From Gracilaria domingensis (taxonomy: Eukaryota > Rhodophyta > Florideophyceae > Gracilariales > Gracilariaceae): a stretch of 64,000 bases of DNA. The stretch spans positions 124,001 to 188,000 of the forward strand of contig VCMS01000059.1 of NCBI GenBank assembly GCA_022539475.1. The letters run 5' to 3'. The notes below the pieces were generated by a model, which worked only from the letters and a program-made list of their open reading frames with translations, did not search any database and was not told the origin of the DNA. Below, in pieces: positions 1-64,000 of the stretch (its first letter is position 1; every line of letters begins with the position of its first letter). The translations under genes were made by a program, and so were the position numbers.

Positions 1-724
1 GCTTGGTGAACACATCGGAGGGAAGATCTCGTAGAACGCATGCTTTTATACCCACGGTTCGCAAAAACTGTGCAAGGGCTGAAGAAACTGTCCACGTATG
101 ATGTACAAATCGCAGAGATTGTAACTCCAGTAGTCGCGCAAGTGTGAGAAAGTAACGATTAGTATTTTGTTGCGCGGAAAGCGTATATGCAAGGTTGTGA
201 ACATCAACGATGATTTGCGAGGTCGGAAAATAGAAAGGCCGCAAGATAATCAAAAGCGGTAGGAGCGGAAGCGCTGGAGGGGTTGCCAGAATTATATGAT
301 GAATACCAAATGGAAGACATGCTACGGTGCTTAAACATGACGCCTGAGCGAAAAGCAATGAAATTGCCTTCTTAAGTAAGATGAACACATTTCTTCGCGC
401 CAGAGGAGGATATTGAGGCAAAGAATGAAACGTGAGCCGTTCATCGGTTATGGTATTTGGCGGCTCGGCGAGGAAGATTACGGCATCTTGTTCTGCAAAA
501 TGTAAGCACGCTTTAAGATGGGCGATGACGCGCGGAGAGTGATTCGCTGGTGACTGAGACACGAGCAAAATGGCGGGGGGAAGAGGATTTGCCTTGAGGC
601 GATGCTGATGGTAGTGTCGAATGAAGAGAAGAGCCAATAAGGTGAGAAGAAGTAAAACGGCGCACAGAGCTGCTAAAGTGGAAAGAATAAGGAGCAACAT
701 ACCGCCCGACAGCGGCGCATCCAT
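1..724 (-). CDS. ALG1: ALG1-like beta-1,4-mannosyltransferase (N-terminal part, cut by window edge)
   Basis: Translating the minus strand from an ATG at 724 gives an open frame of 241 codons that runs off position 1; an in-frame stop lies upstream, and a second ATG at 700 starts directly on the membrane helix. The N-terminus is a strongly hydrophobic helix (about residues 9-31) followed by short basic residues. A GT-B type N-domain follows, with NHSPRVIAHLKACLHF, ATPPALPLLPL and IIVDVHNLAYT. These match in order the SPR, NPPSIP and DWHNYG blocks of ALG1, the ER enzyme that adds the first mannose to GlcNAc2-PP-dolichol in N-glycan assembly. The usual DWHN is DVHN here. The nucleotide-sugar binding half lies outside the window. 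ALG1 is favoured over other GT33/GT4 proteins by the combined motifs; no search was possible. Confidence 0.8.
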   Translation of the reverse strand, partial: MDAPLSGGMLLLILSTLAALCAVLLLLTLLALLFIRHYHQHRLKANPLPPAILLVSQSPANHSPRVIAHLKACLHFAEQDAVIFLAEPPNTITDERLTFHSLPQYPPLARRNVFILLKKAISLLFAQASCLSTVACLPFGIHHIILATPPALPLLPLLIILRPFYFPTSQIIVDVHNLAYTLSAQQNTNRYFLTLARLLELQSLRFVHHTWTVSSALAQFLRTVGIKACVLRDLPSDVFTK

Positions 725-2150
725 CTGTTCCAGGATACAGCTGGTGGCAGGAAGGGGATAGAAGGATATCTAGATAATCAACATGTGGAAGCGTTTGGCA
801 AATCTAGTGTAGTCATCAACACTGGAGAGATATGATCAGGAAGATAATTTGATTGAGAAATGATCAATTTGGTGGTGCTGGTAACGCAAATATTTCAGGG
901 CGACAACATTTAATAATACTTTTATCAGATAATCTGATTAAGATGAATACTGAATATCGCCCGAGTGACAGTTCGATTGACAGTTACGTCATCTGGTGGT
1001 CAAAAGTACAAATCAGCGTGCTCAAGGAGTCGCGAGCCGCGGCAGTGAGCAGCGACGAACAGCTTTCCGTCAAAACGAAACGGAAGGAAACGACATTAGC
1101 ACCGGTATCTAGCAGTAAAGGAGGAGCTTGCACCCTGCTACTTTCCTCCGAGAAAGCACATGTGGTGCTCCAAAGTTGGTTACCGAATTGATGGCATACC
1201 GGGAATGCGGTTCCGAGGGACATTCCTTCTAGAACAAGAACCGCTGCGAGGTTAAGGGCTGCAGCGACAAGCATACTGCCAGACAAGATACTTAGCTTAC
1301 GCTGTGCGCTTGTCTGTTGTGCTGTCCCCGTCACCCTGAGACTGATACCGATACGATACCAAGCGCAATCATACTCGCATCACGACCCTGGGATGTTGTG
1401 CGCGTTGAAGGGTTAGATTATTAGTGTAACTCACCTTGTTAGCCGCGCGGCAGCACAAAGTCGGTTCAACACCACAGTGGGCACCTCCTGACGAAAGGGC
1501 GTTGCAACGGTATGCGTCAGCGGGGAGCATTCAACGAACAGAACACGCTGACTTCAGCAGCGCGGCACAAGGACAGGAAGCTGCCAACGTTGCAAATATT
1601 GCGAATGCACCACTCACGTCTCGCGTCGACAAATCACGCGCGGCTTTACACAATTTGCGCGACGTTTCAGCTGCACTCTTCCAGCCACGCGTGCTGACGC
1701 CTGCAGCGTGCCACCGCCAATCGACCAATTCACTGCCAGCGCTGCATCCGGCGCCGAACACCCGGGCAACCGCACCGCCTGACTTACGCCGCCGGTCTCT
1801 TCGTCGAGCTCTCCCCCCTCTCGCTCGTTCTCTCGCAGAGTCCCCCCCCGTCTGCCTTGTCCTCCCCATATCGTTCTCCGCTGTCGCCGTTGTGGCCCGT
1901 CCTACTTTCACCTTCTCCGCTTCCTCTTGCACTGTCTCTCAATTCCAACAACATCCACCCCAACCACTCGCTTACTTATTCCATCACAGCATTCCGCCCT
2001 TGACGTCTGTGTGGCTTAGACCACTCAGCCTGTCTTTCCCCGCGTCTGTCGTGCAACCTGCGCTGATCCACGTACGCTCTCACCGATCGCTTTTAACTCT
2101 GCTTCCAACCCGCATCCGTCAAACCCCGTCAAACCTCTGGAATCCTCAGC
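725..2150. other. Intergenic region with pyrimidine-rich leader of the downstream gene
   Basis: This stretch separates the divergent ALG1-like and bZIP-like genes. From about 1790 to 2150 the plus strand is strongly C/T-rich, as expected of a transcribed leader. Open frames at 853-1191 (+), 984-1334 (-) and 1436-2164 (+) have no recognisable domain; the minus one contains a short hydrophobic stretch (near LVAAALNLAAVLVLEG) and could be an exon of a small membrane protein, but nothing decides this. Confidence 0.5.
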
Positions 2151-3698
2151 ATGGACGCCATTGACGCCGATATCGCCTGGGAGGAGTGTATTCCCGACCT
2201 TCCTCTTGACACGAACAATCTTCCCCCCCTTAACGCTCTTTCCACCGACTCCCCCCACAACCTCGACCTGCTCGACCTTCTCAGCTTTGAAACCGACAAG
2301 ACTCCTGACCCCATTGCCGCACCTGGAAGACTCCCTTCCGTCGAATCACTCTCCACTACAACCGCCCCACTTAATTTCACCCCCGAATCTTTCCCTCAAC
2401 CTCAAGAAACACTCTCACAATGCACAGAACACTCAACCATTTCCCCAAGTGTAACACCACTACCTCATATGGTCCACCTTGCGTCGGACCAATCCACCGT
2501 CGGTTCCCGCATCTCATCCCCATCACATACCACATCTGAGGAAATCCCGTCACCACAACAGTCAGCCCCAGCTTCTCCGCAACCCACGAAGCGCCTCAGC
2601 TCTAACAAACAGAAGCACCGTCGACAGAAACGCTCGACAAGAAAGAAGGAAACCGATTCCAATACAAATGACTCTCTTGTTTTGGAGCTCACCACACGTC
2701 TTGCCTCTGCTGGCGCCGAGACTGCTGCTCTTCGCAAGCGAGTCGCCTCTCTCACTCAGGAGAATCGTTCTCTTCGTGCCGCACTTGACCACGCTAACGC
2801 ACGCTTGGTGGCAGTTGCTCAAGCTGCTGCTGCTGCTCCCCCTACTACCGCACAGCAGCCTGTTGTCCTAGGTCTTGCACAAATGTCTCAGGAGGTTGCT
2901 GGGCGTATCACGGGCGCCCTTACCATAAATGATGTCGAGGAGGCGCCGAGAAAGAAGAGAAAGAGGGTCACTGGAGCAGCTACTACAATGGCGTGTGTCA
3001 TGTTTATGTGGGGTGCGTTTGTTGGTACGCCTGGATTGCTGAAAGCCGCCACGAAGGTATTTGGCGGCGAAGATTCGAATCTCCCTGCTGTATGGAAGGG
3101 TAGCCGAGATCCTGCGTCATCTGTTCCTGCCGTACCAGCCGTACCAGCTTCCCGTATGCAAGGAAGCTGGCAGCCAAATTGCATGACCGTTCTACAGGAA
3201 TTACCGAGTAAGAGTTCTGATCGTGAAGAGGAACCTATGGACATTGACTCGACTGTCGTCAAGCAGGAAAGTCTTGTTATCGATGAGAAGGTCGAAGAGA
3301 ACAAGAAAGTCTCAGCTGAGAATATGTTTGTCGATATGCGTGATGAAGATGCTGCAAAGGTAGTCGCCTTGGCAGACATTCGCGATCACAGTCAACCCCA
3401 GTACTCTTACGTGCTTTGCCGGGATGCAAAGGCTGCGATAGATAACATCAGAGCGTGTTCTGAAAGCAAGAAGAACGGCGAGCCTTGCGGTCCCCCTCAC
3501 ACGATTTCACTGATCTTACCGGCTTCTACTGCAGGAATGGATGACGAAAATGCAACGGATAGCCTTCCCGCTCTTGCTGAAGTCCAGTGCAATATCATGT
3601 CAATTGCTAGAATACCAGTTGATTCCGTGAATGACAGAAATTCATACGGAAGAGTGATTGCTACTGTGCCCCAAAGCGGGACTGTCATTCGTGGCTGA
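2151..3698 (+). CDS. bZIP-like transcription factor with a possible membrane anchor
   Basis: 515 aa from the ATG after the pyrimidine-rich leader. Residues 1-140 are acidic and Ser/Pro-rich, as in an activation domain. Residues 147-166 are very basic (NKQKHRRQKRSTRKK) and residues 176-222 form a leucine-rich coiled coil ending in TQENRSLRAALDHANARL. The Asn-x7-Lys spacing of a bZIP basic region is met, but the gap from it to the first leucine heptad is longer than usual, so the domain is atypical. A KKRKR cluster (268-272) precedes a hydrophobic stretch of about 20 residues (ATTMACVMFMWGAFVGTPGLL) and a C-terminal tail of about 215 residues. That layout is the one of ATF6/CREB3 and plant bZIP17/28, which are released from the ER by proteolysis. 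The membrane role is inference; no site-1 protease motif was identified. Confidence 0.6.
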   Translation: MDAIDADIAWEECIPDLPLDTNNLPPLNALSTDSPHNLDLLDLLSFETDKTPDPIAAPGRLPSVESLSTTTAPLNFTPESFPQPQETLSQCTEHSTISPSVTPLPHMVHLASDQSTVGSRISSPSHTTSEEIPSPQQSAPASPQPTKRLSSNKQKHRRQKRSTRKKETDSNTNDSLVLELTTRLASAGAETAALRKRVASLTQENRSLRAALDHANARLVAVAQAAAAAPPTTAQQPVVLGLAQMSQEVAGRITGALTINDVEEAPRKKRKRVTGAATTMACVMFMWGAFVGTPGLLKAATKVFGGEDSNLPAVWKGSRDPASSVPAVPAVPASRMQGSWQPNCMTVLQELPSKSSDREEEPMDIDSTVVKQESLVIDEKVEENKKVSAENMFVDMRDEDAAKVVALADIRDHSQPQYSYVLCRDAKAAIDNIRACSESKKNGEPCGPPHTISLILPASTAGMDDENATDSLPALAEVQCNIMSIARIPVDSVNDRNSYGRVIATVPQSGTVIRG

Positions 3699-4768
3699 AC
3701 GTGACATGATCAGGATGTGCGAAAGTCGTTAAGAGAGAGAACGATAATTCACAGCACCATGCTCTTTCGATAGAGGTGGCATCTCCTTGCAATTGAGATT
3801 GACAACACTTGATTGCGGAGCGAGGATATTCTGGAATAGGGGCTCAGTTGGTCTGCACAGATCCCCAAGCTACATATGCATGTAAGCATAGGGATGAGAC
3901 ACATGTCTCACCAAAGAAACAGTAAAGTACAGATACTTTTCAATGGTGGTTCATGAACGAAGGGCATGTTGTATGTCATTTGACGAGAATAACAAACAGG
4001 ATACAGGGGATGATAGTACCTATAGACGGGTCGCGGGACAACGTAAATCAAATACAAGATTGTTTGGTCAAAAGGCAGGCTCATGTACATGTATTTCACA
4101 CGGCAGTACGTCACTCTTGCCCATTCCGTCTTCCTTTGGCCAGAACATCCACCGACAGTAGGTCATTTGTGTTTACACGGTACTGCTCTCTGAGAGCATT
4201 GATGAACGCCATACGCTCAATTATTGCATTGGTGAAAGCCATAACTTAATTGACTGGTATGGACTACTCACATCTCTCCGGTCAACAGCACTGACCACTG
4301 GTCAGCGAGTCAACTGCCTTGAAGTTCAGCTACACGTACGAAATAAAAATGTGGAGGGATATCTACATAACACATTGTGTGGGAACGAAATGAGTGCTGA
4401 TTATGATAGCTTCCGCGGGCGAAGGCAGAAGCGCGTCCACGAGGACGAAGGAACGGGTCTCTCTTGATTGCTGGTCATTGCTGCCAAACACATAACCATC
4501 TTCGTCTCACTGCCGACACCATAACAAAACTCTTTTTCACATGAAAGTGAGGGTTGACATTCTGATACACTCTACACGGCGCATTGCATCTGGGATTGAG
4601 ATGTTTGGGCTTCGAGTGCTCTCAGGATTCCCGAACAAAAATGAATGTCACCCGGGAATGGGGGCGGGAGGCTTGTAGGCTCGATTCAAGAAACTCAATC
4701 AGAATGAATAAGCACATATCCCGAACCTGGGCAAAGAAATTGGCGACGATTCCCATTCATACAACAGT
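3699..4768. other. Intergenic region, convergent genes
   Basis: About 1.07 kb between the 3' ends of the bZIP-like gene and the fucosyltransferase-like gene. Open frames at 3908-4161 and 4584-4880 on both strands have no domain and overlap each other. A perfect 15-nt palindrome with a single-base centre lies at 4291-4305 (CTGACCA, C, TGGTCAG). I see no RNA gene or mobile element. Confidence 0.5.
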
Positions 4769-6445
4769 TTATCGTACGTTGTGCTTCTCCATGCGTGTCG
4801 AGTTGTGTTGTCGGTCATGTTCGATTCGTTTCTGGCTGCAGACCTGTTCTCTCTCTTTCTCGGATGCAAAGCTTTCATAGTGTTTTGTTCGTCCCGAAAT
4901 CCATTGCAAAATCTTTGCACGAAGCCTTTCCTCCCATGTCCACCCAAAATCGATACCAGAGGTACGAATGATATAACCGTCATTTCTCCATGGAGCGATA
5001 TCTGCCGGTCGTACTCGTAGACGCTGTGCTGCTTCCGAAAATGAGCTCCAGCCCGATGCCAACATTGCTCCTGTTCTCGACAACAAGATCATATCTGCAA
5101 AGGCGTACTGTACACATTCCGCATCTCGGTCATCACAGTTGCGGGGAAGGGTGACGATATGTTTGCGAGGGAACTGCTTGTACAACTCATTGAGTGCCGA
5201 CGTTGTGTCAACTGATGCGAAAAATTTTGGCACCCTACGAGTATCAACCAAATACCTTGCTCTCCCATGGGTAATGTCGTTCATTTTTGAAGTAAGCAGC
5301 AGAGAACGCCGGACAACTTTGGGCCATTCTCGTCGCATTCTCTTCATTTCAGCGATGAAGTTTTTCGGGGCGCTTCTACTTCGCCATTGATTGGTGACTG
5401 CGGCACCTTGAACAGAATACTCGCACTGATAGTCCACCCTTTCATTATCGTGTGCTAACGTTCTGGACCGAATATGAACGCCAATCATAGTGTGAAGGGC
5501 GTCTTCTCCACCTGCTGCACGTTGAGCTCTGTCGCAAAGCAACTGGACTTTTGGAGCTGGAGTGAGCGCTTGGAAAAACGCATTGATCAGAGTGCCCGGA
5601 GCATACTGGGATCTCAAAACGTAGGCGGTGCGGACATATATATGTTGGTCGCTTGAATCGGGAATCTGAGTTAGTGGTGATCGCTTTGATTTTGAATCCT
5701 TGGCCATAAAATTGAAGTATGATACGGATGATTCGTAGGTTTGATTAGCTGCAGTTGTGGACGTTAAGGGAGATGACGGATAGACGTTATGAGGGTTGAT
5801 TGGCCATGGTATGGGCGTCTGAATAAGAACAAGGTTTCGCAGGACTGTTTGATCGAAAAGGTGGTGAATTGATGCATTAAGATGAGCGTCAGCGGCCCAC
5901 ACGACGACAAGGACTCTACGTGTAAGGTACGAAAATTCCAGTGCAGAGGCGAGCGCACGAAGTCGATTGCCAAGTCCGTTTTGAACGTCGACAACAAGGA
6001 GCTTGGGCATGGCTTCGAAAGAAGGGATGGTATCTGAATTCATGGAGAGACGAATGAGCAGCTGGCGACGGCCTTCCGCTCCCAATCGAGATACGAAAAC
6101 TGGGGGGATTCGACAAGCAGTAACAAGGGAGTGAAAGTTGGCAATGTCATCAACGTACGAAGAATTGGGGAAGTTGAGTATTTGTCGATGGTGCGATCGG
6201 AACTGGGAGATTGCGAGGTCGACCTCTTGTGCTGATTGACGATCAGAGGCTTCCAAATTGGTCTGAAAGCCGAGCATTCGATTGCTGAGCGCCGTCCAGA
6301 GAAGAAACGAAAGAACGGTGATAAGTATGGCGTGCAAAAGCTGTCGTCTGAGAAGCGCATGCGGCGAAGGCGCTCCCTTGGTAGCGACCGCGCGCGCAAT
6401 ATGGAAGGCCCTACGGCGCAGCCGTCTGATTGCGGCCGCCGACAT
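4769..6445 (-). CDS. Type II membrane fucosyltransferase-like protein
   Basis: 558 aa, single exon. A basic N-terminus is followed by one hydrophobic helix (about 36-58), so this is a Golgi/ER type II protein. The lumenal part carries the blocks of the O-fucosyltransferase / alpha-1,6-fucosyltransferase superfamily: NGLGNRLRALASALEF at 155-170, IGVHIRSR at 321-328 (the first Arg of this block binds the phosphate of GDP-fucose in the family), and a C-terminal ADMILLSRTGAMLASGWSSF at 450-469 before EAAQRL. Substrate GDP-fucose is inferred from family membership; the acceptor is unknown and could be a glycan or a protein. It is transcribed divergently from the RING gene across a GC-rich spacer of 790 bp. 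The C-terminal 40 residues are charged and not part of the fold. Confidence 0.72.
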   Translation of the reverse strand: MSAAAIRRLRRRAFHIARAVATKGAPSPHALLRRQLLHAILITVLSFLLWTALSNRMLGFQTNLEASDRQSAQEVDLAISQFRSHHRQILNFPNSSYVDDIANFHSLVTACRIPPVFVSRLGAEGRRQLLIRLSMNSDTIPSFEAMPKLLVVDVQNGLGNRLRALASALEFSYLTRRVLVVVWAADAHLNASIHHLFDQTVLRNLVLIQTPIPWPINPHNVYPSSPLTSTTAANQTYESSVSYFNFMAKDSKSKRSPLTQIPDSSDQHIYVRTAYVLRSQYAPGTLINAFFQALTPAPKVQLLCDRAQRAAGGEDALHTMIGVHIRSRTLAHDNERVDYQCEYSVQGAAVTNQWRSRSAPKNFIAEMKRMRREWPKVVRRSLLLTSKMNDITHGRARYLVDTRRVPKFFASVDTTSALNELYKQFPRKHIVTLPRNCDDRDAECVQYAFADMILLSRTGAMLASGWSSFSEAAQRLRVRPADIAPWRNDGYIIRTSGIDFGWTWEERLRAKILQWISGRTKHYESFASEKEREQVCSQKRIEHDRQHNSTRMEKHNVR

Positions 6446-7235
6446 TGCGGAGATACAACAGCAACGGGGAAGAGTGCAAACGCGGCGCTAGTGGGAGTCG
6501 GGGCGAAGAAGGAGGGAAGAAACGAGAAGAAACAGAGTACACACTCAACACAAATACGGCACTCACAACGACATGTTGAAGAGACGGGCGCGCCCGTGAC
6601 GTCGACAATGGACAGCGGGAGATACGCGCCCACGCAAGCAAAACCGTCGGAAGAGGCCGGTGGCAACGGCCGCGCGCCAGGGGCGGAGCGCCGCGCCAGC
6701 AGCGCAGCAAACGGACCACGCCAATGGAGCGCGTGGCGCGCAGAGCCGCCCCGCGGCGCGCGGCATCAACGCGCCAACGCGCCGTGAATTGTGTGTGCGT
6801 GTGAGGGAATGAGCTCGCGCCAACAACGCACCCACTGTAAGCCCTTTACAGTACATGGTGTGCATGTGCGGCTCGCTCATTCGTCGAGCTACCTTGTGCT
6901 AATTTTTTTAGGAGCCGTTTCAAACTGCGGTGCGTGGCGCAAAATCTGCAGATGCGCCGTGTGCACGTGGCCCCGGGGCAGACGTGTTCGCGTAGCCGCG
7001 TGGGCGCGTGGCCACGCGCGTGCGTTGTGCCTGCCGTTGGGTGTGGGCGTAGGTGGCACGTGCGCGCGTGTCGTTGCCGGCCAGCGCGGCGCATCCAAAT
7101 CTCCGGCGTCTCCACCCACCACGGTGGCACGTTGCTCCGCTTCCGCTTCCGCCACTGCCGCCGCGCCGCGCCGCCACGCCCGTCGCCGCCTCGCCGCCCT
7201 GCCGCTGTCGCCTCCCGTCGCCGCCCTCTGCCCGC
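6446..7235. promoter_or_regulatory. GC-rich divergent promoter region
   Basis: The only DNA between the divergent fucosyltransferase-like and RING genes. It is very rich in GC and in CpG from about 6640 to 7235. Open frames through it on both strands are Arg/Ala-rich composition artefacts. No TATA box was identified. Confidence 0.45.
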
Positions 7236-8393
7236 ATGTCTCAGTCGCAAGACTCGCCGCGCCGCGCGCGGCCGCGACTCACCGAGCAGATCCAAATCAT
7301 CCGCGAGCTATGGCTGCTTCGAGAGAGCGCGCGCGTCCGCGCGGCTGAGCATCGCTTCGTGGCGCAGCTCGAGCGCCTGTTTGGTGCCAATGCGTATTCG
7401 TCACCGCCCCCACCGCTGGCCCACGTGACCTTCGTGCCGGTTGGGGGCGCGCGCGTTCCGACGCCGCCTGTGGCGCCGCCGCCGCCGCCGCCGCCGCCGT
7501 TGGGTAGACGCTCCTTGTGGCGGAGCAATGATGGCGGTGTGTTCGAGAGCCAGCCGCAGCCTAGGGGGGATGCTTCGCCGGCGAGGGAGCGCCGTCCCGC
7601 ATTTCCAGAGGGTATTGAAGTGCTTCGCGCGCGCCAACCGGTTACGGTATGTTCTCTTGCTCTTCTGGAGCTGCGTTTTTGCCTGTTGTGCTGAGCGTTC
7701 CATGTTGTACTTACCTGCTTTTGCTTGCACTGCGTTGCGTAGAATCTAAGCGCCCAGTTTAGAGCGCGTCTTGAGGGTAATGAAACTCACCACCATCCGT
7801 ACAGGGGTATTGTGCGGTCACGCTCGTTTGGTCAGCTCAGTCGCCAGAGAGCTGTCTCAGCGCTCCTTGAGTCTGAGTTTCGACACCAATTAGAGGCTCT
7901 CATATCCCGCGGCGGCACCAGGCCTGCCAGAACATCTCCTTTGCAATCTCAACTTGATCTTGGTCTTGACCCGTCAATGCCGCACGCATCGCACGCATCG
8001 CACGCAGAACTCGCTTCATTGGTCAAGAGCCTGCAACAAGAAGTAACCGTGCTCAAGAACGTTATGTCCGCCAGTTTTGACCTGCAGCTTGATATTCAAC
8101 GCGCAATTCGGCAGGAAGTTTGCGCTGCTATGAGCAGAGCCGGTGTCAAACAGGTTGCTGACTCTCCTTCATGCGCAGTTCAAGCTCGGACTGAGCGAGT
8201 GGCCAAGGCGGGAGTTTGTACAGTGTGTCTGGAGAAGAATGTAGATTGTGTCTTGTATGCTTGTGGTCATATGTGTACTTGTAGTTTATGCGCGAGACAG
8301 CTGCTTAGTGCCGGTCAGAAGTGTCCCATATGCAGGGCTCCGGTGAGAGACGTCGTCAGAGCCTTTATCGTCACCGAGGCGGTTGCTACTTAA
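7236..8393 (+). CDS. RING-HC E3 ubiquitin ligase, two exons
   Basis: Exon 1 is 7236-7646, the intron 7647-7742 (GTATGT to GTAG, 96 nt, phase 0) and exon 2 7743-8393, giving 353 aa. Reading straight through the donor hits a stop at 7692-7694, and joining restores one frame, so the intron is well supported. The C-terminus is a C3HC4 RING (residues 296-334; CTVC, CGHMCTCSLC, CPICRAP) followed by a conserved VVRAF tail. This RING resembles the Neuralized/LRSAM1 kind and, more closely, a plant family in which a distant RING follows segments such as RQRAVSALLESEFRHQLE (exon 2). A proline run (PPPPPPPP) and a HASHASHA repeat sit in the linkers. Role: ubiquitin transfer from an E2; substrate unknown. 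Confidence 0.8.
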
Positions 8394-8713
8394 GAGCGAC
8401 GTTGATGTGCGTGTCTTGTCTTTTGGCATCTCAGGCTGAGATGGTCTCGCTTTGCTTCATCTGCCGCCGAGACAGACAAACAATCATGTTTGCTGCGTTC
8501 CCGTTTGTGCGCCCGGTCTCTCAACGTCATTTGTTTGTAGTTCTAATAGTTTTGTATCTGTGTACAGTAATGTCATCCCTACCTGTCTGCATCTGTTCCA
8601 TTAGAATAGTAAAACGAATCCCAAGCCTACTGGCATAGAGTGGTGTCGTCTTGCCAAATGCGAATTTCACCCGCTGCCTTGTAACCTGCAACCGCTTCCA
8701 GAATACGATTGTG
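8394..8713. other. Intergenic spacer
   Basis: 320 bp between the RING gene and the TOM7-like gene, holding the 3' end of the first and the promoter of the second. No other feature seen. Confidence 0.5.
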
Positions 8714-9016
8714 ATGACTCGCCCTATCACTCCCCGAAGTGAGGACGATGACAACGATTGGTTTGAACATGATCGTCGCAACTTGCTAATGTCGCGTCAA
8801 TTGGAGCATATCTCCAGGGTGGGGTACAAGGCCTGGAAACATGCAAAGCCAATTCTTTGTAAGGCGTTCTATTATGGATTCGTTCCTTTGATTCTCCTAC
8901 TTGGACTGCGATCAGATAATGAAACCACCAAAGAATCGAAGGCTCAGAGGATAATACTTGCTGCCCTTCATAATTCCCCTTTGGATAATGCTAAAACCTC
9001 TGGGGAATATCAGTGA
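8714..9016 (+). CDS. TOM7: TOM7-like mitochondrial import subunit
   Basis: 100 aa from the ATG at 8714; the frame is open further upstream but without an ATG. An acidic N-terminus (SEDDDNDWFEHD) leads to a basic amphipathic stretch (GYKAWKHAKPILCK) and a single membrane segment, KAFYYGFVPLILLLGLRSD. The YGF-P-LG core and the basic WK-AK lead-in are the hallmark of TOM7, the small outer-membrane protein that tunes assembly of the TOM complex; plant TOM7 has HYGFIPLVIFVGMNSD at this place. The tail after the membrane segment (about 33 residues) is longer than in most homologues. The protein is short, so the call rests on one motif region, but that region is highly specific. Confidence 0.78.
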   Translation: MTRPITPRSEDDDNDWFEHDRRNLLMSRQLEHISRVGYKAWKHAKPILCKAFYYGFVPLILLLGLRSDNETTKESKAQRIILAALHNSPLDNAKTSGEYQ

Positions 9017-9146
9017 CGGTCGAAAAACAGTCTTCGGAAAACTAGGCAGGTTTTGGATGCCGTTGCTTGTAAATGATCAGCCAGAACTTTGACTCGATAG
9101 TTGCTCGTGATGTGAGAGGGTCAGTTGAGATTCAAAAACATGGGAT

Positions 9147-10175
9147 ATGCCTGGTTTCATGAAGCATAAACCACTGCGCGTCGCCGTCGAGTGGGACCAG
9201 GGATGGTTTGCGGGTGATATACACCACCTGTCGTCTAATCCGGAAGTTGAAGACTGCGTCGAATCATATATCGCAAGACATAACGAAATGCCTTCTTTCT
9301 GGATTCATTATGACGACGGAAAGAAGCACGCATACAAGTTCAACGAACAACAACAAACTGGTGTCGATGAAGACAATGACAACCTCCGCAAGAAGATCCT
9401 AGTCCCTAAAACAGTTGGCGCTGGTGCGTTTGAAATCTGGGACAGGAAACAGCACATACCGAAGGTAAATTTCAGCGGCATGACCCCCGCCGGTATCAAC
9501 GTATGCTCCTACACTGCAGAAATCATCGCTGCTACGGAAGCATTGGAGCGGGTATCCGAAGTTACCGGAAAGATTATAAGAGTCTTCTTGGACTCTCAGT
9601 CTACTGTGATTATGTTGCAAGGTAATCTACGACGTCAGCCCGCCCATGCGCAAAGATTGGCTGTTATTGTCGACAAACTAGGCGCCTCGAACGAAGTCTA
9701 TGTTAACTGGATTCCCAGTCACTGTGGAATCTTCGAGAACGAACGAGTGGACAAACTGGCAAAAAAAGGTCTTTTACTGCCAATGTCACTACAGGTGAAA
9801 GTTCCGCTAGACCTCCTAGATGCAAAGAGTCTTTTGTCTGTAAGACAAAAATCGCCTTCCTTGCTGCAGCAGTGTCCAGATTTTCTAGAGAACGAGCGGA
9901 GAGGAGAGGTACTGCTTGCTCAGTTTTATACTGAACACGTACCATTTCTGCACCCGGTTGCATCATACCTAGAAAATAAGAGATTGAGGTGCGCCTGTGG
10001 AACAAATGTCGACAAAGACTGCGAACATTTCGTCTTGAGATGTCCGCTATCAAACAGCGCTCGACGCGATCTACTCAGCGGTCAGCCACGTGAAGCGAAA
10101 TCATCCGTTCAACAACTGATTAAGCATAACCCACAAAAATTCTTGGCCTTTCTAAAGAGAGAAAGCTTTCTTTGA
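9147..10175 (+). CDS. RNase H protein of non-LTR retroelement origin with Tudor-like N-terminus
   Basis: 342 aa in one open frame. Residues 1-75 (VEWDQGWFAGDI, FWIHYDDGKKHAYKFN) look like a Tudor/chromo-barrel type domain. Residues about 95-215 are an RNase HI fold: SYTAEIIAATEALE gives the second acidic residue, VFLDSQSTV the third, and WIPSHCGIFENERVDKLAKKG the fourth. The first catalytic Asp, normally in a TDGS strand, is missing, because the N-terminal domain joins just there. A C-terminal Cys-His cluster (CACGTNV, CEHFVLRCP) is typical of retroelement RNase H ends. The 3' flank carries the tail repeat of the same element family. Either a 5'-truncated insertion captured by a host exon, or a retroelement with such a domain. 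Probably inactive as a nuclease. Confidence 0.65.
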   Translation: MPGFMKHKPLRVAVEWDQGWFAGDIHHLSSNPEVEDCVESYIARHNEMPSFWIHYDDGKKHAYKFNEQQQTGVDEDNDNLRKKILVPKTVGAGAFEIWDRKQHIPKVNFSGMTPAGINVCSYTAEIIAATEALERVSEVTGKIIRVFLDSQSTVIMLQGNLRRQPAHAQRLAVIVDKLGASNEVYVNWIPSHCGIFENERVDKLAKKGLLLPMSLQVKVPLDLLDAKSLLSVRQKSPSLLQQCPDFLENERRGEVLLAQFYTEHVPFLHPVASYLENKRLRCACGTNVDKDCEHFVLRCPLSNSARRDLLSGQPREAKSSVQQLIKHNPQKFLAFLKRESFL

Positions 10176-10235
10176 AAGCTTTACTGTAGTTTAGAAATAA
10201 GAAACTACCGTCCAAAATAAAGAAGAAGAAGATGA
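10176..10235 (+). repeat. 3' tail of a non-LTR retroelement with (GAA)n end
   Basis: The sequence CTGTAGTTTAGAAATAAG, then AAACTACCGTCCAAAATA and a run of GAAGAAGAAG directly follows the RNase H stop codon. Nearly the same block recurs at 16686-16741, so it is the 3' UTR and simple-repeat tail of a dispersed family. Confidence 0.75.
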
Positions 10236-11509
10236 AGCATAGTAGGTCCTCCCGCTCTCATTCTCTCGTTTATCGTTGAACTCTGACATGCACATTCGTT
10301 GACCCAAGTTTCAGTTTCCGACTGTGCGATGGGTGTCGGCATGGAAAGCATGTCTCTCGGGCGACAAAGAAGCTAAGCTGTTGGCCCTGGCCTGTTGATG
10401 TAAATGGCAATATCTTCCGAAAAAGAACCAGCTCTGGTTTGAGAATTATCAGCGGGTAACCATGCCTCAAGAAAACAAAGTCCGATCAACATTATCATCT
10501 TCTTTGAGCAAATACAAATTAGATCAGATAATCTTCTTCGGGAATCAGTCTTGTTTTAGCGAACAATCTGAGATAAATCGGCCCTTGGTAGAGAATGTTT
10601 CTCTCGCACTGAAGGTCAAGAACTTGCAGATCTTGTCCTATCAAATTGCATGTGGATACGCAGCGTATCATACGTTGCATACATCGCATATGATACAAGC
10701 TGCTTTTCGGTACGTCTCGCGCAGTTCAGGGCCGCCTTTCACATGGATATATCTGCCCTCAACAAAAGAAATCCTCTACAAACGCCCATGCTGATAGTCG
10801 ATAGCCGTCGGCAAAGTGACCAAGATACGATATGTCTGCGGTGAAGTTGTGAACCATAGAAGATCAAAACCAAAAAACGATGAACGTGTTCATCATGACC
10901 GGATCAGTTTTCTGTCGGCATATATCCAGACTGCCCCTTGATATATGTACCGTCGGTACCTTCGTAGATATCTACAAGGGTAGCCCTCTACAGCCGGTAC
11001 TGATAAACCTTACCGCCCTCTACCCGCTGGTACACGCGGTACAGTATCATAGTGTCCGACCGTCGGACACTACTCGGACTCCGACGGTCGGAAGTTAGGT
11101 TATCTGCTCTGTCCCATTTGCCACGTCACTGCTTCGGCAAGGACAAACATTGCTGTGTCACTGTGACCGTTGCCCACAATCATCAGAACAGTCTTTGTCT
11201 CAGTCTCTTGACAGGCTGTTGCTTGGGAATCCCCAGGGACGACGAACTCCTCGCTTCGGAATGATGATTTAATGCAAAAATGGGTCTTTGAGGTCTTCTG
11301 TCCATATTCTGGCCCTTTGTCGAACTAATGTTGGCTCCAATTTGAGTCGCATACTCGCGAACCCAATTTGAACCGAGTGCCGCTGCATCACATTTCACTG
11401 CACATCTCGACGATCACCGTGAGGTTTGATATCTAAAGCTCGTATCGCTCTACTCTCCAGGGATTTGGATCCTGCAAGAGACAGAGGAATTCCTTGCTCA
11501 GATGCGCGA
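10236..11509. other. Intergenic region before the C2-lipase gene
   Basis: No recognisable gene. A frame at 10462-10794 (110 aa, ATG start) has no known domain. The main structure is the palindrome cluster at 10947-11092, listed separately. Confidence 0.5.
10947..11092. repeat. Cluster of four perfect short palindromes
   Basis: Within 146 bp lie GTACCG-T-CGGTAC (10947-10959), GTAGATATCTAC (near 10965), TAGTGTCCGAC-C-GTCGGACACTA (11050-11072, 11-bp arms) and TCCGAC-G-GTCGGA (11080-11092). Three have a single-base centre. A related TACCGTCGGTA with a nearby GATATC recurs near 52012. This could be the end of a small inverted-repeat transposon or a regulatory cluster. Confidence 0.6.
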
Positions 11510-14140
11510 ATGGAGACCGTAAAAGTTCAAGTGGCTAGTGCGCGCAATCTCCGAAGTTCTCTCCTTCACACTCCATCGGCGGTCGTGGAATTGCATACAA
11601 TTCCGGGGTTTCCCGCGGTAGCAGCTTCGGAAGCAATCCCGTCTACTGCAAACCCAGTGTGGGACTTTGTTTATGAGTATGAGGTCAACAATTATCCGCC
11701 CCATAGAGTATCTTTCGTAGTAAATGATTCTAAGCGTCCTAAAGCTGCAACTCTTGGACGTCTATCACTGGAAGTAATCCATCCATTGATGTCAGGATGG
11801 TTTCCTCTATCAGAAGATGAAGCTAGTTCGGCTGAAATATTCCTCACTATTACCTGTAAGAACGCGTGTGAAGGTCGTGGTTCTTTATCTCGTTTAATTA
11901 AGTATGAGCACCCAGACTTCAGAGTTGGAGATAGCTCCAAGATGGAACTGAGACAAGTATCTGATTCCCCAGGTTTTCTCTTTCGAGCTGGTGAGCTCAT
12001 CGTGAGTATTGAGGCTTTTGGTGTACCCCAGTCTGTAGGAAAACCGCACGTCAAGGTATCCCTAAGGGATCAATTCCTAAAGGCCGATGAGACTGAGAGT
12101 TCGGCTGCAGCATGGGAGAAAATGCAGGAGGAGGAACTCGCTCAACAGAATGAGCAAATCGAGACTGGCGAAGCAGACGAAGCGGTAAATGCCTCACACA
12201 TGGACGAGCAAGGGAAACCAGGGGATGAAAGTCGAGTGGACGGGGGAGGTGATTATCATACGCCTGCTGAACATAAGGAAGAAACAGAGATCAGCGAATC
12301 AGATGAAAGTGTTGCAAATTCGAGGACGTGGGATGGGGTTATGCAGTCTGAACCAGTGATTAGTGCCTCCAATGAAGCTCGGACAGGGAGAACCAAAATT
12401 TTAAGGGTTGGATCAATGAGCGTTGGATCCATGCCGCTTGGCGAAGCGCCACGGAAGCTTCTCGAGACGGGAAGAAAAGTTGCGCTGCGGAAGTTACGTT
12501 TCAGTCGAACTAATTCTACTAAGAAAGACGACACAGAGGTTCTGCCGGATGTCTCTCGACTTTCGATTGACGGCGAGATGGAAACAGGAGTTGCAACACG
12601 TCAGAACTCCGAACCTGAACCTTTCTGTAAGGAAAGCCTTGAATCTGGCGTCCTAACTTCCACGAGCAAGGACGACCTATCCCGGAATCCAGACGCTGAG
12701 GCTGAGCAGTACAAGACGAAGTCAGTCCTTTCTAGTCTTAACCCAAGCCTCCGCACTCATTCCAGCACAAAGCTTTTGCCTCGCAAACCGACACAAAGCT
12801 TTGCAATGTTTCCATTTGCTAGATCGGCGAAAAGTCGTCGAGTTGTTGATTTTGGAGCCGTGAGGCTTGCTGTTTTCGCAGGGGAACCTCCCGCAAACTT
12901 GAGAATTCAACTAGTTGACAGAATCTCTAAACTCCCCGGGTCGATGGGTCTTTACAATGACCAAACAATCGACCTGAGAGGAGCTCAGGATTTGGAGTGT
13001 TCTTGCGGCGTGGGTCGTACCGGACATATACTATACTATCAAATGAATGATTCCGGTCCGATGAATGGGAAAGTTGTCTTGCGCATATTCATACGGATGC
13101 GAACATGGAAACCAAAAGCATACACTAATAATGTCACTCAACACTTCCTGAATATACTTCCCCGTATAGATGACACAGCACAAGAATTTAAGGAAGCTTT
13201 TCCAGAAGCTGAGAAACTAACATATCTCCTCATTGGTGGCTTATTCACAGATCACTACCCTACGTACTTCGAGAAGAACATCCAATACTTGCAGGAAAGC
13301 CTTTGTTTACCCAGAGTGCAATCCGTTCCAATTCACACAGAGGGAAGCGTTGAAAGGAATACTAAGATAATCAGGGATTCAGTTATGAGAACATGTAGAG
13401 GGGCGAAGTCAGTTGTATTGATAGGGCACTCAAAGGGGGGTGTGGACGCCACTGCTGTTATACAGGGTTATCCCGAAATCATACCTTTCCTCTATGGCAT
13501 CATTACGTTTCAAGCCCCTTTCGGAGGTACATTTCTTGTCGATTTTGTCGCACAAAGCAGATTCGCAGTATCTGCAATCAAGCGTATCATAGAAGGTTTA
13601 TGGAAAGGAGATCAAGAATCTGTTCAAGATCTATGCTACTCGTCCCGCCTCAAGGCACTTGGAATGGTTACTACCACTACTGAGACCTCGCTCCAAGATG
13701 TGGAAGCGGCGGACGTTCGGGCGATACGCTCGGGCAACCCTGTTGTTAAAACAGAGCACCCGCTTTCGACTGATATTGACATTTTTAAGCAGATGCCAAT
13801 CGTTAGCTTCGGTAGCTTCGCGTCTTTTGATCTGCTTGGTATTCGAAGTGCAGCGACAGCGGCGGGAATCGCATCAATGTCACCAGCAGCTAAAGCTGTA
13901 CTAGACCATACTGGCTTTCTTTGTGATGGGTTGGTAACTTCGAATGATGCTAGAATACCGTTCTCTGATTTTGTGTCGCTTGAGGATATGATGCACACAG
14001 AGCCCGCTTTGTACGTGCATGGTACGAATTACCCGCCAGGAAAGCTTACCGCCAGCGCTTTAGTCCTATTGTTTGAGATGGTTCGACGACGGACGGGGCA
14101 AAATTCGTCCCAACAGAATCTTGAAGTTCGAGACCAATGA
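11510..14140 (+). CDS. C2-domain alpha/beta-hydrolase (lipase-like)
   Basis: 876 aa from the ATG at 11510; the frame is open earlier but only from a non-ATG codon, and the C2 fold begins right at METVKVQVASARNLRSS. Residues 1-115 are a C2 domain (NPVWDFVYEYEV is the typical strand), followed by a low-complexity acidic and Ser-rich linker (about 200-440) and a second beta-rich region. The C-terminal 300 residues are a lipase-type hydrolase: strand LTYLLIGGLFTDHYPTYF, nucleophile elbow GHSKGG with Ser641, and a DGLVTSNDARIP stretch and His829 (MMHTEP) as likely Asp and His of the triad. C2 domains usually bind membranes with calcium, so a peripheral membrane lipid esterase is the likely role; the substrate cannot be read. 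No intron seen. Confidence 0.7.
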   Translation: METVKVQVASARNLRSSLLHTPSAVVELHTIPGFPAVAASEAIPSTANPVWDFVYEYEVNNYPPHRVSFVVNDSKRPKAATLGRLSLEVIHPLMSGWFPLSEDEASSAEIFLTITCKNACEGRGSLSRLIKYEHPDFRVGDSSKMELRQVSDSPGFLFRAGELIVSIEAFGVPQSVGKPHVKVSLRDQFLKADETESSAAAWEKMQEEELAQQNEQIETGEADEAVNASHMDEQGKPGDESRVDGGGDYHTPAEHKEETEISESDESVANSRTWDGVMQSEPVISASNEARTGRTKILRVGSMSVGSMPLGEAPRKLLETGRKVALRKLRFSRTNSTKKDDTEVLPDVSRLSIDGEMETGVATRQNSEPEPFCKESLESGVLTSTSKDDLSRNPDAEAEQYKTKSVLSSLNPSLRTHSSTKLLPRKPTQSFAMFPFARSAKSRRVVDFGAVRLAVFAGEPPANLRIQLVDRISKLPGSMGLYNDQTIDLRGAQDLECSCGVGRTGHILYYQMNDSGPMNGKVVLRIFIRMRTWKPKAYTNNVTQHFLNILPRIDDTAQEFKEAFPEAEKLTYLLIGGLFTDHYPTYFEKNIQYLQESLCLPRVQSVPIHTEGSVERNTKIIRDSVMRTCRGAKSVVLIGHSKGGVDATAVIQGYPEIIPFLYGIITFQAPFGGTFLVDFVAQSRFAVSAIKRIIEGLWKGDQESVQDLCYSSRLKALGMVTTTTETSLQDVEAADVRAIRSGNPVVKTEHPLSTDIDIFKQMPIVSFGSFASFDLLGIRSAATAAGIASMSPAAKAVLDHTGFLCDGLVTSNDARIPFSDFVSLEDMMHTEPALYVHGTNYPPGKLTASALVLLFEMVRRRTGQNSSQQNLEVRDQ

Positions 14141-14240
14141 GCAAACTTGTAAATAAGACCCATATGAACCTGCACAAAGATACGACGATCTGTTGGGTTT
14201 CTCAAACAGTAGCTTTATTCCAAGTAATAACCACACTTTC

Positions 14241-15990
14241 TTACGGCGCCTGGTCCATTGAGTCGGCAGCTTGCATGTCACGTGGTTTGGGTCCACCAGC
14301 CCTCTTGGCCATAATTATTTGATCTACCCTCAGGATGTTACACACCGCATCAGTAGCCAGCTTGATAGCCCAATGCTTGGTAATCAAGAGGTCGAATATT
14401 TGACCATTCATAGAGTCTGCAACAACTCCACCTTCAATATCCAGTCCAGCAGTTGCTTTCCCAGCTGCATGGGCTGCAACTAAACTACTGATTATGTTTG
14501 TCGCATCAAAACCAGAAGTCTCCGCAAGTACCCGGGGAATGACCTCCAAAGCCTCTGCATACTTCTTTATCGCATACTGATCCAATCCGGGTCTTGCTTC
14601 CGCGAATTCAATTAGCTTTCTTGAAAGCTCGATTTCGCATGCGCCAGCTCCAGCCACGAACCGCGGATCTCTTGTAATTCCTTTGAACACGTTGACGGCA
14701 TCGTCAATAGACCTATCAATATCATCGAGAAGGTTTTGTGTGGATGCTCGCACAAGAATGGTAGCAATTCTTGATCCTTCTTTGTCTTGCTTGAAAACAA
14801 TGCATTTTGTAGACCCGATTTCCTGCACCTCAACATGGTCTGCTCGCCCTTGCTCATCAGTTGTTGGTACGTTCATCTTTGCTAATGCAATAGCTCCCGT
14901 AGTTCTCGCAATGCGACGAAGGTCAAATTTGGATTGACAGCGAATAACCATTATCTTGTACTTCTCCAAAAAGTGCATGGCGACTTCACCGAATTTCGGA
15001 GCCGCAATAACTGTTACTCCAGCCTCAGAGATAGATTTGATTTTCGATTCCAACATAAGCTCTTCAGACTTGTTGTAGTTTGTGAACTCTTTTGCCGATT
15101 TGAGTAAGACTGTTCCTTTCGTCTCGGATTGAGAGGCCTCAAAGTCACAAGTGTAAATGGCAACTCTCGCGTTTTTAACCTTAGTAATAGTTCCCTCAGC
15201 GTCTCTCAAAAGCACCGCACCATTTACAACAGCCGAGTCAGAGACAGAACCTCCTAAAACCTTGGCAACCCTTACGTTTTCAACACTAAACATATTAATG
15301 TTTGCGGGAAGTACCGAGACACATGCCTTCGTGACCAAGCGCGCCAAAATCGACTCAAGCCCATAGTGTTTCGATGCAAGAGCCGGTGACATGGCTGTCG
15401 AAACCGCGTCAACATCTTTGATGTTTGGAACTTTGTGCACACCAAGACCCTCCAGAATCGCCAACGCCTCTTCAGCTGCTCGCTCGTAACCTAACGAATG
15501 CAGTTCAAAGAAAACACGTCTCGGTCAGGAAAAAGCCACATTTTTCGTCATCCTGGGAAGAATATGCTGAAGTAGAAGATGGAAACTTACCCTTAACAAT
15601 ATCAGCGGTTGGTAGCCCCATACGCAACAGTTTTTCGGCCTGATCCAAGAGCTCTCCAGCAAATGCTACCACAAATCCTGTCCCATCTCCAACTTCTCGT
15701 TCTTGGGCCTCGCTTGCCATGACAATCAGCTTCGCAGCTGGATGAATCACTTCAAGTTCTCGAACGATTGTAGCCGCATCTGAGGTTACAAACAGTTTTC
15801 CCAAATGGTTCACGATCATCTTGTTCATTCCACTAGGACCAAGAGATGTCCGAACTATCGCACTGAGTTGTCTGCAGGCATCGATGTTTCTTGCAACAGC
15901 CTCATCGAGACCTGTGATATGTTTGCTTCCTTCTTTCAAAAGGGATGACAGTCCCTGATTGGGAAGAAAACTTCCTGAGTTTGGTCCCAT
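14241..15990 (-). CDS. CCT8: T-complex protein 1 subunit theta (CCT8), two exons
   Basis: Exon 1 is 15591-15990, the intron 15491-15590 (GTAAGT to TTAG, 100 nt) and exon 2 14241-15490. The joined protein has 549 aa, the normal size of CCT theta. Group II chaperonin motifs are present: TSLGPSGMNKMI, the ATP-binding VGDGTGFVVAFAGELL, and FVAGAGACEIELSR near the C-terminal equatorial domain. GDGTGF in place of GDGTT and the sequence context point to the theta subunit. The ring complex folds actin, tubulin and other cytosolic proteins using ATP. Its 3' end lies 100 bp from the 3' end of the C2-lipase gene. Confidence 0.95.
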
Positions 15991-16685
15991 TGCAAGACTT
16001 CACAATACGCAGTTCTCGTTTTGAACCAAGTATTGAGGCTTTCCGGTCAATCGAAGAAATGTTCCGCACAGCTTGGTAATCGTCGATGTACCCTGTCTGT
16101 CTATCCGGATCGTGTCGAATGCTGGATCAAGGTATACTGCGAAAATGCACAGAAAAGTGAACAATTCTGCTCAATTCTGTACTTTAAAAGAGCCGGCTTT
16201 GAAAACCGCCGGTTTTCAAAGGCGGAGAGAAAGTAAAGATGTGTTCAATTGCATTAATTTTAATTTATTATAATTAACTTTCATTCATAATGATTTGACC
16301 ATGAACTTGCGACCCAGGTTTAAAAGCTAAAAAGCTAAAAAGCCAATGCCTTCTGCTCTCGCTCTCCGTTTCTTTTGGGTGGAGCAGCCGTAGCATACCA
16401 CCTGGCGCAAAAGCTTGAAGCACGCAAGTCAAACAGCTCTGCTCGTTGAACGATGTAGAGTTTTCTCCCTCTGATATAGATACACACGGAGCAGTGGAGC
16501 CGAGCGCGATGAACTTGAACGCTATGCAAAAAAGTTTTGGTCTTCAGCTTTGTTTTTATCTCTCTCATACAGGCACACTAGTTTAACTAGAATTAAGTGC
16601 AGAGCGTTCCTCAAAGGAGCGCTCCCTCATTAGGAAGGCCAGCACAATTGGCTCTGTCCGCAAATTCACTTGTACTTTCGACGTA

Positions 16686-16741
16686 GTCTTTGCTGTAGTT
16701 TAGCAATAAGAAACTACCGTCCAAAATAGAGAAGAAGAAGA
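16686..16741 (+). repeat. Second copy of non-LTR retroelement 3' tail
   Basis: Nearly identical to 10176-10235: CTGTAGTTTAGCAATAAG, ACTACCGTCCAAAATAGA and GAAGAAGAAG. The body of this copy is not recognisable upstream, so it is a severely truncated insertion. Confidence 0.7.
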
Positions 16742-16747
16742 ACGCTG

Positions 16748-16803
16748 TCTTCTCTCTCTCTCTCTCTCTCTCTTTCTCTTTATTTATATATCTCTCTCTC
16801 TCT
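16748..16803. repeat. TC/CT microsatellite
   Basis: Two runs of alternating T and C separated by a short AT-rich piece. It immediately follows the retroelement tail and may have grown from it. Confidence 0.85.
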
Positions 16804-16996
16804 GTTTATGGGTGTAATAGTCTAATTCCGGCATACTACAGAGCGTTTCTGTTGAAAGAAACGTTCTCTCACCAGGAAGGCAAAAATTTATTTACATGAA
16901 TTCGAACCTGATTACGACCTAGTCTAAAGCGCTTCTGGTCACAGAAACGTTCTCTCACGAGAAAAGCTAGTACAAAGAGTAGTCTATTAGAATATC

Positions 16997-17165
16997 TCCT
17001 TGTAGATGCGGTGACAGCTCTATCCTTACGTAGAAAGACCATCGAAGCGCTCGTGTGGCTAAAATCCACCATATCCGCGAAATTCCCAAAAGGATTTCAG
17101 CCGTGGAGTTCATATGGACTCCGAATGAACATGACTTCATGCTCATGTATGAAGCGATTATTGCC
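16997..17165 (+). pseudogene. Possible decayed RNase H fragment
   Basis: One frame reads LVDAVTALSLRRKTIEALVW and, after a one-base shift, AVEFIWTPNEHDF. An Asp-bearing strand followed at the right distance by a W-P motif is the pattern of the RNase H third and fourth strands in the non-LTR copies nearby. The evidence is thin. Confidence 0.3.
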
Positions 17166-17360
17166 CCACTTCTTCTTCTTCTTTAGAGAGTTTTGTCGGT
17201 CACAGAGAAACAGAAGTACAACATCACATCTCTGTCTTGGAAACAGACATTCTTAAGGAGGGAGAATTACGTTTAGCTTAGCGTACTTTTCCTGCTCTTC
17301 GCAATGAGGAGTTGCAGATCATACTAAAGAAGAAGAAGAAGGAAACCGAAGGCACAAATA

Positions 17361-17510
17361 GTGAACAATGTGAAGACGAAACCACTTCTTGCAGAAGCTC
17401 CAGATTTGTTTGCGAGCGAGCAATGCATGCGAAGGGCAGAAGTGACACTGGCGCAGCTCTACACTGGACATGTTGCAGGTCTTCATCCAGTCGCATCATA
17501 TCTTAATGGT
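17361..17510 (+). pseudogene. Fragment of non-LTR retroelement RNase H C-terminus
   Basis: The translation contains RRAEVTLAQLYTGHVAGLHP followed by VASYLNG. It lines up with RRGEVLLAQFYTEHVPFLHP then VASYLEN of the gene at 9147-10175 and with the fragment at 30271-30900. Only this block survives; a run of AAGAAGAAGAAG just upstream may be the tail of another copy. Confidence 0.65.
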
Positions 17511-17630
17511 AGAACTGAACGGGACTCAAGCGATCCGCCTTCACGTGGTGAGTCTGTCTTCCTTTAGGAAGCAAAACGGATCTGCGGTCGGGTCTCCAAC
17601 GGAGGCCAGCATCTTTTCAGGCTAACGAAG

Positions 17631-17966
17631 ATGAAAAAATCGAAAAACAACAGCGGAAGGAGAATTCTGCGCGTTCTTCAACTCAACTGCCGCGGCCTTC
17701 TCGCGGCGGGGAAGCGCGCAGAAATTGCGCGATTAGCACACAAGAGCAGAGCAGACGTCCTCTGTTTGCAAGAAACCCACTTACGAAACGGAGATCGGAG
17801 TCCAAAGATTCAGGGCTACGCAGTCGTTGGACGGTGTGATAGAAAGGAAGGATATGGAAATGGCGGACGTGGAGGTGGTGTCGCGACGTATCAGAGAACA
17901 GACATGAGTTTGGACCTTCTCACAGAGAACTCCCTCAGCGATGGCATAGAGAGAGTAACCGTTTTG
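17631..17966 (+). pseudogene. Non-LTR retroelement ORF, endonuclease N-terminus, cut by LTR element A
   Basis: The frame starts with an ATG and reads VLQLNCRGLLAAGKRAEIA and then ADVLCLQETHLRN. These are the N and QETH blocks of the endonuclease/exonuclease/phosphatase domain that nicks target DNA in LINE-type elements. At 17967 the frame runs into the LTR of element A and the rest of the endonuclease and the whole reverse transcriptase are absent. Confidence 0.85.
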
Positions 17967-18782
17967 TGTAGTGCAACGCGATTGCGGGACTCCTTCGCTG
18001 ATGCGATTCATAACATGCACGGCGATGCCGGGAGGTGGTGGCACACAGTATGAGTAACTGGTGAGATCAGCCCATTCTTGGGTATACTTAATATTAGAAT
18101 TAGTGTTATGAGGCGCACGGCTTAGCCGGTGAGTCACACACGTGTGGGAAGTTTGCACCCATTAGTTGGGGTATTTTAGATGTTTATTCTAGATATTTTC
18201 GCTACAACGCTTGACAGTGGGTTGGCACTCTACACTACTTAGTAGGTTGAGCTGCACCCATTGTCGGGGAAGTAAACGGAACAACCGAGTGTTCGGCTCT
18301 GATGTTTCACCCTTGGTGACCGATATCCTCCTCCTGGAGAGTCGACACCTTGTGCAGGGTTCATCATCCGCCTCGCGGCATCATTAACACCACTACCGCT
18401 TTCGCGTGTTTACTTTGTGTGTGTTTTCTTTATTTCTGTCCCTGTTATACAGGTAGCACTACTTGGTGTACCGGTGCATACCGTTCGTGGCTCGGCACAC
18501 TCGCGTGGGCTACTACCGCTCTCGCGTGTCATCGCCACACTCGTGGGTACCGCGTGCTACGCACGTGACGCTACTGCCGACTTGTGTCGTGTGTTCTCTA
18601 CCGCTGGACGCGTCTTCTTCGCCGCTTCGCTCCCTCCATTACTTGGGAAGGGTCGACCCCGGTCTTACACCCGGCATTGCCGTGTCGTACCTGTGGGAGC
18701 GCTCTACTGCTGTGCTCGCCTCTTGAGAGAGGGTCTGAACCGCCTTTGCGTGTCTTTCCCCATCGCTGGGTTTTGCACAACA
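17967..18782 (+). repeat. 5' LTR of element A
   Basis: 816 bp, TGTAGTGCAACG to TTTGCACAACA. It matches 29455-30270 with differences such as T/C near 18334, A/C near 18451 and a few in the 18490-18600 stretch. Confidence 0.95.
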
Positions 18783-18784
18783 AT

Positions 18785-18802
18785 TGGTCTCCCGACTTAG
18801 AA
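18785..18802 (+). other. Candidate primer-binding site of element A
   Basis: Two bases after the 5' LTR lies TGGTCTCCCGACTTAGAA. The same 18 nt follow the 5' LTR of the otherwise diverged element B, and the start TGG fits pairing with a tRNA CCA end. I could not assign the tRNA. Confidence 0.6.
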
Positions 18803-19221
18803 GTCGCGTTGATCCAGCAAGTTGGTTTTCTGATCAATTTCCGGTTTGCCGGTTCGTATCTGGTCGTGGAGATACACTACACAGTTTCTACTGGAAGGCT
18901 TTGCCGACAGACGTCGTGTTGGTACTGCTTTCCTCATTTTGCGTTGTTGTTTGGACACGGTTTACTACCGGTGGCACTACCTATTTCCGTAGTGTGTGAT
19001 TCCCGTCGGTACGGTTGTTGTCACCCCGTTTGGGTTGTCTACCGTTCCCAGCAATCTGGTCGAGTCAGCCCTAATTCCGTATACGGCTGTTCCCGTTGGT
19101 ACGGTTGGTTCGTCCGATTTGTCGGTTATCGTCACTCGTGTGAGGACGCTACACTCATTCGAGGTTAATTTGTTGTTTGCTTTCCTGGTCCCAGTTTTCT
19201 GGTTGTATCTCGTCGTGGACG
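18803..19221 (+). other. Untranslated leader of element A
   Basis: About 420 bp between the primer site and the gag start. It holds several related TCGGTACGGTT / TTGGTACGGTT stretches but no ORF with a recognisable product. Confidence 0.5.
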
Positions 19222-21306
19222 ATGGTGTCGGGCAAGCGCTCGAGCCCTACGAAGTCTCGCTCCGTTGGCCCTGGCTTGCCCCCACGTCTGCGGTCTGTTC
19301 CTGAACCCCTACAGGGTGATGGAAAGAAACGCGGAAACCGGAAACAGCCGGACAAGTCGTCTGACGCCCCAGTGGCTGGGCCCTCATCTGCTCCTTTGGA
19401 GGGTCTTATACCCGCTGTCGCGGCGAAGGATGCGCTCGTAAACGAGTTGGAGACTCAAGTTCGTGTGCTTGAGGCTCAGACTGCTGTCATGAGGAGTTCT
19501 CATGAAGCACTCGTTTCCGAGGTCGACACACTTCGTTTGAAGGTTGACGCAGCCCTCAACGGAGGTGTATCAGATGATCTACGTATTTTACGGAAGGATG
19601 TTAATGCCCTCTTGGAGGTTCTTCAAGGATATCCCGGTTTCACCGAGGAGGTTAACACGAAGTTCATTCGGATCCTTGGCCGTCTTGAGACGTTAGAGGC
19701 CACCATCCGTGAGGATGACGGCCCTGCTGCCGCCTCTGCGGGAGTGTCTCGTGGTACACGTGACCGGAAGTCCGGGAAGAGTCGCTCTAAGAAGAGGAAT
19801 GTCGACGAGTATGACTCGGATTCGTCACAGTCTTCTGGTATTTCAAACCGCTCGGCGGGTTCCTTATCATCGAGCTCGTCAAGTGACGGTGAACGTCGCG
19901 CTCGTTCTACGCGTTCGCGGAGTTCTACGTCCACCTATGGTGTTGTTGGTACCCGGAAACGGGGGCGAAAGCACTCAGGTTTGAGGGAACTGGAGCCGAC
20001 GAATCCCTTGTTCAAAAGGTTGTTATCTTACCGGTATTACCGTTTGGAAGATTCAAGTCTGAACCGGACGCCCCGTGGCACGGGTAAGGTGAAGGACTGC
20101 ATCAAACGCATGTCCTTAACCTTTCGCAACCAGTTGTTCACTGGGGAGGATCCCATTCTGGTGCTTGACTTTCTTTCACGCTTTGTAGCGGAAGCTGACA
20201 TCCTCGGCATGAGTGAGGGGCAAGCTTATGTTGCCTTACCGTATTTTCTACGTGGACTCGCTGAAGATCAGTATAACTCTGTAAGAGGTTCATCTCGCGC
20301 CTCTGAAGGAGGGGTCACCTGCTGGCCCGAAGCAGTGCAGTATTTGTTGCGCTCTTATGCGACAAATACCTCTATCGAGGAAGCAATCACCGCGTTGCGG
20401 GAGACGAAACAACGCCCGAAGGAGTCGGAAACTGAGTACTCGGTACGCCTGAATAAGGCATTCCACCGTTGTGGCAATGTTTACTCCTCAAACGAGCGCT
20501 GTACGCTATTTATCAACGGATTGAATCCGGCTATTCGTACTCTGGTTGCCCAGCGACGGGAAGACCGGAAGAAGACTACCTATCTGGAGTTAGTGCAGTA
20601 CGCGAAGGCGGAGGGAGACGCCTTGCGCGCACGCACCGGATACCGGGTTTCAACCAAGGCGTTGCACCTCGAAGGAGGGTCGTCATCGGCTTCACTGCTA
20701 CCGCAGGACTTTTCTGGCCACGATGTGGATAACTTACATCTCGCACAGGTGGACCTGGATTCTATTCCGACTACGGAGTTGCCTTCTACTTCAGAAGCCT
20801 CGTCGAAGACGGAAGATGCGCTGCTTTACGCAGACCGTCCACGCGTTCGCGGTCCTCAAGTACCCTATTCAGGGAGTCGTTACCAGCGACCTGGTTGGGT
20901 AGACCCGCGAACGGTGAAGTTCCAAGACCCACGGAGTTCCGGAAGACCACCCCTGATCTGTTTCACGTGTTACAACCACGGTCATGCAGCTCCGAACTGC
21001 AACCTCTCGATGAGGGAAATGCCCACGGTTGTGGCGAATTTTGAAGCGCTGACCCCCGCCGAACAGGCGTCAGTGCCGGTAACCGCATATCTGCGTGCGA
21101 AGGCTGAGTACCCCCGTAGGGTGTCTGCTGCAGAATTGGCTGCGTTACTGCACTCTGGTTCGACCCAGGTCAATGTTTCACCGGCTCAAGCCGTGGCGGC
21201 AACCGCTGTTGCGGGTAGTTCTGTCGCTGTTCCACAGGAATCTGTGAAGATGCCTGCTGCACAGGACGCCGTTCCCGTTAGAACGGATGGAACTCAGTTA
21301 AACTGA
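19222..21306 (+). CDS. Gag polyprotein of element A
   Basis: 694 aa from the ATG at 19222. A basic N-terminus, a heptad-rich coiled coil (about 80-175) and a Ser/Arg-rich stretch lead to a conserved capsid-like core (EDPILVLDFLSRFVAEADIL, then VRGSSRASEGGVTCWPEAVQ) of the Ty3/gypsy Gag family. Residues 580-593 are a canonical CCHC zinc knuckle (CFTCYNHGHAAPNC) for RNA packaging. The frame ends CAG TTA AAC TGA, which holds the -1 slip heptamer G TTA AAC. The core is closely matched by the broken gag of element B. Confidence 0.9.
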   Translation: MVSGKRSSPTKSRSVGPGLPPRLRSVPEPLQGDGKKRGNRKQPDKSSDAPVAGPSSAPLEGLIPAVAAKDALVNELETQVRVLEAQTAVMRSSHEALVSEVDTLRLKVDAALNGGVSDDLRILRKDVNALLEVLQGYPGFTEEVNTKFIRILGRLETLEATIREDDGPAAASAGVSRGTRDRKSGKSRSKKRNVDEYDSDSSQSSGISNRSAGSLSSSSSSDGERRARSTRSRSSTSTYGVVGTRKRGRKHSGLRELEPTNPLFKRLLSYRYYRLEDSSLNRTPRGTGKVKDCIKRMSLTFRNQLFTGEDPILVLDFLSRFVAEADILGMSEGQAYVALPYFLRGLAEDQYNSVRGSSRASEGGVTCWPEAVQYLLRSYATNTSIEEAITALRETKQRPKESETEYSVRLNKAFHRCGNVYSSNERCTLFINGLNPAIRTLVAQRREDRKKTTYLELVQYAKAEGDALRARTGYRVSTKALHLEGGSSSASLLPQDFSGHDVDNLHLAQVDLDSIPTTELPSTSEASSKTEDALLYADRPRVRGPQVPYSGSRYQRPGWVDPRTVKFQDPRSSGRPPLICFTCYNHGHAAPNCNLSMREMPTVVANFEALTPAEQASVPVTAYLRAKAEYPRRVSAAELAALLHSGSTQVNVSPAQAVAATAVAGSSVAVPQESVKMPAAQDAVPVRTDGTQLN

Positions 21307-21328
21307 GTACGGGAGTCTCCAATGGAGA
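21297..21328 (+). promoter_or_regulatory. Putative -1 frameshift signal, gag to protease
   Basis: The heptamer GTTAAAC (21297-21303) lies directly before the gag stop TGA. A slip of -1 enters the protease frame, which is open from here to 21902. Twelve bases on, TCTCC-AAT-GGAGA (21316-21328) can fold as a stem-loop. Element B has the same arrangement. GUUAAAC is a known slippery heptamer (equine arteritis virus). Confidence 0.72.
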
Positions 21329-21902
21329 GGCGCCCGAGTCGAGGTCTACGGCGCCCGAGGCGTCACCGCCTTGCTCCCAGGTCAAAATCCTTTCGAGGAA
21401 ACAGACCGTCTTAGACGTGGACTCTACCACCATCGGTGTGTTACGTCGCCCGTGGATACGGTTCAGGAACAACCGGATCCTGGATCGAGTCATGGTGCTG
21501 GCCAAGCGAAACTACAAGATATTTGCTGACCTTGGCCTATCCACCCAGTATATGGTGCGTCATCTCTCTGTCTTAGATACAGGTGCTGGCCCCAACTTCA
21601 TTGTTGAGTCGTTACTACCGCCGGAAGTCCGTTGTCGAATCCGCTCTGGACCCGTCATGGACGTGGCAGATGCTAACAATAACCCGTTACAAACGGCTGG
21701 AATGGTTTCACTGATTGTCAGGATTGGTAACTGCATCGAGCAGGTAGAACTCATCGTCTGCAAGACGCTCGCTGCCCCTGTCATTCTAGGGTGTGACTTC
21801 TGCGACAGATATGTCGAAGCCATACGACCGCGTGCGCGTGAAGTGGAAATGGAAGATGGTTCGGTTGTACCGATTGTTCGTCGCTCATTACGCCGAGCGT
21901 GA
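21303..21902 (+). CDS. Aspartic protease region of element A
   Basis: This frame has no convincing ATG near its start and is expected to be made as a Gag-Pro fusion by frameshifting. The catalytic motif LDTGAGPNF and the partner PVILGCDF are those of retropepsins, which cleave Gag and Pol. The N-terminal part (NGEAP, then GVLRRPWIR) is shared with element B from the slip site on, supporting that it is translated. The frame ends in TGA (21900-21902), where element B has a sense codon, and the RT frame continues directly after it. Confidence 0.85.
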   Translation: MSTGVSNGEAPESRSTAPEASPPCSQVKILSRKQTVLDVDSTTIGVLRRPWIRFRNNRILDRVMVLAKRNYKIFADLGLSTQYMVRHLSVLDTGAGPNFIVESLLPPEVRCRIRSGPVMDVADANNNPLQTAGMVSLIVRIGNCIEQVELIVCKTLAAPVILGCDFCDRYVEAIRPRAREVEMEDGSVVPIVRRSLRRA

Positions 21903-24900
21903 GCTAAGCTGGTACCACTACCCGCTCCTCTACAGGATTCCTCACCTCCGAAGGAGTCGCCGAAGCTCCGCGTAGCGCGTGCAATTTCTATTCCGCCAGA
22001 ATCCCAGGTTTGGGTTGATGTTACTGCCGCACCGCGTGGTTTGCGGGTTGTTCAACCATTGAACTCGTTATACGAGAAGTATCAGGTCGCGTTGGCGAAC
22101 GGAGTTGTTCAAATCAACAGCGAAAACCCCTTTCGGGTTATGTTGGCCAACTTTGGCAAGAAGCCCCAGTATCTGGTGAAGAACCAAGTAATTGGTACTG
22201 TCTTACCGCACCCTACGGCGCTTATCCCTACAAAGGTGACTGCCGCCGAGATGCTCGGGCTTGCTGAAGAACGCACTGGGGTGCTTCACCCTAAGGAGGG
22301 GGAGGGAGAATCGTCGCGCTCGTCTGCGTCGGACCCGTCCCAGACGGTTGAACACACGAATGACTCGGAAGCTAGGACCGTTCCTACGAGTTATGACAAG
22401 ATTGACCCTATCGAGGAGTTAGAAGAATTGAATCTCGGTCATGTACCGGTTTCACACCGTGAGAAGTTGCGCAACATGTTGCGAGAGTTTACACCAATGT
22501 GGGATGGTTCCCTCGGAGAGGTTTCAACTACGGAACACGGGATTGACCTCCTGCCGGAGACCAAGCCGATTGCTCAGCACCCTTACAGGGCAGGCCCGAA
22601 GGCACGGGAAGAGGAAGAGTTTCAGATCAACAAAATGCTCCGCGCTGGCGTGATAGAACCGGCTCAGTCGCCGTGGGCATCTCCAGTTGTACTGGCTCCG
22701 AAACCCGATGGGTCCTGGCGCTTTTGTATCGACTATCGTCGCTTGAACGATGTCACCGTCAAAGACGTGTACCCCATACCTCGTATGGACGAGTATATCG
22801 ACTCGCTTGGCGATGCTACTGTGTTCTCCACTTTGGATGCAAACTGGGGTTACTGGCAAGTACCAGTTAGACCGGAAGACCGTGACAAGACCGCGTTTAC
22901 CTGTCATTCAGGACTATACCGCTTTAAGCGTATGCCGTTCGGGTTAACGAACGCCCCCGCTACGTTTCAGCGTGCTCTGGACATTTTGTTAGCTCGCTTC
23001 AAATGGCGGAGTTGCTTGGTATACCTCGATGACATCATCGTGTTTTCCAACAGTTTGGACGATCACCTCGAACATGTTCGGGAGATAATGACCGCTTTGC
23101 GGGATGCTGGAATTACTCTCAAATTGAGGAAGTGTGAGTTTTTCACTGACTCAGTGAAGTATCTGGGCCATGTCATACGTCCAGGACGGTTACTGATCGA
23201 GGAAGCTCGCGTGAAGTCCCTCAAAGAGGCGAAGCACCCCACTACACAGACAGAGCTACGCTCCTTTCTGGGGCTATGCAACGTTTATAGACGGTTCATT
23301 TCTCGCTTCGCAAAGATCGCGGGACCGCTCAACGAACTCCTGAAGAAGGGACAACCGCCCAAATTGGGACCATTTACCCCCACGCAAGTGGAGGCCTTCA
23401 ACTCTCTTAAAGAGGCTGTTACCACGGCACCCGTGTTAGCGTTACCAAAGAACGGGTTGCCGTACACCGTGGATACGGATTCGAGCAATTACCAAATTGG
23501 CTGCGCTCTCTTTCAGACTACACCCGAAGGGGAACGCAAACCAATTGGCTATTGGTCTCGTACACTCAACGTGCACGAGCGCAATTACTCGGTATCCGAG
23601 AAGGAGTGTCTCGCCATGGTATGGGCTTTGCAGACTCTACGACCATATCTTATGGGTGTGCACTTTACCGTCAATACGGATCATTCCGCCTTGCGTTGGT
23701 TAATGTCAGTCACGGAGCCTTCCGGACGCTTAATGCGTTGGCGTCTTCGGCTTGCCGAGTTTGACTACGAGGTCACCTATAAGAAGGGTTGTTTAAACGC
23801 GCAAGCGGATGCTCTTTCACGTCTAGGAACGGAAGGTGAAGCCTTACCCGTCGATGACGAGGATGAAGATATCCCCTGTTTCCTCATGGAGGAGGGTTAT
23901 GAAGACTACGACATCGTGTCGGACGATATCTGTGATGATTTGCTCGTCGCAGACCGTGAAGACCCGGAATCCGGTACATTCGTCCCCATTACTCCAGAAG
24001 AGCTGGTGCGGGAACAGCAATCTGACCCGTTCTGTACGAGGATACGCTCCCAAATTAATGGTGGTGCTAACATCCCGTTCGGGGTCAACACACAAGGTTA
24101 CCTCGTCAGAGTGGTTCGTTCTGCCCCACAGATTGTGGTTCCTCACTCCTTACAAACAAGGGTATTGCATCTCTCGCATCACTCGCGGATGGCTTCCCAT
24201 CCGGGTGCTAAGCGGTTATACACGACACTGCGTCGGGATTTCTACTGGCCCGCGTTAGCGTTGGACTGCTACACCACCGTGAAGGCGTGTACACATTGTG
24301 CTCGCGAGCGAGTTAAACACCGTCGCCATGCGAAGAAACTAACACTTTTCCCCGCAAGGGCGCCGTTGGAGTTTATTGCCATCGATATACTCGGTGAGTT
24401 CTTGCGTACTTCCCGAGGAAATCGGTTCTTACTCGTTATTACGGATAGATTCAGTAAGCTAGTCCGGACCGTTCCGTTGAAGTCGATTACAGCACGCAGT
24501 GTTGCGGAGGCATTCGTTCGCCATTGGGTTATGGTCTACGGTCCCCCGGTCAATCTCCTCTCAGATAATGGTCCGCAGTTTACTGCACGTTTCTTCCAGG
24601 ATGTCTGTCGGATACTCGACGTGAAGAATCTCTTCACGACGACGTATCATCCCCAATGCAATGGGCAAGTCGAACGGTTTAACCGGACAATGCTCTCCGC
24701 GTTGCGGGCTTATACAGTTGAACACCCGAAAACTTGGGATCTCTACACGGATACCGTGACGTATGCGTATAATACGCAAGTTCACAGAGTAACTGGTTTA
24801 TCGCCCTTTGAGCTCGTGCTCTCACGGACACCACCGCCAGTTGCGGTTGAACCATCAGCAAAGCTGGATACGTCACCGTCAATACGGGATCACTACTTGC

Positions 24901-26837
24901 AATGGAAGCAGTGGTTATCCGCAATGGTACCTGTCGCCAGGTCGTCAATGGCGAAAGCACAACACGCTTACAAGCGGAACTTTGATGCCCGGGTACGGAG
25001 ACCACTACCGCCACTGAAAGTGGGAAACCTCGCCTTTGTCAGGAAGGAGTACTACAACCCTGAAAAGGAGCGGCGCCACAAGCTTTCACCCATCGCTGAT
25101 GGTCCGTACCGCGTTGTCAGCGTGAACAAGGACACTGTCGTACTGGAAGTTGGTGACGCTCATGAGCGTTTCTCCCGCGATCGCGTGGTAAGAGGTCCAA
25201 CCGTTCACACGGAAGTACTTTCGGACACACAGCAGGAAGCTGGACAGACAGAGAACCGAGGAACCTCGTCGCAGAACACTACACCCACTGTGGGGCTCCG
25301 TCACCCAACACGGGGTCTCGCAGATGTACCGATTATATCGTCGCAAGCCGAGGTATCGGAACATACACCGCTGGTGAAATCGCGTTTCACAGCGTCTGTT
25401 ACACCGTCAACTGACGTGATGACTGCTCCCCATAACGCTCCACCTAAGGAGGGGGAGGGGAATTCACGCGTTGTCGCGGAGAGTGAGTCACCGGTGTCGC
25501 TACCGTCGCAGCACCGTGATTCACGGGAAAGTAATGAAGCAGAGGCAGAGTCGCCTCAGGACACCGTCGAAGACGTAGTTGCTACGGACACCACTGTCAG
25601 TGGGAAGGATCACCCGCTGTCGCGTGTTGAAGTCGCGAAGGACGCGCCGCAGTCGGCCGCTGTCGCGCAGAACTCTGCGGAGGATACACAACCTTCCACG
25701 AAGGATCGCGACCTTCAGGAAGGACACCGCACGCAACGAACGGACTCAAGGTTGTCCCAGGATACTGGTATTGCTCACCCATCTGGGGAATTGTCACAGG
25801 AACACGCGCCCATCGTCGCACGGACGCAGGACGCGGAGCATGCTCTCGTTCGCGAAGTTTCCACGGCAAGGCCGGAAGTTGATCAAGAACACCCGACTTC
25901 TCGGCAGAGCAAGGCTACAGCGAAGCTGGATACTGTATCACGGAGTATTCCGGACGCGCAGTCGCCGCATTCCGCCGCTGACGACCGCCGCAAACCGCCT
26001 TCGCAGGCGCGCTGTAGGGTAGTCACGGCAGATCCCGGTATCGTTGACACTGCAGAGCAGAAAGAAGAGAAGACGCTCGCTGAAGCGAAGATCAAGCACC
26101 CCGGTTCGGGTAATGGTAGTGCACCGTTGCACCCAGCCGTGGGGAAGTCGCAAGTCGCACGTCATGACGTTTCGCTAAGTCATGACGGCGCACCGCTCGT
26201 TGGAGATACGGATTACAGCCCTGATTTAGGGAAAACGCACACTGCAGCTGCAGGAGCGCTTGCGCACCACAAATCTTGGGGTGCGCAGCGCGCGCCACAC
26301 AATGGGCCAATCACAGCTCGTGGCAGCGCTGCCACCACGAACCGTCGCGCGCCGTCACGTGAACCGGCACGTGCCGTGGTGAACAATCCGCCTCCGCGTT
26401 CGCCTTCACCGTCAGGACGGGAACTACCGCATGAACTAGCCGTTCGCGGACCCGCCGAAGCGGCGAAGCTGCTTGAGAAGACCCGGATTCCGGAAGCGAC
26501 CACTCAGCGGAGGACACACTTACCGCCGAAGGCGTCAGGAGAAACTCACAGCACCGCTGGTGACTATGTAACGGCACCGCCGCGGCACGCTGACGACCCT
26601 TCGCAGGAAGAGCTCGAGCGGGGAGTTTACTCGAAAGAGTTCGTTGTCGACCACATAGTGGGGCACAGTTGGAACCCGAAGGGGTATGTTCAGTACCAGG
26701 TACGCTGGTATGGCTATCCGCCGTCGCGGGACTCGGACGAACCCGTGGAGCACCTACCCCGATCGAAGATCGTGCAGTACCACCGTCGTACTAACACGGC
26801 GTTGCCGGCTAATCTACATCAAGCGATGGTCGGTTAA
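21903..26837 (+). CDS. Pol of element A: RT, RNase H, integrase, linker, chromodomain
   Basis: Open in one frame for 1,645 codons after the TGA. RT blocks include PYRAGPKAREEE, SPVVLAPKPDGSWRFCIDY and the active site YLDDIIVFS (near 23020). RNase H follows (VDTDSSNYQIGC, EKECLAMVWAL, NTDHSALRWL). The integrase has a His/Cys zinc motif (24160-24310) and the D,D-35-E triad in AIDILGEF, SDNGPQF and NGQVERFNRTM. From about 25200 to 26610 runs a linker of about 450 residues rich in Ser, Thr, Pro, Glu and Ala with no fold. A chromodomain closes the protein (EFVVDHIVGH, YQVRWYGYPPSRDSDEPVEHL), which in chromoviruses targets integration to chromatin marks. Confidence 0.92.
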   Translation, partial: AKLVPLPAPLQDSSPPKESPKLRVARAISIPPESQVWVDVTAAPRGLRVVQPLNSLYEKYQVALANGVVQINSENPFRVMLANFGKKPQYLVKNQVIGTVLPHPTALIPTKVTAAEMLGLAEERTGVLHPKEGEGESSRSSASDPSQTVEHTNDSEARTVPTSYDKIDPIEELEELNLGHVPVSHREKLRNMLREFTPMWDGSLGEVSTTEHGIDLLPETKPIAQHPYRAGPKAREEEEFQINKMLRAGVIEPAQSPWASPVVLAPKPDGSWRFCIDYRRLNDVTVKDVYPIPRMDEYIDSLGDATVFSTLDANWGYWQVPVRPEDRDKTAFTCHSGLYRFKRMPFGLTNAPATFQRALDILLARFKWRSCLVYLDDIIVFSNSLDDHLEHVREIMTALRDAGITLKLRKCEFFTDSVKYLGHVIRPGRLLIEEARVKSLKEAKHPTTQTELRSFLGLCNVYRRFISRFAKIAGPLNELLKKGQPPKLGPFTPTQVEAFNSLKEAVTTAPVLALPKNGLPYTVDTDSSNYQIGCALFQTTPEGERKPIGYWSRTLNVHERNYSVSEKECLAMVWALQTLRPYLMGVHFTVNTDHSALRWLMSVTEPSGRLMRWRLRLAEFDYEVTYKKGCLNAQADALSRLGTEGEALPVDDEDEDIPCFLMEEGYEDYDIVSDDICDDLLVADREDPESGTFVPITPEELVREQQSDPFCTRIRSQINGGANIPFGVNTQGYLVRVVRSAPQIVVPHSLQTRVLHLSHHSRMASHPGAKRLYTTLRRDFYWPALALDCYTTVKACTHCARERVKHRRHAKKLTLFPARAPLEFIAIDILGEFLRTSRGNRFLLVITDRFSKLVRTVPLKSITARSVAEAFVRHWVMVYGPPVNLLSDNGPQFTARFFQDVCRILDVKNLFTTTYHPQCNGQVERFNRTMLSALRAYTVEHPKTWDLYTDTVTYAYNTQVHRVTGLSPFELVLSRTPPPVAVEPSAKLDTSPSIRDHYLQWKQWLSAMVPVARSSMAKAQHAYKRNFDARVRRPLPPLKVGNLAFVRKEYYNPEKERRHKLSPIADGPYRVVSVNKDTVVLEVGDAHERFSRDRVVRGPTVHTEVLSDTQQEAGQTENRGTSSQNTTPTVGLRHPTRGLADVPIISSQAEVSEHTPLVKSRFTASVTPSTDVMTAPHNAPPKEGEGNSRVVAESESPVSLPSQHRDSRESNEAEAESPQDTVEDVVATDTTVSGKDHPLSRVEVAKDAPQSAAVAQNSAEDTQPSTKDRDLQEGHRTQRTDSRLSQDTGIAHPSGELSQEHAPIVARTQDAEHALVREVSTARPEVDQEHPTSRQSKATAKLDTVSRSIPDAQSPHSAADDRRKPPSQARCRVVTADPGIVDTAEQKEEKTLAEAKIKHPGSGNGSAPLHPAVGKSQVARHDVSLSHDGAPLVGDTDYSPDLGKTHTAAAGALAHHKSWGAQRAPHNGPITARGSAATTNRRAPSREPARAVVNNPPPRSPSPSGRELPHELAVRGPAEAAKLLEKTRIPEATTQRRTHLPPKASGETHSTAGDYVTAPPRHADDPSQEELERGVYSKEFVVDHIVGHSWNPKGYVQYQVRWYGYPPSRDSDEPVEHLPRSKIVQYHRRTNTALPANLHQAMVG

Positions 26838-27329
26838 CACACGTCGCTGGAGACGGAAGCTTATCGCGTACCGCGCACGAACGGTTCTACGAACCACAAC
26901 ACTCAATCGAGGAACGCTGCGACAACCTCCGGAGGAGTACGGTACCGCTACTCGCGTGGTGAGGAGACACTCTATTGAGAGGACAGTTGAAGTTCGAATA
27001 GTAACGCCCTCAGGAAGAGGAGAAGTTAAGAAGCACTCGCAAGAGGAAGAAGACTCTATGAAGAGGAAAAGGAAGCTCAGAGGAGAAGAAGCACTCGTAA
27101 GAGGAAGATGAACTCGTAAGAGGAAGAAGCACTCGTAAGAGGAAGATCACCCCGGAAGGGAGAAGTTAAGAAGTATACACCTTGGAAGAAGGGAAGAAGT
27201 CTTGAGATCAAGAGAAGTTCACAGTTTACTGGTCAATGTTACTATGTTGTGGCTCGCTAGTCGAGCACACAACGGCCAAGTTATTGGGTATCAGCTAGGA
27301 AGGACTCCCTAGAGGAGAAGCTGCACGAG
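26838..27329. repeat. Tail-to-tail spacer of element A with short hairpins and 19-bp tandem repeats
   Basis: 492 bp between the end of pol (+) and the end of the antisense ORF (-). It is purine-rich and contains copies of GCACTCGTAAGAGGAAGAT at 27091-27109, 27110-27128 and 27129-27147, with a variant at 27033-27051. Many minimal inverted repeats are visible: CCTCCGGAGG, CTCTATTGAGAG, CCTCAGGAAGAGG, CTCTATGAAGAG, CCTTGGAAGAAGG, CTTGAGATCAAG. It may hold 3' ends for both transcripts. Confidence 0.7.
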
Positions 27330-29375
27330 TTACTCGGATTCCTGCTGGTCTCCAGCGTTCGCAAGCTGCGCAATTAGCGCGTCGCGCATCTGCGAGACGT
27401 CGCCAGATGTCGAGTCGGAGATACCAGCCTCGCTGAGGAATTGAGCTATCACGGCAGCCCGTGCTTCGTCGGTAAGTCCCGCGTTCGCGGCTTCGTTCGG
27501 CGTAGCCGACGCCGCCATCGCAGGCGAAGCAACATTCTCCGCTGGAGTCGGAACCGCCACAGGCGTAGGAACAGGAGCCACTACGGGCCCAGGAGCCGCT
27601 AGAGGCGCAGAGGGAACATTCACCGGAGTCGGGAAGATCGCGTCGACACCCGCTTGGGGACCTGGCACTGCTGAAGCAGGTACTGCCCCCTCCACCGGAG
27701 CTGCTGCGAAGTTGTCATCGCCATAGTCGTCACCGTCATCGGGAGCGTCATCAACCATGATGTTTTGATCCCCGACAGGGTGAAAGAACTCATCAGTCAT
27801 GATGAAACCCGTTGGGTGCCCCGGAGGGATGACTCGCTCGGCATTCCGAAGAAGTTCCGCCTCGGCGTTGGTAATCGGCACCCGTGTCCAGGGGTCGTAG
27901 TAGATGTAATCACCCGACAGTGGGGACCTGCGACCCGGAGACCGGTCAATGGCAAGATCGCCTTCGTCGCGCGCGCTCTGCGAACGAGGAACCTGGTTCC
28001 AGTCGACTCCATCAATCACTCGCAAGAGGCACATGACTTCCGAGAAGTTTCCATTACCGCCAAGCGGGATAGTGAGATCCAAGGCTCGGATGAGTTGCCG
28101 CAAGCGCGGGGGAATGAACCACAGTCGATACTGGTCATATACCTCGTTGAGGAGATACACCGCTGTTCGCGCCGCCCACTCCGTGAGGACAACGCTCCAC
28201 CATCCCGTAAACGGGTTTGTCACGAGCCTACTACCCACATACGTGAGACAGGGGGGGAGTTCCACGTAACAGCCACGGCAGACCTCCACGGACGCCCACA
28301 CAAAGGGGAGAGGAACATATCTCCCACGCATGTGGCGCGGACGAATCCGGTTTGACTCCGTGTTTTGATACGGGATAAGGTAACCCCATCGGGAGCGGGC
28401 ACGTCGTTCGGGACGGATCATTGTTTGAAGGTAGTTGGACCGCGGTACGCGTGGGAGATATCGAAATTCTGCACGCAGAAGCGGACGGGTCCAGCACAGG
28501 AGATCCTGGTGAACGGGGACGTTCTGGTAACGCTCCACCACACCGGCGAGCCGGGCAAGATTCTCTCCATATTGGATTTCGCCGAGTGTTCGGAAGAAGG
28601 CCACGTCGAAACGGAAGTCCGCCGGAATCGGGCGCTCTGAGTACGTGCGAAACATGCGCATGTGCGCTACGCGAACCATGGCCGCTCGGGCGGAGTTGTG
28701 CGACTGACCACGATGGTGGACGAGCGCGTTGGTAGGCACGGTAATCCGGTAATGCCAGTCGAACGTCACCGTCATCCAGACGTGCACGCCTCCTGGGAGG
28801 TGACCACTGCCATCGGCATACGCCTCGACGAGGGAACGATTGGTCACGCCTTGCGGATGAAACCACGGAGCCCGTAAGAACGGTGTGGGATTGCTGCGAG
28901 AGTCGACGTTGTCGAGTTCGTCATACGACGCCCACGCGCCCGCATACGGGTTGACTACCGGTTGGACCGGAACAGCAGGAGCGATCCAGTTCCACTGCGG
29001 TACAGACGCCGGGGGCGGAAGTTGACCACCCGTCTGGGGAAGAGGAGCCGTGTGAAATCCCGGATTGACCGGTTGCGGAAACGGAACGCCAGCGGAAGAC
29101 GGCTGTGAGAGAGGCACTCCAGAGGAGGAAGGGTGTGAAGGCCCAGCGAAACCACCAACGTATTGGTTCTGAGACCCGCCAGGCGGTTGGTTGCTACCCT
29201 GATTCGGGTTCGGCATCGCGGAAGCGGCGCTAGGAAGAGAAGAAAGCGCTGGAAGCGAGAGAGGAGGAAGCGAACGCCGAGGTATCGGAGGAGACACTAC
29301 CGCAGTACGCGTGGAGAGGGGTGGACCGGAGTCGCCGTTAGAAGAGACCGGGGAGGCTGGATTGGGGACCGTCAT
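27330..29375 (-). CDS. Conserved antisense ORF of element A, unknown protein
   Basis: 681 aa from the ATG at 29375, on the strand opposite to gag-pol and starting 80 bp inside the 3' LTR. The N-terminus (1-150) is Pro/Ser/Gln-rich. The central 400 residues form one conserved region: APWFHPQGV, HLPGGVHVW, RPLLRAEFRYL, GRYVPLPFVWASVEV, YVELPPCLTYVGS, QLIRALDL, DYIYYDPWTRVP and IPPGHPTGF. The C-terminus is acidic (DDAPDDGDDYGDD), then Ala/Pro-rich, ending in a short helical segment (AAVIAQFLSEAGI). Every central block has a counterpart in the antisense ORF of element B, so it is a real protein under selection. I recognise no family. It is not an envelope in appearance: no signal peptide or membrane segment is seen. 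Confidence 0.8.
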   Translation of the reverse strand: MTVPNPASPVSSNGDSGPPLSTRTAVVSPPIPRRSLPPLSLPALSSLPSAASAMPNPNQGSNQPPGGSQNQYVGGFAGPSHPSSSGVPLSQPSSAGVPFPQPVNPGFHTAPLPQTGGQLPPPASVPQWNWIAPAVPVQPVVNPYAGAWASYDELDNVDSRSNPTPFLRAPWFHPQGVTNRSLVEAYADGSGHLPGGVHVWMTVTFDWHYRITVPTNALVHHRGQSHNSARAAMVRVAHMRMFRTYSERPIPADFRFDVAFFRTLGEIQYGENLARLAGVVERYQNVPVHQDLLCWTRPLLRAEFRYLPRVPRSNYLQTMIRPERRARSRWGYLIPYQNTESNRIRPRHMRGRYVPLPFVWASVEVCRGCYVELPPCLTYVGSRLVTNPFTGWWSVVLTEWAARTAVYLLNEVYDQYRLWFIPPRLRQLIRALDLTIPLGGNGNFSEVMCLLRVIDGVDWNQVPRSQSARDEGDLAIDRSPGRRSPLSGDYIYYDPWTRVPITNAEAELLRNAERVIPPGHPTGFIMTDEFFHPVGDQNIMVDDAPDDGDDYGDDNFAAAPVEGAVPASAVPGPQAGVDAIFPTPVNVPSAPLAAPGPVVAPVPTPVAVPTPAENVASPAMAASATPNEAANAGLTDEARAAVIAQFLSEAGISDSTSGDVSQMRDALIAQLANAGDQQESE

Positions 29376-29435
29376 GCCGACGTGCTTAAATACACTCCAG
29401 AGGAGGAAAGCGAAACCGCTCGCGTGGTCGTCTCG

Positions 29436-29454
29436 CACCCTAAGGAGGGGGAAA
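29436..29454 (+). promoter_or_regulatory. 3' polypurine tract of element A
   Basis: CCCTAAGGAGGGGGAAA abuts the 3' LTR and is the expected plus-strand primer. The 14-nt core CCTAAGGAGGGGGA recurs inside the element at 22287-22306 and 25441-25460. Confidence 0.85.
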
Positions 29455-30270
29455 TGTAGTGCAACGCGATTGCGGGACTCCTTCGCTGATGCGATTCATA
29501 ACATGCACGGCGATGCCGGGAGGTGGTGGCACACAGTATGAGTAACTGGTGAGATCAGCCCATTCTTGGGTATACTTAATATTAGAATTAGTGTTATGAG
29601 GCGCACGGCTTAGCCGGTGAGTCACACACGTGTGGGAAGTTTGCACCCATTAGTTGGGGTATTTTAGATGTTTATTCTAGATATTTTCGCTACAACGCTT
29701 GACAGTGGGTTGGCACTCTACACTACTTAGTAGGTTGAGCTGCACCCATTGTCGGGGAAGTAAACGGAACAACCGAGTGTTCGGCTCTGATGTTTCACCC
29801 TTGGTGACCGATATCCTCCTCCCGGAGAGTCGACACCTTGTGCAGGGTTCATCATCCGCCTCGCGGCATCATTAACACCACTACCGCTTTCGCGTGTTTA
29901 CTTTGTGTGTGTTTTCTTTATTTCTGTCCCTGTTCTACAGGTAGCACTACTTGGTGTACCGGTGCATACCGTTCGTGGCTCGACAGACTCGCGTGGGCTA
30001 CTACCACTCTCGCGTGTCATCGCCACACTCGTGGGTACCGTGTGCTACACACGTGACGCTACTGCCGACTTGTGTCGTGTGCTCTCTACCGCTGGACGCG
30101 TCTTCTTCGCCGCTTCGCTCCCTCCATTACTTGGGAAGGGTCGACCCCGGTCTTACACCCGGCATTGCCGTGTCGTACCTGTGGGAGCGCTCTACTGCTG
30201 TGCTCGCCTCTTGAGAGAGGGTCTGAACCGCCTTTGCGTGTCTTTCCCCATCGCTGGGTTTTGCACAACA
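29455..30270 (+). repeat. 3' LTR of element A
   Basis: 816 bp, about 99% identical to 17967-18782 by eye. Since the antisense ORF starts 80 bp away and points inward, any antisense promoter for it would have to lie in this LTR or in the tract just before it. Confidence 0.95.
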
Positions 30271-30900
30271 GAGATCCTGAGATTATTACTGTCCCAGCTG
30301 GAGTCGGAGTATGTTCTTTTGTTGCCGAAGCAACAGCTGTACGATGTGCCTTCCAAAACTTATGGGAGAGAATAGCACTTGGTTGGAGAGGAAGGGTACG
30401 TTTGTTGTTGGATTCACAGAGTTTGCTATTGGCACTGCAGTCAGCTGTGAGAAAGCAGTCATTCCTTGTGCAACAAATTTCGAAGCTTCTGGTTCAGATT
30501 GGAAACACATGCCCAGTTGACATGTTATGGGTACCAAGTCATTGTGGACTGGAAAAAAATGAATTGGTCGACAACGTAGCTGGAAATGGATTAAACCTAC
30601 CAATGGAGTTACAAGTTAGAGTTGCTATCGATTATTCCGATGTGTCAAGACGACTGAAGGAGCGTGAAGAAAAGCACTCTTTATTGAAAATGGTACCGCC
30701 TGGGTTAGCAAGTTCTGTTTCATTGCGTGAAGCAGAAACCACTTTAGCACAGTTATTTGTGGGACATTCGTTGTTACTGCACCCCCTAGGCACCCATTTA
30801 CAAGGAAAGAGGCTGGTTTGTTCTTGTAGGCCGGGTGTGCTGAATACTGTTGAGCACTATATGCTGCGTTGCCCAATGAGAACGTTATCGAGACGCCTCT
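30271..30900 (+). pseudogene. Non-LTR retroelement RNase H fragment between the two LTR elements
   Basis: The frame is open across the LTR junction at 30270 and over the whole 630 bp. RNase H blocks are AEATAVRCAF (Glu), RLLLDSQSLLLAL (Asp) and MLWVPSHCGLEKNELVDNVA (Asp). It ends in the Cys-His block CSCRPGVLNTVEHYMLRCP, as in the protein at 9147-10175. The first catalytic strand is missing at the left cut and the tail is missing at the right cut, where element B begins. Same strand as the endonuclease fragment at 17631-17966, so the two could be halves of one older insertion, but the reverse transcriptase between them is gone. Confidence 0.85.
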
Positions 30901-31757
30901 TGTGGTGCAAAACCCTTGACGGGAAAACAGCAAACCGCGTCGCGGACGAGCACCTCAGGGTGTTCAGGCCCTGCTCCCTGTGAAGGGCAGTCGAGCGGCA
31001 GAACCCTCCGATAGGGCCAACACGAGCCGGGTGTAAATCCGGGTGGCCCCGATCTGGGCGTGCAGTCGGAGGTAGAAGGGGTAGAATCGGCGTAGGTATC
31101 CGGATGGTTCCGGCGAGCCACAGCGAGTGGGGGTATCCAGCCCAACGGTATGGGACGACAAAAGATCAACAAACGAGCCGCACTGCGGGGCACTGACTCG
31201 CGATAAGCGGGAAAACTCCCGAGACAAATAAAACAAACCTACAATGTAGGGCAGAGTAGCGAAAGCCGTAAGACGGAAATGAAAACAATAAAATAGATAA
31301 GAAAAGTGCCGTGACGACGGATTAGTACTCCTCAGGGACGGAGGTTGGTTGATCAGCCCGGAATTGCGGCGGTATTCCCCAGGATGGGGCTGGTGACCGT
31401 GCGCAAGCGGCAAGAAGATCAGAGCCAAAGGCCTCGTTGAGGTTTACTTCCCGTACAGTGGCGGCAAGTGCCGCCACTTATATACGGCACTTGAAAATAT
31501 CAATTAAAATATCTAACTATCCGGCGCTGCCGGCCAATACACTACAGGTGTGCAACCGTGGCAGGCTTGCCACGGCGCACCCGCTATCGGGTCAACTTGG
31601 CACACGTGTGCAGAAATACTACCCTTCCTAGGCATAACCCAAAATAGGGCACTACCCCAGTAGCCTCTCATAACCTGAGGTGTCGAAGCCGATGACGGAT
31701 CAACAAACTATGAAAAGCACCTCGGTGCATCCCCACAAAAGGGCGTTTTGCTCTACA
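30901..31757 (-). repeat. 3' LTR of element B (left copy)
   Basis: 857 bp; on the minus strand it runs from TGTAGAGC to CACCACA. Matches 41791-42647 almost base for base. Confidence 0.95.
31458..31591. repeat. Strong hairpins inside LTR of element B
   Basis: Four perfect stems within 134 bp: GTGGCGGCA-AG-TGCCGCCAC (31458-31477), CCGGC-GCT-GCCGG (31521-31533), CCGTGGCA-GGCT-TGCCACGG (31556-31575) and CCCG-CTAT-CGGG (31580-31591). The same stems occur in the other LTR at 42348-42481. They lie 167-300 bp from the 5' edge of the LTR. Confidence 0.75.
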
Positions 31758-31772
31758 TCTCCCCCTTCTCAG
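31758..31772 (-). promoter_or_regulatory. 3' polypurine tract of element B
   Basis: On the minus strand CTGAGAAGGGGGAGA abuts the 3' LTR. Similar tracts lie at 33734-33752, 35428-35447 and 38636-38652. Confidence 0.8.
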
Positions 31773-31810
31773 GCTGAGACACCGACTCCGTCGGCTCGAT
31801 ACGCCTCGCG

Positions 31811-33610
31811 ATGGAGGGATATAAGGAAGTCTCCCAAGACGGGTCTGCCGAGAACTGTTCGGAGCCACCAACACCTCCGGTGTCAGTAGCGAACCTCGTC
31901 ATCTCGAGCCCCTCCGCGATGTCCAACGCACCGAACGGCCCTCCGTCCTCGACGGCACGCATGCAAGTATCGAACCCGCCGTTCCGGTCTGTTCCTCTCC
32001 CGCAGTCGGCGGCTGCCTCCCAGCCGGGTTCTTCCGGACAAGATCACGCTCCAGCCCAGGCTGGTCCCGCGCCCGTGTGGGATTGGTTCAACGCCGAGAT
32101 GCCAGCTACGCTGGGTGGATGGCCTACCGCAGGCGCGTTACGCATCCGGGATCCGCACCGGCACAGTTTCCTTTTTGCCCAGGCTCCCTGGTTTGACGCC
32201 GAAGCCGTTCGGGATACGGAGCTCGTCGACTCGTACGCTGTCGACGGTCAACTCCCTGGTGGGCTTCCTGCTGACGTTACCCGTTCATGGGACTGGATCG
32301 CCCGCGTTGCGGTTATACCGAGCTGCCTGTTTGTAGGTCGAAACGAGACGAGACAATTCGCTCGCAATGAGATGGCCCGCATTGGGTACGCGCGACACTT
32401 CCGAGCTCCGAACGAACATCCGGTGCCGGCACAGTACCAGTACGATGTGGCACGTTACCGAACTTTCGGCGAGGTCGGCTACGGCGACCATCTAGCCAAC
32501 GCGTTGGACGAAATTGACCGATATTCGGATACCGTTCAGCCGCAGCAGGAGTTGATCCTGTGGGCGCGGCCGATCCTTCGCGCCGAGTTCCGGTTCCTTC
32601 GCCGTCCTGGACGGTCTCAATTTCATGAAGGCCTCCGCTTCGAGAGGAAATGGCGTTCCCGCTTCGGGGTACTGGTGCCGTACCAGTGCACGGAGGTGGA
32701 ACGCATTGCGCGTCATTCCCATACTGGGCGATACCTGCCGCTGCCGTCATTCTGGCCTGCGGTCGAAGTCCCACGAGAGTGTCACGTAGAGCTACCGCCC
32801 TGCCTAACTTACATAGGCTCGTACTTCATGAATGATCCGCCTCGCGGCCTGTGGAGCATCCTGGCAACAGAATGGACCGTCCGCGTTGCGGCTTTCCTCC
32901 TCATCGAGGCATATGACTCATACCGAGTTTGGTTCATCCCGGAACTCATCCGGCAAGCGATCCGAGCGTTGGATCTCTCCGAAGTGCTCGGCTCGGTCCG
33001 CAATGCGCGCGAAGCCACCGCGTTGGTGGACGTCATTGACCAGATTGACTGGAATGAGGTGCCTGCTAGTCAGGTTTCCGACGGGGTCCGTCGGCAGTCG
33101 GACCGTTCCCCCGGACGGAACGTCAACGCCGGCGACTTCGTATACTTTGACCCATGGATTTGGGAGGTAATTGGTCCCGCTGAGGCGGCTGGTCGCCGCC
33201 GAGAGGAGCGATATATCCCGGAAGGGCACCCGCGTGGGTTCGTATACGTCGACGATGACGGTGATGACCCTGCAGAGGGAGGAAGTCCCATGGATGAGGG
33301 GAGCCCAGTGGGGGTTGCCTCGGAGCCCGACGCTACGGGAGATGACGACGAAGTCGTGATCGTTGACCCGCCCGCTGTAGCGGCTCCCGCTCCGACCGGC
33401 CCGTGGGCTCAGGATGTAGCATCCGCCGTGGGCGGCAGTTCTTCTCTCACTCCGCGAGCGGCGGTCATTCGCGACTTCCTTCGAGGCGTGGGAGTGGCCG
33501 TTCCCGATACGGTGACCGACGAGTCGGAGTTGCAGGCAATAGCGGCACAGCGCTTCTCCGGGGCTCCCGGTAGTGGGGGCACCCCAGGTGCTGGACCGTC
33601 CGGCGCGTAA
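31811..33610 (+). CDS. Conserved antisense ORF of element B, unknown protein
   Basis: 599 aa, ATG start 54 bp inside the 3' LTR, opposite in strand to gag-pol of element B. It aligns along its length with the antisense ORF of element A: APWFDAEAVRDTELVDSYAV, QLPGGL, RPILRAEFRFL, GRYLPLPSFWPAVEV, HVELPPCLTYIGS, QAIRALDL, DRSPGR, DFVYFDPW, IPEGHPRGF and the C-terminal AAVIRDFLRGVGV. The conserved middle carries many aromatic and Arg residues; both tails are disordered, the C-terminal one acidic. The frame is intact although gag and pol of the same element are broken. Function unknown. Confidence 0.8.
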   Translation: MEGYKEVSQDGSAENCSEPPTPPVSVANLVISSPSAMSNAPNGPPSSTARMQVSNPPFRSVPLPQSAAASQPGSSGQDHAPAQAGPAPVWDWFNAEMPATLGGWPTAGALRIRDPHRHSFLFAQAPWFDAEAVRDTELVDSYAVDGQLPGGLPADVTRSWDWIARVAVIPSCLFVGRNETRQFARNEMARIGYARHFRAPNEHPVPAQYQYDVARYRTFGEVGYGDHLANALDEIDRYSDTVQPQQELILWARPILRAEFRFLRRPGRSQFHEGLRFERKWRSRFGVLVPYQCTEVERIARHSHTGRYLPLPSFWPAVEVPRECHVELPPCLTYIGSYFMNDPPRGLWSILATEWTVRVAAFLLIEAYDSYRVWFIPELIRQAIRALDLSEVLGSVRNAREATALVDVIDQIDWNEVPASQVSDGVRRQSDRSPGRNVNAGDFVYFDPWIWEVIGPAEAAGRRREERYIPEGHPRGFVYVDDDGDDPAEGGSPMDEGSPVGVASEPDATGDDDEVVIVDPPAVAAPAPTGPWAQDVASAVGGSSSLTPRAAVIRDFLRGVGVAVPDTVTDESELQAIAAQRFSGAPGSGGTPGAGPSGA

Positions 33611-34098
33611 TTCCCCGGCTCGCGGTCCCCGACGGGCTGCGGTAGTCCGCAATAGACCCCGATGATGAGGGGCGACTCAATAGTTAGAGGTAAACTTCTC
33701 CAGCCGTGCTGGCTTGGCTCAACTCTTCGTCTTGCTCTCCCCCTTCTCAGTGGGCAATACCTCGTTTGAGGCTGTTGCGAATGGCCCACAAGAGAGGGGT
33801 AACTTTTCCGCACAAGCGGCTGTAGCGATAAAACTTCTTAGTCTTCCTTCCAGTGTCCTGGCTTCTTTCTTCTTTATCTTCTTCTCCACTGTAAGTGGCT
33901 TCCGCATTTCGCGGCATGTTTGTTCAGCGAAAAGCTGTCCGCTTAGAGCGGCCTGGTCCGCCTGAGGCGGCTGAGTGATCTCGAGTTAACTTCAAGTTGC
34001 ATCCGCTTGACGCGGCATATTCTTGCGTAATGCAATACTGTCCGCATGACGCGGCATATTCCGTCTGGGACGGCTGTGCTCAATAGAGACGTGGGTGG
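33611..34098. repeat. Tail-to-tail spacer of element B with a six-hairpin array
   Basis: 488 bp between the end of the antisense ORF (+) and the end of pol (-). Six short stems follow each other: CCGC-ATTTC-GCGG (33902), CCGC-TTAGA-GCGG (33939), CCGCC-TGA-GGCGG (33958), CCGC-TTGAC-GCGG (34003), CCGC-ATGAC-GCGG (34042), CCGTC-TGG-GACGG (34061). The loops differ while the stems are kept, which suggests the fold matters. A polypurine-like tract is at 33734-33752. Confidence 0.75.
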
Positions 34099-37000
34099 TC
34101 AACCCACTTGGGCCTTGTCCAGCGTAGCCGGTATCGGTGTCCGTGTGCGACGGTGGTACTGCAAGACCTTCGAGCGAGGCAAGTGCTCAATGGGCTCGTG
34201 CGTATCCTCTGAAGAGGCGTAGCCGTACCAACGGACTCGATACAGTAGTTCCCCGTCAGGGGCGTAGCCGTGACTTATCAGACGGTCAATGACATACTCC
34301 TCATCGAGGACCTTCCGCGCAGGATGCGGCTTTGTCGATGTATCCTCTCTCGAGGTGTCGTTGTTACCTCTCCCGTCGTGGGCTTCATTGGTTACTTTCG
34401 GCTTCCGTCCTGACGGCAAGACATCCTGTACGCCAGGCGAGAGCCATTTTGACCATGGTGTTTCCATGTCATTCCGGCTTCCAGAGTTCTGGCTTTCCTT
34501 CCCGTATTGTCGGGCTGTTACCGAGCTTCGGTGTTCTCGAATAGCGAGCTTCCGGCGTTCCGGCAAGATCTCCCGAAGTGAGGGTGAACGGTCCGCAATG
34601 CGGTGTGCCAGCGAGTGGTGCCGTGGCACGTGCCGAGGCGACGCCTTGCCAAGCATTGCTGGCGGTGGGGCCTGCGCCGTTGCACGGCTGTGCGTTGCCG
34701 ATTCAAATTCGGAATTTCCGTTTCCGGCGGCCGCAAGCCTTACAGCGGGCACGTGCCCGGCTCGTGTGTTGTCACCCTCCACTGGAGGCGGATCGCCGGC
34801 GAAGCCAGACACTTGGCGCAGCGTGCGCGCGTGTGCAGCGTTGGGCTGCTGCCCACCTACTGTGGCATGTCGACCTGCTGTTGCGGCGGTTGCCTCCGTG
34901 TTTTCAACGGCTTCATCACTCGATGCCTCAATAAAATCTCCCGAAATCGGGTCTGCCGTAACAACACGGTCTTTCTGGACAGGCTTCTTTTCCGGTCTTC
35001 CGGCTTCTTCTGACGCGAGTGCGCTGCCGCTGCCGGGCTCCGACTGCGGCGGGCATGTACTTTCCGCATTCGACGTGGCTGCTGCGGTGGTTACCACCCT
35101 CTTTTCCGGCGTAGCGGTCTCACGCTGCACAGCTGGGGCAGGCTCTTGTCCTTCCGTCTGTGACGGCCGTACAGTGCTATCCGCGGGCGAAGCGGCGACT
35201 TCTGCAGCAGCTACATCCTGGTGTTCTTCTGGTTCTCCGGCTTCGTGCTCCACCGAAGTGGTGCGTTCCTCTTTAGGCTTCCGCGATGACTGCGCGTTTC
35301 TCGCTTCTTTCCGAATCTTCGGCTGTACGTCGCGCGTCCGCGTGCTTTCACCACGACTTGCGTGCGGCCCGGAGGCCTGCAAAGGCACTTCCGTCGACGA
35401 CGGCGACAACGAAATCGAGCGACTTACCTCCTCCTCCCCCTCCTCAGTTGGAGCGTCGGGGGTGGTGGTGAGTATCCCCTGAGGGGCCAGTATCCGCGTG
35501 TGGACATGTGCGGCGTTCGAGACTGGCGGGTTAGCTTCCGGCTTTGCCGGCAAATCAGCAAGTCCGCGGCTAGGATGCGGCAGGACTGACAACGAAGCGC
35601 GCTCTCCCGCTGTCGCGGCTGGGTCCACAGTAGGCGTAGCGCTGTCCGGCGTTTCCGGTTGCTTTTCCTGACGAACAGGCTGTGGCGCAGGCGTTACGCG
35701 ATCGCGCGAAAAACGCTCGTGTTCACCCTCAATATCGAGGACAACCGTTGTATCGGTGATAGAAATAACCCTGTAGGGGCCGTCCGCGATAGGAGAGAGC
35801 TTATGCCTCTTCTCCTTTTCCGGGTTATAGTATTCCTTCCGTAGGAAGGCGTAGTTACCTTCCCTGATCTGAGGGGCATCCCTGCGCATTCGTGCGTCGA
35901 AATTCCGCTTGTACGCGGCTTGTGCCTTATCGATGTTTTGCCTAACTGTAGGAATGATGTTCTTAAGCCAGGCCTTCCAGGCGTCCCTGTGTAGACGAGG
36001 CGAGGGGAACTTATCCAAAGTTGGCTGTGGCTCGATAGCCACCGAAGGTGGAACGCGTGATAGCACAAGCTCGAACGGCGAGATCTGAGTAGTGCGATGA
36101 ACCTGCGTATTGTAGGCATATGTCACCGCATCGGTGTATTGATCCCACTCCGACGGATGTTCGGCAACGAATGTCCGTAATGCATTGAGCATTGTGCGGT
36201 TAAAACGTTCAACCTGCCCATTACTCTGGGGGTGGTATGTTGTCGTAAACCAGTTTTGGATCCGCAAGATGCGGCAAACGTCCTGAAAGAACTTAGCCGT
36301 AAACTGCGGTCCATTGTCCGATAACAGGTCCATCGGCGGTCCGTAGACAAAAACCCAGTGTGTAACGAAAGCTTGGGCGACCGCACTGGCGGTAACCTTC
36401 GTCAAAGGCACAGTCCGTACCAGTTTAGAAAAACGGTCGGTGATCACAAGTAGAAACCGGTTTCCCCGGCGAGTGCGGATAAACTCGCCGAGCAAGTCAA
36501 TTGCCACGAATTCAAGTGGAGCCCTAGCAGGGAAGAGTACCAACTTCTTGGAGTACTTCCGCAGTTTGACGCGGTTCTTCGCGCAGTCAGAACATCCACG
36601 AACAGTGGCATACGCGTCGAAAGCCATTGCTGGCCAGTAAAAGTCCTTCCGTAAGGTGTAGTACAACTTCCTGCCACCAGGGTGGGCTGACAACTTCGCG
36701 TAGTGCGACAAATGCAGTACTCGTGACTGAAGTGAGTGCGGAACCACAATCTGTGGCCTGTTTCCGACGGTTAGGATTAGAAATCCTTGGTCGTTCTCGA
36801 CGAAAGGCAACTGTGCTCCACCGTTTAGGCGACTACGAATCTCCGTACAAAAACGGTCGGTGTGCTGCTCCCGGATGAGTTCCTCCGGCTTGATCGGTAC
36901 GAAAGAGCCCGGTTCGGGTTGCGTGTCAGACACGGCTAAAACAGCATCGTAGATGTCCCATCCTTCCGATTCTTCATCGGCATCGCTCGAGCCGTCTTCC

Positions 37001-38920
37001 ACGAGGAAGCACGGTATCTCCAGATCATCGACTGGCGCAGCTTCAGCCGCTGTTTCCAAGCGGGACAGTGCATCAGCCTGAGTGTTCAGGAGTCCTTTCT
37101 TGTAACGGATTTCGAAGTCGAATTCCGACAAGCGAAGTCTCCACCGCATCAAGCGGCCAGATGGCTCTGCTATAGAGAGTAGCCAGCGTAATGCCGAATG
37201 ATCGGTATGGACAATGAAGCGGGTCCCCATAAGATAGGGCCGCAGTGTCTGTAACGCCCAGACAACTGCCAAGCACTCCTTCTCGGATACCGAGTAATTC
37301 CTCTCGTGAACGTTGAGGCTCCTTGACCAATACCCAATTGGCAATCGCTCGCCATCATTGGTGGTCTGGAATAGGGCACAGCCGACTTGGTAGTCGCTCG
37401 CATCCGTATCTACTGCATATGGCAGACCAGCCCTAGGCAGGGATAAAACAGGTGGCGATGTCACCGCGTCCACGAGCGACGAGAAAGCCGCGACCTTGCG
37501 GTCATCAAATTCTTCCAGGTCGACTGGCTGGCCTTTGCGAAGAAGCTCGTTCAGAGGTGCAGCGATATCCGCGAAGTTCGGAATGAAGCGGCGATACACA
37601 TTGCACAAGCCGAGAAAAGATCGGAGTTCCGTCTGCGTCCTCGGATGCCTAGCCTCTTTGAGGGATTTCACGCGTACTTCGTCAATCGAAAGCCGTCCCG
37701 GACGGATAACATGGCCGAGATACCTGACGGTTTCGGTAAAGAACTCACACTTCTTGAGCTTGAGCGTAATGCCTGCATCGCGTAGGACTCGCATCACATC
37801 CCGTACGTGGGTCAAGTGCTCATCCAGGTTGCTGGAGTAGACAATGATGTCATCCAGGTATACCAGGCAAGTCTTCTACTTAAAGCGGGCTAGCAAAATA
37901 TCCACAGCTCGTTGAAAAGTGGCTGGCGCGTTCGTTAACCCAAAGGGCATCCGATTGAATCGGTACAATCCTTCATGACAAACGAAGGCTGTCTTGTCAC
38001 GATCCTCAGCCCTCACGGGTACTTGCCAATAGCCCCAATTCGCGTCTAGGGTTGTGAACACTTTCGCGTCGCCCAATGAATCGATGCATTCATCCATTCG
38101 TGGGATAGGATACACATCCTTGACCGTAGCCGCGTTTAGCTTGCGGTAATCGATGCAAAATCGCCAAGACCCATCAGCTTTGGGCGCGAGCACCACCGGC
38201 GATGCCCAAGGTGACTGAGCCGGCTCGATAACTCCAGCGCGGAGCATCTTCTCAACTTGAGCTTTCTCCTCCTGCCGAGCTGTCGGTCCTGCCCTGTAAG
38301 GGTGCTGTGAAATGGGCCGATTATTCGGTAGCAAATCAATCCGATGTTCGGTAATACCAATCTTACCCAGAGTGCCATCCCACATGGGCGTGAACTCCTC
38401 AAGCATGTGCCGCAATTTATCGCGGTGAGTCTCTGGGACATGTTCAAGATCCAGAGACTCCAGTTCCTGTACTGCCTTATCCTTCGTGTCAGCAGCACTC
38501 AGGTCCGTATCATTACTGTCCGACGAGGTCGGCATTGCCTCCTTCGACAGGCTGCGGTTATTTGCATCCGACGAAGTCGGCGTAGCATCTTCCGACGAAC
38601 TGTTCGGTCCAGTCGTTTCGGAATTGTTCCGTTCCGCCTCCCCCTCCTCAGCTTCGAGGATTCCGAGAACCTCGGCAATAGAAACCTGAGTAGGCACTAT
38701 AGCCGCAGGATGCGGAAGCAACGAACCAATAACTTGGCTCCTAACCAACCGTTGAGAAAAACGGCTGAAGTTCGCAACCAGCACCTGAAAAGGCTTCTCG
38801 GGTTCGACGAAAACAATCCCATTAGCGAGGGCAAGCTGATGCTTCTCCTGTAACGCAGGCAACGGTTGTACCGTTTGTAAGCCACATTGTGGGGAGGTCA
38901 CAGTAACCCAGACCTGTGAT
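34099..38920 (-). pseudogene. Pol of element B with one nonsense codon: RT, RNase H, integrase, linker, chromodomain
   Basis: One frame from the protease junction to 34099, interrupted by TAG at 37876-37878, just before the RT active site YLDDIIV. The 3' part alone is over 1,200 codons. Motifs: SPVVLAPKADGSWRFCIDY, VDTDASDYQVGC, NTQADALSRL, integrase FVAIDLLGEF, SDNGPQF and NGQVERFNRTM. As in element A, a disordered linker of about 420 residues lies between integrase and the C-terminal chromodomain (EYVIDRLISHGY, YRVRWYGYASSEDTHEPIEHL). The stop could be a single G-to-A change. If it is real, the element cannot make integrase by itself. Confidence 0.9.
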
Positions 38921-39623
38921 TCGGCGGGATGGAAATGGGCCGAGCTACTCGGAGCTTTGTAGACTTCCGTTCATCGGCTGTAGGCTTCTGCGCAGCAGGC
39001 AATGGCACTTGCTTCTTCAGAGCCCTTCTAAGGGGTCGCCGAACGATCGGTACAGTAGTCCCATCTTCCATCTCGATGGTTCGCTTCCGCGGTCGAATTG
39101 CATCGACGAAGCGGTCACAGAAGTCGCAGCCGAGGATAACCGGCGCAGCGAGTTGCTTGCAAACCAAGAAATCGAGCTTCGCCACGTAGCGGCCAAGCCT
39201 GACGAGCAGGTCTATTACTCCCACAGTCGAAAGTGGCCGATTGTTCGCATCCGCTATATCAATCTGCGGCGCCGCACGAACGCGAGACCGCAAGTGCGGC
39301 GGAATCATAGACTCAACCAAAAAGTTTGGCCCAGCTCCTGTATCGAGCACGGACAACTGCCGAACCATGTACTGGTCGGAAACACCTAGGTCGGCGTAAA
39401 CTTTGTAGTTACGTTTCGCCATGACCAGGACTCTATCCGGGAACCGGCTGTTCTTAGACCGTATCCACGGGCGACGCAAGACACCAAGGTGCTCAGAGTC
39501 CACGTCTGTAGTGGCCAGTTTCCTCGAAAGGATTGTGACCGGGGAGCGAGGCTTCGCAGCCTCAGGCGCACTAAACCCCGTCGCTGAGGGCGCCTCTCCA
39601 TTGCTGGAGGCTCCCTTGCTCAG
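38898..39623 (-). pseudogene. Aspartic protease region of element B
   Basis: Frame -1 relative to the end of gag. It is open from the slip site (39623-39629, GAAAAAC before TGA) and shows the retropepsin motif LDTGAGPNF and PVILGCDF. Near 38922 a single missing base relative to element A shifts the frame to a stop at 38898-38900 and cuts it from RT. After the slip site, GCCTCCA-GCAA-TGGAGAGGC can fold, at the same place as the stem-loop in element A. Confidence 0.85.
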
Positions 39624-41626
39624 TTTTTCTGAGCGTCGCCGCCAATCTGCGGAGGTTGCGGTTCCGCAGGGGCGGCTACAGTTCCACCATTCGATGGCAC
39701 CGTTTCCTGGTTTCCAGGCTGAGTCTCCGCCTTCGCACGAAGGTACGATTTGTCGGGAACACGTTCCCGCTCGGCGGGCGTCAACGACTCATACTGAGGC
39801 ACTATCTTCGCCATATCCCGTATGGGCATTAAGCAATTCGGAGCGATGTGCCCTGGCCTGTAACAGGTATGACAAATAAGGTGACGAAGAAGATCCGCGT
39901 TGGGCGGCCGGCGCTCCTGTCGAGGAGGATACGGGTCCCTCCATCCAGGGCGTTGGCTTCGATATCCGCCAGAGTGCGGCACGGGCAATGCCGGGACTTG
40001 ACGTCCGGCGTACAGAGCGGGGTCTGCATCCACTGTAGACTGCTCCGTCGTCGACGGCAATTCCGAACTCGGCATTGAACCATCGTCCTGTAACAGGTGC
40101 AGGTTATCATAACCCCCTTGAACAGAACCTCGCGAATGAGGCAGTGAGGAGTCTCGGCCTTCTACATGAAGGAGTCGGCGCGTGCGCGCCTTGATGCCAG
40201 TGCGTGCTCGAGCTGCATCTCCCTCCGCTTGGGCAAATTGAACGAGTCCAGATAGGTAATCCGGCGTTTGTTCTCCCGATAATGGGCTACCAACGTCCGA
40301 ATTGATCGGTCCAGTCCATCAACAAACATCGTACACCGCTCGGCTGCGGAGAACACGTTGCACATCTGTGGAAAGCCTTATTGAGGCGGGTCGAATAAAC
40401 GGTTTCCGACTCTTCGGCTCCTTGCTTCGTGTCTCGTAGCGCGAGTATGGCACCTTGTATCGCATTGCCTGTCGCGTAAGAGCGCAGGAGATATTGTACC
40501 GCTTCCGGCCAGCACGTAACTCCTCCTTCGGAGGCGCGAGACGACCCACGAACCGAATTGAATTGATCTTCGGCTACACCCGTCAAAAAGTACGGCAGCG
40601 CGATGTAGGCCTGTGCCTCACTCATCCGAAGTACATCGGCTTCCGCTACGAAGCGGCTAAGAAAATCCAAGACCAGAATTGGATCTTCCCCAGAGAACTT
40701 GTGGGGCTTTAGCGTGAGCTCCATTTGTCGGAGATGATTTCGCACTTTGCCAGTCCCACGTGGGGTCCTCTGTGGCGTCGTGTCATCAAGCCGATAATAT
40801 CGGTAAGATAGCAGCTTCCGATACAGTAAGTTTGTCGGCTTCAACTCCTTCAATCCGAGGTGTCTCCGTCCTTTGTACGGCCTCGTGCAACGCCAGAAGT
40901 GGCTTCAGTAGCCCGCGAACGGGATGCACGATAGCGAGAGCGCTCTTCCGCGCTGTCCGAAGAGTCGGTAGACGATCCCTTTTTGGGGCCCTCCTCATCA
41001 GAAGAGGATGAAGAAGACGAGTCAGACTCAACCTTGACCTTCTTCTTTGCCGGACGATCCCGGGAACGGCGCGAGTGCTGAGAACCCTCAGAAACCGGGG
41101 CTCCCGGCGCAACAGCATCAGATACGATGATTTGCTCGACCGTCTCCAGACGGGTAGCCAGGCGGTCCAGGCGTGCGGCAGCCTGCTCGTGCAGACCAGC
41201 CGACACCTGTCGGTGTTCCATAATCTGGTTGACATCAGACCGTAAAACACGGACGTCGCTCGAAACATCCCGGACACCGGCTTCATCGAGCCGTTGCCGG
41301 AGCTTCGTAATATCCCGGATGAGGCCCACTTGGGAGTTCTGCAGGATGCGAACCTGAGCCTCTAATTCACGGAGGGTATACTCGTCGGACCGCGACGACA
41401 TAACGTCAACCGCTGCGGCGGCATCAGCCGCAGGTGCGGTTTCAGTTGGCCCACGAGTGGGTGGGGTCCCGTTATCAGAACGGCGGCCCCGGGAAGCCGG
41501 TTTCGGGTCGCCATTGCCTGGGACCTCCAGTGCGTCCTTCGGCAACGGAGGCAAACTTGCCGGCAAGCCGGACGAACCGGGCACAGAAGCGGCACGTGGC
41601 GCGCCACTCCTGCGACGGGAGGACAT
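39620..41626 (-). pseudogene. Gag of element B, frameshifted
   Basis: Starts with ATG at 41626 and is split over several frames: 40850-41626, 40287-40853, about 40162-40365 and 39620-40075. Compared with element A the breaks are near 40860, 40360 and 40200, each a small indel. Conserved core pieces remain (EDPILVLDFLSRFVAEADVL; VRGSSRASEGGVTCWPEAVQ), as does the CCHC knuckle CHTCYRPGHIAPNC. The gene ends CAG AAA AAC TGA. Either decayed or affected by sequencing errors; the second possibility matters because the LTRs are almost identical. Confidence 0.85.
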
Positions 41627-41769
41627 CGTTCACCGACACAGTCGGCCAATGGGCAACCAAAACAACTTCCGAAAACGGACAATGAGAGAACCGTAAGAAC
41701 GGATATTCCCAACTATCTGGGCTCTAATCAAACGAACCAGCTCCAACGATTGTTGGCCAATAAAGCCGA

Positions 41770-41787
41770 TTCTAAGTCGGGAGACCA
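41770..41787 (-). other. Candidate primer-binding site of element B
   Basis: On the minus strand TGGTCTCCCGACTTAGAA begins three bases after the 5' LTR. Identical to the site in element A, with divergence starting right after it. Confidence 0.6.
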
Positions 41788-41790
41788 GTT

Positions 41791-42647
41791 TGTGGTGCAA
41801 AACCCTTGACGGGAAAACAGCAAACCGCGTCGCGGACGAGCACCTCAGGGTGTTCAGGCCCTGCTCCCTGTGAAGGGCAGTCGAGCGGCAGAACCCTCCG
41901 ATAGGGCCAACACGAGCCGGGTGTAAATCCGGGTGGCCCCGATCTGGGCGTGCAGTCGGAGGTAGAAGGGGTAGAATCGGCGTAGGTATCCGGATGGTTC
42001 CGGCGAGCCACAGCGAGTGGGGGTATCCAGCCCAACGGTATGGGACGACAAAAGATCAACAAACGAGCCGCACTGCGGGGCACTGACTCGCGATAAGCGG
42101 GAAAACTCCCGAGACAAATAAAACAAACCTACAATGTAGGGCAGAGTAGCGAAAGCCGTAAGACGGAAATGAAAACAATAAAATAGATAAGAAAAGTGCC
42201 GTGACGACGGATTAGTACTCCTCAGGGACGGAGGTTGGTTGATCAGCCCGGAATTGCGGCGGTATTCCCCAGGATGGGGCTGGTGACCGTGCGCAAGCGG
42301 CAAGAAGATCAGAGCCAAAGGCCTCGTTGAGGTTTACTTCCCGTACAGTGGCGGCAAGTGCCGCCACTTATATACGGCACTTGAAAATATCAATTAAAAT
42401 ATCTAACTATCCGGCGCTGCCGGCCAATACACTACAGGTGTGCAACCGTGGCAGGCTTGCCACGGCGCACCCGCTATCGGGTCAACTTGGCACACGTGTG
42501 CAGAAATACTACCCTTCCTAGGCATAACCCAAAATAGGGCACTACCCCAGTAGCCTCTCATAACCTGAGGTGTCGAAGCCGATGACGGATCAACAAACTA
42601 TGAAAAGCACCTCAGTGCATCCCCACAAAAGGGCGTTTTGCTCTACA
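41791..42647 (-). repeat. 5' LTR of element B (right copy)
   Basis: 857 bp, almost identical to 30901-31757. On the minus strand transcription would enter the leader at 41790 and gag at 41626. Confidence 0.95.
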
Positions 42648-43110
42648 GTTTGGGGAGCAATTTTGTTATATAGACTATCTGAAATAATGTTTTTGGATGG
42701 AAAGCAGAATTCGGAGAAGTATTGTGAGACGGGGAAGATTGATTTGCTTTCTGTTGTTGCTGATACGTTTGGAGAAACTAATTTTTTTATCTTTCAACAG
42801 GATAACGCGCCGATGCATCCATTCCACTGCACTCATAATTGGTTGACTTCGAATCACGTCAGGATTCTGACCTGGCCCCCACGTTCGTCAAGTCTCAAAA
42901 TTGTTGAGAATGTGTGGGCCTATCTGGGTAGAAACGTGTAGATGGGTCACAGGACGTTTGAAAATGTTGAGGATCTAAAAAGTGCTATCTGCGAGGCTTG
43001 GGCGGCACTTTCGAACGATTATCTATTTAAACTATATATAATAGCATCAAGAGAAGATGCTTGGTTGTCATGGACAGCAAAGGTTTTGCTACAAAGTACT
43101 AAAGATAGCT
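42648..43110 (+). pseudogene. Tc1/mariner transposase C-terminal remnant
   Basis: The frame reads FIFQQDNAPMHPFHCTHNWL, then ILTWPPRSSSLKIVENVWAYL. This is the second Asp and the final acidic residue of the DD34E catalytic core; the usual WPSQSPDLNPIENLW block is altered. It continues past a TAG as RTFENVEDLKSAICEAWAAL. The N-terminal half and the inverted repeats are not visible; element B starts at its left edge. Inactive relic. Confidence 0.85.
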
Positions 43111-43738
43111 AGCTACGCAATAAAACTTTTCTTGTGCGCGTTAAATTTTTGCGCTCTTTATAGTAGACAAAACCTGTGTTTTATTGATATGTAGCTATAG
43201 ACTCCGTGTCGTACAAGTAACGCTTTTTGATCTGCAACGTCGTTGCTGTAGCTACAGATTGCCGTGTCTTTTATTGACGTGCAAAAACTACAATCGCTCA
43301 AACGCGTTTTTGGCGCTTCCCTGCGCTTTGAATTTCGCGGACTGTATCTTGAAGTAGACACTGCCGTAGGCGAAACAGAGCTCGGCTTCTTGCGCGGGAT
43401 TCGAAGAGATTTCGAAATAAACAGCACCCTTTTGAACCTCGGAAAGCATGGCCGGATAACAAGGCACAACTTCTCTTCGCAGCTGGCGGCTACTAGGGAA
43501 TAAACAGTTAACGGCTACTGGAATCCTGCGCACACAATTGGTTGCGCGGGGCTTGCATTGCCGTTGGCAACGAGCCCTCTCTCACGTCAGACGTTCAAAG
43601 GGTACAAAGTTAAGCCACCGTCGGCAACCTTTTGAAGCAACCGCGTCCTTCTCCACACACCACCAACCCACAGCCCTCGCGCCTTGTGGCGCCACCGCCC
43701 CTTTCGCTGCCTTTCCTAAGCTATTTCGTACTCGCCCC
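43111..43738. other. Intergenic region, leader of the coiled-coil gene
   Basis: Overlapping short frames on both strands (43158-43533) show no domain. The last 150 bp are C/T-rich and probably transcribed leader. Nothing else seen. Confidence 0.45.
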
Positions 43739-45100
43739 ATGCAGACGCTCGCGCCGTGCGAAGGACCACAAAGCCCAGTTCTTACAAGTCTTCGAGAAGT
43801 GCCCAAACGGCCTCGCCACTTCGTCTATTCGTCGTCTGCAGTCATGCCGGTTGCAGACACTGGTCTGGTTTCAGATGATAGTTTTGGAGGCACTTCTTCT
43901 GCAATGGAGGCGCCGGATTCATCACTTCCGCTAAAAAGCGAGTATGATGAATATGAGCATGTTCAACCGCCATCAGAAAACATCGCGGAGACTACAAAGG
44001 AGACACCGCAAGCACATTTTGAGGACGAAGCCGTAGAATCAGCGGGATACGAACCCCAACTAAATGATTCTCACCAATTTTCTCTGCAACCCGATACTCC
44101 CATGATTTCGCTGTCAACAACGACAGACACTAGTGAATCGCAGATTCCGGAAGATGCCCTCGAACAGGCAGAGCAAGATTTGAGTTTAAACGAGGCAGAC
44201 TTGCGTACACCTTTGACTTCAATTCCTCAGGCTCCAGCCTCTGATCTCGCGGCGTCACTCAATCCTCAGGAAGATGCTTGTTCAACATGTCAAGTTATGA
44301 GTAACGATAACGATCGACTCACTCGTCTCGTCGCACGCTTACGGATGCGGATTATTGAAATTCGAGCAACTTCACAAACCCATGGACAGCGTCTTCTACG
44401 AGCAGCATACCAGGATAGGATGCGTGATATGAACAATGAACATGCGCAGAAGACGGCCGAAATGCTCAACAAACAGAAGACCTGTTTCGAAGAAGAGCTC
44501 GAGGCTCTTGAGAAAGAGTCGCACGCCGCTATACACACACTTCACATTCAACTAGAACGGGAACGTATGGAAAAGGAGAGACTTAAACGCGCCTTCGAGA
44601 ACGAACGAGATGAAGCGATTGAGAAGACTAATATAACTATGCAAGCTGTGCAACGAAAAATGGCTCATTTGCATGCTAAGGTTATCCGGTTGGAACGAGA
44701 AAACGCTGTCCTTTCAGCCTCCCAGAAGGAAAAACAAGTAATGGTGGAAGTGTTGGCATCGGCTAGTGCTGCCAGAGATGTCGAACGTCGTGAAAGAGAA
44801 ATGATTTCAAAGGCTGAACAAGAGGAGCGAAATCGTAAGAATATGTTAATCGACAACATGCATGCCGAGATCAAACAGCTGCGTGCCCGCCTCTTTGAAG
44901 AGACTGAGTGCAGGAGAGCTCTGCTTAACAAGATAGAAGAAATGCACGACGAAAGGGAGGATGAGAAAGATAAGCATGCAGAAGATCTCGCCCACTGCAA
45001 GAAGCAATCAAAGAAAGAAAACGACCGTCTTGGACGCCTGTTTGCAAGCGTCATCCAGGATTTCGCCAATGTTCAATCTGACGTATCCACGAATGACTAG
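43739..45100 (+). CDS. Coiled-coil protein of unknown function
   Basis: 453 aa from the ATG at 43739; a second ATG at 43844 could also serve, and the frame is open upstream without an ATG. Residues 1-180 are acidic, Ser/Thr-rich and probably disordered. From about 200 to 435 the protein is an almost unbroken coiled coil full of Glu, Lys, Arg and Leu (for instance LEALEKESHAAIHTLHIQLE and LHAKVIRLERENAVLSA). A CSTC pair precedes it. The last part (RRALLNKIEEMHDE) faintly recalls the neck of C-terminal kinesins, but no motor domain follows. Likely a structural or scaffold protein; no family assigned. Confidence 0.65.
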   Translation: MQTLAPCEGPQSPVLTSLREVPKRPRHFVYSSSAVMPVADTGLVSDDSFGGTSSAMEAPDSSLPLKSEYDEYEHVQPPSENIAETTKETPQAHFEDEAVESAGYEPQLNDSHQFSLQPDTPMISLSTTTDTSESQIPEDALEQAEQDLSLNEADLRTPLTSIPQAPASDLAASLNPQEDACSTCQVMSNDNDRLTRLVARLRMRIIEIRATSQTHGQRLLRAAYQDRMRDMNNEHAQKTAEMLNKQKTCFEEELEALEKESHAAIHTLHIQLERERMEKERLKRAFENERDEAIEKTNITMQAVQRKMAHLHAKVIRLERENAVLSASQKEKQVMVEVLASASAARDVERREREMISKAEQEERNRKNMLIDNMHAEIKQLRARLFEETECRRALLNKIEEMHDEREDEKDKHAEDLAHCKKQSKKENDRLGRLFASVIQDFANVQSDVSTND

Positions 45101-45792
45101 CAATACTCGAAAGTTTTTTGAACGTTCTCACTCGAGGATTTTGGAAGTGGATAAGCTTTTGTTGAAATGAGTTTGTTGTGCTCATACGACGAAGCACTAG
45201 AGATGGACGAAGCGCCTGTAAATCAGTAGATTAGAGCTTAACAAGTCTGTGACGACTAGGTAACTTGTGTATAGACTTTCTGCCTTTGGAGCGCTCTTCC
45301 ACGGAGGATCCTAAACCGAGTTTTACGCTCCCAGCCGAAAACAGCACGAAATGGCCTTTAAGCATATATTCTTTTGGTCCTTGCTCGGCCCATGTAGAAC
45401 GTCCCATTTTTGTTTTGTTCATTAGAGACCCCTGTTCCAGAACACGACATGGCATTCTACTTGCGGGCTTTTGGGGCATATTCACCAAGATCACATCACG
45501 GTGTTCAATTCTTTTCCCGATGTGACACCCGAAAACACCAGTGGGGCCTATGTTGAAAGCGGAGACAAAACGAGCAGATCTTGAGTTTAATAACTGTATA
45601 CCCAAGGGTACACTGCTTTAGGTGATTGACACTCTGGATTCAGTCGTTGCGATCTCCGATGTGAATTTAGATAAAGGCAAAATCCCCCTGAGAGGTTTAC
45701 TGTGAAACGCATATTCCGGAGCGTTTGAAAGTGCTAAACCCAGTTTCCTATCGCGTGAAGCAATCATCAGTTCGAAGAAAGTGTAACTCAAA
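45101..45792. other. Intergenic region
   Basis: Frames at 45231-45605 (-) and 45265-45525 (+) overlap each other and match nothing I know. No repeat or RNA gene noticed. Confidence 0.45.
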
Positions 45793-47429
45793 ATGAGTGC
45801 CTATAAGGTTCCTTCATTTCAGACAGCAATTCTCTTGAACTATCAGCGACAGAAGCTCGGTGGCCCATTCACTCGGCTTCGAGCGTGTGCTCGTAGTGCA
45901 ACCGATACGGAAACTGTGAGCTCTCGAAAGGGCAAGCGGGAAGTAGACACGCCGCTCATCTCAACTCTTCACCAAGAGTCAAGCCGTGTGCGCGCCAATT
46001 TTTTCTGCCCCGGCCACAAGCAGGGAAGGAGATTGCATTCTTCTTGAGAAGTTAACGTACTCCAATGTTCTGAGAGCTGACCTTCCAGAATTGCCTGCTC
46101 TAGATAACCTCTTCGCCCCGGACGGAGTAATTGAAGATGCCCAGAGAAGGGCCGCAGATACTTTTACGAAGGATGGATCGCGAATATGGCAAACTCACTT
46201 CCTCGTGAACGGAACTACGTGCGGTATAGAAGCAGCTATTCTCGCGTGCTCAAGGCCTGGCAGAAAGGTGGTCTTACCTCGGAATGCCCATCAGTCTGCA
46301 GTGCATGCCTTGGTGTTATCTGGTGCAATACCAGTTTTGGGTAGCTCCTCGCTATGACTCAAAATATGATCTTGTACATGGCGTAAGCGCAGATGATGTT
46401 GCAGAAGCACTGGAGCAGCACATAGGCGAAGTGGATGCAGTGTTACTGGTTTCACCTACGTATCACGGAGTATGTTCTGATATTGAGGCAGTGGCAATGG
46501 TTACCCATGAATTTGGAGCCAGACTCATCGTAGACGAAGCTCATGGGGCCCACTTAGCCTTTCATACCCTCTTACCAAAGTCTGCAACCGACGAACATGC
46601 TGATATTGTCATTCAGAGTACTCACAAAACTTTAATGGCAATGTCGCAAGCGGCCATGATGCATGTTCGAAGATCATCAGTAGATGTGCGTAGAATCCGC
46701 ACTGCACTACAACTGGTCCAAAGCACAAGCCCAAACTATTTGCTGCTTGCGTCTTTAGATGGCACTCGTGCATTAATGGAGGAACAAGGAGAAGAGCTGA
46801 TGTTTCAAACTATTTGCCTTGCCCGGAATTGTGCAATACGAGTCGCAAATATAGAAGGATTCGAAGTATTAGGTATCAACGGGTCGGGTATGGGGAACAC
46901 CACATCTTTGCTTCATGACTTAGACCCTACTAGAGTTACAGTGCTGTTACCGACAGGAATACAAGGCTACGACCTTGATGAATACCTGATTGCTCACTTT
47001 GGTGTCTATGCTGAACTTCCATCCTTCCGCCATCTAACATTCGTATTCTCTCCCGGAAATACACAAAGAGAGGTTGACGTATTGGTATCAGCATTATCAG
47101 CGTATGAAATCCAAACCCACGCTACCAGCACTCCAAGGCTGATATCCAAAATGACCTGGAGCAGGAATGGTACAGCAGGCCGAACAAACGGGATAACTCC
47201 ACGCCAGGCGTTCTTTGCTGATTATGCGAAGGTGAGCATGCAAGAGGCTATCGGTTGCATCAGTGTCGAGACGCTTTGTCCTTATCCTCCCGGAATCCCC
47301 ATGATTGTTGCCGGGGAACGAATCTCTCGCGAAAGCGTCGATATTCTGCAAGCAATTTTGAAGGCGGGAGGTAGCATATCTGGAGCAAGTGATGAAACCC
47401 TTGCCTCAATTCGAGTCGTTGCCCAGTAG
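45793..47429 (+). pseudogene. Orn/Lys/Arg decarboxylase family gene with two +1 frameshifts
   Basis: The gene lies in three frames: 45793 to about 46029, 46031 to about 46336, and 46338 to 47429. The family sequence continues smoothly if one extra base is skipped near 46030 (GGAAGG-A-GAT) and one in a TTTT run at 46337. Motifs in order: STLHQ, FFCPGHKQGR, ADLPELPALDNLFAPDG, NGTTCGIEA, NAHQSAVHALVLSGA, VSPTYHGVCSD, VDEAHGAHLAFH, and STHKT, whose Lys binds pyridoxal phosphate. This is the fold type I bacterial/cyanobacterial group that makes cadaverine, putrescine or agmatine. The first 50 residues could be a transit peptide. No GT-AG intron explains the shifts. It is a pseudogene, or carries two sequencing errors. 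Confidence 0.8.
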
Positions 47430-47475
47430 TATAGAACCAACTTAAGATAACAAAGAAGGCACAAGATTGCTCCTG

Positions 47476-47985
47476 TTACAAAGCACTTACTTTATCAGCG
47501 GTTCCTCTCTTTTCATCCTTGTACGCAGACGCCCTCTGGTTTTCAGAGGGCTTTTCCACTTCGATGCCGCAGCTTCTGGCGGTAGTCATAATACATTTAC
47601 ACAATGCTTCCAAAGAGAGATGTGAAAGATGTATATCATCTTGTTTCAATTTGGCAATCTCATAAACGTGCTTGAGGCTAACAGATCCAACAACTTCATT
47701 CCCAGGATTTGAAGCCCCCTTGTTCACCCCCGCAGCTCTTTTCAAGAGATACGAGACAGGAGGAGAACGGATCTTGAACGAAGCGGACCTATCTGTATAT
47801 GCAGTGACCTTTGTGGTTAGCGGAGTTCCGTCAACGTAATGCGCAGTTGCAGCGTTGAAGTCCTTGCAGAATTGCATGATGTTCACTCCCATCTGTCCTA
47901 GGCGCGGACCGACTGGCGGTGCTGGGGCAGCCTTGCCAGCTGGCAATGTAAACTTTGAGACCTGCTTCACAACTCTTCGTGCCAT
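47476..47985 (-). CDS. MRPL11: Mitochondrial-type ribosomal protein uL11 (L11)
   Basis: 169 aa from the ATG at 47985. Typical L11 blocks: KFTLPAGKAAPAPPVGPRLG followed by QMGVNIMQFCKDFN, then KVTAYTDRSASFKIRSPPVS and a C-terminal SLEALCKCIMTTARSCGIEV. L11 forms the GTPase-associated stalk base of the large subunit. The N-terminus MARRVVKQVSK is short and basic as in mitochondrial versions; the last 24 residues are an extra charged tail. A nuclear gene for the plastid form is less likely but not excluded. It converges with the decarboxylase gene, 46 bp apart. Confidence 0.88.
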   Translation of the reverse strand: MARRVVKQVSKFTLPAGKAAPAPPVGPRLGQMGVNIMQFCKDFNAATAHYVDGTPLTTKVTAYTDRSASFKIRSPPVSYLLKRAAGVNKGASNPGNEVVGSVSLKHVYEIAKLKQDDIHLSHLSLEALCKCIMTTARSCGIEVEKPSENQRASAYKDEKRGTADKVSAL

Positions 47986-49078
47986 GACAGACAAAATACT
48001 TCACCTCTTTCGAGCTTCTTGTCTAGATGAAGTCAAGATTGTTGAGCAGATCATCCACCAATACAGGTTAGCCCTTTATCAAAGAGTATTGATGTGGTCT
48101 TTGGTGCCATCCCTCCCTCATAGTATGCACTGCATACGCGGAAATACAGAAGCTGGATCTTAAAATATAATCAAGTACAGTATCCTCGGTATCCCTGTCG
48201 TCCATCGCCTCCAGATTCGGGAGTGCAGAAACATTCATGATCATCATCATGATGAGGCCCTGTCTTAACAAGCGTTGACGACGAGTCGGCTTTGACATTG
48301 CCCCTCTCCTCTTCATGATGAAGAGGAGAGGGGCAATGTCAAAGCCGACTCATGCTACCTTCGCAGTCTAACGGCGAAGGTAAAACGGAAACAAAAGGCA
48401 AGCGGCGCCTTTTGGTTTCTCAACCTCCTGCAAAAATGCTGGCGGGAGTTGCTGCCTTCATTGCTTTTTGCCGGCTCTGGCAAAGCCTATGACAAATATG
48501 ATTCTCTTAACCTGGGAAATTCCAAGGTCGTCAAACAGTAATGTGCAACATTAACAATCCCAAAAACGCATCAACGAAAGGTGTGTTTAAGAAACCACCC
48601 CGTCTTTCGCCGCTTTCCGATTCCACGATGGGCTGCTGCAACCATTCTCACGAAGATTGGACTCTCAAACCCCACAACCGCTCCAAGAATGATTCAAACC
48701 CATTTTCCATCTGTTTCTCACCTTTCTCCTCAACTTCACGGCCGCATCGCCTGTGTCTTCCGACATAAGCTGCTCTACCGTAATGCCTGTCACTTTGAAA
48801 GTGACAGAGTGAGGGAGACTCAGAAATTAGTCGTGAAGGAAATGAAGTAGAGGTGGATGTGAAGAGTTATGACAAGCAAGGAAAGAATTGGAGCTCACTC
48901 ACCGAGGATCTCGTCGCTCTTGCTGTTTTCCGACGTACGACTTGTGAGCGCTAGTACCGAGTTGTCAGCTATTTAAGCGCCTCCTCGTTGAGTGCATCCA
49001 GCTCGGGCTCCGCTCGTCTTTGTGCTCATCTACTACTCAACTTTATATTTCTTCTGCACTATAGGCGCTTATCTAACA
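47986..49078. other. Intergenic region with large perfect palindrome
   Basis: Contains the 69-nt palindrome at 48283-48351. Frames at 48068-48316 (-), 48541-48768 and 48581-48850 (+) have no recognisable product. A CTATTTAAGC stretch near 48969 could be a TATA-like element for the uncertain ORF at 49079. Confidence 0.45.
48283..48351. repeat. Perfect 69-nt palindrome, 34-bp arms, 1-nt centre
   Basis: Left arm GAGTCGGCTTTGACATTGCC... to CTTCAT, a single G, then the exact reverse complement. Without any loop it is an unusual hairpin for a miRNA precursor. It may be an inverted duplication, a foldback transposon core, or a cloning/assembly artefact. Both directions start with the codons for MKRRGAMSKPT. 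Confidence 0.9.
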
Positions 49079-49720
49079 ATGTTCCAAACATATCACGTAC
49101 TTGAGGCCACTATGGTAGTTGGACTAGCTGCCATGATTTTGGGAAGGTCTTCGGGGTCGAAGGAAAGTGGTGGTGAAAACAGACAGGACAACTGGAAGGG
49201 AAGTCGCATTTTCAATGCGAATGGTTCCGCCGTTTGCGGCTTAGAGGACGTGGCCGGGGTAGGGACATCATTTGAAGGTTGCTTGACGAGATGGGAATGC
49301 GGCTCCAAGCCCCGCAATGTAACCGAGACGCCGGCTAATGGATCCAGTTCTACTCATGGTCAACAGCCGTGCGTCGGTCACGGAGTTGCGGGGCCTCTGG
49401 AACAACGCAGAGGGGACAATGAAGCGCCAGACCGTGTGGACCGGAATAGGAGAGCAAGACGGCGCCCGAGTCCAGTGCTGGCATTGGCAGACGAGGTCAC
49501 ACTCGCCAAGAGAGTTGGTATTTTAGGAGAAGAGCCAATCATTGGCAGCATCAAATGCCAATGTAGTAACTCTGACAAATCAGAACGTAGATATGGCACC
49601 AAAGAAGAGAGTCAGGCGGCTCTTCGTCGTCCTCAGACCTTCCCTGATCGCGAATCGCAGCGATCAGGCGCCTTTATAGCACACTCAGGCTCCCATCCAG
49701 GCCAAGCCTGTTCTAATTAA
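49079..49720 (+). CDS. Uncertain ORF, unknown product
   Basis: 213 aa from the ATG at 49079, in a frame open from 48992. It begins with a hydrophobic stretch (LEATMVVGLAAMILG) and continues as a polar, Gly/Ser/Arg-rich sequence without a domain. A TATA-like CTATTTAAGC lies about 110 bp upstream. Codon use is not obviously gene-like. It may be noise or a decayed element. Confidence 0.25.
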   Translation: MFQTYHVLEATMVVGLAAMILGRSSGSKESGGENRQDNWKGSRIFNANGSAVCGLEDVAGVGTSFEGCLTRWECGSKPRNVTETPANGSSSTHGQQPCVGHGVAGPLEQRRGDNEAPDRVDRNRRARRRPSPVLALADEVTLAKRVGILGEEPIIGSIKCQCSNSDKSERRYGTKEESQAALRRPQTFPDRESQRSGAFIAHSGSHPGQACSN

Positions 49721-50577
49721 ACCATGGAGCACTACGCTGGCTCCACTAGTTGCTAATTAAAGCCCTAGCCTACGCTGTTAATCGTTATTGTAGAGGAGCG
49801 TTCTCACCAAGAACAGTCCGTCTGTGGGTATTTGGCTAAACAGAGATAAGTGTTGGATGCCCATTGGGACGTGAATTGCTGACTAAGACTGCAAGGGATA
49901 CGCAGCAGAAGCCAAGGCGGCTGGAGCAGACGTTCAAAGCACTTGACGAGAGCACATTTCTTAGCGTGGTGGCTAATTTCGTGAGCAGATTGGTAGCACA
50001 AGCGGTCGCGGTGTCGAAGAATGCGGGTGAAGATTAGGGTGGCTTCACCCAAAAGTAGGCGAGTGCACCAAGAAGTAGGTGAGCTCACCTTAAACTTGGG
50101 AGTCCTCCCATGCCTTCCCACACTCCAGGAGTCGGTTCAGACGACATCCAGGGATGGGAATCACTGCTTTATCCGAGACTGATACGTCCATAGCAAAATG
50201 TTTGGCCATTAGATCTCTCGCTTACTTCAGCTAATGAACCAAACAAAGGAATGGAGCATTTCTAAAACATGTCTCCCATAAAGGGCCAGAGATATTGAGT
50301 TTAAATCTTCGCTTCGGCTATCATCCATGTATGTCCAGATACCTCGTACAATACTGCTACCGTTGGTACCCATGGTAGTAATACACTAAACAGTTCGAGA
50401 TCCATCCTTCATACAAATTCATATGTTTCGGAATCCCCAATCGGCCTCCCTCGGTCATCTCTACAAACCCTTCGCTCTTTGGGTTGAAGATTGACGTGAT
50501 CACAATCTGCTCCCATTCGTTCTGCATAGTGAAGGCTGAAGGTATCTGTCTTCTCAAAATTGATGGTAGATAAGCAA
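49721..50577. other. Intergenic region
   Basis: Contains small related direct repeats (AAGTAGGCGAGTGCACC and AAGTAGGTGAGCTCACC near 50055 and 50080) and a GAGCGTTCTCACCAAG stretch at 49797 like the repeats at 16.6-16.9 kb. A minus-strand frame at 50357-50635 overlaps the end of the SurE gene in another frame; it looks protein-like but matches nothing known. Confidence 0.4.
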
Positions 50578-51798
50578 CTACAAATTGTTCATTGTCATAT
50601 CCTTCTGTAGTACCGCAGAGTTTTTCGGTATCCAATCAACCCCATCCTGAACGACGTCATTCAAGAGCTGCTCTGATATTGCCAGCGGATGCGGGTAAGG
50701 CCAAGTGCCGACTGCCGTCACGGACGTATACCCACGCCTCACAGCATCCAAATCCGATCCTTTGGAAAACATACCATCTGGAGAGGCGCTCCACATCTTA
50801 ATGCCAACCGTATCTTCAGCATGACCATCTTCCCCGCTGGGAACATACTCAAGCTGAACCACAGAACGATACAACAATGAGTCTAATCGAGTCATCTCAT
50901 ACTTTTCGTTCCAGACCTTAGGAACGTTGATGTTGAACACGACATCCCCTCGTGCGAAAGCATCCCGAACGCGCTCATTTATGCTTCGTGTCTTGTTGCG
51001 AGCAATTGTACGAGAAGATAATGCCGCCTCAGGATTGAGTCGTCCCATATCCGGAGGAACTCTGGGTAGGCTCTTAAGCAAAACTTCAGTCATTTCGACA
51101 GTGGCAGCAATCGCTCGAGCGAACACCTTCTTTTGAGAAGTAACACTTGAGTCTCTCTTGTGCAGGTCTACAGATGAAGCCACGGCAGGGATGCCATACA
51201 TAGCGGCCTGACGCGCCCCAGCGAATGTTCCAGAATACAATACATCACTACCCATGTTCTGACCATAGTTCACACCAGAAAGTGTCAGACAGGGGTACAC
51301 TCCTAACTTTGCGAGCAAGCCAGTGTGTGGCTCAATTGCAGTTATGATACAATCTGCAGGGGTTCCTTTGTCGACTGAGAACACTTTCAGTATTCCCTTT
51401 ATTGTACCGTTTTTCTCGGCGTGTCCATACCGCTTTTCGTACTCAGGGTGTCGCCGTAATGTAAGAGGCCTTCCAAGAGTTATACGCTGGCTGCAGGCAG
51501 AATTGTTCTGCCCAGGAGCAACAACAATGACATTGTGACCATTCGCAACGAGAGTTTGCGCGAGTGGGAGTATTAACGCATCTTCGGGATGAATTCCATC
51601 GTCGTTAGTAAGTAGGACAGCCCGTTCAGGGCCATATCGGGTTATTGGGTCAGCCGACATTGTCAAAGAGAAGTTGCTGCTCACGATCGGAGGACGCGTT
51701 CGGGAGAGCTTATAGTTGCTTCTTGAAGTCAAACGACTTTCAAGTATGTCTTTGATCGAAGGGCTTCGAAAAGCAAAACAGCCAATCGCAGAAGTCAT
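50578..51798 (-). CDS. SurE-family 5'/3'-nucleotidase
   Basis: 406 aa, ATG at 51798. The SurE signature is complete: VLLTNDDGIHPEDA with the metal-binding Asp pair, VVAPGQNNSACSQRIT, GTPADCI and SGVNYGQNMGSDVLYSGTFA followed by GARQAAMYGIPAVASS. SurE proteins remove phosphate from nucleoside monophosphates with a divalent metal. The first 47 residues (Ser, Arg, Thr-rich, before a second Met at MSADPITRYG) lie outside the fold and could be an organelle-targeting sequence. An insertion of about 35 residues (SLPRVPPDMG to INERVRDAF) is longer than in bacterial SurE, as in other eukaryotic members. Confidence 0.88.
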   Translation of the reverse strand: MTSAIGCFAFRSPSIKDILESRLTSRSNYKLSRTRPPIVSSNFSLTMSADPITRYGPERAVLLTNDDGIHPEDALILPLAQTLVANGHNVIVVAPGQNNSACSQRITLGRPLTLRRHPEYEKRYGHAEKNGTIKGILKVFSVDKGTPADCIITAIEPHTGLLAKLGVYPCLTLSGVNYGQNMGSDVLYSGTFAGARQAAMYGIPAVASSVDLHKRDSSVTSQKKVFARAIAATVEMTEVLLKSLPRVPPDMGRLNPEAALSSRTIARNKTRSINERVRDAFARGDVVFNINVPKVWNEKYEMTRLDSLLYRSVVQLEYVPSGEDGHAEDTVGIKMWSASPDGMFSKGSDLDAVRRGYTSVTAVGTWPYPHPLAISEQLLNDVVQDGVDWIPKNSAVLQKDMTMNNL

Positions 51799-52549
51799 GC
51801 GTTGGCAAAAATGTATCGCACTCTCGTAGATACAGTACTGTTATATCGGAAGCTGGAAGGAGTCATGCAAATACTCTTCATTCTTGAATCAACGTCACAA
51901 GCGCTTTCCAACCTCTTAGCCGTGCCTGAGGACACTCGCGATTAAGATAAGCCCCATCTCTCCAGTTCGTTCCTCAATGACTGGCGACTGTGCACGTCAC
52001 AGGTGTTGAGTACCGTCGGTAGATATCGACGGTGGATAGTGTAGCGTTGACAAGCATGGAATGAAGGTAATCACGGCCTCGATGGAACTACCACACGATG
52101 TGGCATTACATCTGTTCAAGATGGACATCCACGTGTTTTTGTGTACAAGTGGCGTCCGTTGCAACTTAATTTTGACAATAGCGCCGTCAATCCAAATGAT
52201 GTCAGTAGATAGAGCTGGCACTCTCCAGATCCCAGCGTCTCCGACGATTGACGCGGCACGAAGCGTCTAAAAGTCTACGACGAAAGACGAAAGGTTGCGT
52301 ACGTAGGGGAAAAGCACTGAAAGCTATCGAAACGGGGAGGACGGTTCCGCCTTCAAGTACGAGTTTCAGCTCTAAACACCACAGATTTTCCAAACCGTCC
52401 TTTCCCTTGTCATCAGCTTAAGTGTGGAAGACTTCCGCATATCCGTGGTACCCAGCTTCGATAGCTTGAGGAGCAACGGACGAGAAGCGGAGACGCGTAG
52501 CACATTGAGAACGGGACGAGTATTCCTTTGACGGTCTTTCTTTGTTACA
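51799..52549. promoter_or_regulatory. Divergent promoter region of SurE and SEC11 genes
   Basis: 750 bp between divergent genes. It contains TACCGTCGGTA (52012-52022) and a nearby GATATCGACGGT, like the palindrome cluster at 10947. Frames here are short and unsupported. Confidence 0.45.
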
Positions 52550-53207
52550 ATGATAGAAATGCTTCAAACTTTCCTCTTTTACTGGCGGAGATTCAAAGAT
52601 CTCAAGAAGCGGCAGGTAAGCAAGTGTTCTCCTGCACCTGATCTTGGTTTGCTCCTTCTCTGCGTCAAATAGATTTTAACATTGTGCTCGTGAATTTGGT
52701 CGAAACCGGCTGCAGATGTTGCTTCAAGTGGTTAACTTGGGGATGCTTCTTTCTGCTGCTTTGATCATGTACAAGACATTCATGCTTGTATCCAATTCCG
52801 AGAGCCCTATAGTTGTCGTCCTGAGCGGAAGCATGGAGCCCGGTGTTCATCGCGGTGATCTACTACTTCTGACAAACTACGACAAAACTGATAGGCTAGT
52901 ATCGGGGGATATTGTAGTGTACAAATTACCGGAGAGACCTGTCCCTATCGTACATCGCATAATCAAAATTCACGAAAGTGCAGATCGGAGCATTGACGTT
53001 CTCTCGAAAGGTGACAACAACATTCCCGACGACCGTGATCTTTACGGACCATATCGCAAGTGGCTCACTCGCCCTATGATCGCGGGAAGAGCATTCGCTT
53101 TCTTGCCCTACGCTGGGATGCTGACAATTATCATGAATGACTACCCTCAAGTCAAGTACGTGCTGTTAGCCAGTCTCTCACTCTTTGCTTTGGTTGGGGC
53201 CGATTAA
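52550..53207 (+). CDS. SEC11: Signal peptidase complex catalytic subunit SEC11, two exons
   Basis: Exon 1 is 52550-52615 (22 codons), the intron 52616-52715 (GTAAGC to GCAG, 100 nt, phase 0) and exon 2 52716-53207; 185 aa in total. Exon 1 ends in KKRQ, just where the family has NKRQ before the membrane helix, which supports the join. Catalytic blocks: VVLSGSMEPGVHRGDLL with Ser61, VPIVHRIIKIH with His102, and KGDNNIPDDRDLYG with the Asp. SEC11 is the serine protease of the ER that removes signal peptides. One N-terminal membrane helix and a C-terminal hydrophobic segment are present. Length is that of human SEC11A. Confidence 0.95.
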
Positions 53208-53361
53208 GCCCAAACTTTGTGTGTACCCGTTTCCGCAATGAAGTGCTTCTTCTGACCCTTTCCAAGAAAGGATTACAACGACGAAAATGCACCAAGAAGA
53301 GAATAATGATCAGCATGAACCGTGGTCATTTCGGCTTTGTCCCTATATGCGAGAACCACAA

Positions 53362-54306
53362 TTAAGTTTCTTGAACTTCTTCGGGGGTTTTCGCGTTGAT
53401 TTGGATTGCGTGAATGTATCCTGCGCTCATCTCATCTGCTAACAAAGTATAAATGATCCGATGTCTTTTCACTTGGCTCAAAGACTTAAACGCATCTGAA
53501 ACGATATAAACGGCGAAATGTGACTCCCCATTGTATCCCTTTGAACCAGCGTGCCCTGCATGCTGAGCAGAGTCATCACGAACGTGCACGTCAGTGGGCT
53601 TCAACGTCTGTAGCTTTTTCATGATCGCTGAATAGACTGGACGATTTGGATCGGGTGAAACCCCATTTCCTCTCTTTGAGTCTTCCAACGGGATATCTTG
53701 TGAGGAGTTCTCGCTTTCTTGTGACAATGCCGCCACGTCTTTCTTAATCTTCGCCAACATATTGATAAAACCGTTATTCCTACTCGGCGTTAGTGATACT
53801 GCGAGGCCAGAAACAGATATAAAAGTGGGACTGACGGCTTGTATTTCGCTTGGGGTTGCACCATCAAGGCCATTAATGAGCAGCGAAAGGAGTCCTTTGG
53901 TTAATTGCGAATCAGAATCGCCTTGCAATCGAATCAATCCCTGATTATCCATAGAAACTTTAACGTGGACAACGCTAGTACAGCCATGAACTCTGTTTTC
54001 ATCAACTTTGAGGGATGAGTCCATAGGTGGTAGCTGCTTTGCGAAAAAGAGTAACTGCTGGTACCGCAGCTTAGGATCGGGTACCATGGCGAAGGAATTA
54101 ACATACTTTTGAAGGGCAGGTGGAAGATCCAAAGATTCTCTCTGTGCCACCATCCTGACCGTCACGTAAGCAGGCCTACCGCACCGAAAGCCTTTCCGTG
54201 GCCGGTTGCGGCTGACCGAGGACAATTTAGAATGCTTTGACCAAAGTGACGTCACAGGTGCTGACACGAAAGCATGGAGACGAGAGCCTCGTAATATGTT
54301 ATCCAT
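53362..54306 (-). CDS. SUFE1: SufE-BolA fusion protein, probably plastid
   Basis: 314 aa, ATG at 54306. Residues 1-55 are basic and Ser/Arg-rich without acidic clusters, as in a transit peptide. Residues 60-195 are SufE: FAMVPDPKLRYQQLLFFAKQ, ENRVHGCTSVVHV with the sulfur-accepting Cys109, and QGDSDSQLTKGLLSLLINGL. SufE activates the cysteine desulfurase for Fe-S cluster assembly. After a linker, residues 223-314 are a BolA domain (PVYSAIMKKLQTLKPTDVHV, SHFAVYIVSDAF, VKRHRIIYTLLADEM), which binds monothiol glutaredoxins. The same two-domain order is known from plant plastid SUFE1, where BolA tunes SufE by glutaredoxin action. It converges with SEC11, 154 bp apart. Confidence 0.93.
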   Translation of the reverse strand: MDNILRGSRLHAFVSAPVTSLWSKHSKLSSVSRNRPRKGFRCGRPAYVTVRMVAQRESLDLPPALQKYVNSFAMVPDPKLRYQQLLFFAKQLPPMDSSLKVDENRVHGCTSVVHVKVSMDNQGLIRLQGDSDSQLTKGLLSLLINGLDGATPSEIQAVSPTFISVSGLAVSLTPSRNNGFINMLAKIKKDVAALSQESENSSQDIPLEDSKRGNGVSPDPNRPVYSAIMKKLQTLKPTDVHVRDDSAQHAGHAGSKGYNGESHFAVYIVSDAFKSLSQVKRHRIIYTLLADEMSAGYIHAIQINAKTPEEVQET

Positions 54307-55130
54307 GTCTGACTAAGTCTGCAAAAGCCAATTCGATGCGAGTAACTCTGGGTTTGTGATTGATATTCACCTCCACAAAATGCTTCCGCGTGAAAAGAGT
54401 AAAGGGGCACGTGTAGAAGCACGGCTACGTTGAAAATGAAGCAGTGAGTTTCTTTCTATCGTAGGAGGGCGACCGAATGTTTTACGTCTTAACCTTAACC
54501 ATCCGTCAATTGAGACCCTCCTCGTCCATCTTCAAACCGCCAGGAGCGCGGGACAATTCGCCAAAATGTTACTGCGAGAGATCATGCCTGTCACAGGCAG
54601 CCTGTGTGGCGCTGGGCATTCATCGTGATGTCCACATGTAGAAAAAGATGCGGTTTGGCCCAAACCGTTTGGGCCACGTACTCTTCCCTTTCTCATATTT
54701 GTTTTTTCTATGAAGAGCTGCATATCTCCCTTGGTCTTTCAGCAGTCCACTGTACTCAGTACAGTGTACTGTATGTATTTCGATCTATTTCGTTTTACCT
54801 TCTCCAAACAAGAATTCCAGGAATTGGAGTGTCTTTGGACTTCATATCTATACATAAAGTAAACATACGTCTCTCTCTCATATCTATAGATACTTATACG
54901 CGGGCAATGTACTACACCCGCAGGATCCTTGGAAGGAAACTCTTAAAGAGTTGTAAGAAAATACTTCCTGTTGTGTATTGGTGAGAAGTGTCACAAGCTG
55001 TAAATTTTACCGTTGAATAACGTCGTCTTTTGTCTCTTCTCTCAAGAACAGGTGTGGCAATCCGTATTCTTGAGTGAATCTCACACGAAGAACATCCACT
55101 ATATAATGACGAACCCAACGGCAAATCAAG
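54307..55130. repeat. Intergenic region with three single-centre palindromes
   Basis: No gene seen. Three perfect palindromes with one-base centres are spaced at about 70-90 bp: TGCCTGT-C-ACAGGCA (54585-54599), TGGCCCAAAC-C-GTTTGGGCCA (54656-54676) and CACTGTACT-C-AGTACAGTG (54748-54766). They may be binding sites or foldback remnants. Confidence 0.6.
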
Positions 55131-57254
55131 CTATGCTGTCCTCATGGTACTCGATAGATTTGGTATATGCTTGTTCCGAATGTTTGTATTGGCAAGTATA
55201 ACATCTCTTAGTCGGACTTGGTGCCTCTCGATTTTCCTCACAATTGGGAGCTTCCGCATGAAGCTTCCCCAGCGCAAGTTCTCGTAATAAAAACGGTCGC
55301 CATCTCGGAGCCTCTCAAACTGAGCAGCCACTACCTTGTGGAAAAATGGTCCCAAGAGTGACCCAGGCAGAGGCTTCTCTGCCAGACCACCGATAAACGG
55401 ATCAATTCTAGATGAAGAACTGTACAGGCGAAGGAGTCGAGTTCTGAGTGAATCTGGAATGTCTCCCAGACCTTGACCGTTATTCTTCAACCCATATGCC
55501 TCTCGTGCCGCAGTATAGGATGGCAAAGTGTGATCCCGCCCTCTTTGAATGTTCAGCGCGGGCAGGTCCAGAATCCCTCTTTTGCCAGGATTGAAAAGGA
55601 AATCCCGCACAGAGTCAGTATGTTCTAGATCCACCGCCAAAGCTGGTTGGTCCATAGCCCCAAGCAACCAACTTTCAACGTCAAACTCAGAAAACTTATC
55701 CGGGTTGAAAAATAAGTCTTGCAGTCGATGACTTCTTCTATTGTTTTCCACGTCGCGAGTATGGATAATGTCGCGTATCGTTGTATGACCCCAACGAAAT
55801 GCTGCCGTTGAGAACATAATATCGATGGATGTATCTTCAAATGGGTTATATCCTTTGTACGGTTTCAACGCTCGGCGTCCCAGCACCAAGGGGAGGTATT
55901 CGTTGTACAAAATGTTTTGTATCTCTGCGATAACTATGCGACGTGCTTGTTGGTATAGCCATTCATCCGTTTGTCTTACCTTCCTCTCTTGACGCAGGGC
56001 CTCAATCAACTCGTCACATACTCTATTGTGTTCTCGAGCAAACAGGGTGTGCATTGAAGTCAAGACAGCGTTCTCATTAGCTCTGATATCACCCGCAGCG
56101 AAAAGCTTTGTGTTCTTATGTTGATTTGCATTCTCGATGATGTACGGCAGAAAAGCTTTGGAATTCCTTGGCAAGTTCTCTTGACCATCACTGACATCCA
56201 TTTGAAGCTTTCCATCTTTAAACGCTCTTAACGCCAGCGCACGATCGTTATCAGAACCATAGATACCGCTTCCATCGATGAGAGAGGTTATCCTGTTGAA
56301 TTGCCGTTTCTCCCCACCACTCGGTTTGTATTTCTGGTTGCAGCACTCTCTCGGAAGCAGTGGAATAGGATCTGAACGCAAGAAGTGCATTCTTCCATTT
56401 CCAGCATCACTTGGAGGCATTTCGAAACTACCGTTCTTGAGAGAAGTCTCCCCAGATGGTGTGAGAACAATATCGTGGTCAATGAATTGACCGAATATGA
56501 CAAGCAGGAAGTTGACTTTGTTTGGGGCGAAGTTAGTCTGAGCTACTTTGTTCGATCTTGCCTTGCAAAGAGTATTGCTAATAAGCCTTGGATTGGGAAG
56601 GCCATCCGATATGCTCATACCAGGGGCCTTCCACGGGCGTTGTTGAAGCGAGTTCGTTATTCCGGCAGTTAGCCGATGAGGATTGTTGCAAACACCCGTA
56701 ATTGTCGCGACCGTGCGGCTGCAACGACCTGGACGAAGCACCACTTGTGCATTTTCTAACATAGTTCTAACAAGAGCTGTAGCATAGATATTCCTGGCTC
56801 GATTCAACTTTGTTGAGGTCCGAATGCTCTTCCCCTCAAACGTCATGACCAAGAATCTTCTTCTCTGTCGAGTGTGTGTCTGAACCGTAAACTTGGCACC
56901 TTTCATCGGCACAGGAAATGTAGCTGCGTCATGGTCAAGAATTTCGAGTTCAATGTAATCTCGTCTGGGGTTATGTCGAACAAGACGAATTCGGGCCTTA
57001 TGAGACCTGCCTCTGGTGATCTCGGCTTCATTCTTGCCAACGAGTTCATATCGGCTTATATAGTTTGCAAACAAGAGCGGTATTCCCTGAGGGAAACGCA
57101 TGTAGACGTTGGGCATGTTTCCATTTGCAATACGGCGGCGGTAGGTAAACGAATTCACCAGAAACCCGGGGGTTAGAAGAGCTCCATTTGAGCACGCAGA
57201 AAGATAGAGAATGAACGCTGTGCACAAGACAAAGAAGTCCCGTTTTAGCTGCAT
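55131..57254 (-). CDS. Secreted animal-type haem peroxidase (peroxinectin-like)
   Basis: 707 aa from the ATG at 57254, chosen because it opens a clear signal peptide (MQLKRDFFVLCTAFILYLSA, then CSNGA); the frame is open upstream but only from a non-ATG codon. The C-terminal 520 residues are an animal-type (cyclooxygenase-peroxidase superfamily) domain: GQFIDHDIVLTP with the distal His, NRITSLIDGSGIYGSDNDRA, LFAREHNRVCDEL, AFRWGHTTIRD with the proximal His, and LNIQRGRDHTLPSY. The N-terminal 180 residues are specific to this protein and rich in Arg. Such enzymes oxidise halides or phenols with hydrogen peroxide; secretion suggests a role in the cell wall or defence. No transmembrane helix after the signal peptide. 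Confidence 0.9.
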   Translation of the reverse strand: MQLKRDFFVLCTAFILYLSACSNGALLTPGFLVNSFTYRRRIANGNMPNVYMRFPQGIPLLFANYISRYELVGKNEAEITRGRSHKARIRLVRHNPRRDYIELEILDHDAATFPVPMKGAKFTVQTHTRQRRRFLVMTFEGKSIRTSTKLNRARNIYATALVRTMLENAQVVLRPGRCSRTVATITGVCNNPHRLTAGITNSLQQRPWKAPGMSISDGLPNPRLISNTLCKARSNKVAQTNFAPNKVNFLLVIFGQFIDHDIVLTPSGETSLKNGSFEMPPSDAGNGRMHFLRSDPIPLLPRECCNQKYKPSGGEKRQFNRITSLIDGSGIYGSDNDRALALRAFKDGKLQMDVSDGQENLPRNSKAFLPYIIENANQHKNTKLFAAGDIRANENAVLTSMHTLFAREHNRVCDELIEALRQERKVRQTDEWLYQQARRIVIAEIQNILYNEYLPLVLGRRALKPYKGYNPFEDTSIDIMFSTAAFRWGHTTIRDIIHTRDVENNRRSHRLQDLFFNPDKFSEFDVESWLLGAMDQPALAVDLEHTDSVRDFLFNPGKRGILDLPALNIQRGRDHTLPSYTAAREAYGLKNNGQGLGDIPDSLRTRLLRLYSSSSRIDPFIGGLAEKPLPGSLLGPFFHKVVAAQFERLRDGDRFYYENLRWGSFMRKLPIVRKIERHQVRLRDVILANTNIRNKHIPNLSSTMRTA

Positions 57255-57512
57255 GTTTGGGGATAAGCAAGATACGCTCGATATTCGTGGAGCAGGGACC
57301 GGTAGGTGTTCACAGCTGTGAAGGGCAATCGCGCTACACGAGTTATCCGGGATGTTATGTTTACTATGTACATTGTATGAAGGCACTAGGTTTGCATTTG
57401 ATACTAGGGAACATTAATGTATTAAGGCAGAAGTAGTACAGGAATAGGAATAGGACGGCAGGTGGTTCTGCACTAGAGAAATATGTACGTAAGAAGGAGT
57501 GCATGCACGTCA

Positions 57513-57543
57513 AAAGTATTGTTTATAGTATAAACAATACTTT
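57513..57543. repeat. Perfect 31-nt palindrome, 15-bp arms, 1-nt centre
   Basis: AAAGTATTGTTTATA, G, TATAAACAATACTTT. It lies 260 bp upstream of the peroxidase start and could be an operator-like site or a foldback remnant. Confidence 0.9.
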
Positions 57544-58850
57544 GTACCTGCGTTAAGAGGATGCATTCTGGAAACACGCTGGGGTGAAACAGGTAGGGAC
57601 GTGGGAGGTTTAGGTGCGGGCTAGTGGCGCCGTGTCGTTTACACATGTTTAGTGCACGCTGATACTATCTTACAATTCAATGTGTTGGCTTTGCAACGTT
57701 GCCCAAGTTGTTAGTGGATTCGTCGAAGCGAATACCAGCGCACGACGCTTGGATCATTTAAAAACAAAGGACGTTGGACGCAGTTTCGACGTATTTTATG
57801 AAGTGATCGCAGGGTTTGATGGGTTAATGCAAGGTTAAAGGAGGGCTAACATGTTAGCAGTCAAGGCAATGCTAAATGTGCGGAGCGCTCGCAGAGAAGC
57901 GCGGTAGTGGAGGTACTGCAGCTGAACTGTACAATGTTGGTTGCTTTGAAGCAATTGAGTGCAAGGGTTGGATTGATCGGACACTGCTGCCGGTATGAGT
58001 ATGGGGCAGTGCTAAGAACTGAATTGTTAGAAGGGTGGTGAGAAATGATGACGACGTGTCTCTTGTGTGTTTCGCAGGGGATGCGAAAGAGCCAAAGCGA
58101 ACAATGGAAGATGTGTTTTTCTTTTCTTGTCGCGGTGAGCTGCCAAGGGCGTCGACGGCGAACGCAAGGCAGGGCGGTGGCAGGTGTGGGTTGTGTCAGG
58201 CGGCACGACTGAGAGATATTGGTAAGGTAAGCGGGAGCGTTTTAGCGGCGGCAACGCACGCGTTTGCGAGATATATCAGATACGCGTGTGGGTCGCCAGC
58301 CGGAGTATGATAGATGAATGATTCAGAAGGGCTACAAGGAGGGTATGTATGGTGCAAGATTGCGGGGGGCGTGAAGGATGGAGAGCGGTTGGACATAATG
58401 TTTCTCAACAAGGCGGGAACCACGACACGCGCGCTAATTGGCTCCATCACGCGGCGGAGATGGGCGCTAGGCGCAAAGCGGCGATGAGACGTTTGCTCGC
58501 CACTGCGGCTAGCGGGGGGGGTATAGCCGGCCATGCGGCGCGGCGCGCGGCGGCGGCGGTGAAAGGCATGGCGGGCCGCAGCGCTGGCGCGAAGACGCTG
58601 GCGCGAAGCCAGCGAGCGCGTGATCATTGCGGAAAGGTCAGCAGCTTCGGCGCTTGCTCCGGTGTCGCGCGCCACGCGTGCCGGCGCGTACGCGCCGCGC
58701 CAAAAAAAGCGGCACGAAAACGCGCCGCACGCGGCGCGCCCAATCACGTTCACCGCGCGCGCTGACAGCGCCGCGCTGACAGCGCGCGCCTGGGTGGACG
58801 GCCGTCGCGCGACACGTCACGTGGCGCGAGCTGCGGCGCGCCGCGCGCGC

Positions 58851-58899
<49 letters not shown>
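58851..58899. repeat. GCC trinucleotide repeat
   Basis: About 15 GCC/CCG units in a row inside the CpG-rich region. Confidence 0.9.
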
Positions 58900-59506
58900 C
58901 GTCGTGCTCGCCCGCGGCCGCGGCGGGGAAGAAGACGGCGGCGGCGCGCCGCTTCCCGCACGTTACGAAGGCGCGCCGCCCAACGCGCGGCGCCGCGGCC
59001 AGTGCGGGCCCGAACAGTCGCGCCCGCGCGCGCCGCCGCTTACAACAGCCATCCGCATGCGCCATGCGCGCCGCGCGCCCGCACGGCTGCCGCATGCAAA
59101 AAAGTTACCGTTCGCTTTTGTGCACCGATGCGCCGCACCGGTGCCAGCCGACCCCCCCCCCCTCCCAGCGCTCGCCGCGCCAAACTGCAGTGCGTTGCGG
59201 CGCAATCGCGCGCCACCCCCCCCCAACGCGCTGCGCCAGCCCCCCCCCCCAAAACCTCGCTAGCCTTCCTAGCGCCTTACGAAGGTACATAGCTTTCATA
59301 CGCACGCGCGCCACCCACGTCCTGCCTGCGCCGCGCGACGTGCCCTGTTCACGTCCATCTCCTCGTCTCGCTCCCCGCCCTGCTTCATCGCCTCGCTTGA
59401 GACCTTCGCCTCCCCCCTTCCCCCCGCTCCCCTCCCCCCCCGCTCCCCTCCCCCCCTCGCGTAACTCGCCTAGTTGCGCCCCTCCCTTCCACCGCCCGTC
59501 AACACC

Positions 59507-62500
59507 ATGCATGCTGTACATCGAGCTTCTCTCGCTACAGTGCCGCCCGAGCTTCCGCCGCTCATGCCGCCGCATCCCACCCAGGGCGGTCCGCCTTCTT
59601 CCGCTGCGCACGCGCCTTCTTCCGCCGCTCGCGCTTCCAATGCTGTCCATAACGCCGATCCAAATGCCGCTTCCGACCCGCCGCACCAATCAGGCCAGGA
59701 GTCTTACACCACCGCCAAGACCAAACCGAACGATGATATCCTCAAGAACTTGAAGTTGCATCCCATTCCGGGAGCCCTCTACGGACCTCCTGAAGGCGCC
59801 CTCCCGAATACCTATGTGGGCAGCTATACCGTGTACGGACTTATTGGCGAAGGTGCATTTGGAAAGTAAGTGTGCCCCCGCATTCTAGACAGCTCCCCTA
59901 TCATTGCCGTTCTCGGGTTCCTTCGCGTGCTAACCTCGTTTGTTCCTCGCCCTCTCCCTCTCGTGTCTCACTCAGGGTAAAAGTGGCTGTACACAAGCCC
60001 ACAGGCATGCGCGTTGCAATCAAGATTATGGAGAAGAGCGAAATCCGCGCTCACGAACTCGCTCATCAAGTGCGCCGCGAAATCTATATTATGCGCAGCT
60101 TGAAGCATCGTCACATCGTCAGAATGTTTGAAGTGCTCACCTCCGACAAGAGATTGTACATTGTCATGGAGCTTGTCAACGGTGGCGAATTATTCGAGCG
60201 CATCGCCAAAGGTCGTCTGGATGAAAATATTGCCCGCCATTACTTTCAACAACTTGTGGATGGTGTTCACTTTTGCCACAAGAAGGGCATTGTTCATCGC
60301 GACCTCAAGCCAGAGAACCTTCTCGTCGACGAGAGTGGCAATATTAAGATTACCGACTTCGGTTTCTCCTCCATGAAGGGTATGGATGTGCACACAGGCC
60401 TGCTGCATACCCAGTGCGGAACGCCTGACTACTGCGCCCCAGAGATCATTGACATTGCACAGGAAGGCTACACTGGATCCAAGGTTGACGCGTGGTCATG
60501 CGGTATTATTTTGTACGCTCTACTTTGCGGTCGTCTTCCTTTCTTGGAGCAAGACACTGAGAAGCTTTACGATTTGATTCTTGCTTGCAAGGTCAAGTAT
60601 CCGTCTTACATTTCTCGAAACGCCCGCGACCTGCTCGAAAATCTGCTCATTCGAGATCCCAACAAGCGTTTTGACCTTCCTGACGTGAAACGTCATCCCT
60701 GGTTTTTGGTCGACTACGATGGCGATGATGCCCGATTTTTGAAGAAGACTCCATTTTTCAGAAGGTCTAGGAAGGACACATCCACCTCTAGGTCCACGTC
60801 GCCACTTACGAGTGCAACTGGTACAGATTCCTCTGGAGGACCTTCTACGAGTAACACCGCCCCCACTACCAGTGCCTCAAGATACTCATCGGGCTCCGAC
60901 AGTCGAGATATTGCTGGTAGTCAGTCACGAACCGAGCCGCTGACCTCTAATGAGAGAAGAAGGGCACAAGGCTCTCCTATGCATTTGGTGGACGCTGGCA
61001 ACCCCCGAAACATTTATTCACAGAGTCGACCGCCATCTGGGTCAACTAGATATAGAGACGAGCAGCCTTACGGGCCGCCCTCTCCATCGCCGCTCTCATC
61101 GCTACACGAACAAATGCGAGCACCAACTCCTCCGAGTCAGGAGGTCTTCACCAGAGTACACGACCGACCAGTCACTCCCGCTAGGCGGCAAGCACCGGCT
61201 TCGACTGCTGCCGCGTTCAAGGCTGCAGCTGCTGCAGCTGCTAGGTATGCCCCTGAAAATATGCCACAGTCACCCAATCTAGGAGGCGGCAAGACATATC
61301 ATTCGCATTCTCCCAGCCGAAGATCTCCGGCATCTGGTTCACTGACCCCAATTGTGCCTACCGACGCTGCCAATTCGCATCAACAGCCATTGGCTGGCTC
61401 CTATTTGCTGAACAGAGCAGCCCCTACTGCTTATCCGGGTTCAGAAATGCCACCTCGTCGCATAGAAGAAGGGTCCACAAGTGAAGAGGATAGCGTCGAG
61501 GATTATGAAGAAAAACCTGCTCTTCCCTTGGAGATGCCTCTCGACCCCCGTCAGGCGTTGTATGGAAAGAATAGTGATCGTCATCATTTACCGGCATTGC
61601 CTCAGCACGTAGCAGCTCGCCAGAGATCCGAACTCGTGGGCGCAACGAGGCAGAGTCCAATTCCGGCGTTTGCTAATCCTCTTGAGAACGGTAGCTCTTC
61701 GCTGTCTGCTCTCCCACGGCCCCATAGGTATGGACGGGAGCCTCCAAACCATGGTAGTTTGAACGATCCGAGGCCTCCCCGAGCGGCCCGGACTCCAGAT
61801 GTACCTTCATCTCCCTCGATTGTATATTCTCCGTCAACCGTGAGTGGTCCGTCGTCTTTCGACCGTTTTCGTTCGGTTTCTCCGGGCTTTGGGAACATCA
61901 GACCTGGTGCGCCGAATGAAGGGGTACCAACCAGTCCTGATTTGCTTCGTGGAGGTCTTGGTGGCGGAAGTGCAGCATGGTATTCTGCCGGACGCTCCAC
62001 ACCAAACGGATATTCCGCCCCAAGAGAGGAATCCAGCGCTCCGTCTTTGAGTGCAAAGTCTCTCCAAGCTGAGATTATTCTTCGACATCATTGGGGAATG
62101 CTCACGAAGTGGAGAGGGTCATCAGAACCTGTGCCCAGAGAATTGGCCATGGAACTTCGAAAGGACATGATGCTGACAGTTGAGGAACTGAAGCAAGTAA
62201 CGAATTTGGAAGACAGAGCTAACCTATTTAGCAGTTTTCTGCACATGTTCGAGCAGTTAGCCTTGGGCGAAGCACTGCCTCAAAGTGGCGACAGTCGTCG
62301 ACTTCATGCTGAGGGAGATGGGGAAGGGCGAGATGAAGGGCACACGAATATGGGAGATGGTCGTGTTGGAAACATTCGTCTGGCAGCTACTGATATATCT
62401 AGCGAAGAAGAGCCAATGTCATGGAGCCCGGTAGTGGTGGAGGCAAGTGGACCGCGTGGTAGTGACATTATGCGCCGTCGTGAGATGTCAGATTTGCTTA

Positions 62501-63669
62501 ACCAATGGATTCACCGCACTGACTACTACACTTCTGGTGGGGCAGAAAATCTAGAAGGCGAAGATGGGAACCTGGGTTATGACCTGTCCGATTTACAACG
62601 AATGATGCGAGATCATCACAGTGGACGAGACGAATCAAATCTTGCGGACGAAATGCTCCGCATGATGAGCAACGCGGAGGACAATGCAGCATTCGTTCCC
62701 CCATATGGATCAGGAAATGGCCCCACTTCTTCGACTTCGAATTCTGCTACTCATACCCAGCGACATGGTGATCAATACAACTGGAGGTATGGTGGGAGCG
62801 GGGCGACTGCGAACTGGAACAGCCAAAGCAATGGAAGAGCTGCGGGTACGGGGGCCATTCGAAATATATCGAACAATTCCTCTCTTCCCCCAGAATATGT
62901 ACCTGGTAGGTTCAGGGAATCCAGCACCAATGTTTCCAGAAGGGGGCGCAGCAACAACGAATATGCGAATCAGGGTTCCGTTGTGAATGGCAACGAGGGT
63001 TTGCGAAGGAACGTAGGAGTGGAACATTTTGACGGCCCCGGTGGAGATGACGGCTCACATGAGATATCCGGAGGCGGTGGCAGATCAAGTCTTGACCACA
63101 GAAAACGAAAGAGTAATATGGCGAATTCGATGGGCATGCATGACGTGGAATACTACACCTCTGATCGCCGGAACGGCATGGCCCACAAACTATTAGGTGT
63201 CCTTCACAACATGAAGGCGAAGAACCACCGATTAGGGGAGCACCATGCGCAATTCCGCTCACCGTTACCAACCGATGCTATAATAAGAATACTAGCAACG
63301 GTTTTAAGAAACATGGGAGCTGATGTGAAAGTGAACAAAGATACAAGGAAGAAGATCAAATGTGAGAAATCCATGGGTGGGTGGAAGCTTCACGCAGGTA
63401 TAGAGGTTATCGAGTCTGAGGACGGTCTTCGCACTGTGGCGTTCAGACGTTCCAAGGCGGACCGAGGCAAAACGGATACCGAATCCTTCCATAGATTTTA
63501 CCAGCAAGTTCGCTTGGATTTTGTACACGAAGCAGGGATTCAGTTTCCATCGAGCAGACTTCAAACGTCAAGCACTGCCAGGCGAAAGCGTGGTAAGATG
63601 GTAGATCGGGAACGTAGTGCTCAGCACCCAGACCCTGTCCCCAGCGGTTCTAACAAGAATACGGGATGA
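59507..63669 (+). CDS. Large CAMKL-type protein kinase with C-terminal KA1-like domain, two exons
   Basis: Exon 1 is 59507-59865, the intron 59866-59975 (GTAAGT to TCAG, 110 nt) and exon 2 59976-63669, giving 1,350 aa. The intron splits the glycine loop; joining gives GEGAFGKVKVA. Kinase domain about 108-365: VAIKIM (Lys), HRDLKPENLLVD, DFGFSSM, and the activation loop GLLHTQCGTPDYCAPEII, which is closer to plant CIPK (LLHTTCGTPNYVAPE) than to AMPK. About 850 residues of Ser/Pro-rich disordered sequence follow, broken by a helical piece (about 820-885, LAMELRKDMMLTVEELKQVT). The last 110 residues (DAIIRILATVLRNMGADVKV, GWKLHAGIEVI, FRRSKADRG, RLDFVHEAGI) resemble the KA1 domain of AMPK/MARK kinases. 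No NAF motif or clear UBA found. Likely roles are in energy, polarity or stress signalling. Confidence 0.85.
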
Positions 63670-64000
63670 GCTGAGCATTGATGAATATCGCGATTTCGTT
63701 TTTGAGTTTTGTTTGCATGGATTGTTCTTTCGAGTTCGTCGGAAGTCACCTTTACAGGTTCACCTCACAGTTTATTGGCTGCTTCATTTTGGCAATGTTC
63801 AGGGTCGGTGTGGAGAAGCGTGCGTTTTGCGGCGCTGCACCTTTTTTGTACGGCGGTCGTTTACTTATGTGTAAAAGAAATTGTGAATTGTATGTTAGTT
63901 AAACCAAGATCGTTCTAGCATCTACGGCTCCGATACGGGCCTTCTTCAAAGAGCAGACCTGTTCCTTAAGGTCATGAACTGTAGTGGGCATTCTGGAGTT
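63670..64000. other. 3' flank of the kinase gene
   Basis: 331 bp to the window edge, T-rich, consistent with a 3' UTR. No further gene is seen; short frames here are unsupported. Confidence 0.5.

Follow-up and report, generated by a model that had tools for sequence, protein, structure and literature searches.

What is the large gene that two Ty3/gypsy elements of the red alga Gracilaria domingensis carry antisense to gag-pol, and does it serve the elements themselves? The window, the whole 64,000-nucleotide stretch that was analyzed, contains element A with its gag-pol on the forward strand and element B with its pol on the reverse strand. A first-pass annotation had reported in each a long open reading frame (ORF) opposite gag-pol, and that arrangement was confirmed, as both genes lie between pol and the 3' long terminal repeat (LTR), 53 to 79 nt from the LTR. 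The parts of the two elements are as follows.

17967..18782, + strand: element A 5' LTR, TG...CA, 816 nt (repeat found with its first 300 nt, ends set by eye)
19177..21306, + strand: element A gag-like ORF, with a zinc-knuckle-like CFTCYNHGHAAPNC recognized by eye
22041..26837, + strand: element A pol, with reverse transcriptase (RT), RNase H, integrase, and chromodomain
27330..29375, - strand: element A antisense gene, ATG at 29375, stop at 27330, 681 aa
29442..29454, + strand: element A polypurine tract (PPT), AAGGAGGGGGAAA
29455..30270, + strand: element A 3' LTR (repeat, identical stretch at 17967)
30901..31757, - strand: element B 3' LTR, 857 nt (repeat found with its first 300 nt)
31758..31770, - strand: element B PPT, GAGAAGGGGGAGA
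31811..33610, + strand: element B antisense gene, 599 aa
33736..33748, - strand: second exact copy of the element B PPT, between the pol end and the antisense stop
34099..37815, - strand: part of element B pol, with the RT end, RNase H, integrase, and chromodomain, the frame being interrupted upstream
41791..42647, - strand: element B 5' LTR (repeat)

The antisense ATG of element A is 79 nt from the LTR edge, and a mechanical ORF list begins the same ORF at a GTG at 29438 (702 aa). In element B, the antisense start is 53 nt from the LTR edge at 31757, and the 12-nt core of the second PPT copy was found in 30 of 30 B loci. Both carriers have the features of Ty3/gypsy chromoviruses, a class assigned here from the domain order (RT-RNase H-integrase), the C-terminal chromodomain, the LTRs, and the PPT. 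Inspection by eye revealed no target-site duplication of 4 to 6 bp at either LTR pair. Finally, the gag-like ORF of element A gave no gag family match in a domain search, and it matches element B in blocks.

The antisense protein

The antisense ORF of element A is longer than base composition alone produced, as the longest ATG-initiated ORF in 2,000 mononucleotide shuffles of the gap between pol and the LTR was 346 codons compared to 681 in the real sequence. Moreover, the A and B proteins are 42% identical over 495 columns (BLASTP, E value of 1e-111), and the conserved blocks occur in the same order, as had been described. The corresponding identity was 53% for pol and 35 to 69% for gag blocks, and thus the antisense protein is conserved to a degree that resembles other element proteins, and the idea that it is better conserved than its neighbors did not hold. 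The similarity was also not a by-product of a conserved sense-strand product.

The A protein has a low-complexity N terminus (approximately residues 1 to 150), a folded core (approximately residues 155 to 530), an acidic linker, and a C-terminal helical motif, and the B protein is laid out in the same way. The core was modeled with a pLDDT of 78 and a pTM of 0.81 and is predicted to be mostly helical. A helical, Arg-rich core (in A, a pI of 9.75 with 45 Arg plus Lys in 371 residues) that is flanked by disordered tails and strongly constrained might befit a minor structural or ribonucleoprotein component that is taken into Gag particles, as accessory virion proteins are. That role seems distinctly unlikely, however, as the antisense profile did not match element A gag (hhalign probability of 0.2%), fold searches returned no capsid fold match, the B core, with a pI of 6.1, is not basic, and an antisense promoter would be an odd supply route for a structural protein. 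The failure to match element A gag also leaves the earlier suggestion of capsid help without sequence support, and a captured gag as the origin of the protein was rejected.

The site between pol and the 3' LTR is the position of env, and red algal cells are linked by pit connections. An envelope-like protein, or a movement protein that travels from cell to cell through those connections, would suit the location but is very improbable given the antisense orientation and the absence of a signal peptide or membrane helix. No hydrophobic segment was long enough for a membrane helix, with a top 19-residue Kyte-Doolittle mean of 1.22 in A and 1.52 in B, in agreement with the earlier view that the protein is not envelope-like.

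No basic nuclear localization stretch stands out in either protein (RRR occurs once in B and not in A). Lysine is absent from the A protein (681 aa) and occurs twice in the B protein (599 aa), compared to 4.1 to 4.4% in gag and pol. Selected avoidance of lysine was considered but not adopted, and the scarcity of lysine is kept as an oddity: base composition already predicts no more than 10.7 lysines in A and 8.7 in B, and lysine-making variants were undepleted, at 5 of 166 amino acid variants in A and 1 of 33 in B when approximately 3% was expected.

Family-library and fold searches with the antisense protein returned nothing significant, including no match to an enzyme family in the libraries searched. 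The protein had been called a member of no recognizable family, and it apparently represents a new one, absent from those libraries. The sole relative with a named host, at 66% to B, is a protein of the red alga Gracilariopsis chorda.

Selection and genome-wide placement

Purifying selection acts on the antisense protein. Among loci taken as the best 30 of 73 protein-match rows in each family, a choice that biases dN/dS downward, pairwise dN/dS was 0.22 for 23 A copies and 0.115 for 29 B copies, and third positions held 61% and 75% of the differences, respectively. Maximum likelihood omega was 0.40 for A and 0.24 for B, and fixing omega at 1 worsened the fit by 38.7 and 29.2 lnL. Variants common to several copies gave an omega of 0.17 in A and 0.10 in B, while private variants gave 0.84 in A and 0.36 in B; the latter value suggests the downward bias, with A less affected. 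The A C terminus (residues 531 to 681) by itself gave 1.54, indicating no constraint, from few changes. We conclude that constraint on the protein operates during replication of the elements and relaxes greatly after insertion, clearly so in A. Selection on the protein, which the first-pass annotation had argued from the divergence of gag, is upheld by many-copy dN/dS values that are not near 1, but its original basis was weaker than claimed: between A and B, the antisense protein has changed to roughly the same degree as gag and to a greater degree than pol.

The same data bear on whether the gene restrains its own family. Yeast Ty1 controls its copy number through a truncated Gag, and by that precedent an antisense RNA, protein, or both could limit the element that encodes them. 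We consider self-limitation unlikely, however, as an RNA effect needs no constraint at the protein level, yet common variants show it, and a restraining protein would be harder, though not impossible, for element-level selection to keep.

The gene is not confined to elements A and B. A six-residue core pattern occurred 385 times genome-wide compared to 14 times for the reversed control, or approximately 370 places above control, a tally of pattern occurrences rather than of individually checked places. Thus, the claim of a large shared antisense gene stands, but its restriction to two families does not. Every one of the 60 loci recovered through the ORF had an LTR at the antisense start, and a matching, convergent pol was found at the far end in 59 (the 60 loci become 56 once four with duplicated outer flanks are removed). 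Moreover, in 28 of the best 30 A rows the distance between the gene and an opposite-strand PPT-LTR motif was exactly 71 nt; in another family, 12 of 43 rows were 455 to 467 nt from such a motif, which was opposite in every case. We conclude that a protein gene occupies one constant position in numerous copies of several element families. A gene captured from a host or virus, carried as cargo that serves another mobile element or the host, might account for a separate metagenomic protein group that matches the central 160 columns (hhalign probability of 97%). Cargo is nonetheless a long shot, since place and orientation do not vary among divergent families and the protein is constrained as the elements replicate, both of which point to an element function.

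Candidate function and known parallels

The roles listed by the first-pass annotation (silencing suppression, copy number control, and capsid help) remain guesses. We favor, at a probability of roughly 0.5, a reading in which Ty3/gypsy elements of a lineage with a chromodomain carry an accessory gene of the aORF-3R kind that would be expressed from an antisense promoter and encode a nuclear regulator acting in trans. The promoter, in or beside the 3' LTR, would transcribe the gene separately from gag-pol RNA such that dose and timing could be set independently. The soluble, mostly helical core, rather than being a capsid, envelope, or enzyme, may regulate expression or counter silencing of the element family inside the nucleus of the host and favor its replication. 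Most likely, the antisense gene helps the elements spread.

HBZ, the antisense gene of HTLV, encodes a much smaller bZIP protein. It is mentioned in PMC11963269 and resembles the algal gene in being a retroelement antisense gene read from the 3' LTR side, a likeness of layout rather than of compared sequences. Closer in arrangement are the antisense additional ORFs (aORF-3R) of plant LTR retrotransposons, which PMC7264820 describes for Grande (GENE23), RIRE2, and PvRetro13; the GENE23 product is nuclear, and its antisense transcript comes from a promoter of its own. The algal gene likewise occupies the interval from pol to the 3' LTR in antisense orientation, but its carriers bear chromodomains, it starts less than 80 nt from the LTR, it matches no family in the libraries searched, and the only named host of a relative is a red alga; the likeness is one of layout, not of protein comparison. 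Boty of Botrytis, mentioned in PMC7264820, offers a case outside plants of an antisense ORF at the same site, and it too is likened by layout and not by protein, Boty being fungal unlike the algal elements. The Retand lineage carries an antisense Transposase_28/TRP28 protein, and Retand is a nonchromovirus lineage of flowering plants (PMC11963269), whereas the pol of A and B ends in a chromodomain. TRP28 corresponds to PF04195, and 0 of 15 members of the algal antisense protein family matched PF04195 at a maximum E value of 10, a search in which HMMER filters drop most matches above approximately 0.1. Because antisense ORFs at the same site are known in plants, the arrangement is known and the protein family is apparently new. 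The algal case also suggests more than one origin of antisense accessory genes.

In plants, genes lying antisense in the interval from pol to the 3' LTR have been recorded for years with no known role. The algal case adds a large, apparently red algal family with clear selection, a well-modeled core, and a natural module swap on two pol backgrounds, and whether the antisense protein serves the element can now be tested by RNA-seq and expression assays.

The 3' module and unpaired pol copies

The swap was seen in element B. Seven of the 30 B loci, including a pair with one outer flank in common, kept the antisense gene and LTR but had pol C-terminal DNA that was only 79 to 81% identical in the aligned stretch. 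For six profiled B loci, identity was 97.9 to 99.4% in the gene, 93.5 to 98.0% in the LTR, and 39 to 77% in bins of the pol linker. We conclude that the B gene, gap, and LTR form a single 3' module joined to two pol sublineages. It is tempting to go further, and at somewhat less than even odds we propose a protein family not described before, whose fold may also be new. Together with its 3' LTR, the gene would make up an antisense regulatory module that can be selected and exchanged and that passes from one algal chromovirus pol lineage to another, and the family would have a distant branch outside them. If so, the antisense accessory genes of chromoviruses would have arisen independently of those in flowering-plant Retand and Grande elements.

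Among the matches listed, 36 of 73 A-type pol rows were paired with an antisense row, and 37 had no A-type antisense row downstream. Some of the latter may nevertheless carry the gene, as 7 of the 37 have a listed PPT-LTR motif 5.8 to 6.9 kb downstream and thus have room for it. In one of the seven, C14, the core pattern is 5.67 kb away and the PPT-LTR 6.90 kb away, compared to 5.62 and 6.80 kb in element A. Within contigs C1 to C76, for which the pattern list is complete, C14 was the only one of eight unpaired rows with the core pattern, and the other seven had neither core pattern nor PPT-LTR 3 to 9 kb downstream; thus, truncated, changed, or different 3' ends exist. Finally, at another unpaired pol row the antisense gene 5.5 kb away is of a different type and lies on the pol strand.

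Structure of the elements and their antisense genes

The antisense genes reside in two Ty3/gypsy elements, A and B, whose 3' ends point toward each other. In each LTR pair, the first 300 nt were identical by repeat search, and LTR ends were taken by eye.

17967-30270 (+): element A, two LTRs of 816 nt
30901-42647 (-): element B, two LTRs of 857 nt
29375 to 27330 (-): element A antisense ORF, 681 aa
31811 to 33610 (+): element B antisense ORF, 599 aa

Both pol genes matched RT, RNase H, integrase, and a C-terminal chromodomain, and the RT match in the element B ORF covers only the end of RT because the frame is interrupted upstream. Each element carries a polypurine tract at the 3' LTR, and each antisense ORF lies between pol and that LTR on the opposite strand, overlapping neither. 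The longest ATG ORF in 2,000 mononucleotide shuffles of A's pol-LTR gap was 346 codons. The first-pass annotation proposed that A and B have a large antisense ORF in common, and indeed their products align over 495 columns with 42% identity. We note that a PBS-like sequence, TGGTCTCCCGACTTAGAA, is identical in both elements directly after the 5' LTR (18783 onward, +; left of 41791, -; by eye). LINE-like pieces flank element A (17631-18053 and 30270-30983; by eye), with an endonuclease-like ORF on the left and an RNase H-like ORF on the right (also by eye), and no target-site duplication was obvious at either element.

Selection on the antisense protein

The antisense frame evolves as a coding sequence. 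A dN/dS comparison over many copies, suggested in the first-pass annotation, was run pairwise after loci were oriented and with flank duplicates included, and it gave 0.224 among 23 A copies (L001 to L023) and 0.115 among 29 B copies; the 30th, L060, differed in length and was omitted. Third positions held 61% (A) and 75% (B) of the differences, and dN/dS fell to 0.16 and 0.04, respectively, in the core only. Values were also low in the opposite-strand frame with shared wobble positions (0.49 in A and 0.18 in B), as expected because the frames overlap, and the remaining frames were at 0.949 or higher. At the A C terminus (residues 531 to 681), no constraint was seen, with a dN/dS of 1.54 on few changes. 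When four flank-duplicate loci were dropped, GY+F3X4 omega was 0.40 in A (29 loci) and 0.24 in B (27 loci), and fixing omega at 1 was 38.7 and 29.2 log units worse (fitted kappa, same tree).

Variants found in at least two copies mostly arose during element replication, and private variants mostly arose after insertion. With the majority codon treated as ancestral, the omega-like ratio of shared variants in the antisense gene was 0.17 in A (39 N, 97 S) and 0.10 in B (6 N, 26 S), and that of private variants was 0.84 in A (89 N, 46 S) and 0.36 in B (24 N, 29 S), the choice of loci as best protein matches having lowered N, most visibly in B. In the last 300 pol codons, largely linker, shared variants gave 0.60 in A (28 loci) and 0.97 in B (27 loci) and private variants gave 1.53 and 1.20, where the pol B counts mix two sublineages. 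Codons with more than one base difference were excluded: 38 and 3 in the antisense genes of A and B, and 20 and 61 in their respective pol genes. Both the omega values and the shared variants uphold the earlier claim of selection on the protein. Moreover, stop-free rows numbered 47 of 73 for A, 53 of 73 for B, and 55 of 73 for pol among the matches listed (by eye; fragments included), and thus the antisense frame and pol are similarly intact. We put the probability that this is an accessory gene of the element, encoding a protein under constraint, at roughly 0.95.

Layout, block exchange, and distribution

The 60 loci examined were all retrieved via the antisense ORF and are the best 30 of 73 rows per family. 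An LTR was found at the antisense ORF start in 60 of 60 (partial for B in L042 and L043) and a convergent pol match at the far end in 59, the exception being L008; four loci had an outer flank duplicated with another locus, leaving 56. Among the matches listed and 100 of 292 places of the PPT-LTR motif (PPT, polypurine tract), 28 of the best 30 A rows were exactly 71 nt from an opposite-strand motif, and 12 of 43 rows resembling the outside relative P0001 were 455 to 467 nt away, all on the opposite strand, the distance being longer because P0001 is without its N terminus. We conclude that a constrained, coding gene occupies a fixed place in these elements.

Not every pol copy was paired. Among the matches listed, an A-type antisense row lay within 6 kb of an A-type pol row in 36 of 73 cases, all 36 convergent, and one of the 37 unpaired pol rows had a P0002-like row 5.5 kb off on pol's own strand. 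Eight unpaired rows sit on contigs with a complete list of the core pattern, a degenerate six-residue pattern of the antisense protein. One, on C14, had pattern and PPT-LTR motif both at the expected distances, and the other seven had neither within 3 to 9 kb, the PPT-LTR motif being sought among listed places with at most one mismatch. Thus, in a real share of pol copies the antisense-bearing 3' end may have been lost or replaced. At least 7 of the 37, C14 included, had a PPT-LTR motif 5.8 to 6.9 kb downstream, which leaves room for an antisense gene.

Seven of 30 B loci (L048 and L049, among them, have a common flank) matched B in LTR and antisense gene but shared just 79 to 81% identity with B in the aligned part of the pol C-terminal DNA. 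Six of the seven were profiled: identity was 97.9 to 99.4% in antisense gene bins, 93.5 to 98.0% in the LTR, about 89% at the chromodomain end of pol, and 39 to 77% in linker bins, the drop starting near the pol end. Three B loci from outside these seven had 93 to 100% in pol. As gene and LTR identity is kept while pol diverges, the antisense gene, gap, and LTR are one block on two pol backgrounds. Template-switching recombination would be the likely route of exchange. Separately, an A-type LTR adjoins a truncated B-type LTR in L012, L015, L042, and L043 (L012 and L042 are one place on C561; L042 and L043 have a common flank), and these junctions look as if A elements inserted into B LTRs.

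The 13-nt B polypurine tract has a second exact copy beyond the far side of the antisense gene, at 33736-33748 (-), and all 30 B loci but none of the 30 A loci contained the 12-nt core of this second tract. G5-containing tracts resembling the PPT recur within both elements.

22293-22310, 25446-25462, 29442-29454 (+): element A G5 tracts
38637-38649, 35427-35445, 33735-33748 (holding the second copy), 31758-31770 (-): element B G5 tracts

Two internal tracts nearly match in distance from the pol end (22293 and 25446 in A versus 38649 and 35445 in B). The internal tracts might prime plus-strand synthesis at additional sites, as a central PPT does.

The genome search covered 77.9 Mb in 680 contigs and scored the best candidates, so row counts are lower bounds; lists for different queries overlap, and a single gene can yield several rows. 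Rows numbered at least 73 for A, 73 for B, 78 for P0002, 83 for P0004, and 88 for P0001. Those listed fall into at least five groups: A, B, P0002-like, P0001-like (at least 43 rows, 53 to 67% to P0001), and C49 (L062, 48% to P0002). The core pattern, [A/V]-E-L-P-P-C, occurred at 385 places genome-wide versus 14 for its reverse. Outside the genome, one relative comes from the red alga Gracilariopsis chorda: P0003, annotated as a hypothetical protein (66% to B), which is the basis for regarding the host of A and B as probably a red alga. Further relatives are P0001, P0002, P0004, P0006, and P0007. A metagenome protein group (P0005 and 12 others) reached 97% hhalign probability across 160 central columns of the profile, although the sequence-search E values were just 0.06 and 0.04.

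The protein and its possible role

Conserved columns run throughout the core (A, approximately 155 to 530), a short helical motif ends most rows, and the N terminus and linker are low complexity. The first-pass annotation saw no membrane helix, and indeed no hydrophobic segment suits one. Structure prediction, one of the checks it proposed, was run with AlphaFold2 and gave a confident, mainly helical model of the A core (13 rows; pLDDT 78, pTM 0.81) and a weaker one of full-length B (15 rows; pLDDT 65, pTM 0.59). Neither model found a fold match in the PDB, nor did B in BFVD. Compared with those collections, the predicted fold is possibly new. Lysine is nearly absent (0 of 681 residues in A, 27330-29375; 2 of 599 in B, 31811-33610; arginine, 50 and 51) and makes up 0.2 to 2.2% of antisense relatives versus 4.1 to 4.4% of gag and pol, and polymorphism gave no sign of selection against it.

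Antisense transcription would start from the 3' LTR side, because no other promoter would be reliably carried along, and the protein may act in trans. In Arabidopsis, the transposon VANDAL21 encodes an anti-silencing protein that acts in trans. Weighed against its rivals, the best explanation may be a nuclear regulator that favors its own element's expression or escape from silencing, to which we give an even chance; an anti-silencing step by itself is more tentative, with the odds leaning against it. Support for this role comes by analogy. In Grande, antisense transcription of GENE23 is driven by its own promoter, and the product is nuclear (PMC7264820). The same paper also records an antisense ORF between pol and the 3' LTR in plants (aORF-3R) and in fungal Boty, so the arrangement is already known. 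For the antisense proteins of Retand, a role in regulating transcription has been proposed (PMC11963269). None of 15 antisense family members matched TRP28, the Transposase_28 protein of Retand, and the carriers here bear chromodomains, unlike Retand. Searches of open-licence literature listings turned up nothing relevant to antisense genes in red-algal retrotransposons. A survey of three red algae reports no retrotransposon chromodomains (PMC3350952), and the presence of such elements in a red alga would extend its findings.

Within the window, the core pattern occurs at two places, solely the A and B antisense genes. Other ORFs there had domain matches.

11426-14140: C2-domain ORF
46284-47429: Orn/Lys/Arg decarboxylase-like ORF
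50578-51798: SurE ORF
55131-57386 (-): animal haem peroxidase-like ORF (strong match, E = 3e-123)
59872-63669: protein kinase ORF
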